From: a virus
DNA length: 44,115 bases
IMG/VR virus record: IMGVR_UViG_3300027668_000031
Span: 1 to 44,115 of that record
Strand: one strand, 5' to 3'
The translations under genes and the position numbers were made by a program. The notes beneath the pieces were generated by a model that was not told the origin of the DNA, made no database searches, and worked only from the letters and a program-made list of their open reading frames with translations. Below, piece by piece: positions 1-44,115 of this stretch (position 1 is its first letter; every line of letters begins with the position of its first letter).

Positions 1-1
1 T

Positions 2-280
2 ATTGAATTCAGAGATCCAGTCGTTGAGAACGTCGTGGATAAGTTTGTATCAAGATCTGATGTTGGCTTTGCTAAATATGGTAGAACATTACACAGTGAA
101 AGAACTGGTAAACATAAAGATCTAGCTGGTTATTTAAATGATATACAAGAAGAGCTTATGGATGCTATACTTTATATTCAAGCTGCACGTGAAGAGTTAA
201 CTGATAATTTAGTTGATGAAACTATATCTGAAGTTAATAAAGCTTCATTTATAAACAGTGACTATGGTACGCCGGTATAG
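2..280 (+). CDS. MazG-like nucleotide pyrophosphohydrolase, C-terminal part (cut by window edge)
   Basis: The reading frame is open from base 2, so the gene begins before the window; the GTG at 35 is probably internal. The 92 visible residues contain a KYGRTL stretch followed by an EELMDAILYI helix. This matches, from memory, phage MazG-like proteins in which a four-helix bundle uses Glu/Asp pairs to bind Mg2+ and hydrolyse dNTPs to dNMPs. Such enzymes usually feed or clean the nucleotide pool, which fits the ribonucleotide reductase downstream. The gene overlaps the next one by 17 bases if that starts at ATG 264. The N-terminal part cannot be seen, so the full catalytic set is unproven. Family confidence is moderate; substrate is unknown. 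Confidence 0.6.
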   Translation: MEFRDPVVENVVDKFVSRSDVGFAKYGRTLHSERTGKHKDLAGYLNDIQEELMDAILYIQAAREELTDNLVDETISEVNKASFINSDYGTPV

Positions 281-713
281 TAAAAAGAAAGGTCCAGTAA
301 GATCTAAAAAGGTTAAGCATGATGGAATACAATTTGCGTCAGGACTAGAAAAACATATGTATATAGCTTTAAAAAAAGCTAAAATTAAAGCACATTACGA
401 GGGACAAACTTACGAGCTTGTCCCTTCTTTTAACTTTGAACAAGAAGCTTATGAACGACAAGGCAATGGTAAAGGTGAATACCGTAATCGAGGTAATAAA
501 AAAATACTTAATATTAAGTACACTCCAGATTTTGTGGGAGATAGTTTCATTATTGAATGTAAAGGACGTGCTAATGAATCTTTTCCCATACGCTGGAAGT
601 TGTTTAAAGCTTATGTACATAAACACTTACCAAACATTACGTTGTACAAACCTCAAAATCAAAAAGAATGCGAAGAAACCGTGAACTTAATTCTTTCGAG
701 CAGAAAGATGTAG
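264..713 (+). CDS. Endonuclease I-like PD-(D/E)XK nuclease (Holliday-junction resolvase type)
   Basis: This 149-residue protein resembles the phage T7 endonuclease I family, which cleaves branched DNA during replication, packaging and host DNA breakdown. Visible motif: an early Glu (E29 in SGLEKHMY), then YTPDF with D89, eight residues later IIECKG with E98 and K100. That is the E...D-x8-E-x-K signature of the PD-(D/E)XK fold (T7: E20, D55, E65, K67). The N-terminus is rich in Lys and Arg, suiting DNA binding. I chose ATG 264; a GTG at 258 is an alternative in the same frame. It lies between nucleotide-metabolism genes. A DUF1064-type nuclease is the other possible label, with the same fold. 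Confidence 0.8.
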   Translation: MVRRYSKKKGPVRSKKVKHDGIQFASGLEKHMYIALKKAKIKAHYEGQTYELVPSFNFEQEAYERQGNGKGEYRNRGNKKILNIKYTPDFVGDSFIIECKGRANESFPIRWKLFKAYVHKHLPNITLYKPQNQKECEETVNLILSSRKM

Positions 714-841
714 CTAGAAGAAAATATGCTGAACGTCAACTTCAGAAGTTTATAGAATGGAGTGTTGAATCTAAAGGATATATAAAATACAAAGACTTAA
801 TTAAATACTCAGATAAATACGGAGTACCAAAAATAACATAA
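668..841 (+). CDS. Small basic phage protein, 57 residues
   Basis: An ORF of 57 codons starts at ATG 668 inside the end of the nuclease gene (46-base overlap) and its TAA shares an A with the ATG of the next gene (TAATG at 839-843). The chained overlaps support it as a real gene. The protein is Arg/Lys rich at the start (MRRNRE) and probably helical in the middle (YAERQLQKFIEW), followed by KYKDLIKYSDKYGVP, which could be a small helical DNA-binding domain. I do not recognise the family. It has no cysteines or membrane segment. Confidence 0.65.
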   Translation: MRRNRELNSFEQKDVARRKYAERQLQKFIEWSVESKGYIKYKDLIKYSDKYGVPKIT

Positions 842-1068
842 TGAAAGAAAGCACGCTGCTAGAAATGCAAAATAAAATAAATTCATTAACAAGAGTTATA
901 CAACAAATGATTAATGAATTAAACATACTTAGTACCACAGCAATGGGTACTTTAGAAACTGTAAAGCTTATGCCTGGTTATCAAGAGTCAATAGATCAAC
1001 TAAAAATTCAAGCTGCAAAAATTAAAAAAGAAAATAAAGATGGAGTTATCGAACAAAATATTAAGTGA
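841..1068 (+). CDS. Small coiled-coil protein, 75 residues
   Basis: This protein is almost entirely predicted helix, with heptad-like spacing in the first half (LLEMQNKINSLTRVIQQMI) and a conserved-looking LMPGY motif near residue 44. Short proteins with a METVK/LPGY core occur upstream of metabolism genes in aquatic phages, by recollection only. It is joined to the previous gene by TAATG and overlaps nrdJ by 29 bases. Function unknown. The position suggests co-translation with ribonucleotide reductase, but nothing in the sequence shows that it binds the enzyme. Confidence 0.65.
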   Translation: MKESTLLEMQNKINSLTRVIQQMINELNILSTTAMGTLETVKLMPGYQESIDQLKIQAAKIKKENKDGVIEQNIK

Positions 1069-2902
1069 TATAACAGTATATATGAAATACGCTAAATTCG
1101 TTCCTGAACTTAATCGTAGAGAAACTTGGATAGAATTAGTAGATAGAAATAAAGCAATGCATATTAAGAAATATCCAGAGCTTTCAGAAAGAATAAATGA
1201 AGCCTATAAATTAGTATATGATAAGAAGATTTTACCAAGCATGCGTTCACTACAATTCGGAGGTAAACCGATTGAAATTAGCCCTAATCGTGTCTATAAT
1301 TGTGCTTATTTACCAATTGATCACATTGATTCGTTTCACGAAACTATGTTTTTATTACTTGGAGGAACCGGTGTTGGATATTCTGTACAAAACCATCACG
1401 TAAAACAAATGCCACCAGTTAATCAGCCTTATTCTAAAAGAACTAGAAGGTTTTTAATTGGTGATAGTATTGAAGGATGGGCGGATGCTATTAAAGTTCT
1501 TATGAAGTCTTATATGGGAGAAAAAAGAAACTCTACTGTAGACTTTGATTACTCAGATATTAGAGCTAAAGGTGCACAGCTAGTTACTTCAGGTGGTAAA
1601 GCACCAGGACCTCAACCTTTAAAAGAATGTATACTAAAGATTAAAGGTATATTCGACGCTAAAGAAGATGGAATACCGTTGACTACTGTTGAAGCTCATG
1701 ATATAGTTTGTCATATAGCAGATTCAGTTTTAGCTGGTGGTATTCGTAGAGCTGCTTTGATTAGTTTGTTTTCTGCTGAAGATAGCGAAATGATTAGTTG
1801 TAAATCAGGAACTTGGTGGGAGACTAATCCACAAAGAGGTAGAGCTAATAACTCTGCTGTTCTTATGAGACATAAAGTAACCCAAGACTTTTTTATGGAT
1901 TTATGGAAACGTGTTGAGCTATCAGGATCAGGTGAACCTGGCATATATCTTAATAACGATAAAGACTGGGGCACAAACCCTTGTTGTGAAATAGCATTAA
2001 GACCTTTTCAGTTTTGTAACCTATGTGAAGTAAATGCTAGTGATCTCGAGTCACAAGAAGATTTTAACAACAGAGTTAAGCAAGCTAGTTTCATAGGTAC
2101 ATTACAAGCTGGTTACACTAACTTTCATTACTTAAGAGACATATGGAAAGATACGACAGAGAAGGATGCGCTTATCGGTGTATCAATGACAGGGATAGGG
2201 AGTGCCGCTGTGCTGCAGTTGGATATGAAGGAAGCTGCAAATATAGTAAAAAGAGAAAACACGAAGACAGCTAAAGCTATTGGTATTAATCCAGCAGCAA
2301 GATGTACAACCGTGAAGCCTGCTGGGACGACATCTCTGGCACTAGGAACTTCATCTGGTATTCACGCATGGCACAATGATTATTATACACGTAGAATTAG
2401 AGTTGGTAAAAACGAATCTATGTATAAGCATTTATCTAAGCATCACCCTGAATTAGTTGAAGATGAGTTTTTTAGACCTCATGACACTGCTGTTATTAGT
2501 ATACCACAAAAAGCACCTGAAGGTTCTATATTAAGATTAGAATCACCATTTGATTTATTTGAAAGAATAAAGAAAGTTGCACAAGAATGGATTGTTCCTG
2601 GTCATAGAAAAGGATCTAATACTCATAATGTTTCAGCTACAGTTAGTTTAAAGCGAGAAGAGTGGGATCAAGCAGGTAAATGGATGTGGAAAAACAGAGA
2701 TCATTATAATGGTCTATCTGTATTACCTTATGATGGTGGTAGTTATACTCAAGCACCATTTGAGGATATAAGTAAAGTACAATACGATATGGCTATGACG
2801 CATCTAAAAGATGTTGATCTTAGTAAGATTGTAGAAACAGAAGATGAAACAGATCTTGCAGGAGAATTAGCTTGTGCAGGTGATAATTGTGAAATTAAAT
2901 GA
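1040..2902 (+). CDS. nrdJ: Class II adenosylcobalamin-dependent ribonucleotide reductase
   Basis: The enzyme reduces ribonucleotides to deoxyribonucleotides using a B12-derived radical and needs no oxygen. Key residues are all visible: C88 in NCAYLP and C326 form the expected redox pair; the NPCCE motif at 313-317 gives thiyl C315 and E317; GTGVGYSVQ and PAGTTSLALGTSSG are substrate-pocket loops; and the C-terminal CAGDNC (C612, C617) is the thioredoxin-reduced shuttle pair. The layout matches the monomeric Lactobacillus leichmannii type, but at 620 residues it is shorter than that enzyme (about 740), and I see no N-terminal ATP cone. It shares an ATGA overlap with the small membrane gene after it. 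The host or community must supply B12. Confidence 0.95.
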   Translation: MELSNKILSDITVYMKYAKFVPELNRRETWIELVDRNKAMHIKKYPELSERINEAYKLVYDKKILPSMRSLQFGGKPIEISPNRVYNCAYLPIDHIDSFHETMFLLLGGTGVGYSVQNHHVKQMPPVNQPYSKRTRRFLIGDSIEGWADAIKVLMKSYMGEKRNSTVDFDYSDIRAKGAQLVTSGGKAPGPQPLKECILKIKGIFDAKEDGIPLTTVEAHDIVCHIADSVLAGGIRRAALISLFSAEDSEMISCKSGTWWETNPQRGRANNSAVLMRHKVTQDFFMDLWKRVELSGSGEPGIYLNNDKDWGTNPCCEIALRPFQFCNLCEVNASDLESQEDFNNRVKQASFIGTLQAGYTNFHYLRDIWKDTTEKDALIGVSMTGIGSAAVLQLDMKEAANIVKRENTKTAKAIGINPAARCTTVKPAGTTSLALGTSSGIHAWHNDYYTRRIRVGKNESMYKHLSKHHPELVEDEFFRPHDTAVISIPQKAPEGSILRLESPFDLFERIKKVAQEWIVPGHRKGSNTHNVSATVSLKREEWDQAGKWMWKNRDHYNGLSVLPYDGGSYTQAPFEDISKVQYDMAMTHLKDVDLSKIVETEDETDLAGELACAGDNCEIK

Positions 2903-3060
2903 GAAAGTTAGCAATAATTGGAGGTCTTAGCTTGATGACAGCTGGGACTTCATATATGATGTGGCATCCACACGCACCACAGTTTGATTTAAATCCTAAT
3001 ACATTAGCTATAGCTAGTGGAGGTTTTTTTATCGCTGTTGGAATTAGTTATAAATTTTAA
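2899..3060 (+). CDS. Small membrane protein with two hydrophobic segments, 53 residues
   Basis: This gene starts in an ATGA overlap with the stop of nrdJ. The protein has two hydrophobic stretches, about residues 4-20 (LAIIGGLSLMTAG) and 36-50 (LAIASGGFFIAVGI), joined by a His/Pro-rich loop (WHPHAP). This predicts a helical hairpin in the inner membrane. I do not recognise it. The coupling to nrdJ suggests a shared transcript rather than a shared function. It could also be a cryptic holin-like or superinfection protein, but there is no direct evidence for either. Confidence 0.65.
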   Translation: MRKLAIIGGLSLMTAGTSYMMWHPHAPQFDLNPNTLAIASGGFFIAVGISYKF

Positions 3061-3070
3061 AACAAAAAAA

Positions 3071-3190
3071 ATGGCAGAAAAATTCAAACCACACCTGATG
3101 TATAAAGGTAAGAGCTCTACAATGGCTAAAACAATGAAAAAACATCTTGAATTAAAGAAAAAAGGTTATGGACACAAAAAACCTAAATAA
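3071..3190 (+). CDS. Very small basic protein, 39 residues
   Basis: The ORF begins at ATG 3071 right after an A-rich leader (AACAAAAAAA), the start signal type used throughout this window. The product is highly basic and ends in KKKGYGHKKPK, with a YKGKSS stretch near residue 11. Small proteins with a GY-x-HxKP tail are, from memory, common in flavobacterial and crAss-like phages, with no known role. The charge suggests nucleic-acid binding. It lies 10 bases after the membrane gene and before the operon terminator. Confidence 0.6.
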   Translation: MAEKFKPHLMYKGKSSTMAKTMKKHLELKKKGYGHKKPK

Positions 3191-3204
3191 ATAAATAAAA
3201 AGTT

Positions 3205-3252
3205 ATGTGCGGACTATGTCTAGGCGGTATTTGCGAATACTGCAACAGTTAA
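3205..3252 (+). CDS. Candidate micro-ORF with four cysteines, 15 residues
   Basis: ATG 3205 follows a leader of repeated AAATAAAT and the frame encodes MCGLCLGGICEYCNS, then TAA just before the terminator hairpin. Two CxxC pairs separated by four residues (C2, C5, C10, C13) could chelate Zn2+ or an iron-sulfur centre. The leader matches that of confident genes here, and four ordered cysteines are unlikely in a random 15-codon frame of AT-rich DNA. Translation is unproven and no family is known to me. Confidence 0.4.
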   Translation: MCGLCLGGICEYCNS

Positions 3253-3257
3253 AATAT

Positions 3258-3290
3258 AAAAAGGGGAAGTCGTAATGACCTCCCCTTTTT
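3258..3290. terminator. Bidirectional intrinsic terminator between converging operons
   Basis: The stem runs AAAAAGGGG-A-A-GTC, loop GTAAT, then GAC-C-TCCCCTTTTT, with one A/C mismatch. It has a GC-rich core flanked by an A tract on one side and a T tract on the other, so it can act on both strands. It lies between the end of the plus-strand operon (3252) and the last minus-strand gene (3336). Confidence 0.85.
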
Positions 3291-3300
3291 TGGTTACAGG

Positions 3301-3330
3301 AACTTTGGGTATGGTGCCCAGTTTTTTTTT
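3301..3330 (+). terminator. Possible second terminator for the plus strand
   Basis: The sequence AACTTTGGG, loop, CCCAGTT forms a short bulged hairpin (TGGG/CCCA plus AAC/GTT with a two-base bulge) followed by nine or more T. It could catch read-through from the plus-strand operon. The stem is short, so it is less certain than the first terminator. Confidence 0.45.
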
Positions 3331-3335
3331 GTTCC

Positions 3336-3503
3336 TTAATTAAGTGTTGATTTATCAGGAAATGGATTATAAACTTTTTCTTTTAGTTTTTTATATCTTT
3401 TTGTACCTGTTTTACCTTTAGATTTCATAGTTCTAAGTCTTTTAAGACTTCTAACTTGCTTATTTTCTCTTCTAACTTCTTTTCCGTTTCCGTCTCTTTC
3501 CAT
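3336..3503 (-). CDS. Small basic protein, 55 residues
   Basis: This is the last minus-strand gene. The ATG at 3503 follows AAAATAAAAAAA and sits 12 bases after the stop of the 210-residue gene. The product is strongly basic, with many Lys and Arg (RSLKRLRTMKSKGKTGTKRYKK), and ends in a Pro/Ser tail (NPFPDKSTLN). Such composition suggests binding to DNA or to an acidic protein surface. I do not recognise a family. Confidence 0.6.
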   Translation of the reverse strand: MERDGNGKEVRRENKQVRSLKRLRTMKSKGKTGTKRYKKLKEKVYNPFPDKSTLN

Positions 3504-3515
3504 TTTTTTTATTTT

Positions 3516-4148
3516 CTAACATTTCCATCTTGCTCTAGCAGCTTTACCTCTTTCACCTGTCCAACCTTTTGACCTAGCGCAAAATGATTTTCTTCTTTTA
3601 GCAGATTTACTACCAGGTTTTACATCACCGGTAACTGCGGTTTTTAACTTACTTCCTGGATTTTTTTTTTTATATGCAGCAACACCTTTTTCAGTCATAC
3701 CAGCACCTTCTTTAGTAGTTCTAAAATTACGCCCTTTGCCTTTAGTTGTTTTTCTAGGTTCGTTCTTTAATGGAGATTTAAAATTAGAGCCTAAATTTCT
3801 TTTTTTAACTCCTTTTGTAATAGGCCTATCAGCATCGTCACTAGGTAATAATGAAACTTTTTTATTCTTTCTATCATAATAAAATTCTTCTTTTTCTGAA
3901 GCATATTCACCTGTTTTTATTTTGCCTTCATCTCTATATCCTTGCTCAAAATCTTTAATTGCTTTTTTTCTTCCTTTTGTTTTAAGCTTAGCTGGTGAAT
4001 TAGGTTTACAATTTGGTACCATTTTAACTTTACCTGATTCTGTCTTTTTGCCAGAAGGCGAAGGTTTAGTTCCGCTAGCACTGTAACCTTCCCAGCAAGG
4101 ACCTTTTTTCATTACTGGAGAACCTGTGTGTTTCATTTTATAATTCAT
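3516..4148 (-). CDS. Basic protein with CWEGY and RRKSFCAR modules
   Basis: This 210-residue protein is rich in Lys, Gly and Ser and looks largely disordered, with two compact ends. The N-terminal module has CWEGY (C18) and VPNC (C47). The C-terminal module has KRRKSFCAR (C190) and ends in ARWKC (C210). From memory, both short modules recur in proteins of marine phages and algal viruses, always with paired cysteines, but their function is unknown. The gene shares an ATGA overlap with the end of the giant gene, so it is translated with it and may be a virion or injected protein. The middle contains KSPLKNEP, a motif like those in two other proteins here. Confidence 0.75.
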   Translation of the reverse strand: MNYKMKHTGSPVMKKGPCWEGYSASGTKPSPSGKKTESGKVKMVPNCKPNSPAKLKTKGRKKAIKDFEQGYRDEGKIKTGEYASEKEEFYYDRKNKKVSLLPSDDADRPITKGVKKRNLGSNFKSPLKNEPRKTTKGKGRNFRTTKEGAGMTEKGVAAYKKKNPGSKLKTAVTGDVKPGSKSAKRRKSFCARSKGWTGERGKAARARWKC

Positions 4149-7100
4149 GGATTTTTATTTAGATCTATAATTTTATTTACTCTATCTTTTTCGTATTTAA
4201 GTTTTTTAATGGCATCTGTAGTTAAACCTAAACTTCTTAGACTATCTATTTGAACTGATTTATTTAATTTAAACAAATCATCACTCTGTTTTTTTAACTG
4301 TTCAATCTTGTAACTTTCTGTAGTTAATAATTTTTTAGGTTTGTATTGTCTTGTGTTTTTTAATTTATTTTCTTTTCTATATTCTTTTCTACCTTCTTTT
4401 TCAATCTTAAATCTATCAGCTTTTTGAACTTCATTTTCTAATTGCCATTTTGGCCAACCTAAAATCATAGCTACTCTTTGCCAGCTTTCATTTGTTTCGT
4501 CAAGAGCACCTTGAACATTTTCCATTTTTTGGAAAGCTCTATCTACAGGTACGTTAGTTATAGAAGAAATAACTTTTGCAGCAGCTCTATAAGATGGATT
4601 GTTTATATTAAAAGGTTCTTTAGATTCAGGTCTCCAAGAATTCATTTCATAATCTTTTAAACCACCTTTGTATTTTTTTGTTTTTATAGATATAGGTGGA
4701 CTTACTTCTAGTAATTTCCAAGCATTATCTCCATATTCTGGCCCTGGATATTGACCTTCTTTTTTAGATCTTCTATATAAATCTAATAAAACATTTTTAG
4801 CAGTAGCTAATATAACTCCTTGAACACCAACACCTCTTAATATGTTATCTAACATACTATTGGCTGTATTAATATCTGTTTTACTGTCTTTGCTATTATA
4901 ATACTCCATAGCTTTTTCAGCTTCTTTATCACTCATACCTTCATTTTTAAAGTATTCTAAAGAAACATCATCATCATCATCTCCAAAACCAGAAGCAAAC
5001 ATAGCGCTTTGTAAAGCCGTAAACATTAGGTTTTGAACAAATCCATAATACATTATTTTGCTAATATTAGATTTAGGATCTCCTCTGCCAGCTACTAAAT
5101 CTCTACCTGCTTTATCCATTATTCTAGCATATTGAGAGGGAGTGTTGGCAAACGCAAGAATGAATCTACCTAATGTACCAGCTTGTTGTTGAGATATCTT
5201 ATCAGCTCTAGCAGATTGTTGAGACTCTTCAGCCTTTTCTCTAAAATCTAAAAATGCTTTAGCTTCTGCATCGGCTTGATTCATACCTTGTTTCACATAT
5301 GTTTTAGTTCTATTTCTAAAATAAGTTGATCCACCTGTTGCTATAGCAAAGCTATCAGCAAATTGAGTTAAAACAAAACCTCTACTTAATAAATAACTTA
5401 TAACACCTTTAGCACTGTTTCCAGTTGTTTTAGCAGCTTCAGCGATTTCAGACTCTGATACATTTATTTTAAGACCATTACGTCTATCTATTAAAAAGTC
5501 AGAATTCATTAATTTCATGAAATCTGTCCAATATTGTTTTTGATTAGCAAAAGCAGCACCAGCTTTTAAAGGATTATTATCAGTCCAATTTACAAAATTA
5601 ATAGCAGATATAGTTTGTAATACTGCAGATCTAGCGTTTAAGAACATAACTGCACCAACAGAATTGTTTATATAGTCTTGAAACCTAACCTCTAACCTGC
5701 TAGTTCCAGACTTCCTATTCTGACCTGTTTTCATTCTTCTTAAAGAATCTTCAAGAGCTTCCCTATATTTAGGCCCATATGCCGCTTCTAATTTATTTAA
5801 AGTTTTTTCATCAAATGCTAAATCAACATTTTGATTCCACTGTTGTAGTAGTCTAGGTCTAGTATCTTTTCTTAAACCATTTATAAAATCAGTAGTTATA
5901 GTTCCACCTAACCAATCTCCACCTGGGTAATGATAACCATCTTCTTTACCTAGTTCTATTAATTGATCAACAAATAAATTTAATTCCATATTGTCTTCTA
6001 CAAAATCTTTTATTTGATTTAAATCTCTATCAGATAATCCTTCAATGTTAATACCTTGTTTGTTCCAAGCTGCTATTCTAGTTACGTCTTCATATGTAAA
6101 ACCACCAAAAGCTTTCTTCTTTAAATTATTAGGAATACCTTTTAAACTAGATTTTAATGATCTAAAGTCACTCATCAACTGGTTTTGAGCTATTGATAAA
6201 TCGTTCATAGCTCTACCAAAAGGTTTTATTAGATTATCTTGCATCCACGACCATTGAGCCTCACCTTTTTCTCCTTTGGCTAACATTTTATAAAGCAAAC
6301 CACCAAAATCTTGAGCTGACGGTGGTATTAAAGACCAAGAGTTTCTTGTTCTACCTTTCGCTTTAGCTCTCATTGAAGAATATTCTTTATATGTTTCTAT
6401 GCCAGTAGCATCAAAAAGTATATCATTCATTACTTCTCCAACGCTATTACTAAATTTTATTTTAGCTTGTTGAGTTTTAGATTTTACATCTACCACGCTT
6501 AAAGCGACATCTACAGCATCTACGTTTTTCATTGCATCATCTGCAAAATAAAAATCGTTATATCCTTCAGCTGCTTTATCTATTATCCAACTGGATTTGC
6601 CCAGTGGAGAACTATCAGCTAAACCAGTTATGTTTTCTATAGGTATATTTAATCCATTTTCATCTAAAAAAGTTTTAATAGCAGCAGCAGCAGCTTGAGG
6701 CCTGGCTGTTAAAACAAATAAATCTCTACCTCCTTCAGATTGATCCATCATTTTTGCTACTTCTAACAAAGGCCCAGGTTTACCATCTATTACTTGATTA
6801 AACTCAGAAAAATCCCACTCAACACCTTCGTTTGTCATCTTGTCTCCGTCTCTTGCAAATTCTTCTGCTGTTAAAGATCCAGTTTTGCCATCTGGCATGG
6901 TGTATAATACATTACTATTTGTTCTAGCTAAAGTGTCATCAAAGTCAAAAACTCTAATTTTTTTAATTGGAGCATTAGGATCACGAGCTAAATTCAAAGC
7001 TCTGTCTAAGATTTCAGCTTGTCTTATTACTTCCGGATTAGTTGTTTTACTAGCTTTTATATTAGGAACAACTTTACTTTTAGAGTTTGTTTTTATATTT

Positions 7101-10100
7101 TCTTTTGAAGCTTCACCTTTCTTAACATCTAAGTCATTACTATTTACAACGTTTTGTAAATCAATTATTCCTTGTTCTTGAAACATATCAATTTTAGAAT
7201 CAGGCAAACCAGAAAGTTTAGTAACTTGTATTCTTAAACCTATATTAGCAAAACCAGAACTTCCAGGTAATTTTCCATCAATTAATTCAACACCAGCTTT
7301 TTTATAGTTTGTTGGTCCCGTAATAGATTCGTTCGATGTTTTAGCAATAGCTAAACTCCAAGTAGCTTCGCCATCTAAAAAAGGAACAGCGTTGCCTAAG
7401 TTAGAAGGATCTTCTAATGAAGAATCTATAGTGTTTCTTAATTTAAATAAACCACCAGCTTTTTCTCCAGCAAAGCCTCCTTGTTTAGCTATATTCATAT
7501 ATGCAGTGCCATTAGATTTACTAGAATAACCTTCCCCTACGCTATCAGCTGAAAGCACGGTTTTTCTTTGAATTTTTCTTTGAAAACCTTCTGACTGCAA
7601 AACATCTAACACTCTCTTGTCTAATACTTCTCCTATTTTATATGTTACCCATTTTTCAGCATACATTTCTTTACCAACCTCATTTGCTTTATCAACCCAA
7701 TTTTGTATATCAGATCTAGCAGACTCAAGCATATTTAATAGATCCTTATTAAAGCTAAGTTCTTTAGTTAGATTGAAGTTTACTTTTCCGTTGGCGTCTG
7801 TGGTTATTATAACTCCAACACTTCCAAATCTAGCGTTATTTAATTTAAGCTCAACATTAAAAGCGTTCCCACCTATAGTGGCTTCCATATCCGCAGCTCC
7901 ACCTATTTCAGAAGGACCAACACCTATTATTTGTAATGCTGATTCTTTTCCGTTATTTTTTTGCCACTTATTAATACCTCTATCTGTTACATCGTAAACT
8001 AGTTGCTCGGCAGCATAACCAGCTGTTAATCCTAGATTTCTAGCTAGTTCTCTTACTATTTCGTCAAAGTCTTGATTTTTCTTAGTTGTTAAAATCTCTT
8101 TTCTAGCTTTAAAAATTAATTCAGCTCTTTCAGTATCATTAAGATCAACTTCTTCGTCTATTATAGATGCAATAATTAATGATTTTTCTGGGTCACCTAA
8201 TATATTATCGACTCTTACTATGTTTTTTGAAAGTCCTTTTATAGCTTTTTTAATATCTTTAGCCCAGTCTTTCTTGGGTGAAGTTGAATTAAATTTAGTA
8301 TCACCAAAAGTTTCTTGCCAAGCTAAATCAACATTTTCATCTGTAAATCCTCTAGATTTTAGATTTGTAAAAAATTGTTTTCTTTTGTTTAAAAAATCGT
8401 TTTTTAATTCAAGATCAGCATTAGAAGCTAAAAAACCTTTTGAAAATTTAAGATTAACACCTCGACCTATAGCTTTGCTAACGTCTTCTAAGTAAGCGTC
8501 TACAATAACTTCGCCTGTGCCAGAACTATCTAAACCTAATTCAAACTTGCTTAATACATCAGGATTGCCAGAAACTTCCATAACAGCATTTAAAGCTAGT
8601 TCACCTGACAACTTATCAGCTAAAGAATCTTTTCTAGTACCTTTTTTAGAACCTTTTATATCAAAGAAACTTTTAACAGCAGCTGGGTCTGGATATAGCT
8701 TTTTATACAATGTAGGGCCTTGGTTAGTTGTTCCTGATATTAACAATCCAGTACCTTGAAATTTTTCAACTTCAGTAGTTGATAAGTTTTCTTTAATAAC
8801 TTCTGTAAATATTTTATCACCTTTAACTAGTCTTTCAAAAGCCACTAATTTATTAATACTTAAATCAGATATAGCATCTGAGTTTTGGTTTAACCAATTA
8901 ACATAATCTCCTCTTTCTCCAAATGTCTCCATGAACGCTACTCTCAATTCTTCTGATAGTCTAGATTCTAAATTATTATTAAATTCTTTATATATACCAG
9001 CTAAGTCTCTATCGGCTTGCCTCTTTATTTCACCTGTTGGGTTTGTTTTTAAAACTTTTTTAACGTCAGCTAATGTTATTTCAGTTCTTTTACCAGATCT
9101 ATTTTTTCTAGTATACACAAAATCAGGCATTGGAGTTCCTAAAACTTTCTCTGTTGTTTCTAGTATATATTCTCCTAATGGTGAATCTCTTTCTATATTT
9201 AATGATTCTCTTAAGTTTACGTCAGCAACTTGTTCAACAGAAGTTTGATTAGTTTTACTAATTTCAGTAATATCAGAACTACCTAAGTTGTCTATATCTT
9301 TAGAACTAAAATCGTTAAATACTTCTCCTGTTTTTAACACGTCTCCTATTCTATTTCCTAGCCTACTATTTATATAACCATATAAACTATCATTAGTTTT
9401 ATCAAACCCTCTTAGATCAGGCAAGAGCTTAACCTTAACAGCTTGAACAAGTTCTTCTATGTCTAGATTTTTAGTTAGATCAACTACATTTTTATCTTGA
9501 GTAACAAAATTCTTAGCTTTGGCCCTTATCATGCCATCTAGGTCTGATTCTATTTTAGGAAAAAATGCATCAGCTTGAGTATTTTTCTTCCTTAAACCTT
9601 CTTTAAAATTAGGCCATTTTTCTTTTATTTTATCAAACTTTTCATTTATAGATTTCTTAGTTTTTTTAGCTATATTAGAAATAGATTGATCATCTTTTCT
9701 AGCTAAAGTACTAGATGGTGCACTATTACTATTACTTATTAAGTCTTTTATTTTTTTAGCATTAATTTTTATTCTATCCATAAAACCCTTAGGCTTTTCT
9801 TTTAGAAGCTTTTTATTTTCTACTATTAAGTCTGCTTTTGTTTTTGAAGTTTTTGAAAGTTTAGTTTTAGAAGCTGCTATTTTAGAAGATTGAGGCTCTT
9901 GACCTCTATTAATATCTATTACTTCTGTTTCGTTAGTTTCTGATCTTGCTTCTAGTTCGGCTAAAGTTTCAGAACTTATTTTACCTAATCCTATTTCTTC
10001 ACCAAGTTTAACAAAAAAGTTATTTATATCATTTGTACCTTTAAAATCTACTCTAAACTCTCCATCACTAGCTTTCATTAAACCTTGGTTTAATTTCATA

Positions 10101-13100
10101 GCAAAGAAAGCTGTGAAATCTTTGTAGTTTTGTAAATCAACATTACCTGCTGCTACTTCCTCTACAAAAGAAGAGAATACTTCCTCAAAGTCAAAAGTAC
10201 CATCAGAATTCCTTAAGCCATCGGTACCTTCTAAAATCATCTTATTAAAAACATCTGCTTGTTCTGTTCTTAAGAATTCTACTAATATCTTGCCAGACTC
10301 GTTAAATGATTCAGGATCACCTTGTATTAGCTTTTTAGTAGCTCCATGACCTCCCTCGTGTAACGGAACGCCTGGTTTCTGATTGTTAACAGCGTTTTCT
10401 TTTATATTAAACTGCATGTTTAGATCTTCAGCAAAAAATCCATTAACCTCTCCACTTTTCACGCCTTCTATAGCAGCATCTCTTTGTATTTCTAAATCTT
10501 GCTTTTTAGTAATTTCAACTGTTCCGCCATCTTCAGTTTTAGCCTCAATAGTTTCATTAGCCTCTACATCACTTAAACTTTCTATAGCTTCATTATAAGC
10601 TGCTTCTATGTCTTTAACAGCATCTACTTTAGTATCTGAATTTGTATAACCCCATCCACCTTGATCTGCTATAACCTCAGCTTTAGCGTTGTTACTGTCA
10701 TAAGTCTTTTCGTCTATTATTTTAACAGCTTCAGTATTTATCTCAGATTGATCTGGCTTGTAATTAGGATTGTTAACTCTTTCTTGTATATTAGTAACAG
10801 CTTCTGCCTCTATCTCATTTACTACTTTCAAAGATTCATTGTCAAATACAGAATTACTTTTTTGTACAAACCACTCATGAGCAAAAACTTCCCCGTCTAA
10901 AAAGCTTTGATTAATGCTTTGCATTTTTTTGTATTGAGAATTTACTTGCTGCAACCTTACAAAAGCGTCATTGCCAGGAGTAGCGGCACCTGGATCAGCA
11001 GCTAAATTTAAAGCTTCAGTCCTAAGCTTAGCTAAATGTTCTTGGTTTTTAACATATAAAGAAGCTGCCTTGTTTCTCATGCCATCATCGGTAACTTTTT
11101 TCATTAAGTTGTCGTGGTGTTCTTTCATTTCACCATTTAAAACTTCAACCTGTCCTTCTATCTCTATTTTCTTTTTTACTAAGTTGTTTAAATTAAGTAT
11201 ATTTTCTGGTTTTTTTAATGGCCCTTGCTCTATAGATTGGGCTTCTTTTATTTGTAAATTTAAATCGTCAAGTATTTTATGTTTCTCAACTAAAATATCA
11301 TTAGTACCTTTAATTAGCTTAACCTCTTTATTGCTAGAAAAATTAATAGTAGACGAACTACTAAAAGCTTTTCCAGCACCATCTAATATACCTGTTAAGG
11401 CAAAACCACCAGCATAGGCTTCTACAAGCCCCGTTGATAATGGTCGTTGTTCTACTAAGTTATCAAAAAACGTTACACCAATTTCACCTAATCCTTCAGT
11501 ATTACTTTCTTTTAACCAGCTTTTTCCACCGGCTTTTAACTTTTGTCCCCATGAAGTAAACAAAGGTTCTAATGCAGCATTACCACCTTGATTACGTATA
11601 ATCTTATTAAACTTAGCAGCATATTGGCCTGTTGTTAAATACGCAAAAACAAATTCATTAGCTCCAGCAAAAGATAATCTAGACATGTATTCTAAGCCTC
11701 CAGGAGCTATTATTTGATTATTTAACTCATCTATCTTAGTTTTCTTAGTTTCATCAGAAAAATTAGAATTTTTTAAAGCTTTTATCTGGTTTTTAATATC
11801 ATCATTTTTTAAATCTATTTCAGTTTGTTTAGATCCAACGCCTGACAAGCCAGCTATACCAGAAGAAATAGCTGCAGCATAAGAACTACTACCACCTGAC
11901 AATATCATTACAGCCATTATTGGTGCTGTATCTGTAAACATATCTGTACCCCACTCAAAATACGCTGCCAAACCTTCCCAACTATTAAAATTACCTTCTT
12001 CAAAAGTAGAAGTAGAAAAGTTATATTCACTTTTTTCCGTATCTAGCCATTTTTGCATTTGAACATTACCGTGAGCTAAAACTTCAAAAGCATCTATATC
12101 CATATACTTCATTGCCCAAAACATAGGATTAACATACATAGTGAGTGCAGCAGCACCCATAGTTAAATCTTTAGCTAAGTTTAAACCAGATATACCTAAA
12201 TTTACACTAGCTCTTTCAAACTCATTATAATTTTTACTCCAAACATCAATTTGATCTTTAAAACTAGGTATATCCTCTATGTAAGAAGAAAATTTAGATA
12301 TTTGGACTTGCACCATTTTCTCCGATAAAAACTTTTGTGTTTTTAAATTATTATAATTATTTATAGTACTAATAGGCATAAAAGCAACGGCTTGTCCATT
12401 TTCTTTTAAAACTAAATCTTTATCAATATACTCATATAAATTTTCTCCAGCTTTTATAGTATAAACTAAATCTTGTCCTTTATCATTTTTTTGACCGTTT
12501 ACTTTTAAGTAAACATCTTCAAAAATATTTCCATTTTCATCAACTTTTGGCATTATTGAAATACTAGATAACTGGCTTAATCTTCCAGCTTCTGTACTAG
12601 CGTAGTTGTAATTTGAAAAAGAATTATCTCTAAAAAAATTATCTACGTTTTTTCTTTCATGAAATAGATCAAGTCTATTTTTTGCTGTTTCAGATTTAGC
12701 AACAAAAACATCAACACTGGCTTGAGCTTGCTCTAGTAAAAATTTACTTTCTCTATCCATTATAATAGAACTAGCTATACCAAAACCTAAGTTCCTAGCT
12801 TTATTTTCACCAGTTCCAAAAAAAGCACCACCATCTTTTTCTGCCCATTTCTCTACATTATCTTCTGTTACAGCTCTTTCAGCATCGCCCATTAAAAGAT
12901 CTCTAGTTTTATCAACTAATGTTCTAAAGTCTTGTTGAAGAGGATCTTTAGAATCAACAACGTACTCATTGTTTTTATTTAGTAATTCGTCTATAGTAAA
13001 AGCAAGAGGTGGTAAACCGCTACTTTTTCTTTCTAAATTTATTAATTTATAAGCTTGCTTAGCAGTTTTAGCATCTTCATTAACCTTCTTTATAACCATT

Positions 13101-14440
13101 TGAAATCTCTCTACACCTAGTTGAGCAGCTTCAACTCTAGACACATCTCCCGCTACTATGCTTTTAGCAACTTTTTCATAATTAAATTTTTTATCTAATC
13201 TAACTTGTTGTTTTTCACTTATGCCAACTCCACCTTTGTCAACTGGTGTTGATAAAAGAATTTTACTTGACATCTTTATCTTGTCAGCCTTGTCTTTTAA
13301 AGCGCCCCATTGTTCACTATCCCAGTTGTCTAAAACAAACTTCTTTAGTCTATTTTTTTCTCTTAATATTTCTTCTTTCTCTTTAGTTGGGCTTAGATCA
13401 AATTGAAATACTTCAATTTTGCCATTAGGGGCCATAACTTCTACCTTGTCTCTTAAAAAACCAGAAACACCTTCAAGAGGTTTAACTTTAAAATCTTTAG
13501 GTAATAGTAAATCTAAAGTTACTGATGCTTCATCTTCTGTGTTTTTAAATAAGTTTTCACCTAAAACACCATCTAAATAACTTTCTGCTGTGTTTACAGT
13601 TAAGTTATTTAAAGTAGAGTTTTGCCAAGCATTAGAACCTCCTTCAACAGTAACAGTAAAATCTTTTAAAATACCAACGTCATAATCTTTTTCTACTTCA
13701 TTAGTATAATAACCATAACCATCACCTAAAGTTTTTACGAATTTTTGAATATCATAATTTACTTCAGCTAGTTTTTTAATTAAATTAAAATCATCACCAT
13801 TTACTATGTCTTCTATTTTATAATACTTTGTAACTCCATCTTCTTTTTTAGTTATAAATTGACCAATAGTAGACTCACCATCAAATCTCTTATCAGCGCC
13901 TTTAAAATCTTCGCTTGGCACTAGTCCAATATCTGAAAACTCATCAACTTTACCCATCCTCTCTTTTACTACTTTAGATCGTACATAGTAGTCTGATTCT
14001 TTTAAAGTTCTTTTTGTTTTAGCTCTTATTCTTAAATTCTTCACATTAAACCTGTCTTCTATCTCTGGTTTTTCTTCTGGTAATTCTACTTTTTCTAATT
14101 CTTCCTCTTCTTCTATTACAGGTAAATCTATGTTAGTACCGTCAGTTACTACAGGTTTTTGATTTAAATCATCATCACTTAAAATAGGTTCATTAACATT
14201 TTTACCTCTTAATTGATCTATATATATACTACTGGGATATTTATCAGGTGTTACTGTAGCTACATTAACCTTTTTATCTTTCTCAGGATCACCATCTTCA
14301 GGTTCTATAACAGTTTTATCCAATAAAGATATGTCATTATTCTGCTTTAAGTATTCACTTACAGACAATTCTTCATTTTCCGCTGCAAGACCTATTTCGT
14401 CTTCCGTAAACTCTATATCATTATAAAGATATTTATTCAT
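4145..14440 (-). CDS. Giant polyvalent virion protein with zincin, nuclease-like and HAD domains
   Basis: This protein of 3431 residues is probably packaged in the virion and injected with the DNA. I chose ATG 14440, 10 bases after the preceding stop, over the upstream ATG 14488, because the leader is A/T-rich and the protein then opens MNKYLYNDIEFTEDEIG. In order: an acidic N-terminal region; hydrophobic segments near residues 754-780 and 834-868; an HEGGH zincin motif (H1361, E1362, H1365) with Glu pairs at 1419-1420 and 1427-1428 as possible third ligand; a D2184-x12-E2197-L-K2199 pattern like a PD-(D/E)XK nuclease; a full HAD motif set (DFDDT at 2499-2503, T2578, K2615, DD 2634-2635); then a long helical region (about 2900-3150) with FADSFAIATGG and RFILAFANTPSQ, resembling large polyvalent protein-associated domains. 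The last 300 residues are Lys-rich. Its role may be entry, host take-over or both. Domain boundaries are estimates. Confidence 0.85.
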   Translation of the reverse strand: MNKYLYNDIEFTEDEIGLAAENEELSVSEYLKQNNDISLLDKTVIEPEDGDPEKDKKVNVATVTPDKYPSSIYIDQLRGKNVNEPILSDDDLNQKPVVTDGTNIDLPVIEEEEELEKVELPEEKPEIEDRFNVKNLRIRAKTKRTLKESDYYVRSKVVKERMGKVDEFSDIGLVPSEDFKGADKRFDGESTIGQFITKKEDGVTKYYKIEDIVNGDDFNLIKKLAEVNYDIQKFVKTLGDGYGYYTNEVEKDYDVGILKDFTVTVEGGSNAWQNSTLNNLTVNTAESYLDGVLGENLFKNTEDEASVTLDLLLPKDFKVKPLEGVSGFLRDKVEVMAPNGKIEVFQFDLSPTKEKEEILREKNRLKKFVLDNWDSEQWGALKDKADKIKMSSKILLSTPVDKGGVGISEKQQVRLDKKFNYEKVAKSIVAGDVSRVEAAQLGVERFQMVIKKVNEDAKTAKQAYKLINLERKSSGLPPLAFTIDELLNKNNEYVVDSKDPLQQDFRTLVDKTRDLLMGDAERAVTEDNVEKWAEKDGGAFFGTGENKARNLGFGIASSIIMDRESKFLLEQAQASVDVFVAKSETAKNRLDLFHERKNVDNFFRDNSFSNYNYASTEAGRLSQLSSISIMPKVDENGNIFEDVYLKVNGQKNDKGQDLVYTIKAGENLYEYIDKDLVLKENGQAVAFMPISTINNYNNLKTQKFLSEKMVQVQISKFSSYIEDIPSFKDQIDVWSKNYNEFERASVNLGISGLNLAKDLTMGAAALTMYVNPMFWAMKYMDIDAFEVLAHGNVQMQKWLDTEKSEYNFSTSTFEEGNFNSWEGLAAYFEWGTDMFTDTAPIMAVMILSGGSSSYAAAISSGIAGLSGVGSKQTEIDLKNDDIKNQIKALKNSNFSDETKKTKIDELNNQIIAPGGLEYMSRLSFAGANEFVFAYLTTGQYAAKFNKIIRNQGGNAALEPLFTSWGQKLKAGGKSWLKESNTEGLGEIGVTFFDNLVEQRPLSTGLVEAYAGGFALTGILDGAGKAFSSSSTINFSSNKEVKLIKGTNDILVEKHKILDDLNLQIKEAQSIEQGPLKKPENILNLNNLVKKKIEIEGQVEVLNGEMKEHHDNLMKKVTDDGMRNKAASLYVKNQEHLAKLRTEALNLAADPGAATPGNDAFVRLQQVNSQYKKMQSINQSFLDGEVFAHEWFVQKSNSVFDNESLKVVNEIEAEAVTNIQERVNNPNYKPDQSEINTEAVKIIDEKTYDSNNAKAEVIADQGGWGYTNSDTKVDAVKDIEAAYNEAIESLSDVEANETIEAKTEDGGTVEITKKQDLEIQRDAAIEGVKSGEVNGFFAEDLNMQFNIKENAVNNQKPGVPLHEGGHGATKKLIQGDPESFNESGKILVEFLRTEQADVFNKMILEGTDGLRNSDGTFDFEEVFSSFVEEVAAGNVDLQNYKDFTAFFAMKLNQGLMKASDGEFRVDFKGTNDINNFFVKLGEEIGLGKISSETLAELEARSETNETEVIDINRGQEPQSSKIAASKTKLSKTSKTKADLIVENKKLLKEKPKGFMDRIKINAKKIKDLISNSNSAPSSTLARKDDQSISNIAKKTKKSINEKFDKIKEKWPNFKEGLRKKNTQADAFFPKIESDLDGMIRAKAKNFVTQDKNVVDLTKNLDIEELVQAVKVKLLPDLRGFDKTNDSLYGYINSRLGNRIGDVLKTGEVFNDFSSKDIDNLGSSDITEISKTNQTSVEQVADVNLRESLNIERDSPLGEYILETTEKVLGTPMPDFVYTRKNRSGKRTEITLADVKKVLKTNPTGEIKRQADRDLAGIYKEFNNNLESRLSEELRVAFMETFGERGDYVNWLNQNSDAISDLSINKLVAFERLVKGDKIFTEVIKENLSTTEVEKFQGTGLLISGTTNQGPTLYKKLYPDPAAVKSFFDIKGSKKGTRKDSLADKLSGELALNAVMEVSGNPDVLSKFELGLDSSGTGEVIVDAYLEDVSKAIGRGVNLKFSKGFLASNADLELKNDFLNKRKQFFTNLKSRGFTDENVDLAWQETFGDTKFNSTSPKKDWAKDIKKAIKGLSKNIVRVDNILGDPEKSLIIASIIDEEVDLNDTERAELIFKARKEILTTKKNQDFDEIVRELARNLGLTAGYAAEQLVYDVTDRGINKWQKNNGKESALQIIGVGPSEIGGAADMEATIGGNAFNVELKLNNARFGSVGVIITTDANGKVNFNLTKELSFNKDLLNMLESARSDIQNWVDKANEVGKEMYAEKWVTYKIGEVLDKRVLDVLQSEGFQRKIQRKTVLSADSVGEGYSSKSNGTAYMNIAKQGGFAGEKAGGLFKLRNTIDSSLEDPSNLGNAVPFLDGEATWSLAIAKTSNESITGPTNYKKAGVELIDGKLPGSSGFANIGLRIQVTKLSGLPDSKIDMFQEQGIIDLQNVVNSNDLDVKKGEASKENIKTNSKSKVVPNIKASKTTNPEVIRQAEILDRALNLARDPNAPIKKIRVFDFDDTLARTNSNVLYTMPDGKTGSLTAEEFARDGDKMTNEGVEWDFSEFNQVIDGKPGPLLEVAKMMDQSEGGRDLFVLTARPQAAAAAIKTFLDENGLNIPIENITGLADSSPLGKSSWIIDKAAEGYNDFYFADDAMKNVDAVDVALSVVDVKSKTQQAKIKFSNSVGEVMNDILFDATGIETYKEYSSMRAKAKGRTRNSWSLIPPSAQDFGGLLYKMLAKGEKGEAQWSWMQDNLIKPFGRAMNDLSIAQNQLMSDFRSLKSSLKGIPNNLKKKAFGGFTYEDVTRIAAWNKQGINIEGLSDRDLNQIKDFVEDNMELNLFVDQLIELGKEDGYHYPGGDWLGGTITTDFINGLRKDTRPRLLQQWNQNVDLAFDEKTLNKLEAAYGPKYREALEDSLRRMKTGQNRKSGTSRLEVRFQDYINNSVGAVMFLNARSAVLQTISAINFVNWTDNNPLKAGAAFANQKQYWTDFMKLMNSDFLIDRRNGLKINVSESEIAEAAKTTGNSAKGVISYLLSRGFVLTQFADSFAIATGGSTYFRNRTKTYVKQGMNQADAEAKAFLDFREKAEESQQSARADKISQQQAGTLGRFILAFANTPSQYARIMDKAGRDLVAGRGDPKSNISKIMYYGFVQNLMFTALQSAMFASGFGDDDDDVSLEYFKNEGMSDKEAEKAMEYYNSKDSKTDINTANSMLDNILRGVGVQGVILATAKNVLLDLYRRSKKEGQYPGPEYGDNAWKLLEVSPPISIKTKKYKGGLKDYEMNSWRPESKEPFNINNPSYRAAAKVISSITNVPVDRAFQKMENVQGALDETNESWQRVAMILGWPKWQLENEVQKADRFKIEKEGRKEYRKENKLKNTRQYKPKKLLTTESYKIEQLKKQSDDLFKLNKSVQIDSLRSLGLTTDAIKKLKYEKDRVNKIIDLNKNP

Positions 14441-14450
14441 ATAATTATAT

Positions 14451-15833
14451 TTATTTAGATTTAGGTAGCAGTGCAACTGCCATAACACGTTTTTCTATAC
14501 CTGCTGCTTCTCCCAATAGGAAGCTTAAGCTTTTAGGATCTGTAAAATCGTAAATTAAAGCATCTCCACTTTTATCTACTATCTTACCATTTTTCATTTC
14601 GTAAATTTCTTTTCCCTCTAATTTATTTAATTGAGTTAAAAACTCTTGATCTGTTTTTATAGCACTAGAAGCTTTAATTATATTACCTATGTCATCTTTT
14701 CTGGATTCTAATGTTTGATTAGTATAAGGTGTTCTTTGATTTTTAGGTTTTTGTTCTGTTTTTAAATATTTTCTTTCTGTTAAATTTAAATTTTTAATTC
14801 TATCATCTACAGATTTTTTTATCATTAATTTTCTAGCTTCTTCTTTTTGGAGTTTTAAAAATGATTCGCCTTGTTCAAGACTGAAAGTTGATGGAAAAAC
14901 TCCCCACTCTGTATCTTTCATGTTTATATCTATTCCTTCATAATCATTATATACGTCAGCCCATAATATAGACATTGATTCATTATCTTCAACAACCTTG
15001 CTAAACGCGTTGCTTTTATTCATACTACTTTTTAATAAATTTATTTTATCTGGAGTTATATATCTATATATATCTTGATTTTCTATATCACCAGGCGTAG
15101 GTTCGTACTCATATGTTACATATGGTGATTTTAAGTTTTCTGGATGTAGATAATTATCAACAATTTTAGTATCAAATTCACTGTTATCAGGAATAGTTTT
15201 TATAACATTTCCATTAGCTTGCATTTTAAGTAACTCTTCTATGTTTATATTAGCAGCGTTTTCTGTGTTGTTTTTAGGGTTAAATAAAAATAATTTACCA
15301 TCTCTAGATATTATATTAGTATCACCTCCATCAGCTATGCTTAATAAAACTTCTTGCATTTCTGAATTTGTAGTAGAACTTATAGCTCCAGGCATGCCAG
15401 GTTTGATATTTTGTTTTTCTTTTAAGTCCTTAGCTAGCATCAATATCTCAGGCGCTACCATTTTGTATGTGTTGACTTGTTTGTTTATAGTATCTAAAGC
15501 TTGTTTGCCTCTAGTAGAGTCAATATCACCGCTAGCAATACCGTTCTTTATTTTAAAATATTCATCAACTTGAGAATTCCAAAAGTTCCTTATGTTAACA
15601 TTGAATTTATCATCTCCACTGCTAAAATTAGATATTCTATCAGAGAAATTATTTTTATCTCTTAATCCTCTTTCGTATACAATTTGCTGGTTTTTTCTAT
15701 GAGCAGCCATTTGTCTTCTAATGTTTTCAAAAGTTCTTTCTCTTTGAGCGTTCATCTGTTGATTTGCCTTAGCAAATACGTCAAATTCTCTGTTTACTAT
15801 TCTCTGTGGATTGCTATATGCGTTGTTTGCCAT
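14451..15833 (-). CDS. Putative internal virion protein, 460 residues
   Basis: I do not recognise a named family. The N-terminal quarter is helical and basic (ANQQMNAQRERTFENIRRQM). The middle mixes charged and Asn-rich segments, and a second helical region spans roughly residues 320-360. There is no signal peptide, membrane segment or cysteine cluster. Its place between an ejection-type protein and the giant polyvalent gene suggests that it is an internal core or DNA-ejection protein, in the position held by T7 gp15/gp16-type genes. The gene ends 10 bases before the preferred start of the giant gene. Confidence 0.6.
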   Translation of the reverse strand: MANNAYSNPQRIVNREFDVFAKANQQMNAQRERTFENIRRQMAAHRKNQQIVYERGLRDKNNFSDRISNFSSGDDKFNVNIRNFWNSQVDEYFKIKNGIASGDIDSTRGKQALDTINKQVNTYKMVAPEILMLAKDLKEKQNIKPGMPGAISSTTNSEMQEVLLSIADGGDTNIISRDGKLFLFNPKNNTENAANINIEELLKMQANGNVIKTIPDNSEFDTKIVDNYLHPENLKSPYVTYEYEPTPGDIENQDIYRYITPDKINLLKSSMNKSNAFSKVVEDNESMSILWADVYNDYEGIDINMKDTEWGVFPSTFSLEQGESFLKLQKEEARKLMIKKSVDDRIKNLNLTERKYLKTEQKPKNQRTPYTNQTLESRKDDIGNIIKASSAIKTDQEFLTQLNKLEGKEIYEMKNGKIVDKSGDALIYDFTDPKSLSFLLGEAAGIEKRVMAVALLPKSK

Positions 15834-15856
15834 ATCTTGCTTATTGATTTTATTTA

Positions 15857-16603
15857 TTACCCTTGCTTAAGACCAAAGCTAGCTACTGAGCCTAGTGTAG
15901 ATCCAAAAGCTGCACCCATATCTACAAAAGCTTGACTTCTAGCAGCGTTTGCGTCTGCTGCATTTTGTTGATTATTCTGCATCATTCCAGCTGCAAAACC
16001 CATATCCGCTATAGATCTATTTTCTAACTGAGTCATTTCAAATTCAGCACCTCTACCTTGTAGTTCAGCTGCTTTCATAGCGCCTTCACCTTTTAATTGA
16101 TCTGCTCTTTGTTGTCCTTCAGCTTTCATAGTAGCCACATCCATGGCTCCTTTTGCTGATAATTTTTGGTTTTGAGATTCTTGTTGTTGTATATCTGCTG
16201 ATATTCCTTTTTTAGATTGAAGAGCTGCTTGAGCTAAAGCTGTAGCACCACCTGATCCCATACCAGTTTTCATCATAGTATCTAAACTATTGGCTAGCGC
16301 TATATCAGCTTGTTCTGCTTGAAATTCTGCTGCTTGTGTTGCAACGCCTAAATTAGCAAAAGTATTAGTCATTCCAGCAAATGGATTTTGTATATTTTCA
16401 AAAGCGTTTGTTACCTCCCCATATGGGTTTGTTATCTCAGGTCTATTAGCTCTTGCTTCTTTTAATTCACCAGCATACATTTCTGCTTGTTCTAAATATC
16501 TACCTTCTGCGTCTTTAGCTCTTTTGGCTGCTATACCGTTTCCAACCATTTGACCTGCTAAGCCTACGCCTGCTACTATTAAAGATGCTGTAACTGCTGC
16601 CAT
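15857..16603 (-). CDS. Putative DNA-ejection / internal virion protein
   Basis: This 248-residue protein has a hydrophobic N-terminus (MAAVTASLIVAGVGLAGQMVG) and then a long Ala/Gln-rich helical part. The central motif NIQNPFAGMTNTFANL, the GSGGATALAQAAL stretch and the following ISADIQQQESQNQKL repeat pattern match, from memory, proteins of marine podoviruses placed with T7 gp14-like internal virion proteins. Such proteins leave the capsid with the DNA and help to form a channel through the cell envelope. The N-terminal hydrophobic helix and amphipathic tail are consistent with this. The acetyltransferase gene lies just upstream, 6 bases away. Confidence 0.7.
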   Translation of the reverse strand: MAAVTASLIVAGVGLAGQMVGNGIAAKRAKDAEGRYLEQAEMYAGELKEARANRPEITNPYGEVTNAFENIQNPFAGMTNTFANLGVATQAAEFQAEQADIALANSLDTMMKTGMGSGGATALAQAALQSKKGISADIQQQESQNQKLSAKGAMDVATMKAEGQQRADQLKGEGAMKAAELQGRGAEFEMTQLENRSIADMGFAAGMMQNNQQNAADANAARSQAFVDMGAAFGSTLGSVASFGLKQG

Positions 16604-16609
16604 AATTTA

Positions 16610-17020
16610 TTAATTTATAATTTTTACTATTTCATGTGAGGGCTTATCATCTACTTTCCACCCTAATTTCTTGTGTGTATCTATTAACTTGCTATTTCTA
16701 CCTATAGTAAACATGTATTTATAACCTAAGTCTTTAGATATAATTTCAGCTGCTGTTATAAGAAGCTCTATCGCGTCCCCTCTGTCATCTTCTTTGTAAT
16801 CTGGATTAGATACTATCCATTCTAATAATAATGCTTTAGAATTAGTCATATACATAAATCCAGCTACTATAGGTGTATTGTTTTTTTCTATCATTAAACC
16901 GCCCGTACCATTGTTTGGTAAAAAATCTTTAGATGGCGCTGACCAACCAGGCCACTTATTCCACCAAGTAGTTAAAATATCGTAATCTTTATCTACTAAC
17001 TTCCTTGCTTTTAATTCCAT
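16610..17020 (-). CDS. GNAT-type N-acetyltransferase
   Basis: The 136-residue protein has the layout of GNAT enzymes, which transfer acetyl groups from acetyl-CoA to amines. It opens with an RKLVDKDYDILTTWW segment, then GGLMIEKNNTPIVAGFMYMTN (beta hairpin), LLEWIVSNPDY (beta 4), a helix where the acetyl-CoA loop should be (DDRGDAIELL), and ends with a LIDTHKKLGW helix. The usual Q/RxxGxG/A loop is degenerate, so activity is not certain. Proteins of this kind sit among tail and core genes in several marine phages. A virion protein or a host protein could be the substrate. A 24-bp palindrome lies directly upstream. Confidence 0.75.
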   Translation of the reverse strand: MELKARKLVDKDYDILTTWWNKWPGWSAPSKDFLPNNGTGGLMIEKNNTPIVAGFMYMTNSKALLLEWIVSNPDYKEDDRGDAIELLITAAEIISKDLGYKYMFTIGRNSKLIDTHKKLGWKVDDKPSHEIVKIIN

Positions 17021-17030
17021 TTATTTAATT

Positions 17031-17054
17031 TAATTGTCTATATATAGACAATTA
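17031..17054. repeat. Perfect 24-bp palindrome before the acetyltransferase
   Basis: The half-site TAATTGTCTATA is followed directly by its exact reverse complement. It fills most of the 39-base gap between the 610-residue tail gene and the acetyltransferase start (10 bases between palindrome and ATG). As RNA it would form a 10-bp stem with a TATA loop but no U tract, so it is more likely an operator, an RNase processing site or a translational control hairpin than a terminator. Confidence 0.7.
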
Positions 17055-17059
17055 CAGGT

Positions 17060-18892
17060 TTAAAAACCAGATTTACTAAAATTAGTAGAAACTGCAAATA
17101 ATTCTTTAGCACCATTTAAATCAGTTATTGTATCAGTTGTCATAGTTGCCGTAACATAGTTTGCTTTTATACCACTCATAGGATAACCAGTAGAAGCATT
17201 AGTGTTAAATATAACTTCTCCAGCTCTTGGCGTTGATTTATTTATTAAATTAGCTACATAAAGATTTTCTTTAACAACGAAACCAGCATAACCATACGGA
17301 GGCGAAACTGCTTTACTGCCAGTGTTAGATGTATTATTAATTTCATATCTCCCTTCATAAACGCTAAAAATAGAAGAAGTTTCATCAACGTTAGCTAACC
17401 AAGTGTTGGCGCCAAAATTAGGCTCAAAATTACCATCTCCATCAGCGTCTATATAAGGAGTTACTTGAGGTTCTTGTTGATCAGAAATAAAACTAGTAAG
17501 TTTCCAACCAGCGCTACCTTCATATCCAACAGTTAAGAAGTTTTTACTTAAATCAGGTTGTGGATTAAAAACAAAAGTCACTTGAGGTTGTGTAGATACA
17601 CCATAAAAAGTATTTCTATTATTAGAAGTTCCTTGAAAATTATGCTGAAATAAACCGCTGTATGTAGTAGAATAAAACTTATCTTTTAAACTACCCATAA
17701 TAGTGGGTTTATAAGTAAAGAAACTAGTCCAGCCATTAACAGTTTCATCCCACGCTAAAGTTGAGTAACTATTTTCAGAAGTAGAATAAAAAGATGGCTG
17801 TTGTTGTAATGAAAGATGGTATTGATCAGTGTGTATATCCCAACCACCTATTATAAAACCTTTTGTATAACTTAAAAATCTTACGTCAATTGCAGGTGGT
17901 ACAATAGCAACTGTTGGATTAGAAGTTAAGTATACTATTATTTGATTATTAATTGATGTATTAATTTTTGTTACAAAAATATTATTACCGTCGCTATCAA
18001 CAGCGTCAGTCCATCCAGAATTATCACTACCTATTTGCATTTTACCACCTACTGAAACTGTAGATGGAGTTGTTAAAATCAATGTAGACGCAGCGACGTT
18101 TGACACAAAATTACTTACTCCAGGTTGAAGAGTATAGTTGTCATTTATTAAAGGCAAATTGTCTCTAAAATAATCATTCATACCGTTTTGAGATATTTCT
18201 GTTAAACCATCTCTTGATAACCTCATTACTGAGTTTCTAAACTTATCTGTAAAGTATTTTCTATATCCATAAACAGCAAAGCTTTCTGGGTTTAAACTAA
18301 TACCATAATCTCCAACATAAGGAACTATTTGTCCTATTACTAAATTTGTAGAAGTTATAGTACCACCACCTTCAGCAGAAAATATTGCATCTTTGTCTAT
18401 TAAAGCTCTTGAAATTTTATTTTCTTGAAAAAGAATTAAATTAGTATCTTCAGCATATAATTTTTGTATACTTCCATTAGCTGGATCAACAGCTTTAGTT
18501 ATACTATCAGCAGTAGAGAAAACATTTGTTTCATTAAAGCCAGTTAAAGAATTTACTAACCCTGAGTATATTAAAGCGTTAGGTCTATGTTTCTGTATTG
18601 GATTATCTTCATTTAAATAAGCTCTAGCACCATAATCAGTTTGTAAATTATTATAACCACCTCTTATTCTACTTTCTTCAACAAAAACATTGGCTTTTAT
18701 TTGCGTTGTGTCAAGAGGGTTTTTAATAGCATCACCGTAGTAAGATGGACCTGGCCAAGTTAACGAAGAATTAACATTATCATAGTATTCATCTTTTCCA
18801 TCTGGAGATTCTACAGCCACTTTACTAGGACCTGTTTGTACTCTTTTTAACCAAAAGGAATTATAATAACTTATTTCTAATATAGCTGCCAT
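17060..18892 (-). CDS. Tail structural protein, 610 residues
   Basis: The protein is rich in Asn, Ser, Thr, Gly and aromatic residues, typical of beta-rich tail parts. A central block with FAVYGYRKYFTDKFRN and MRLSRDGLTEIS then NDYFRDNL is the most conserved-looking part. From memory, similar blocks occur in crAss-like and flavobacterial phage tail proteins next to the portal-proximal ring genes. It starts after a clear AAATAAATAAAT leader. I would place it in the tail hub, nozzle or appendage, but cannot say which. There is no catalytic motif. Confidence 0.65.
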   Translation of the reverse strand: MAAILEISYYNSFWLKRVQTGPSKVAVESPDGKDEYYDNVNSSLTWPGPSYYGDAIKNPLDTTQIKANVFVEESRIRGGYNNLQTDYGARAYLNEDNPIQKHRPNALIYSGLVNSLTGFNETNVFSTADSITKAVDPANGSIQKLYAEDTNLILFQENKISRALIDKDAIFSAEGGGTITSTNLVIGQIVPYVGDYGISLNPESFAVYGYRKYFTDKFRNSVMRLSRDGLTEISQNGMNDYFRDNLPLINDNYTLQPGVSNFVSNVAASTLILTTPSTVSVGGKMQIGSDNSGWTDAVDSDGNNIFVTKINTSINNQIIVYLTSNPTVAIVPPAIDVRFLSYTKGFIIGGWDIHTDQYHLSLQQQPSFYSTSENSYSTLAWDETVNGWTSFFTYKPTIMGSLKDKFYSTTYSGLFQHNFQGTSNNRNTFYGVSTQPQVTFVFNPQPDLSKNFLTVGYEGSAGWKLTSFISDQQEPQVTPYIDADGDGNFEPNFGANTWLANVDETSSIFSVYEGRYEINNTSNTGSKAVSPPYGYAGFVVKENLYVANLINKSTPRAGEVIFNTNASTGYPMSGIKANYVTATMTTDTITDLNGAKELFAVSTNFSKSGF

Positions 18893-18902
18893 ATTTATTT
18901 AT

Positions 18903-19448
18903 TTAATTCTGCCAAGATGGAGTACAATTTGTGCTTTTTACTGGGTCTGAATTTTTTTGACCTTGACTAACGTATAATGGAAAAACAGTTCCATATTCAG
19001 TACCATTACCAAATCTAAAAAGAATAGTAACTCCACGTCCTCCCCCGGAAACTTCTGGGCTATTAAAATTTTCTTCGGCGTTTATTACTATCCTCCAGTC
19101 TTCTTCATCGTTCGCAGCATCGTTCGCTATCCACATCACAAGCATTGAACTAATCCAACTCCACCTTGAATCACTACTATCTAATGTGTAAAGATAATTA
19201 CCAGCAAATGATGATGATGATAATGTGAAATTGTTTATACTACCAATAAGACTATCTTGACTTGTAGACACTGGACTTCCACCATTAGAACCATTGATTG
19301 CTGGTAAATTTCCTGCTCCATTATTGTTAAATGTGTATATTTGAAAAGGAATTAAATATTTGTTAGTTCCAAAACTTCCAGCTGGAGCTGAAGTGTTTAA
19401 TATAGGTGATACTTTGTAATTTGCACAATTTGTTGCTGACGCTGACAT
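18903..19448 (-). CDS. Putative tail or fibre-associated protein, 181 residues
   Basis: Family not recognised. The composition is rich in Ser, Asn, Gly and aromatics, suggesting an all-beta virion protein. Two regions stand out: the Trp-rich centre (RWSWISSMLVMWIAND) and a Gly/Phe-rich stretch (GGGRGVTILFRFGNG). Cysteines lie near both ends (C8, and one close to the C-terminus in NCTPSWQN). The gene lies among tail genes, so a small fibre, adhesin or cap protein is plausible. This is inferred from position only. Confidence 0.5.
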   Translation of the reverse strand: MSASATNCANYKVSPILNTSAPAGSFGTNKYLIPFQIYTFNNNGAGNLPAINGSNGGSPVSTSQDSLIGSINNFTLSSSSFAGNYLYTLDSSDSRWSWISSMLVMWIANDAANDEEDWRIVINAEENFNSPEVSGGGRGVTILFRFGNGTEYGTVFPLYVSQGQKNSDPVKSTNCTPSWQN

Positions 19449-19466
19449 AAATTATATTTTATATTA

Positions 19467-19988
19467 TTAATTTTTACCTGCTAAAGCCAAAAGACTACCT
19501 GTTGAAATACCTGAGCTGGGTACTGTAACACTGGGTGGATTATTATAAGCCAATGTACTTGTGTTAAAACTGCTACTTCCAAAAGCAAACTGCCCTTGTA
19601 CATCTACTAACAATGGCGCGCTAAAGTCTTTTAATTCTACTTTTATCAATGTTTGACCAATAACCGAAGAACCAACTCTACTTGATTTTCTGTTAGAGCT
19701 AACATTGTTACAATCTGTAAGTTGCCAATCTAAGAAAACGGTTATGGGCCAGATTGGCGAACCAACACCGGTAGCAGGACCTCCCCAAACAGCACTTATG
19801 TATTTAAAATTTAAAGTCCAATAACCAGGTCTAAAACCTTGCGGAACCGCTGGTGGACCTAATGTTGAAGGTGGAACATAGCCTAATATAAAACCACCAT
19901 CAGGATAGGTGCTACTTACTAAAGGTGCTGAAATGCTATCTGCTGTTCTACAGAATAAATATGCTGGTTGAACTATCTGTTGTGCCAT
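19467..19988 (-). CDS. Putative tail-associated protein, 173 residues
   Basis: I do not recognise a family. The protein is Pro-, Gly- and Ser-rich with beta-strand-like segments (GYWTLNFKYISAVWGG, ITVFLDWQLTDC) and a flexible C-terminal tail ending in LALAGKN. It has the composition of an exposed virion protein such as a fibre tip or decoration. The start at 19988 lies one base from the stop of the 1372-residue tail gene, so the two are probably translated together. No membrane segment or enzyme motif is visible. Confidence 0.5.
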   Translation of the reverse strand: MAQQIVQPAYLFCRTADSISAPLVSSTYPDGGFILGYVPPSTLGPPAVPQGFRPGYWTLNFKYISAVWGGPATGVGSPIWPITVFLDWQLTDCNNVSSNRKSSRVGSSVIGQTLIKVELKDFSAPLLVDVQGQFAFGSSSFNTSTLAYNNPPSVTVPSSGISTGSLLALAGKN

Positions 19989-19989
19989 T

Positions 19990-22900
19990 TTAATTTCCTA
20001 TTTGTTCTATTGATACTACCTCGTCGTATTGATCATCTCCTTCGCTTGGAAATGTAAGTATAGCAGAACCATTGGTTGCTGTTACGACGTATTGTGCACC
20101 AACTCCTAGTGGTATAGGGTGAATGCTTCCGTTATTATATAAACCACCGCTACCACTACCAGTTAAAGGACCAATGTCTAAAGTTACATCTGGTATCCCA
20201 ACAAAACCTGGAATTACAGCTGTTGGAGGCAAAAACGGAATAGAACCTGTGTCTTGAGACAAAACTGGGCTAGCATTAGATATAGAAAACGTTTGTGATT
20301 GAAACGTTGTACTTGTTGCTGGATTTCCAAAAACAACAGTAAAAGTAAAAATCCTATTATTAGATAATTGATCATTTTTAAAAACAATATTAGCTTTACC
20401 TTTTATAGGGTAATCATTGCCTGATTGAGTTCCCATTTCATATTCTGATGTTCTATTAAGACCGTTACCATCAAACACACTAAAAATACTAACACTAGCT
20501 AAATTAGATATAATAGCTCCGTTTTGGTCAGTAAAATTAATTTTAAGTACCTGTGAAGGTGTAGTAAAATCAGTATTTTCATTTTGATCAAAGTTAGACT
20601 CTATAGCTAGGCTAACAGGCGAATCACCATCGTCAACAAGTTCGTTTAATTCAGATATTAAACCACTAGTACTTGTTTCCCAAAATATGTCTAATTCAGA
20701 AACTATAGGAGCTGTTTCTAAAACAGACGCGTATTGCCTTTCGCTTGTAGTGCTACCTATTTGAAATGTATTACTAAATATAGAAACTACAGGATTTTTA
20801 TCATACTCGTACAAACCAGTTAGAGTGCTATTATCTTCACCTATTATATCATTCCAATTTCCTAATATAGAAACAATATCTGTTTTAAAACCAGGAAAAA
20901 TTTGTGATGAATAATTTAACTTTAATTCAGAAGCATTAAGATTATATTTAATATTGAGCTCATTAACAAAAGATCTAGCAATTCTTGGTATTATTTCTAA
21001 ATCTGAAGTTCTATACATTACTTGATTAGGCCTAACATCTGTTAAATCCGGTGGAACCTTATTAATGTTGTCCGTAAGCAAAGTAGTAGTCATAGACTCC
21101 GGTAAATAAGCACCATTACCAAAACCGCTAGCATATCTAAAAACTATAGGATTATTAACCTCGTTTGCTGGTACGCCGTTAAAATTACCTTTAAAAGTGT
21201 ATTGAGAAGCTGGCGTTACTTGTATTTGTGTACGACTTATTATTTTAACAATAGTAAAGTCTTGAGAATTTCCACCTGTTGCAGGTATAGTATCTAATGT
21301 GAAACTCATGCCTATTTCAATACCTTCAGTATCTTTTAATTCATCTATAACGGTTTCTCCTGGTGCAAAAGCATTACCACCACCAACACCATCACCCCAG
21401 TCAATAGATACATCTGCTTTACGAGGCTGTCCAAATAATAGGCTTGGTAAATAAACATTGTAGTAGTCTTGTTGTTTTTGTTTAACTACTATTCTGTAAG
21501 CATAAAAACCTAAAGGATTATAATTAGCATTAGTTATATCGCCATTATATAATCCAGGATAACCCTCTCTGTCATTTAAAGATAAAGGTATTCCAGTGTT
21601 CCAAAGCATTTTTATACTATCACCTCTCCAATCTAAAAAATCAACATTTATAAAATCAGAATCTTTGTATGGAGAATAAATAGTTGAGTCACCGTATGTA
21701 GTTGTGCCTATAGTTTCTGTTTCAATTTGAGGTGGACTTAATATAACATCACTCTGTCTACCGTACCTGTCAACCAAAACAACTCCAACTTGATAAGTTC
21801 TGTTTTGTTTTAATGTGTGGTTAGGATAAGGCACCCAATCACCTGATTGACCAGAAACGTTAGGTTGAAATTTATTACTTACTCCAACTTTATAATTTAA
21901 AGATATTGGAGAAGTATGCTTATCTATAAAATTTCCATATATTACTCTATTACCAGAACTTTCCTGTGCCAATGCTCTTAAAGGAACCTTGTCAGAAGTT
22001 CTAGTTATAACATCTTCAGGTAGATTCTTAAAAGGTTTAGCTGATTGATAAGTGTATGTAAATATTTTAGTACTATTACTAGGTATACTAGAATTAGAAT
22101 TAGTAAAGTCAATAGTTTCTACTAGTTTTAAAATTAAAGCATCAGATTCTTTATATAATATATCTACTTCTACAACTTTAAGCTTTTCTTGCATATCTTT
22201 GACAGAATATTCTAATGGTATATCTAACTTTATTTCTGTAGTTTTATTTTCAAACCATTCAACAATAGTATCTTCTCCAGCTTGGGTTAGTTGGTCAGTT
22301 AACACAGATGGCTTACCAGCATTGTAAACAGGACCTTCTTTTATAAAGTACCCATCTTGCTCAGGTACAAAACATGCTTGAGTAAAAGGAGATACTATAG
22401 AATATTCACCATCGTCATATTTAAATCTATAAGCAAATCTAACAAATTTGTCTTTTAAATTACTTTTGTCACCGGGAAATTTAGCTTGATAGTAAGGATT
22501 AGGTAAATGAAAATCAAAGAAATGATCACCTTGACTTAATGTAATATCTTTATTTAAAGCAAAATTCCATATACCTGGTCCAGCACTAACTACGTTAGTT
22601 CCAGTTGCATCATTAATATTGTTAACAGCTGGTATTCCAAAATATGTTTGTATTCCTTTATTACTTGTATCTGTAATATCAACACCAAAAACAGCTCTAG
22701 CATCACTAACATTTAACGTGTTACTAGTTATTTTAACAGGTTTCCAGTTGTCGGTTGTGCTAGCTCCAGGAACAACTATGCCTCTTGTTCTTGCAAAATT
22801 ATCTGCAACTGGCTGACCAGGGGAGTTAAATGTTGAAAATGGAATTATTGGCGCAAAGTAAGTTAAAGGAAGACCATTAGAGACAGCGTTGTTTAATCCA

Positions 22901-24108
22901 GCGCCTGTTGATTTATTAGGATCACCACCTGAAAGCCATTCTAATTGCGTAGCAACAGGTGAACCACCGAGGCTGAACCAATTATATTTCAATACTGATT
23001 TAGCAGTAGCGGAGGTATGAGTAACCTTTAATCTACCTGATGGTGGTAAATATTCACTAGTAGTATCTATTAAATTTGACTCATAAAAAATAATACCACT
23101 TTCATCTCCTTGAACAGCAGCAATATTTGGCCAAACATAAAAAGCATTATTTACTGTGGTTCCAGCAGTTGAGTCTATAGCTTTTGTATATATTTGATAC
23201 AATTCACCCACTACATCCTTACCGTTTATTAGTCTAGTAAGTGCAAACCAACAAAAATCAGGTATGTTACTGAAGTCAGCGCCAGCAACTTCTACTTTAC
23301 TATACATAGGTTGTGTTGAGCTAGTAGCCGCGTTGAGCAATTCTTCACCACTAAATGGCAAAAATCCTGGTCCTGAGCCAATATCATTATATAACTGCAC
23401 TTCAAAACTGTTAGTTCCAGTTCCTGTTTGTATGTTAGTGACGGTTACAGTTCCTGAAAACTTTGTTTCGTTATTAACATCCATAGGTTGATACGGAGCG
23501 TATTTAGCAACAGAAATAGTATCTTCACTAGTGTAATATCTAGGATTAGCATTTGTGTTGTTTAAAGCTGTAATAACATTTATTTTTCTAGGTTGATTTC
23601 TATTATCTGTCCAGAACAATAAATTTTCTACCAAGTTAACGCCTGATATTCTATATGTAGTAGAAAAGTTTAAAAAAGCTCCTTCAACTAATATATTAGC
23701 AGCTCCAGTAGTTATATTGTATTGATTTATATAACATGCTGGGTCAAATGCAAATGGACCTGGGGTTGTGGCTGCAGGTTGTTTATTTGTAGCATATTCT
23801 TGTGAAAAAATAGAACTATTAGGATTATTTAGATCTGTATAGTTAGTTAAAAATAAATATATTAAATTATTTGTTTCATTTATATACCAACCTATAATTT
23901 CTAAACCACCGGGAGGTGTAATATTCGAAGGAAAAAAATCTGATATTTTAGTATTACCTAATACATTTTCTAAGGCACCAACATCAGAATCTTCAGATTT
24001 ACTTACAGCTACATTTATAGCATCTCTATATTGACCTCCTGATAATAATCTATCGTCTAAGTCTTTATTCATTTTAGACTCGATAAAAGTGTGTTTAGCT
24101 TGTGCCAT
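19990..24108 (-). CDS. Large tail structural protein, nozzle or hub candidate, 1372 residues
   Basis: The N-terminus contains ESKMNKDLDDRLLSGGQYRDAINV followed by a GALENVLGN stretch. From memory, this GKMN-x-D-x-D-x-R-x-L opening is widespread in tail proteins of aquatic podoviruses placed where T7 has its nozzle protein gp12. The rest is long, beta-rich and repetitive in composition (Asn, Thr, Ser, Gly, Tyr), with Gly/Pro-rich C-terminal sequence ending in EVVSIEQIGN. At 1372 residues it is about twice the length of T7 gp12, so extra fibre- or receptor-binding domains are likely. Starts and stops are tightly packed with the ring-protein candidate (2-base gap). Confidence 0.65.
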   Translation of the reverse strand: MAQAKHTFIESKMNKDLDDRLLSGGQYRDAINVAVSKSEDSDVGALENVLGNTKISDFFPSNITPPGGLEIIGWYINETNNLIYLFLTNYTDLNNPNSSIFSQEYATNKQPAATTPGPFAFDPACYINQYNITTGAANILVEGAFLNFSTTYRISGVNLVENLLFWTDNRNQPRKINVITALNNTNANPRYYTSEDTISVAKYAPYQPMDVNNETKFSGTVTVTNIQTGTGTNSFEVQLYNDIGSGPGFLPFSGEELLNAATSSTQPMYSKVEVAGADFSNIPDFCWFALTRLINGKDVVGELYQIYTKAIDSTAGTTVNNAFYVWPNIAAVQGDESGIIFYESNLIDTTSEYLPPSGRLKVTHTSATAKSVLKYNWFSLGGSPVATQLEWLSGGDPNKSTGAGLNNAVSNGLPLTYFAPIIPFSTFNSPGQPVADNFARTRGIVVPGASTTDNWKPVKITSNTLNVSDARAVFGVDITDTSNKGIQTYFGIPAVNNINDATGTNVVSAGPGIWNFALNKDITLSQGDHFFDFHLPNPYYQAKFPGDKSNLKDKFVRFAYRFKYDDGEYSIVSPFTQACFVPEQDGYFIKEGPVYNAGKPSVLTDQLTQAGEDTIVEWFENKTTEIKLDIPLEYSVKDMQEKLKVVEVDILYKESDALILKLVETIDFTNSNSSIPSNSTKIFTYTYQSAKPFKNLPEDVITRTSDKVPLRALAQESSGNRVIYGNFIDKHTSPISLNYKVGVSNKFQPNVSGQSGDWVPYPNHTLKQNRTYQVGVVLVDRYGRQSDVILSPPQIETETIGTTTYGDSTIYSPYKDSDFINVDFLDWRGDSIKMLWNTGIPLSLNDREGYPGLYNGDITNANYNPLGFYAYRIVVKQKQQDYYNVYLPSLLFGQPRKADVSIDWGDGVGGGNAFAPGETVIDELKDTEGIEIGMSFTLDTIPATGGNSQDFTIVKIISRTQIQVTPASQYTFKGNFNGVPANEVNNPIVFRYASGFGNGAYLPESMTTTLLTDNINKVPPDLTDVRPNQVMYRTSDLEIIPRIARSFVNELNIKYNLNASELKLNYSSQIFPGFKTDIVSILGNWNDIIGEDNSTLTGLYEYDKNPVVSIFSNTFQIGSTTSERQYASVLETAPIVSELDIFWETSTSGLISELNELVDDGDSPVSLAIESNFDQNENTDFTTPSQVLKINFTDQNGAIISNLASVSIFSVFDGNGLNRTSEYEMGTQSGNDYPIKGKANIVFKNDQLSNNRIFTFTVVFGNPATSTTFQSQTFSISNASPVLSQDTGSIPFLPPTAVIPGFVGIPDVTLDIGPLTGSGSGGLYNNGSIHPIPLGVGAQYVVTATNGSAILTFPSEGDDQYDEVVSIEQIGN

Positions 24109-24110
24109 AT

Positions 24111-25271
24111 TTAATGTTTAATCCATTTAGATTTACCTCTCATCACTTGAACTATTTGATCAAGTTTTAAATTTTGTAATCTAATTTTTGCATTTCTTAA
24201 AGCTGCTCTTCTTTCTTTTTTAAATCTACCTATAACATATTCAGGCATGTTCCTAGCAGTAGAGACAACAGCGTGCACAATATGCATGTACATAGCTTCT
24301 TCTATCATTTTAGGTACTCTAGTGTCTGCATTATAAGCTAGTCCATCAGATATATACTCTATTAATATAATTCCAGATATATTACTACTAAAAGAGAAAG
24401 TTCCTTCTCTTTCATTTATAGTAAACCAACCATTACTTTGCGATAATTCTGGATCTAATCCATATCTTTGACCATAAGCTTGTTTCCACCAAGCTGAATT
24501 ATACACATTAGAGTTATTCATAACTTCTTGAGATCGCTTACCATTAATATTAGAGTCGTTAGTTTGTTTCCAACGTTTATCTGTTAAAGATTGTGAAGCT
24601 TCTTGATTTTCACCAAACTGATCTTGTATGTAGTCACCACGACTATCTTGAAGTATTAATTCATCTGGATTCATAGTCAATTGATTAGCTGGATATATAG
24701 TTCTTTGAACTCCACTATTATCAACCCATGAAAGCCTAGTATAATTAACATAGTCTTGAGGTATTGGAAGCTGAAGATTAGGTGGTAGCGATAATTCTTG
24801 AGATTTTACACTTCTCAATGTATCGTAACTAAATTCTTGTAATCCTCTTTTAGCATGGAATATTACGTCAGATCTTTTTATTCTAGGTATAACTTTGTCT
24901 GTACCTACGTAAGCAACCATAAAGTTATCAATAATATCAGATATTTTAATGTATTCGTAATTACCTCTTCCTTCCCATATGGTAGGATCTTGTAGTTGCA
25001 GCAATATTTCATCTCCATCTGCGGGAGCGTTAGTAAAAGTTATAATATTATTTATTAAAGTATAGTCTTCCTCTATAGTAACTGCTCCTGAAATCTTTGA
25101 TGTTATTTGTATTTGAAAATTAGCATTAGTAGTAGATGTAGTAGCTTGTAACTCTACTTTAAAAGTGCTAGTAAAAATTTTATTAGTACCATCACCAAAA
25201 AATATTTCTTGACCAGAATAATATTGTGCGTTAGTTTGGTCTATTAAACCACCATCAGGAGAATTTGCCAT
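24111..25271 (-). CDS. Portal-proximal ring / tail tubular A-like protein
   Basis: The central part holds RSDVIFHAKRGLQEFSYDTL and LPIPQDYVNYTRLSW, a block that from memory characterises head-to-tail ring (gatekeeper-like) proteins of crAss-like and marine Bacteroidota phages, comparable to T7 gp11. The first 100 residues look like a separate beta domain (GQEIFFGDGTNKIF). The C-terminus is basic and helical (RRAALRNAKIRLQNLKLD), as expected for a part that docks near DNA. It is 386 residues and sits between another ring candidate and the large tail protein. Exact ring layer is unknown. Confidence 0.65.
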   Translation of the reverse strand: MANSPDGGLIDQTNAQYYSGQEIFFGDGTNKIFTSTFKVELQATTSTTNANFQIQITSKISGAVTIEEDYTLINNIITFTNAPADGDEILLQLQDPTIWEGRGNYEYIKISDIIDNFMVAYVGTDKVIPRIKRSDVIFHAKRGLQEFSYDTLRSVKSQELSLPPNLQLPIPQDYVNYTRLSWVDNSGVQRTIYPANQLTMNPDELILQDSRGDYIQDQFGENQEASQSLTDKRWKQTNDSNINGKRSQEVMNNSNVYNSAWWKQAYGQRYGLDPELSQSNGWFTINEREGTFSFSSNISGIILIEYISDGLAYNADTRVPKMIEEAMYMHIVHAVVSTARNMPEYVIGRFKKERRAALRNAKIRLQNLKLDQIVQVMRGKSKWIKH

Positions 25272-25274
25272 TTT

Positions 25275-25973
25275 TTAACTTTTTTGATTTGCATTTTCTT
25301 GAGCTATTTGACCAGCTGCAGCTTGTACAATGCTTTGGTCTCTAATAACTACACCAGCATACATTAATATACTTAGTATTAATTCTGTTTGATCTGTGTC
25401 GTCTATTTGAAAATTCTGAGGATTTATAGAATTAAATTCTCCTAAACTACCAACAACATAATTCCATTGAGGGTCAGATGGCTTTCTTACATAGAAAGCA
25501 TTAATTTTATCATTTGATATAGTTGGGTATACGTTTATTCGTGTCGCGGTACCAGTGCTACTAACTATATAAACTGGAAAATCTAAAGTAGGTTTTGTTA
25601 ATTTAGACTTGTTTATTAAATTGTAATCGTGTTGTGTTAGTTGTTGAAGTTCTCTGTCGTTTTCTGTATAAGTTAAAGTTCCTAATCTATGAATTTCAGA
25701 GTCATAACCTCCAGAATTTAACACCTGTGTTAAAGTATTGTTTACTTCAAACTGTTGTATCTTTTCTTGTAGTGTTTTAACTCTATTAGCATATTCACTA
25801 TCATTTTCTGGCATTCTTAAAGCTTGATTTAAATCTTCAAAGTATTTTTCAAATATACCTAATTGAGCTTGAGCAGCCATTTTGTTAAACTCCTCTGGAG
25901 TTATATAACCTCTTTGTTCTTTATTAAGTATTAATAAGACTGTTTTATATACGGTATCTACGCTTATTGCCAT
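25275..25973 (-). CDS. Head-tail connector candidate, 232 residues
   Basis: The first 60 residues are helical with NKEQRGYITPEEFNKMAAQA, a motif I recall from conserved structural proteins of Bacteroidota phages. A second half is beta-rich (VYIVSSTGTATRINVYPTIS), and the C-terminus returns to a helix rich in Ala and Gln. It is the first gene after an intrinsic terminator, so its level relies on read-through or a local promoter I could not see. It is likely an adaptor, stopper or ring protein, based on position between capsid and tail. Confidence 0.55.
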   Translation of the reverse strand: MAISVDTVYKTVLLILNKEQRGYITPEEFNKMAAQAQLGIFEKYFEDLNQALRMPENDSEYANRVKTLQEKIQQFEVNNTLTQVLNSGGYDSEIHRLGTLTYTENDRELQQLTQHDYNLINKSKLTKPTLDFPVYIVSSTGTATRINVYPTISNDKINAFYVRKPSDPQWNYVVGSLGEFNSINPQNFQIDDTDQTELILSILMYAGVVIRDQSIVQAAAGQIAQENANQKS

Positions 25974-25991
25974 TTTTAATATTTTAAAAAA

Positions 25992-26015
25992 AAAGGTGGT
26001 GATTAAACCACCTTT
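25992..26015 (-). terminator. Intrinsic terminator after the 261-residue gene
   Basis: A perfect 9-bp stem (AAAGGTGGT pairing with ACCACCTTT) with a six-base loop lies in the gap between two minus-strand genes. Read on the minus strand it is followed by a long U tract. It lies just after the 261-residue gene and before the connector candidate. Confidence 0.85.
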
Positions 26016-26029
26016 ATTATAATCACTTG

Positions 26030-26815
26030 TTATTTAAGTTTTTTCTCTATAGAATTAAAAACCTCAAGTCCTTCGTCAGTTTTAAACCAAGAGGCTAAAG
26101 CTGAATATGGGTGTTCATCAAAAGGAACATTAAATAATTTTCTATTATTACTGCTCCAAGAAAAAGTTCTATTATCTCCAGATAAAGTTAATATACCTTT
26201 CTCAACTGCAATAATACCTAGATTTCTTAATTGTACATTTTGATCAGTTGCTAAATCAGCAAATAATTTTGGATTTCTTTTAGCAAATATTAAAGCATCT
26301 CTTTTGAGTTCTTTATTGCTTATATTACTAACATTACTGCCCATTTCAACTCTCATTATAGCTTCTAAATGATCTATTTCTAAGTTTTGAGCTAAATTTA
26401 AAGCTTCAATTTCCATTTCTATATCCTCAACTTCATCAGAAGCTATTTGTCTAGGATCATGCTCAAAGAACATTTTACCAGCCTGGGGATGTAAACTTAA
26501 AAATTTTTGTAATGTAGTGTTTTGTTTAGATACTTCTAAAAATCCTTTTTGAAAAATAACGTGTTTTAACGTTACAGGACCTTCCTGCTCGTCTACAAAC
26601 ACAGATTTTTGATTAGTAGCGTATCTTAACTCCCTATTATAACCTTCATTTTCGTCAAACCAAAGTAGAGGGTATTTAGATGTATGTCTAACTGGTATAG
26701 AATATGTCAAAGGTTCAAAATTTCCTTTAAGTACATATCTTCTATCTTTTATTTGCCAATTTGCAAATACGTCTTTTTTTTCATTTTTAGCTTTCGCTTT
26801 TGTTTTTGTTTCCAT
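26030..26815 (-). CDS. Conserved virion-region protein, 261 residues
   Basis: The first 15 residues are Lys-rich, and the region around residue 100-150 is strongly acidic and helical (DEVEDIEMEIEALNLAQNLEIDHLEAIM). Near the start is RYVLKGNFEPLTYSIPVRHTSK and later HPQAGKMFFEHDP. From memory, it resembles conserved proteins placed between capsid and connector genes in aquatic Bacteroidota phages. It is isolated between two intrinsic terminators, so it may have its own promoter. A role in the capsid or in maturation is possible but not shown. Confidence 0.55.
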   Translation of the reverse strand: METKTKAKAKNEKKDVFANWQIKDRRYVLKGNFEPLTYSIPVRHTSKYPLLWFDENEGYNRELRYATNQKSVFVDEQEGPVTLKHVIFQKGFLEVSKQNTTLQKFLSLHPQAGKMFFEHDPRQIASDEVEDIEMEIEALNLAQNLEIDHLEAIMRVEMGSNVSNISNKELKRDALIFAKRNPKLFADLATDQNVQLRNLGIIAVEKGILTLSGDNRTFSWSSNNRKLFNVPFDEHPYSALASWFKTDEGLEVFNSIEKKLK

Positions 26816-26841
26816 AATATAATATAATATAATAATTAAAA

Positions 26842-26865
26842 AAGATCCTGCTTTCGCAGGACCTT
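26842..26865 (-). terminator. Intrinsic terminator with GAAA tetraloop
   Basis: On the minus strand a 10-bp stem (AAGGTCCTGC / GCAGGATCTT, one G-U pair) closes a GAAA tetraloop and is followed by a run of U. It lies after the 233-residue decoration candidate and before the 261-residue gene. The GNRA loop and U tract make it a textbook intrinsic terminator. Confidence 0.88.
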
Positions 26866-26879
26866 GTTATTTCTTGTTT

Positions 26880-27581
26880 TTAAACAGAAGGATTCTTACC
26901 ATAACTAATGGATAGAACTTCATACCCAGCAAACCAAACAACTTCTGGTTGTGAGTTCACGGCAGATTCAGCTTTTGCAATAGAGGCTGATAATGTAGCA
27001 ATACAATCAATCATGTCGTTAGCAGCCGTAGGTGCATCGTCAAATTGGATTGTATATCCAGCTATTTCAGATACAGCATTAGTAGCGTCGCCAGTAGTAT
27101 TTACTGTAGATACGAAAATTTGATCAGCAGTAAATGAGGCACCAGATGAATTGGTAATTCTTGAAACACTAGCAATGTCATCTGTAGGTATTAATTGAAA
27201 TTTATCAGAAACAGAGTTTCCTTCAATTGAAACTAACATAGCTGAAGTTATTGCAAACACTATAGCTTCAGAAAAACTAGTTACTCCAGCAGCAGCAGCT
27301 TTTGCAGTTAATGTAACAGTATCACCTACTTTGTATCCTTCACCTGTATTTGATGCGGTTATCGTAAGTGAAAATGTACCACCAGTAAGTACCACTCCAA
27401 ATTCTGCCCCAGTTCCCGTTCCACTAGTTGTTGTAACTCCAGAAGCAACTGTAGTTCCAGCAACTCTAGTTCCACCACCTGTATATCCAGGGGTAGAGCC
27501 TTGAGTACCAACAACTATTGCAGATGAAAGAAAGCTTCTAGCTGGGTTACTTAATAATGGTATTTTTATATAATTACTCAT
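26880..27581 (-). CDS. Capsid decoration / head-fibre candidate with GxGY-type repeats
   Basis: The protein opens MSNYIKIPLLS, like the adjacent 137-residue protein (MSFIKLPL), so the two may share an N-terminal capsid-binding element. Residues about 20-90 are low in charge and rich in Gly, Thr, Val and Ser, and include NTGEGYKVGDTVTLTA, a GxGYxxGD motif also seen in the 178-residue protein encoded at 36702-37238. Such motifs are common in phage decoration and fibre proteins. The C-terminal part looks like a separate alpha/beta domain. It is downstream of the capsid gene and followed by a strong terminator. Confidence 0.6.
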   Translation of the reverse strand: MSNYIKIPLLSNPARSFLSSAIVVGTQGSTPGYTGGGTRVAGTTVASGVTTTSGTGTGAEFGVVLTGGTFSLTITASNTGEGYKVGDTVTLTAKAAAAGVTSFSEAIVFAITSAMLVSIEGNSVSDKFQLIPTDDIASVSRITNSSGASFTADQIFVSTVNTTGDATNAVSEIAGYTIQFDDAPTAANDMIDCIATLSASIAKAESAVNSQPEVVWFAGYEVLSISYGKNPSV

Positions 27582-27595
27582 AATTTTATTTTTAT

Positions 27596-28009
27596 TTATT
27601 TAGATGAAGCAGCTTTTAAAACAGCTCCTTTACTACCAACAGCACCAACAGCAGTTGCTACTTTAAAATCATTAGGAGTAGCTGATGATTTAGCTCCACT
27701 TAATTCAAATAAAGGTACACTTCCTGGTTCTTGGTTTGCTTTAGCTATTAGATCTCTAAGAGCTTGCACATCCGTAGGTTGAACTGGTTTTGAATCAGTT
27801 GCAGCCAAGTAAGTAATAGTCATTCTCAAATACTCATTCGCTGTAGAAGCAGAATTAGTATAGTATATGTGCATAATAGGTCCAGCAGTCGCTGAAGTTC
27901 CATTACTGTCAGCTGCTTCAACGTCATAAACGCCGTCAGCTTTAACCACTACAAAATCAGCACGATTCTGTACACTTGTGCCATTTAATGGCAATTTTAT
28001 AAAACTCAT
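27596..28009 (-). CDS. Capsid-associated protein, decoration candidate, 137 residues
   Basis: This small, Ala/Ser/Thr-rich protein begins MSFIKLPLNG, matching the start of the next gene's product in pattern (IK-hydrophobic-PL). It contains one YTNSASTANEYLRMTITYL beta-like region and a helix near residues 80-95. It is placed directly after the major capsid gene and its terminator. A decoration or cement protein is the simplest reading. An alternative is a head-completion protein. Evidence is position and composition only. Confidence 0.55.
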   Translation of the reverse strand: MSFIKLPLNGTSVQNRADFVVVKADGVYDVEAADSNGTSATAGPIMHIYYTNSASTANEYLRMTITYLAATDSKPVQPTDVQALRDLIAKANQEPGSVPLFELSGAKSSATPNDFKVATAVGAVGSKGAVLKAASSK

Positions 28010-28035
28010 AATTTTTTATTTAAAAGATTAATAAA

Positions 28036-28057
28036 GAGAGTGACAAAGGCCACTCTC
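28036..28057 (-). terminator. Hairpin terminator or attenuator after the major capsid gene
   Basis: A 7-bp perfect stem (GAGAGTG / CACTCTC) with an eight-base loop lies 13 bases after the stop of the capsid gene. On the minus strand it is followed by TTTATTAAT, a broken U tract. This suggests partial termination, letting some transcription pass to the genes after it. Confidence 0.7.
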
Positions 28058-28069
28058 ATTATATAAAAA

Positions 28070-29566
28070 TTACGCAGCTTTGAACAATACAAAATTATTT
28101 GCAGCTTGCGTTACTAAACATCTTTCAGATAAAAAGTGCACAGACATTGCATCTAATCCAGAAGTATAAGCTCCACCTACAGATCCAGTGATCCAAGACT
28201 TGTACCTTCTATCTTCAGTTTCAGAAGCTCTATATCTTACATGTAAGAAAGGACGTCTAATGTTAACACCCATCATTTGGTCATACACAGTTGTAGTTCC
28301 AGCAGGTATCATTACACCATCAATAGCTTTAGATAAACCTCTAGTAGAAGCATCATTTAAGTATTTCCAGTCAGTCTTGTAGAAGTCATAAGAACCTCTT
28401 CTAAAACCTGAAAATCCAAAATTCAACGCCATTTCAGACTCATTGTCAAAAAGACCATAAGAAGCAGAAGCAGTTGAACCGAATCCACTACCAGCCATAG
28501 CGCCAATCATGTCATCAAAATCAAGAGCAGTTGATCTATTTAAGAATAACATATTTTCTTCAATAGCACCTTGCTTATCTAATTGTTGTAGTATAGTATC
28601 AAAATCACCTAACGCACCAGATCCAGGAGCAGCAGCACCAGAAAAACCAGAGTATACATTACCTCTTGCTTCGATAGCAGCAAATAAACCTTCAGATCCA
28701 TTAACTTGAATACCAGTTGATGCAACTGTTCCATCGTACTTGAAATCATAAGCAGCTTTCTCAGATTCAACCATCATCATCTCTAGGTAGTCATCAAATC
28801 TTAATCTTGTTTCAGACTCAGATTTTAAATACCATAAGTATCCAGATGTTCCATCTTCAGTAGCAACTTCAACCCAACCAATTTGTGCAGTATCAGAACC
28901 ATTAATCTCAAAGTGATCTTTAAGAATAACAGGATTGTTACTAAATTGAGTAAAGTTTGGCTGAATAGCACCTTTCATAGATTCAGTACCTTTTCCAAAA
29001 TCAGAACCATAAACAAATAAGCTACATGGTCCAGCAGCTAACGTAGTGTTAACAGTATTACTATCATAAGGAATAGCATCTATATCAGCAGCGTTTCCAG
29101 TGTAAGCAGTACCAGCTGAATTTCCAGATATTGTAGATCCTATAACTAACATTTTTTGTGTGATAAGACCTGTGGCATTATCAGACACTAATATAGTTTG
29201 ACCAGTTCTTATAGCTGGATTAGTAGCCTCAGTGTTAGCCATGTTAATAGTAATTCTACTAGAACCATTTTCACCACCACCTTGAGCGATACTTGTAACA
29301 GCATCGTAAGCTACGTGTAATCTATTTTGTTCAGACCAAATTACTTGATCAGATGTCATAGGCATTTCAGCGCCTACCATTCTCAAGAAACCACCTAAAG
29401 TTCTGTTTCCGTATCTTTCTACCTCTTGCTCATAAAGCTCTGGTAGATATTGTTGTGCAAAATCGTTTTGTCCACCTGTAAAGTCTAAGTAATTAGTCTC
29501 TAAAGCTAACTTTTTTTGAGAAGGCACTATTGATGCAGGAAAACTCCCGCCTGTATTAAAACTCAT
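28070..29566 (-). CDS. Major capsid protein
   Basis: This 498-residue protein would form the icosahedral head. The call rests on order (terminase, portal, acidic scaffold, then this gene), on length and on sequence similar, from memory, to HK97-fold capsid proteins of crAss-like and flavobacterial podoviruses: LAQ-type N-terminal helix (QKKLALETNYLDF), QQYLPELYEQEVERYGNRTLGGFLR and a C-terminal FLHVRYRASETEDRRYKSW. It has an unusually well-separated context, with an A-rich leader upstream (AAATAAATAAAAACTAAAAA) and a terminator right after the stop, which fits high, separate expression. Fold assignment is inferred. Confidence 0.85.
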   Translation of the reverse strand: MSFNTGGSFPASIVPSQKKLALETNYLDFTGGQNDFAQQYLPELYEQEVERYGNRTLGGFLRMVGAEMPMTSDQVIWSEQNRLHVAYDAVTSIAQGGGENGSSRITINMANTEATNPAIRTGQTILVSDNATGLITQKMLVIGSTISGNSAGTAYTGNAADIDAIPYDSNTVNTTLAAGPCSLFVYGSDFGKGTESMKGAIQPNFTQFSNNPVILKDHFEINGSDTAQIGWVEVATEDGTSGYLWYLKSESETRLRFDDYLEMMMVESEKAAYDFKYDGTVASTGIQVNGSEGLFAAIEARGNVYSGFSGAAAPGSGALGDFDTILQQLDKQGAIEENMLFLNRSTALDFDDMIGAMAGSGFGSTASASYGLFDNESEMALNFGFSGFRRGSYDFYKTDWKYLNDASTRGLSKAIDGVMIPAGTTTVYDQMMGVNIRRPFLHVRYRASETEDRRYKSWITGSVGGAYTSGLDAMSVHFLSERCLVTQAANNFVLFKAA

Positions 29567-29582
29567 TTTTTTTAGTTTTTAT

Positions 29583-30713
29583 TTATTTTTTTATTTTTTT
29601 TTGTATTCTCAACTTAGAACTATCAAGTCCACCTGTAATTGCTTTAACTTTAAGTCCATTTATAAAAATATCACCATTAGAACTAGGTCTAGGAGTGTTG
29701 TCTATATTTTTAGATTTAGATATCAAGTCTTTAGTACCATCAGCAACACCCTGTTCATAAAAGTGTTTAGCTATAGTATCAGAATTACTAGCAGTATAAA
29801 GAGCTTTGTGATATGCCTGTACATCAGATATTTGTCCATCTTTATCAAGAAACCTTCTCAAAAAATTATCTAGATTAGACTGATCTTGGCCAACTTTTTC
29901 GTTATTAACTCCATATCTAAAACTTTTCTCTCCTACGTCAAATTTAAAACCTTTAAATTCTTCATCATTAAATAAGTCACTAGTTCTTTTTTGGAATTTT
30001 TCCGAAACAGCTTTGTTCTTTTCTTGTTCTTCGTTGTATCTATTGAAAAAGTCAGTAGCTTTTTTTTGTTCCTGAGTAACGCCCGGTCTCAACTTGATCT
30101 CGTCGTAATATTTACTCTTCGTTTCTTCTAAAAAACTTCTGGCTTTGGCAATTTCTTCTTTACGAGCAACTTGTTTTTTCTTAACTGTTCTCTCGTCATC
30201 AACCTCATCATCAAAATAAAAACTATCTTCTAATATAAAAGATATTTCATCTTGATTTAAATGTGGTTTAGTTTTTTTATAATACTCATTAAGTAACGCT
30301 TCTTCATTTATGTTTTTATAATCAGCATTAAGTCTCACGTAATCTTCTAAAGTACCACCTGTGTCTTTCATAAAACTTACTAGTTTTTCCACGTTATCAG
30401 GTAGATCTACTTTTGGTTCAATTTCTTTTACAGGATCTTTAATTTCTTCTTTAACCTTTTCCTCACTTTTGATTACTTCTTCCATTATAGGTTTTTCATC
30501 AATTTTTTCTTCAGATTTTGTTTCTATTTTTTTTTCTTCAGGTTTTTCATTTAAAACAATTTCTTCTTTTTTTACTTCTTCTTCTTTCTTTGGTTCTTCT
30601 TTTTTAGATAAATCTAATTTAACTACTTCATTAGTGTTTATTGATTTTTTTAATTTTGCAACTTTCTTTTTAATTTTAAAATCACCTTCTTTTTTTACTT
30701 CTTCTTTGTTCAT
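29583..30713 (-). CDS. Capsid scaffold / assembly protein
   Basis: The first 110 residues are an extreme Lys/Glu repeat (KKEEPKKEEEVKKEE and so on), disordered or coiled. A compact helical part follows (VEKLVSFMKDTGGTLEDYVR, NYEYY-like segments), then an acidic region (FYFDDEVDDERT), a long helix and a basic C-terminus (KLRIQKKIKK). This arrangement, between portal and capsid genes, is typical of phage scaffolding proteins that guide procapsid assembly through a basic C-terminal helix. I see no protease domain, so removal of the scaffold must use another route or a protease elsewhere. Confidence 0.75.
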   Translation of the reverse strand: MNKEEVKKEGDFKIKKKVAKLKKSINTNEVVKLDLSKKEEPKKEEEVKKEEIVLNEKPEEKKIETKSEEKIDEKPIMEEVIKSEEKVKEEIKDPVKEIEPKVDLPDNVEKLVSFMKDTGGTLEDYVRLNADYKNINEEALLNEYYKKTKPHLNQDEISFILEDSFYFDDEVDDERTVKKKQVARKEEIAKARSFLEETKSKYYDEIKLRPGVTQEQKKATDFFNRYNEEQEKNKAVSEKFQKRTSDLFNDEEFKGFKFDVGEKSFRYGVNNEKVGQDQSNLDNFLRRFLDKDGQISDVQAYHKALYTASNSDTIAKHFYEQGVADGTKDLISKSKNIDNTPRPSSNGDIFINGLKVKAITGGLDSSKLRIQKKIKK

Positions 30714-30730
30714 AATATATAATATAATAA

Positions 30731-33172
30731 TTAACTAGAACCCATCATCGATTGTGCTAGTTCAATGGGGTTGTTTTCGTCGGCTTCAAAGTCAATTGGC
30801 ATTTCTTGATTTTGTCTTTGTCCGATCATAGCTGACTGTTGAGTTCCAACTATTTTAGCTCTTTTGTCTTTTCTATCTTCAATTTCAGATTCTTTATTAG
30901 TCTCTCTATCTGAAATTACTTGTTCTTTTTGAATCATAGCTTGTGTTTTGACTTGCTCCAACTGCATGTCATAACCAAACTGAACTTCCATGATACCTCT
31001 TTTTATCTCAGCTTCTGCTTGAAGCTTTTGTATATCAAATTCAGATTTACCTTTCTCAATTTGCATTTGAGTCTGCGCTAACGCTTCCTGTTTTTGAACT
31101 TCGGCCATAGCTGCTCTTTCTGAAGCTTCAGCATTTGCATTAGCTTGTGCTTGTATATTAGCTTGTTGAGCTGCTTGGTCTTGTTTAGCTTTTTGTTTTC
31201 TTCTTAATTTTATTAACTGATTAGCTAGTTTTAAATTATGAATTTGTCTAATATCTATAGCGTCTTCTAGAGTTATATTCTGTTGTTGTAAAGCAACTTG
31301 TATGTTTTGTTCTAATTGAGCTTTTTCTTCTTCATCAGGAACTAATTCTAAGAATATTCCAAAGTCGTATAAATGCAAACTAAATATATCCTCTAGTGTG
31401 CCTGTGTTATAAGAACTTATAGAGGATCTTAAAGCCTCATTAGTTAATTCAAATTCTAAAGTATCTGCTATTCTACAAGCTATGTTTTCACATGTTCTAA
31501 TAGTTAAATATAAACTAGCATTTAGTATATGTTTAGTAGCTGTGTTAGAATTGGCTGCAGCTAGTTTCTGTAAACCAACTAATGAGTCTTTATTAGGTTG
31601 ACTGCCGTCTCTAGCTTCATTAAGACCTGTAACATCTCTTATTAACTGTAAATAATATTGATAAGTCTGTATAAGACTTTGTATTTTAGCTTGACCACTA
31701 GAACTAGACAGTTCTTGTATAGGAACTTTACCGTGATTTAAGTCACCATCTTGAGTCATAGATCTACCTACTATACTACCAGTTTGAAAATACATGTTTA
31801 ATGCTTCTTGTGGATTATAAGTTGTTCCATTACCTAGATCTACTTCTGCTAAACCATCTACGTCTACAAAAACACCGTCAGGAACTATTCTAGCTAAAAC
31901 TTGTTGTAGTTTTAAATGAGTTAATTGAATCATGTCAGCAAAACCAGTGACTCTACTAACTAAAGACTCTATTCTGCCCTTGTACATTTTAGGAGCGCAT
32001 ATAGAGTAATTCATATTAACTTTTGTCAAATTAGAATTAGGTCTTGTCATGTTTTTAGACATTTCCCATTTTAACATTTCATCGTGACCTAATATCTTAG
32101 CACCACTATACAAAACTTCTATTGATCTAGAAACTCTATCAAAATTATCTGTTTGTTCAGGATTAAAAGTATCAGGTTTTTCTAAAGCTTTTTCTAAACC
32201 GTTAGCCGTGTGTTTTATTTTAAAAACTTGCTCGCTGAATGTTTTATATTCAAAGTAAAGTACATAAACCATGTTGCCATCATTTCTAGCGTCCATGTTG
32301 TACATCATATTACTATTGCCTGGGTATTTTGATATTCTATTTAAATCTTCTTTTGTTAAATTAGGAAATTGTTTTTTAAGTTCAGCTAGTGTTATAGGTT
32401 TTACTTCACCAACATACCATATGTCTTGGAAGTTTGGATCATCAGTATAAGAATAAACAAGTCTAGATGGATCTACATATTCTATAGTTATACCATTAGC
32501 TCTATTCCAAGAAGTTTTAACAGCACCAATACCTAATATAGTTAAATCCTCATTAAATCTTCTTCTAGCTAATTCATACTTATTAAAATCTAAAACATTG
32601 TTTATAGCTTCTTCTTCTGCTATTTCTATAGACTGCTTGTAATCTAACTGCATATGTAGATTTAATTCCTCTTGGTTTTGAGGTAAATCTTCTGGATTTT
32701 CAGTAGCATATAAGTCTATGTTTAAAGCACTCTTTATATTGCCTAAAAAAGAATCTGCTTGCATGTCTCTTAATATAGATTCTGCATATGAGGTTCTTTT
32801 CTTCAAAGAGGCTGGATCTTGTGCATAAGCTTTTATATCATACAATCTGTCAGACATACCATTAACAACTATATCAACAAATTTTGGTATTATAGGTATA
32901 GGTTTCCAATCTAAATTAAGATATGATAAATCACCATTTATAGATAACTCATCTTTGTATTTTTGAACAGGCTGTTCACCTCTTGCGTAAAGTCTTAATG
33001 TTCTAAAATTATTATAATTATAATTATATCTATTTGTTACTCCACTTCTAGTTCCACTAAACCAATCAGTTTCTATTGCTCTACCGACTTTTCTGCCATA
33101 ATCTAAACTTGCTTTAACTTCATCAGATACAACCTGATCAGGAAAAATACTAAAACTCTCTGTATTTATCAT
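30731..33172 (-). CDS. Portal protein
   Basis: The 813-residue protein would form the dodecameric DNA entry channel of the head. From memory, the segment IPIIPKFVDIVVNGMSDRLY followed by IKAYAQDPAS is characteristic of crAss-like phage portals, and the next block (FNEDLTILGIGAVKTSWN, IEYVDPSRLVYSY) fits portal wing and stem regions. The last 170 residues are Gln/Ala/Glu-rich and helical (QKAKQDQAAQQANIQAQAN), resembling a long barrel helix inside the head. It is encoded immediately after the large terminase gene with no gap. Confidence 0.9.
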   Translation of the reverse strand: MINTESFSIFPDQVVSDEVKASLDYGRKVGRAIETDWFSGTRSGVTNRYNYNYNNFRTLRLYARGEQPVQKYKDELSINGDLSYLNLDWKPIPIIPKFVDIVVNGMSDRLYDIKAYAQDPASLKKRTSYAESILRDMQADSFLGNIKSALNIDLYATENPEDLPQNQEELNLHMQLDYKQSIEIAEEEAINNVLDFNKYELARRRFNEDLTILGIGAVKTSWNRANGITIEYVDPSRLVYSYTDDPNFQDIWYVGEVKPITLAELKKQFPNLTKEDLNRISKYPGNSNMMYNMDARNDGNMVYVLYFEYKTFSEQVFKIKHTANGLEKALEKPDTFNPEQTDNFDRVSRSIEVLYSGAKILGHDEMLKWEMSKNMTRPNSNLTKVNMNYSICAPKMYKGRIESLVSRVTGFADMIQLTHLKLQQVLARIVPDGVFVDVDGLAEVDLGNGTTYNPQEALNMYFQTGSIVGRSMTQDGDLNHGKVPIQELSSSSGQAKIQSLIQTYQYYLQLIRDVTGLNEARDGSQPNKDSLVGLQKLAAANSNTATKHILNASLYLTIRTCENIACRIADTLEFELTNEALRSSISSYNTGTLEDIFSLHLYDFGIFLELVPDEEEKAQLEQNIQVALQQQNITLEDAIDIRQIHNLKLANQLIKLRRKQKAKQDQAAQQANIQAQANANAEASERAAMAEVQKQEALAQTQMQIEKGKSEFDIQKLQAEAEIKRGIMEVQFGYDMQLEQVKTQAMIQKEQVISDRETNKESEIEDRKDKRAKIVGTQQSAMIGQRQNQEMPIDFEADENNPIELAQSMMGSS

Positions 33173-35398
33173 TTACTTAATTATTTGTGAAAAATCTCCT
33201 TGATTATTATATTTTTTAATACCTAAATTAATATTTTTTGTAGTTCTATCTATATTTGGTTTATACTTGTTTTTATTACAAGCCATTATAGCTAGTCCAG
33301 AGCTAATAGAAGCATCATGCTTTGTTCTATCATTGATGTTAAAAGTAGCCCAATCTTCTAAAGTGGGTTGATGAAACATGTCTCCATAATTCTCATCTAT
33401 TTTACCTACGTAATTGCTTATATATGTTTCAATAGCAGCTGCATGAGCTTGCTTAATATCTTCACCTGAATTAGGTATTCCACCAACTTCTTTTTCTGCC
33501 ACAGATAGTTTATTCCATATTTTATCAGGTCTATTTATAGAAAAACCTCTATATCCTCTACGCTTAAAATAATATAACAATCTTGGTTTGTTGTTTTCTG
33601 CTAGTATTGGCATGCCGTAAAATACACAAGCCATTAATACATCTTCAAAAAATATTTCTGCAGTATCAGGTCTAGCTATATATTCTAAGAAAAAATGATT
33701 AGGTGGAGCAGCTTCCATACTAAACTTTGTTAAACCATGTAAAGAACCTTTAGAACCTCTACCATCAACAGTTCCTGATATGTCATAACTATCACAACCA
33801 AAAGCACCTATATGTTCATTAGCAGGGTATTTTTTTCCATCTTTTAATATTACATTATTTTGAAGACTAGAATCAGGAAACCAACTTATGTTGAATCTTC
33901 CATTATTACTAGGTATAAAAATAACTCTAGTATCTTTTACCCCACTTGACCATTGAAAATTACCTTTTGATACTCTTTTAATATTATTAACACCTTCATT
34001 ATAATCTATTTGCTCATATATTTTAACTAAATTAAATAAAGATTCTTTTGTTTCGTCTCTAAATGCGTGTTTTTCAGTTCTTGGAAACTGTCTATAAAAT
34101 TCATTTAAACCATCTTGATCTTCTTTTAAACCTTCAGCTTCATTCTTCCAATGTTCAATTACTCCGATTTCAATAGGCAAACCGTCGATTCCGTATGTTT
34201 TATTTTTTGGCGTAAGAAATACAGGTGATCCATAAGTATCCATGTATCCTTCGTAGTTCCACTCCATAGGGACGAATAAAGAATAGAGTCCAGAAGATGT
34301 TTGTCCGTTTCTATTTCTTTTTGTAACGTCTGAATTTGCGTAAAGTTTTTTGAAGTTGTTTCCACCTTTGTCTAAAGCATTTGAAGTTGAGCCCATCATA
34401 CATTTACCAACTATTTTTCTACCTAGTCTTAATGTGGTTTTAGTAACTCTCCAGTTATTTAATATGTTGTCCGGTCTTTCCCATTTTCCACTTTCATCGT
34501 GAGCTAGTATTTTTAACTTTTCACCATCGTAAGAGTTGTCACCAGTATTTTTCCAGTCAATAGTTGTATCAAGTCCATCAAGTTCTCTTAGTTGCTCATT
34601 ACTTTCAAGCTTTCTTCTAGTAAGTTTCGAAGCTGGGACTCTATAGGCCAACTCTGTTTTAGGACGATCCATACCATCCTGTATCGGTTTGAAGAAAAAC
34701 GGATAGTTAACGGATATTGGTACAACTTTATCTGTGAACATTTTTTTAGCATCTGATCCAGATTTAGACAAAATACCGAATCTGGCATCACTAGATATTG
34801 TGGCTTGATTAACCAATTCCGCTGATGACATAAATGAAAATCCAGACCTTCTGTTTTTAAGGTAGCACATCCCGTAACATCTGTTATCTGCTTTACATGC
34901 TTCCCAAAATATAAAGAATAGTCTATTTGCTTCTCTATAGTCTGGTGCTCCAATGTCGATCTTTGACCATTGCAGATACATGTAATGAGTGCCAGTAATG
35001 TATTTAATAACACCTTTATTATAAAACCAGTAACCTTCTTCTCTTTTAATAAATTCATTATCAATATAGTCGTACCATTTTTCTTTAAACTCACCGTCGT
35101 GTTCTTCCCAGTCAAACCTGCTTTTTATTCTATTTAATTCTTTTGGGTACTCTTCTCTTTGCCAGTATTGATCCTCTTTTTTTTCGCTTCGTTTAAACGG
35201 TTCATTTGCTGCTGGTAAAGCAATCCTGAGATTCTGTATTTCAATGATTTGTCCAATTTGTCCAGTTTTACTTATTACTATGAAATCATAATCAGAGTTA
35301 TAACCATACTCCCATTTTTTTAATCGATTTTGTTTTTTTAATACTTTAGTATTAACAATATCTTTTATTTCTTTCCACAATGTTTGCTCGTAATTCAC
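33173..35398 (-). CDS. terL: Terminase large subunit
   Basis: The enzyme pumps DNA into the head and cuts it. The N-terminal ATPase has an Arg-rich P-loop variant, NRRSGFSFMSSAEL, near residue 185, and a Walker B motif with a catalytic Glu, LKILAHDESGKWE, near residue 300. The C-terminal nuclease begins near residue 535 with GCDSYDISG followed by Asp in TVDGRGS. The missing GKT/S in the P-loop is known in terminases of this type (Arg replaces Lys). At 741 residues it is longer than most, as in crAss-like terminases. Its start overlaps the small upstream gene by ATGA. Confidence 0.92.
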   Translation of the reverse strand: MNYEQTLWKEIKDIVNTKVLKKQNRLKKWEYGYNSDYDFIVISKTGQIGQIIEIQNLRIALPAANEPFKRSEKKEDQYWQREEYPKELNRIKSRFDWEEHDGEFKEKWYDYIDNEFIKREEGYWFYNKGVIKYITGTHYMYLQWSKIDIGAPDYREANRLFFIFWEACKADNRCYGMCYLKNRRSGFSFMSSAELVNQATISSDARFGILSKSGSDAKKMFTDKVVPISVNYPFFFKPIQDGMDRPKTELAYRVPASKLTRRKLESNEQLRELDGLDTTIDWKNTGDNSYDGEKLKILAHDESGKWERPDNILNNWRVTKTTLRLGRKIVGKCMMGSTSNALDKGGNNFKKLYANSDVTKRNRNGQTSSGLYSLFVPMEWNYEGYMDTYGSPVFLTPKNKTYGIDGLPIEIGVIEHWKNEAEGLKEDQDGLNEFYRQFPRTEKHAFRDETKESLFNLVKIYEQIDYNEGVNNIKRVSKGNFQWSSGVKDTRVIFIPSNNGRFNISWFPDSSLQNNVILKDGKKYPANEHIGAFGCDSYDISGTVDGRGSKGSLHGLTKFSMEAAPPNHFFLEYIARPDTAEIFFEDVLMACVFYGMPILAENNKPRLLYYFKRRGYRGFSINRPDKIWNKLSVAEKEVGGIPNSGEDIKQAHAAAIETYISNYVGKIDENYGDMFHQPTLEDWATFNINDRTKHDASISSGLAIMACNKNKYKPNIDRTTKNINLGIKKYNNQGDFSQIIK

Positions 35399-35670
35399 TT
35401 GCTTCTCCCTTCTGCAAAACCTTTAAAAGTTTTTTGATCTTTAACTTCTTTAGGTTTTTCATTTAAAATATCTTCCTCCAATTGTATTCTAGTTAATATT
35501 TCAAAAGCGTCGAATATAGCTAATTTTTTAGTTGCGGCAGCATTTTTTAATCTATCAGCGCTTAAGTCGTCGTCTGAGTCTACAATCTTTTCTTTTGCTA
35601 CCTTAATTAGTTCTTCAACTGCTTTTTGTCCAGCTTGGATTATATTTTTTTTCGTTTCCTTTACATTCAT
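35395..35670 (-). CDS. Small terminase subunit candidate
   Basis: The 91-residue protein is helical and ends in an ATGA overlap with terL. A conserved-looking core, DDLSADRLKNAAATKKLAIFDAFEIL, occurs from memory in small proteins directly upstream of terminase genes in Bacteroidota phages. Small terminase subunits recognise phage DNA and hold the motor. It is short for that role and has no obvious helix-turn-helix, so it may be only part of the recognition machinery. Its start lies 56 bases inside the preceding gene. Confidence 0.55.
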   Translation of the reverse strand: MNVKETKKNIIQAGQKAVEELIKVAKEKIVDSDDDLSADRLKNAAATKKLAIFDAFEILTRIQLEEDILNEKPKEVKDQKTFKGFAEGRSK

Positions 35671-36220
35671 GGATTACGGCTATATTATTTGATTTCATAC
35701 AATAGAGTCTATCTTCTCCAATAACAAATTCAAATTCTGAATCTGGAGAAAAACTCACTAAATCACCAACGTTAACTTTTTTGCTTTTTAAAGAGTTATT
35801 ACAGTATTTTACTATACCTAATAACTCTTTTTCTTTTAAGTTGCTTAAAGTTGAAGTATCTTGCACTGGTGACACAAAACAGTAGTTTAAATTACATTCT
35901 AGTTCATTATTTCTTTTGTATAAGTATATTTGACTTGGAGAACAAAAATATAAATCATCTTTAAAGTAAGTTGAACCATTTCTTTCTTTACCTTTAGTGT
36001 CATACCATCTTCTAAAAATATTGTGATGAATATAAACTTCATCACCTATTTTAATTTCAGTACTATTATGATGTGGCTCAGAAACAATTAAAGCTTTTTT
36101 ACTTACAAAAACGTGACTCTCTATTTTAGTGTTTAAAATAAGTTCTTTGTCTTGAAATTTAATTTTATTGTCGTATCTGTAATTTAAAGGTTTTACTATA
36201 AAGTCGTATAAAGATTTCAT
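35615..36220 (-). CDS. Protein with two GroES-like beta-barrel repeats
   Basis: This 201-residue protein appears to hold two copies of a GroES-type fold. Copy 1 is about residues 24-102, with KIGDEVYIHHN then DLYFCSPSQIYLY. Copy 2 is about 111-183, with GIVKYCNNS, VNVGDLVSF and DRLYCMKSNNIAVI. The pattern 'GD-V-x-hydrophobic ... LY-x-hydrophobic ... I' matches the end of co-chaperonins. A conserved-looking tail KKYNPSWTKSS follows. The gene precedes the terminase genes. It may be a structural barrel or an extra co-chaperonin for the phage GroEL. It lacks an obvious GG-hydrophobic mobile loop, so binding to GroEL is doubtful. Confidence 0.6.
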   Translation of the reverse strand: MKSLYDFIVKPLNYRYDNKIKFQDKELILNTKIESHVFVSKKALIVSEPHHNSTEIKIGDEVYIHHNIFRRWYDTKGKERNGSTYFKDDLYFCSPSQIYLYKRNNELECNLNYCFVSPVQDTSTLSNLKEKELLGIVKYCNNSLKSKKVNVGDLVSFSPDSEFEFVIGEDRLYCMKSNNIAVIHECKGNEKKYNPSWTKSS

Positions 36221-36447
36221 TAATAAGTTAAATCATACTCTATAGATACTGCCATATTTGAATTAAATTTTTTCCAAGGTATTACTTCTTCATCTTTTTT
36301 AATGAATATATTGTAAGAATCATCTTCATCGTTATGCATTATATTACATATAACATGACCGCCGTACACTTGTTGACTTAATTGATAGTGCATTGCTTCA
36401 TTTTTGTAATCAGCGCCTATACTTATTTTTCTAATTAAATTAGACAT
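36220..36447 (-). CDS. Conserved small protein, 75 residues
   Basis: The start overlaps the stop of the 78-residue gene by 8 bases, and the stop overlaps the next start by one base (TAATG). The sequence reads LIRKISIGADYKNEAMHYQLSQQVYGGH, then beta-like NIFIKKDEEVIPWKKFN and a SIEYDL tail. From memory, such proteins occur in flavobacterial phages beside terminase genes. The function is unknown. No metal-binding or membrane feature is seen. Confidence 0.6.
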   Translation of the reverse strand: MSNLIRKISIGADYKNEAMHYQLSQQVYGGHVICNIMHNDEDDSYNIFIKKDEEVIPWKKFNSNMAVSIEYDLTY

Positions 36448-36676
36448 CTTTTTTAGTTTCTATTTTAGTATATGATCCGTCTGTTAAATTAATATTTATT
36501 TGACCATATTCGGCTTCTAATAACTCTTTATAGTCTTCAATATCATTATTCAAAGGAGCAATAGCGTGTAAAATACCGTGTTTTTTAGTTTCTAAAAAAC
36601 CTATATCGTGCATTAATTCTGATAAATTTTTTTGTTGTTCTTGAATTAATAATAATTCTTCTTTTTTTATTTTCAT
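36440..36676 (-). CDS. Small coiled-coil protein, 78 residues
   Basis: About 60 residues of amphipathic helix (ELLLIQEQQKNLSELMHDIGFLETKK) lead to a short conserved-looking tail, AEYGQININLTDGSYTKI, which could form a beta hairpin. Proteins with an LE-YG-inInL-DG-Y ending are, from memory, frequent in marine phage genomes, with no assigned function. The ATG follows a tandem repeat leader, (AATCA)n, reading AATCAAATCAAATCAAATG at the start. Confidence 0.6.
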   Translation of the reverse strand: MKIKKEELLLIQEQQKNLSELMHDIGFLETKKHGILHAIAPLNNDIEDYKELLEAEYGQININLTDGSYTKIETKKDV

Positions 36677-36701
36677 TTGATTTGATTTGATTGTTTGTTT
36701 T

Positions 36702-37238
36702 TTAATATACTGCTAAAATATCATCACCACTAGTTAACTCTATAGCTAACATTGGGTGAGTAAATCCTACGTATTCTGTTGCTGGAACACTTTTAAAAGT
36801 TACAGCTGTTCCTGCTTCTGTTATTATTGATATATCTTGTGCTGATGTTTTATTATTATATATCATAGCTCCTCTTGACTCTGCCGTTAAATTAGACAAA
36901 GAATCAGCTGATATTATAACTTGAAAACCATCACCACCACCTGTTGCTGGACTAAGTATTATAGTTTCACCTACCTTAGCATCTCCTTTTGATATAAAAG
37001 TAAATCCCGTAACTAAACCCGCTGCTGATACTGCAGTTATATTACCAGATACACCTACATTACCTACGCCAGTTAAAGTATCACCTACGTCTGATGATTC
37101 ATAACTAGCTCCTCCGTTCCTTATTGTAAAATTCCAATATGGAGTTGTTGCTATTGCATCATGCCCAAAAACCCTTGGTTGAGCTGCTTCATTTCCTACT
37201 AAACCAGGTCGTTCGTTAAATGTGTTAAATCCTGCCAT
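36702..37238 (-). CDS. Beta-rich virion protein candidate with GxxY-type repeats
   Basis: The 178-residue protein is low in charge and rich in Gly, Thr, Ser, Val and Ile. It has GGASYESSDVGDTLTGVG and FISKGDAKVGETIILSP, two copies of the 'G-x-Y ... GD/GET-hydrophobic' repeat seen in phage decoration and fibre proteins. The 233-residue capsid-region protein (26880-27581) has a similar block. The end (AIELTSGDDILAVY) looks like another strand pair. It is far from the capsid gene, beside the holin gene, so it may be a head or fibre decoration expressed separately. Confidence 0.55.
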   Translation of the reverse strand: MAGFNTFNERPGLVGNEAAQPRVFGHDAIATTPYWNFTIRNGGASYESSDVGDTLTGVGNVGVSGNITAVSAAGLVTGFTFISKGDAKVGETIILSPATGGGDGFQVIISADSLSNLTAESRGAMIYNNKTSAQDISIITEAGTAVTFKSVPATEYVGFTHPMLAIELTSGDDILAVY

Positions 37239-37239
37239 T

Positions 37240-37686
37240 TTATTTATTTATTTTTGTAATTTTTTCAGCACCACGACTACCGAAGTATGCTACGTAAACT
37301 GTTATTAATAAAGCTTCCATTAAAGAAACCCATCCTGTTTTTATTTCTAATAATACTGTTGAATCTAGTATTACAAATATTGTCATAGATAATGTTAGAT
37401 ATATTAAAGTTATAGGCCTAGTGTTTTTAGAAAGCCACGAATCACTTTTCATATCGCTTTTCCATCGATTAGAAACCTCTTTAAGTTCAGTTATATCCTG
37501 CTCTATAAGCTTCATAGCTTGTTCTTTATCAACGGCCTTAATCTTATTATCACTTGATATAAGATTTTTTACTACACCAAGCGTCCCTTTATCAGGAAGT
37601 ACATCTCCAATAGCTTGCAATACTCTAGGCGCCTTGCTTGATAAAAAAATACCTATTTTAGTTTCTTTAAATGTTTTCTTTTCCAT
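37240..37686 (-). CDS. Holin, 3TM / superfamily III type
   Basis: Holins make timed holes in the inner membrane so that the amidase can reach the cell wall. The N-terminal 80 residues are soluble and helical. The SDSWLSKNTRPITLIYL segment and the final YFGSRGAEKI are hallmarks, from memory, of the GTA-type 3TM holin family. Two clear hydrophobic helices are visible, about 91-108 and 117-136. The gene begins in a TAATG overlap with the previous stop and lies in the lysis region with the amidase and spanin-like protein. Confidence 0.8.
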   Translation of the reverse strand: MEKKTFKETKIGIFLSSKAPRVLQAIGDVLPDKGTLGVVKNLISSDNKIKAVDKEQAMKLIEQDITELKEVSNRWKSDMKSDSWLSKNTRPITLIYLTLSMTIFVILDSTVLLEIKTGWVSLMEALLITVYVAYFGSRGAEKITKINK

Positions 37687-38900
37687 TAAAAATCAAATGT
37701 TTTGGTTTGTAGTGCTTTGTATTTTTTTGCGTATTCATCACCATAATTTCCAGCGGCTTCTTGATCTAATTTAGCTATTGCTTTTATTTTTAACTTTTCT
37801 TGAGTGGTTGTTCCTTTATAAACTTGTGGATAATTAGATTTTAAATCTTTAAGAGATGTTGATCTTTTTTCAAACTCACTATTTCTTTTAGAGGTATTTG
37901 TACCATACATATTTGTAGCTATAGAACCATCATATGTATACCCATCAGGATTTGCAGCTTTCAATGCTTTCATTTCTTTTATGGAAGTTGTACCTCCTCC
38001 ACCAATCGGTGATTTAGATTTATCAAATTCAGATTTTGTGAATCTTATGTTATTCATTTTCTCCACCATAGTTTCACCTTCTAAATCATCCCAGACCTGA
38101 TTAGGCAACATTTTAAGATTTGTATTACCTCCTGGAGATTCGTAATTTATTTCTGTTCCTTTTTCAGGAGGATTATCCATCATTTCTTTGAAATAATTAT
38201 ATTCCGATTTAAATTTATCTTTTTCTTTATTAACAGCATTCATACTGTTCTTTATTCCTTGATTGAAATCATCTACAGACTGACCACCTTTTTCTTTATA
38301 TTTTTGGGTATTTGCAAATAATTTGTCGTCGTCAAAGTTGGCTACATTACCTCTTTCGTTTAATTTAGTATATTCAGAACCTTGGTAATTTTTTGTTCTA
38401 TTTTTGTAATTAGTAATAAAAGCTCCTTTTTCAGTGTCGTAAGTGTAGAAACTACCATTGTAAGGCGGTGGAGTTGATATGTTTTGATCGTTTACAGGTT
38501 CTTTATGTAATGGAGATTTATTTATTAATCCTTTATTCATTAGCGCTGAATAAGGATTTGAATTTCCTCTTGAACCTTCTAGTTTGAATTTGTTATTATT
38601 TTTAGCTTTGCTGTAAGCTTCTTTTTCCCACGGCAGGTTCTTAGCTCCTTCATCCATTGATTTCCTTGAATACTCTTTACCTTTCCATATAACTTTATTA
38701 TCATTATAATCTAAATCACCTCTTTTCATTTGGTCTAAATGTACAGCTTCGTGATCTACTATATCTTTTATTTGTTTAGGATCTGTAACGTCTTTGTTTA
38801 TGTGTATGCTTCCATCTTTATTAGCCTTACCTAAAACACCTTCTTCCATATCAACTTTAATAATAGGAGAATTAAATGGATTACTTTTCTGTTTGTACAT
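37686..38900 (-). CDS. HExxH zincin-like protein of the lysis region
   Basis: The first 100 residues look like a small metallopeptidase: IVDHEAVHLDQM gives H50, E51 and H54 of an HExxH zinc site, and LPWEKEAY at about 89-95 offers E92 or E94 as third ligand. The remaining 300 residues are Lys/Asn-rich and probably disordered or extended, with KSPLHKEP near residue 130. Possible roles are cutting capsid or scaffold parts, or a virion-borne peptidase acting on the host. The association with holin and amidase genes is positional. Activity is not shown. Confidence 0.65.
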   Translation of the reverse strand: MYKQKSNPFNSPIIKVDMEEGVLGKANKDGSIHINKDVTDPKQIKDIVDHEAVHLDQMKRGDLDYNDNKVIWKGKEYSRKSMDEGAKNLPWEKEAYSKAKNNNKFKLEGSRGNSNPYSALMNKGLINKSPLHKEPVNDQNISTPPPYNGSFYTYDTEKGAFITNYKNRTKNYQGSEYTKLNERGNVANFDDDKLFANTQKYKEKGGQSVDDFNQGIKNSMNAVNKEKDKFKSEYNYFKEMMDNPPEKGTEINYESPGGNTNLKMLPNQVWDDLEGETMVEKMNNIRFTKSEFDKSKSPIGGGGTTSIKEMKALKAANPDGYTYDGSIATNMYGTNTSKRNSEFEKRSTSLKDLKSNYPQVYKGTTTQEKLKIKAIAKLDQEAAGNYGDEYAKKYKALQTKTFDF

Positions 38901-39039
38901 TTTTATACGGAAATTTTATGTTTAATTGTTCTTGGCGTTTATTACAATTGCATTTACTAAAAGTAATTTCAACTGCTTTTTTTATGCCTGTAAATTCAGT
39001 AAATTTAGCAATACTATCACCTAAACCTTTGCTTTTCAT
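38881..39039 (-). CDS. Small conserved protein with CxC, 52 residues
   Basis: The ATG lies in a TAATG overlap with the spanin-like gene, and the end overlaps the HExxH gene by 20 bases. It reads MKSKGLGDSIAKFTEFTGIKK, then CNCNKRQEQLNIKFPY. The GLGD-x-I ... TGI-K ... C-x-C ... R ... LN-x-FPY pattern is, from memory, a common small protein of Bacteroidota and crAss-like phages. The two cysteines could bind metal. Function unknown; the position suggests lysis or virion assembly. Confidence 0.7.
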   Translation of the reverse strand: MKSKGLGDSIAKFTEFTGIKKAVEITFSKCNCNKRQEQLNIKFPYKNVQTEK

Positions 39040-39395
39040 TACTTACGTTTTTTAGATTTTAAATCTCTAAGTTGTTTAGCTAACTCATCTAGTTTACCAT
39101 CTGTTTTTGTACCATCTTTTACTAACGTAGACAATACTTTTATTTCTTCAGATAATATACTATTCATCTCTTCAATCATACTAACCTTTTCTTTTAATTC
39201 AGTTATATTAATATGATTCCACTTTTCTTTAAGATCGTACTCTAATCTTTTAACTTCTACTGGTGGTAAGGTTTTTGCTAATTGTATATCTTCTTGTAGT
39301 GTATAATACATACCAACTAAAGTTGTTGTTAACATGATTATACCTATTACTGTTTTTATATCAATTTTAAATTCGGTGTTTTCAGATATTTTCAT
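39039..39395 (-). CDS. Inner-membrane spanin-like protein with coiled coil
   Basis: I place the start at ATG 39395 (MKISENTEFK) rather than 39443, because the longer form overlaps the amidase by 62 bases and adds an unlikely N-terminus; the shorter overlap is 14 bases. The 118-residue protein has one hydrophobic helix (about residues 13-32, VIGIIMLTTTLVGMYYTL) and a long charged coiled coil (EYDLKEKWNHINITELKEKVSMIEEM). This is the topology of an i-spanin such as Rz, which links inner and outer membranes at lysis. No outer-membrane partner with a lipobox was found. Confidence 0.6.
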   Translation of the reverse strand: MKISENTEFKIDIKTVIGIIMLTTTLVGMYYTLQEDIQLAKTLPPVEVKRLEYDLKEKWNHINITELKEKVSMIEEMNSILSEEIKVLSTLVKDGTKTDGKLDELAKQLRDLKSKKRK

Positions 39396-39795
39396 ACTCC
39401 TCTGTTGCATCAAAAGATGGGCATGCTTTAGCAGCAAACTCATTATGTGAATAAATCATTGACTCTGGATACATGGCTTTAAGTGTTTTAAGCACATGTA
39501 AGAGACTTTCTTTCTGTTCTTGTGTTCTAGTATCCTTCGGAGTCTTACCATCTGCTTCAACGCCTCCACAATAGCATATTCCTACGCTGTTCCTGTTATG
39601 TGATTTGCAATGAGCTCCGACACGATCTATATCTCTACCTTTTTTTATAGTTCCGTCTAATTCGACATAGAAATGATAGCCAATGTCGCTCCATCCTCTA
39701 GAATTAACATGCCAGTCTTTAATTGTTTCAACAGGCACGTGTTGTCCTTCTCTAGTGGCGGAGCAATGTATTATAATTTCTTTTATATTCCTCAT
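39382..39795 (-). CDS. N-acetylmuramoyl-L-alanine amidase (T7 lysozyme type)
   Basis: This endolysin cuts the amide bond between muramic acid and the peptide in peptidoglycan. It has the Amidase_2/PGRP fold with a zinc site formed by H10, H117 and C125, plus catalytic Y40 and K123, equivalent to T7 lysozyme H17, H122, C130, Y46 and K128. The length (137) is close to T7 lysozyme (151). In T7 this protein also binds and inhibits the phage RNA polymerase; no such polymerase is seen here. It overlaps its neighbours on both sides by 4-14 bases. Confidence 0.92.
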   Translation of the reverse strand: MRNIKEIIIHCSATREGQHVPVETIKDWHVNSRGWSDIGYHFYVELDGTIKKGRDIDRVGAHCKSHNRNSVGICYCGGVEADGKTPKDTRTQEQKESLLHVLKTLKAMYPESMIYSHNEFAAKACPSFDATEEYENI

Positions 39796-39941
39796 TTTTT
39801 TCTATGTAGTAACATCCATTTATGAATAGTATAACCTATCGTTAAACCTAACAATAGTAATTCTAGCATTGGCTCTACCCAGTTTAAAGTGGCTAAAGCA
39901 AATGAAGAAGCATTTAGTAAATACAACTTCAAATCCTCCAT
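39792..39941 (-). CDS. Small membrane protein, 49 residues
   Basis: The 49-residue ORF ends in an ATGA overlap with the amidase start. It contains a membrane helix (about residues 24-38, EPMLELLLLGLTIGY) and a basic end (HKWMLLHRKK), with a shorter hydrophobic N-terminus. This suggests an inner-membrane protein with its C-terminus in the cytoplasm. From memory, similar tiny proteins are found next to lysis genes in aquatic phages. It may be a holin accessory or antiholin; this is positional inference. A GTG six bases upstream is an alternative start. Confidence 0.6.
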   Translation of the reverse strand: MEDLKLYLLNASSFALATLNWVEPMLELLLLGLTIGYTIHKWMLLHRKK

Positions 39942-39946
39942 ATCCA

Positions 39947-40117
39947 CTATCTATTAGCGTTTAAAACTGCGTTACCTTTATAAGGTATGTTGTCTATAGA
40001 TTTTAACATTGGTGTTATTGTAGAGTTATTAGATAACATTACTCTAGTCCCTAAAACACCACATCCGCATTCTAGTTTTACTCCTGCTGGTTTTTGTTTT
40101 TCTCCGTAACTTGGCAT
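39947..40117 (-). CDS. Small conserved protein with CGC motif, 56 residues
   Basis: ATG 40117 follows AAAATT, and the gene is 4 bases from the 405-residue gene and 5 bases from the membrane gene. It reads MPSYGEKQKPAGVKLECGCGVLGTRV, then ITPMLKSIDNIPYKGNAVL. The CGCG pair is the only striking motif. It is likely soluble and folded despite its size. Function unknown; no family recognised. Confidence 0.6.
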   Translation of the reverse strand: MPSYGEKQKPAGVKLECGCGVLGTRVMLSNNSTITPMLKSIDNIPYKGNAVLNANR

Positions 40118-40121
40118 AATT

Positions 40122-41339
40122 TTATTTTTTAAATTTACTTAAAGTTTTAGCTAAATTAGCTCTTTGTTGTGTTTTTTTGCCGTACTTTCCATCAGCAGCA
40201 GCATTTAATTTACTTTTTGGTATTTTTTCTCCTTGAGGAACTCCTAAATCTTTGTGTAGTTGACCTGGTTTTTTAATAGCTCCTTTTATCCAGTTTTTTT
40301 TTTGTAATGGAGTTTTAACTCTATCTACTTTATCACCAATCCTATTTGCATAATCTTTATTAGATATTTTATTTTTAGTATATGTAGTGCTAGGAACCAT
40401 GTTAGGAGTTCCATCGGCTTTAGTTCCAATATTTTCCATAGTTGTTTTACCAGGTCTCATTTCATAACTAACAGTGTCTTTTTTATCAAGACTTATAGAT
40501 TGAGCTAGTGGATACGCGGATTTAGCTGGAGTTAGTTTTCCCCTTTTCTGGCTGTAAGCCATTTTTGCCTTTTTTGGTGGATCTATATCTATATTAAAAG
40601 GCGATGGTTGATCTCCAGGCATAATAGAATTGTCCATTGTAGGGTTTGTATTAGCTTGACCTACTTGAGCTAAACCACTAAACATTTGAGCTTGATTGTC
40701 TTGTTGAGCAGATATTTTAGAAGGATCTTGATAATTAGTTGGATCGTTTATTAAAACATTTGAATTAACAGGTCGACCAGCTCTACTTGGTGGGTTCTGA
40801 TTTACCAACATTGGATCTTGCATATCAGCTTGTTGTGGAGGTGGCATTGATCCTGCATCTCCTTGAACAGCTAAAGTATTAGGATTTACATATTTCAAGG
40901 CTGAACCTTCAAAATCTTCTTGTGTCATATTTGTATTGTTTATTAAGTTAGTTTTTTTTAGAGATTTTCTTTCAATTAAATTAGCAGTTTTATTATTTTG
41001 CTTATTTATGTCTTTAGCTAATGGTATTGCTTTTTTTATTTGTTGTCTACTAGCTCTACCTTCATCTTTAGCTACTTTAGTATCTATTCTTGATTGAATC
41101 TTTTGTTCTTTAAATCTAGTTTTAGCGTTGTTAAGTTTTTTGTTAAGTCTAGGTTGATAAACCTTGCTTTCTTTAGTTAATTGCGCTGCAGTTGGATTAC
41201 CAGTACTGCTAGATCCAGAAACAGTGCTGTCTGTATTTAAACTCTCAAAAGTAATAGGCATTAAAGTAGTTTTAGCAAAATTTGCTTTCGCAAATTTAGG
41301 ATCTGAATATGCGTTATTAAGTGGACTAATTTTTTTCAT
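40122..41339 (-). CDS. Basic disordered protein with C-terminal LHKDLGVP module
   Basis: This 405-residue protein starts MKKISPLNNAY and is mostly disordered: Gln/Lys/Asn/Pro-rich with no stable domain in residues 50-350. The end (about 360-405) is a compact module, LHKDLGVPQGEKIPKSKL followed by a RANLAKTLSK helix. From memory, this short module is appended to unrelated proteins of many marine phages and may direct virion packaging or protein contact. It is 1 base after the winged-helix gene, so expression is coupled. Role unknown; a virion protein is likely. Confidence 0.65.
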   Translation of the reverse strand: MKKISPLNNAYSDPKFAKANFAKTTLMPITFESLNTDSTVSGSSSTGNPTAAQLTKESKVYQPRLNKKLNNAKTRFKEQKIQSRIDTKVAKDEGRASRQQIKKAIPLAKDINKQNNKTANLIERKSLKKTNLINNTNMTQEDFEGSALKYVNPNTLAVQGDAGSMPPPQQADMQDPMLVNQNPPSRAGRPVNSNVLINDPTNYQDPSKISAQQDNQAQMFSGLAQVGQANTNPTMDNSIMPGDQPSPFNIDIDPPKKAKMAYSQKRGKLTPAKSAYPLAQSISLDKKDTVSYEMRPGKTTMENIGTKADGTPNMVPSTTYTKNKISNKDYANRIGDKVDRVKTPLQKKNWIKGAIKKPGQLHKDLGVPQGEKIPKSKLNAAADGKYGKKTQQRANLAKTLSKFKK

Positions 41340-41340
41340 G

Positions 41341-41787
41341 TTATCTTTTTTTATCTTTATTTAAATCTATAATAGATTTATACAATACTTTATCCATATA
41401 TGTTTTTTTATTCATTATGCTGTTAGTTCTAGAATTTATTGATATATCTTCTTCTCCTAAAATTATTCTATAAACTCTAGAAAGCAATTGTTTAAATTTT
41501 AATGAAGTCTTATATATGTGATATTTTTGAGTTGTTCTATTTCTTTTTCTCCAAACTACTATCCAGTCTTCTTGTAGTAACCTACTCCATCTTCTATTAT
41601 CCCAACTGTAAGAATAACAACCGTCTTTAAAATCTTGTTTGTTAAAGTATTGTAAGGAGTCTAAATATATTAATAATTCAAAATCAGCTTCTCTTATATT
41701 GTAATTCCTATTAATCCATTTTCTTATTATTCTATAGTGTTTAAATAGATTTAATTCTTTTAGATCATTAGAATTTAATTTCCTCAT
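41341..41787 (-). CDS. Winged-helix-like conserved protein
   Basis: The 148-residue protein has a helical first half (YRIIRKWINRNYNIREADFELLIYLDSL) followed by a strand-rich basic part (SWDNRRWSRLLQEDWIVVWRKRN, TTQKYHIYK), then a helix and a conserved-looking RVYRIILGEEDISINSRTN tail. The order helix, helix, recognition-like helix, wing strands suggests a winged-helix DNA-binding domain. It is widespread, from memory, in flavobacterial phages. Coupled to GroES by ATGA and followed by late genes, it could be a late-gene regulator. DNA targets are unknown. Confidence 0.65.
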   Translation of the reverse strand: MRKLNSNDLKELNLFKHYRIIRKWINRNYNIREADFELLIYLDSLQYFNKQDFKDGCYSYSWDNRRWSRLLQEDWIVVWRKRNRTTQKYHIYKTSLKFKQLLSRVYRIILGEEDISINSRTNSIMNKKTYMDKVLYKSIIDLNKDKKR

Positions 41788-42044
41788 AAAACAACAACTA
41801 CATCCATATCTTTAATAACATGAAGATTTTCTTTATCTGAATCTATTTTAAATCCAGCATGCCTGTCATAATATATTTTATCGTTATTTTCAATAAATTT
41901 AACTTCAGAACCAACACTAACTACTACCGCTTCCCTGTATCTAATATCTTCTCTGTCGTTTTCGCCTAGAATTAAACCACCCTCTGTTTTTTGGGTGGTT
42001 TTATTTTCTTTTTTAATTATTATATACCTTCCTACTGCTTTCAT
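41784..42044 (-). CDS. groES: GroES co-chaperonin
   Basis: This 86-residue protein is slightly shorter than E. coli GroES (97). It has the mobile loop (NKTTQKTEGGLIL) with a Gly-Gly pair and a hydrophobic tripeptide LIL, which corresponds to the GroEL-binding IVL. The C-terminal half has YYDRHAGFKI and HVIKDMDVVVVL, typical of the barrel edge. It overlaps groEL by ATGA and the winged-helix gene by 4 bases. A 9-bp inverted repeat lies inside the mobile loop coding region. It would cap the phage GroEL to fold capsid or tail proteins. Confidence 0.85.
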   Translation of the reverse strand: MKAVGRYIIIKKENKTTQKTEGGLILGENDREDIRYREAVVVSVGSEVKFIENNDKIYYDRHAGFKIDSDKENLHVIKDMDVVVVL

Positions 42045-43579
42045 GCTCTTAAGTTATTAATTACACAATCAGTTGATATAATAGTTGTAGCTACTGACGC
42101 CGCGTTTCTTAATGCACTTTTAGTAACAAGTAAAGGATCTATTATTCCGGACTCTACCATACTCACCGTTTTACCTGTAACCACATTTAGTCCTGTACCT
42201 TTTACTGTAGGAGTTTGATAATCTTCAATTCCAGCATTAGATAATATAGTGTAATAAGGATGCTTAATAGCTTGTAATAAAACTTCTTCAGATTTAGAAC
42301 TAGCCTTTATATCTGATGAAGCATTTAATAAAGCTATGCCTCCACCTGGCACTATACCTTCTTTTAGCGCGGCTTTTGTAGCGCATATAGCATCTTCTAC
42401 TCTGTCTCTCTTTTCTTTTAATTCTATTTCTGAATTAGCACCAACTTTGACTAAAGCTACCTTAGCTTTCAATCTTGAAACTCTTTTTTCTAAACTGTCT
42501 TTTAAAAACCCTTTAGTAGTTTTATTGTATTGGTCTTCTAATTCATTAGTTAATTTAATAACTTCTTTACTTTTGTTTTCTATCTGTATAATAGTTTCTA
42601 AAGTATTGCTAACTACTTTTTTACATTTACCTAAGTGTTCTATGCTTATTAAGTCTAAATCATCACCTAAGTCTTCGCTTATAACTTTAGCACCTGTTAA
42701 TAAACCTAAATCATCTAATGTGTTTTTTCTATTAGCTCCATACGTAGGTGCAGATATTATATTAATTTTTATATTGCCTTTTATTTTATTCATAGCTAAT
42801 GCACTACTAACTTGAGGCTCAACATCTGCTATTATTAATAATGGTAATTGATTTTTAATAACATGTTCTAATATTGTTTGTATCTTTCTCACGTTTTCTA
42901 TTGGTGAGTCAACTATTAAAACTAAACAATCGTTTAATTCTACCTCATTCTTAGCTTTGTCAGTTACAAAATGAGGATTTGAAAATCCTTGTTCATACTG
43001 AATACCTTCTATTAAATCTACTTTAGTATTTGGCTCATCATGAGTTTCCATTATGACTAAACCATTTTTACCTACTGAATCAAATGCTTTAGATATTATT
43101 TTACCTAGATCTGGATCATTATTAGCTGATATTGTAGCTACTTGTTCTATATTACTCTTTTTAACTTTTGAAGAGTTTTTTTCAAGATATTGCACTACTT
43201 TCTTAACAGCTCCATTAATTCCAGTTTTTAACTCTCTAGGATTTAATTCTTTATATTTAGAAGCTTCTTTAAGTATTGCATATGCTAAAACCGTGGCTGT
43301 TGTTGTTCCATCGCCTGCTTCTTTGACAGTTTTTCTAGCTGCTTCTTTTATTAACTTAGCTCCCATGTTTTCTACTGGATCTAAAAGTATAATACTATTA
43401 GCTACTGTTACTCCGTCTTTTGTTATTTGAGGATCACCATTTTGATTTTCCATTATAACACATTTACCGCTAGCTCCAAGTGTAGAGCTAACAGCTTTTG
43501 TGAGAGTTTCTATTCCTTTGAATATTTTGTTTTTAGCATCTTCACCGAAGTTCAAGTGCTTAACTATTGTCTCGTTCAT
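42041..43579 (-). CDS. groEL: GroEL chaperonin
   Basis: The 512-residue protein is a group I chaperonin subunit. The ATP site is complete: KDGVTV with D55 (E. coli D52), GDGTTT at 89-94, and DRVEDAICATKAALKEGIVPGGG containing the catalytic Asp equivalent to D398. The apical domain is present. The protein is shorter than bacterial GroEL (about 545) and lacks the C-terminal Gly/Met tail; it ends STDCVINNLRA. The gene sits near the start of the long structural operon, directly before GroES, so it is made with the proteins it would fold. Phage chaperonins of this kind are known but uncommon. Confidence 0.92.
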   Translation of the reverse strand: MNETIVKHLNFGEDAKNKIFKGIETLTKAVSSTLGASGKCVIMENQNGDPQITKDGVTVANSIILLDPVENMGAKLIKEAARKTVKEAGDGTTTATVLAYAILKEASKYKELNPRELKTGINGAVKKVVQYLEKNSSKVKKSNIEQVATISANNDPDLGKIISKAFDSVGKNGLVIMETHDEPNTKVDLIEGIQYEQGFSNPHFVTDKAKNEVELNDCLVLIVDSPIENVRKIQTILEHVIKNQLPLLIIADVEPQVSSALAMNKIKGNIKINIISAPTYGANRKNTLDDLGLLTGAKVISEDLGDDLDLISIEHLGKCKKVVSNTLETIIQIENKSKEVIKLTNELEDQYNKTTKGFLKDSLEKRVSRLKAKVALVKVGANSEIELKEKRDRVEDAICATKAALKEGIVPGGGIALLNASSDIKASSKSEEVLLQAIKHPYYTILSNAGIEDYQTPTVKGTGLNVVTGKTVSMVESGIIDPLLVTKSALRNAASVATTIISTDCVINNLRA

Positions 43580-43612
43580 TTAATTTAATTTGATATGATT
43601 GATTTTTGAATA

Positions 43613-43906
43613 TTACTCGAAGGTCTTAATTACTTTCGGTCCTTTGGTAAACTCTAGCTTATTAATATAATGTTCAACAGATGCATCTATTGCTTGTTCT
43701 GCTCCGGCTATTGTTTCTCTTCTGGTGACATCTACCCATATTTCAGGATCATTAATGTCTCTATATTCGGTTTGTAAAAAGCCATTAGGTAGTTGAACTA
43801 TTCTCCAGTTTTTCTTCTGTGAAATATGTTTCCAGTACTTAATGGTATCTTCTGTTGGTTGTGGTGCACTAGACCACGTATTGGTGCGGGTATATAAAAA
43901 CGTCAT
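43613..43906 (-). CDS. Conserved protein with WRI/TRRET motifs, 97 residues
   Basis: The sequence YWKHISQKKNWRIVQLPNGFLQTEYRD, then WVDVTRRETIAGAEQAIDASVEHY and KGPKVIKTFE, suggests a small alpha/beta domain; from memory it occurs in Bacteroidota phages. The gene lies 33 bases before groEL. It has no catalytic signature that I can name. It might be an early protein of the late operon or a chaperonin partner, but this is only positional. Confidence 0.6.
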   Translation of the reverse strand: MTFLYTRTNTWSSAPQPTEDTIKYWKHISQKKNWRIVQLPNGFLQTEYRDINDPEIWVDVTRRETIAGAEQAIDASVEHYINKLEFTKGPKVIKTFE

Positions 43907-43965
43907 TGTATTTGGTTTTAATTAAACGTTGGTTGTCATATACTATCGCTTGATAGTTCGGTTGT

Positions 43966-44103
43966 TTATTTTTTTACTTTCTTTACTTTTTTAACTGGAT
44001 AAGACTCTACTTTACCGGTTTTGTTGTTCCAGTTATACTCAGTTTTATTATCAGACTTTTTTCTAATTGCTTGCATTAATTTAGAATCAGACATTTTGTT
44101 CAT
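43966..44103 (-). CDS. Small basic protein, 45 residues
   Basis: The minus-strand frame beginning ATG 44103 (MNKMSDSK) ends at 43966 with a Lys-rich tail (VKKVKKVKK). The frame stays open upstream to the window edge, so the gene could be longer. ATG 44094 is another start. The core EYNWNNKTGKVESYPV may form a beta hairpin. It looks like a small nucleic-acid- or virion-binding protein. No family recognised. The next 59 bases before the 97-residue gene contain only a weak 6-bp hairpin (43942-43957). Confidence 0.5.
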   Translation of the reverse strand: MNKMSDSKLMQAIRKKSDNKTEYNWNNKTGKVESYPVKKVKKVKK

Positions 44104-44115
44104 ATTCTTTTTAAT

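Follow-up and report, generated by a model that had tools for sequence, protein, structure and literature searches.

The window analysed here is the entire 44,115-base IMG/VR record of an uncultured marine short-tailed phage, whose genes for terminase, portal and capsid are similar to those of podoviruses of Flavobacteriia. For the terminase, identity is 63% to that of a Manatee Spring podovirus, itself uncultured, and 46% to that of Flavobacterium elemoA; Cellulophaga phages also match. The features discussed in this paper are listed in Table 1. The giant gene has its best start at the ATG at 14440 and ends after 3431 codons at 4145. The first-pass annotation gave these coordinates and the length correctly but left out the strand, which is minus. 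The gene adjoins the virion structural genes and closes the structural operon, where it directly follows two smaller late genes, so that size increases along the three (248, 460 and 3431 aa). The two smaller genes recur in relatives.

Table 1. Features of the giant gene and of the genes upstream of it.
Feature	Position	Strand	Basis
136-aa structural-module gene (phrog_17252)	16610..17020	minus	synteny anchor with the Manatee Spring, elemoA and phi38:1 phages
248-aa gene, hydrophobic N terminus, candidate first ejection protein, without cysteine	15857..16603	minus	position, composition
460-aa upstream gene, candidate second ejection protein, without cysteine	14451..15833	minus	position, composition
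Giant CDS, 3431 aa, without cysteine	4145..14440	minus	ORF reading, composition count
Zincin-like metallopeptidase domain, aa 1240-1500	9941..10723	minus	invariant columns, AF2, VIA
HEGGH, aa 1361-1365	10346..10360	minus	motif and shuffle statistics
Candidate third zinc ligand Glu1420	10181..10183	minus	invariant; second helix of the model
Sigma-70 region-2-like domain, aa 1600-1712	9305..9643	minus	Pfam, NCBIfam, VIA
Possible PD-(D/E)xK nuclease-like domain, aa 2142-2263 (D2184, E2197, K2199)	7652..8017	minus	kept in L003, L004, L005, L035
HAD domain, T4 Pnkp 3'-phosphatase-like, aa 2492-2660	6461..6967	minus	PHROG 415, VIA, conserved active site
HAD motif I DFDDT, aa 2499-2503	6932..6946	minus	motif, shuffle statistics, relatives' alignment
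Conserved C-terminal block, aa 2690-3160	4961..6373	minus	at least 52 loci; polyvalent-protein fold matches

A giant gene likewise closes the structural module of the Manatee Spring (3859 aa), elemoA (3694 aa) and phi38:1 (1691 aa) phages, and the neighbouring 136-aa gene, along with some others, is homologous among these three and the phage studied here. The giants of elemoA (gp21) and phi38:1 (gp101) are annotated as structural proteins. All three share the operon position and contain almost no cysteine, and two of the three carry HExxH. Since no sequence similarity to our giant protein is detectable, homology on the basis of sequence was rejected, and we call these proteins equivalent in position only. 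The first-pass annotation found the mixture of domains unusual for a late tail-end gene; a late location at the end of the operon is, however, normal for proteins of this type.

At full length the giant protein finds essentially no match among Pfam and PDB sequences, and profile-based sequence searches of solved structures yielded nothing useful. Its single match in PHROGs is phrog_415, a polynucleotide kinase (1.4e-6), over the HAD domain. None of 50,697 phage records matches either half of the protein, and its hydropathy profile contains no clear transmembrane segment. AlphaFold2 models were built for residues 1240-2060 (pLDDT 71.8) and 2060-3231 (pLDDT 62.5); neither gave a Foldseek match in the PDB at E<=0.001. 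Profile searches and AlphaFold had both been proposed as checks with the first-pass annotation. The former gave the HAD match and sub-threshold sigma matches, but none to large polyvalent protein-associated domains (LPD); the latter led to fold matches for the HAD (Pnkp) and the zincin, and the D..ExK region came out at low confidence.

Relatives are abundant in IMG/VR. Besides the five close relatives that were found first, a HAD search identified more than 514 HAD-bearing stretches and a search with the C-terminal block at least 52 loci. ORFs with both the HExxH and the DFDDT motif range from about 2300 to 3760 aa. Host assignment via genome contigs was unusable because the matching contigs, most of them short and in bins of unrelated taxa, were judged to be binned phage DNA.

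The zincin motif HEGGH, already seen in the first-pass annotation together with downstream glutamate pairs, is well supported. Shuffled giant proteins contain on average 0.002 HExxH each, and the HEGGH at residue 1361 is far above chance. In 67 distinct 5'-complete family members 62 HExxH were observed against 0.18 expected, and in 59 of these 67 the motif lies 829-1169 residues upstream of DFDDT. When 26 divergent sequences are aligned over 821 residues, the sole invariant columns are H1361, E1362, H1365 and E1420, which, as judged from the alignment, are the residue set expected for a zincin. In the AlphaFold2 model strands are followed by the HExxH helix, with E1420 in the next helix, and in a VIA structure comparison of the model of residues 1240-2060 zincin-fold chains match the predicted domain (PPEP-1, Z 5.1).

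All four HAD motifs are confirmed as well. They comprise D2499/D2501, T2578, K2615 and D2634/D2635 and are far above chance, motif I being expected only 0.011 times per shuffle of the giant protein. The catalytic residues are intact across 106 aligned rows, isolated cases excepted, although the domain is not universal and is kept in 36 of 48 members selected by the C-terminal block. In VIA-align of the HAD model T4 Pnkp comes first, ahead of other HADs, with Z 12.7, an rmsd of 2.2-2.6 across 115-127 residues and about 16% identity. The earlier label "phosphatase" was too generic; going by its model, the domain is best described as polynucleotide 3'-phosphatase-like. Unlike T4 Pnkp it is embedded in a huge protein, and the kinase is absent from the giant itself, but present as an insert in the relative L066.

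This insert is one of three, each of 130-200 residues, that are found between HAD motifs I and II in the relatives L066, L057 and L035. That of L066 is a P-loop kinase (Zeta_toxin family profile, 6.2e-13), that of L057 is ART-like, with ART-PolyVal as best though weak match (0.036), and that of L035 is a domain without a name. Because of what the inserts of L066 and L057 are, a reading of the inserts as inteins was dropped.

The third pattern that had been noticed, a nuclease-like D-x12-E-x-K, is present, but not above chance. About two are expected per shuffle, the observed count is reached in 87% of shuffles, and as a stand-alone motif the pattern was rejected. It gains weight only because the surrounding GGxAD...FNVELK is conserved in four relatives. 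In L007 the same slot is taken by an unrelated segment, and in many other relatives by an EHxxPA domain. The D and the E-x-K sit on predicted strands in a low-confidence part of the model (pLDDT 35-45), and this poorly modelled nuclease-like region has no fold match.

Between the zincin and the possible nuclease lies a segment with similarity to region 2 of sigma-70 factors (PF04542). A Pfam search of the whole record gives a single Sigma70_r2 match at 9335-9475 (4.3e-4), which with 15.9 bits is below the cut-off of 24. Over all searches the giant protein reaches 14-18 bits and the relative L049 22.5 bits, likewise below this cut-off. On slices Sigma70_r2 is the best Pfam match of the giant protein (0.013) and gives 9.9e-5 for L049; it matches two of 26 members, and the best chance match of control slices taken from the next segment is 0.0029. 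Among eight slices searched against NCBIfam, sigma70-ECF is the top match for the giant protein, where it coincides with the domain (0.0017), and for L049 and L069, which belong to divergent subgroups; all five matches of the L049 slice are sigma families. A profile built from 30 real sigma factors matched only L049 at the expected position, with 0.0062 against 0.25 and 2.4 for decoys, and a profile-profile comparison with hhalign hit the right place with a probability of only 6.5%. In the VIA comparison of the model of residues 1240-2060 the top rows are sigma-70 region 2 chains over the same residues, with Z 5.8-6.6, values that for helical folds still call for caution. The Pfam, NCBIfam and structural results are thus concordant, each of them sub-threshold, and sequence profile and predicted fold coincide at the same residues. 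On balance we regard this domain as probably sigma-70 region 2-like, as a statement on its fold. In contrast to sigma-70 factors, region 4 is not recognised in the giant, and the domain is embedded in a protein of the virion module.

The long, helical C-terminal half is the most highly conserved part of the protein. Several uncultured-virus proteins among viral predicted structures match the model of residues 2060-3231 strongly, and it also matches many proteins that carry a large polyvalent or PolyVal ART annotation, with identities of about 12% across 700-1000 columns. As for the LPD-like segments proposed in the first-pass annotation, no LPD family matched by sequence, and the Pfam profile of LPD38 was silent, as was its control; the likeness to proteins annotated as LPD or PolyVal is one of fold. 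Phage polyvalent proteins (Iyer et al. 2017, PMC5512222) resemble the giant in their multidomain giant size, their virion-gene neighbours and a zincin metallopeptidase, which is their commonest domain. Mixing and matching of modules is typical of them (PMC5512222), and the family of the giant shares with them swapped effector modules, such as the ART-like insert of L057, as well as the C-terminal fold. The giant itself unites several disparate domains (zincin, HAD, sigma-like) in one ORF, with more modules in relatives. Its own are the Pnkp-like HAD and the sigma-like domain: in the text of PMC5512222 the term "sigma" is absent, and those of the three matches to "HAD" that are displayed are the word "had". 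Within this known class, the pairing of a Pnkp-like phosphatase with a sigma-like domain would be new.

The giant protein contains no cysteine among its 3431 residues, compared with 17.9 expected at the rate of the other proteins of the window (Poisson 1.6e-8). There are two cysteines in 182,988 residues of its family, and none in the 248-aa and 460-aa upstream neighbours. The total lack of cysteine in the giant went unnoticed in the first-pass annotation. The phages T7, P22 and N4 have three-gene ejection cassettes. In a small, hand-picked control set, for which ejected status was taken from general knowledge, the ejected proteins of these phages have two cysteines in 7,952 residues and their other proteins 101 in 12,426. 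The absence of cysteine is an empirical mark measured here and not a textbook criterion; because of the size and choice of the control set, and because cysteine is likewise missing from some structural proteins that are not ejected, it is supporting but not decisive. A parallel in size is the virion RNA polymerase of N4, gp50, an ejected protein of 3500 aa with a C-terminal HExxH subdomain, encoded with gp51 and gp52 (PMC12633501). Like the giant it is the last of a triplet and contains HExxH and zero cysteine.

From gene order, domain content and conservation, composition and fold resemblance we infer that the giant is probably one of three ejection proteins, and the largest, of a flavophage-like podovirus, and a member of the polyvalent class that would be packaged in the virion, ejected and active in several ways in the host. 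The injected host take-over factor suggested earlier is thereby supported in part and indirectly, namely as an injected polyvalent protein, by gene position, the cysteine absence common to it and its two neighbours, the zincin and the C-terminal fold. A long helical C-terminal half that is the best conserved region, and an operon position like that of T7 gp16, would also suit a mainly structural ejection or tunnel protein, whose helical scaffold forms a periplasmic or inner-membrane conduit while the enzyme folds are unused relics. We consider this unlikely, as the catalytic residues are the strictest-conserved positions in otherwise very divergent domains and relatives gain enzyme-like inserts such as the P-loop kinase.

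It is quite improbable that the protein is a late intracellular maturation factor, combining a protease with nucleic-acid end processing, that acts in assembly and is not injected. Its gene does lie within the structural operon and zincins can serve as maturation proteases, but the absence of cysteine is as in ejected proteins, the positional equivalents are annotated as structural proteins, and the fold matches are to polyvalent proteins. The likeness to N4 gp50 in size, position, HExxH and cysteine content (PMC12633501) raises the question of a virion RNA polymerase like that of N4 or of crAss phages, diverged beyond recognition. This identity is very improbable: no RNA polymerase family match occurs in the giant or in 34 relatives, with fold models covering residues 1240-3231, and a sigma-like domain is found instead.

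As an ejected polyvalent protein, the giant would be packaged in the virion and travel down the tail either ahead of the DNA or together with it, probably in an unfolded state. Inside the host the zincin may cleave the protein into functional pieces, the Pnkp-like HAD may remove 3'-phosphates from nucleic-acid ends, and the PD-(D/E)xK-like domain may act on host or rival nucleic acid. The sigma-like domain could bind host RNA polymerase and would then start or bias early transcription. An abundant family of giant proteins from uncultured marine phages, with hundreds of relatives, would thus be linked with the machinery of ejection and with early host take-over. Its domains would be separable, namely a protease that processes its own chain, a phosphatase that heals nucleic-acid ends and possibly an injected sigma-like domain. 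The absence of cysteine may serve as a simple sequence mark for ejection proteins of uncultured phages.

More tentative, and in our view rather doubtful, is the specific proposal that an ejected virion protein delivers a sigma-70 region-2-like domain by which host RNA polymerase is redirected at entry, before phage gene expression. If true, it would be a sigma-based alternative to the injected polymerase of N4, and a sigma-like domain within an injected protein would be new. The sigma-70 region-2-like segment was overlooked in the first-pass annotation and is arguably the best host take-over candidate of the giant protein.

Cysteine is nearly absent from the three candidate ejection proteins encoded in the window (see the table), and likewise from the ejection proteins of T7, N4 and P22 (L199, L200 and L201), a hand-chosen control set. 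Its near-absence is possibly a general mark of ejected proteins.

In some relatives of the giant protein the phosphatase-like HAD domain carries inserts. In L066 a P-loop kinase (aa ~2175-2370) lies within the domain, between motifs I and II; L065, another member, likewise shows a P-loop there. The same insertion point is occupied in L057 by an ART-like domain (aa ~1990-2120). Close to the HAD end of L013 a pair of similar repeated segments is inserted (aa ~2200-2620), which gives a Pfam match to DUF6934 (2.2e-6).

A conserved EHxxPA domain is found in 34 of the 67 family members (e.g. at aa 1821 of L104). It is placed ahead of the HAD domain or, in members without HAD, immediately ahead of the conserved C block.

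Phage contigs bearing the family (L155-L165) occur in genome bins whose labels include Aliivibrio, Woesearchaeota and Clostridiales, which is probably due to binning contamination.

Candidate ejection genes and other genes of the window
Feature	Position	Strand	Remark
Candidate first ejection protein	15857-16603		248 aa
Candidate second ejection protein	14451-15833		460 aa
Giant protein, candidate third	4145-14440	-	3431 aa
GroEL	42041-43579		phage-encoded
GroES-like	35615-36220		protein with matches to GroES-like families of phages
Ribonucleotide reductase	1040-2902	opposite	close to record end
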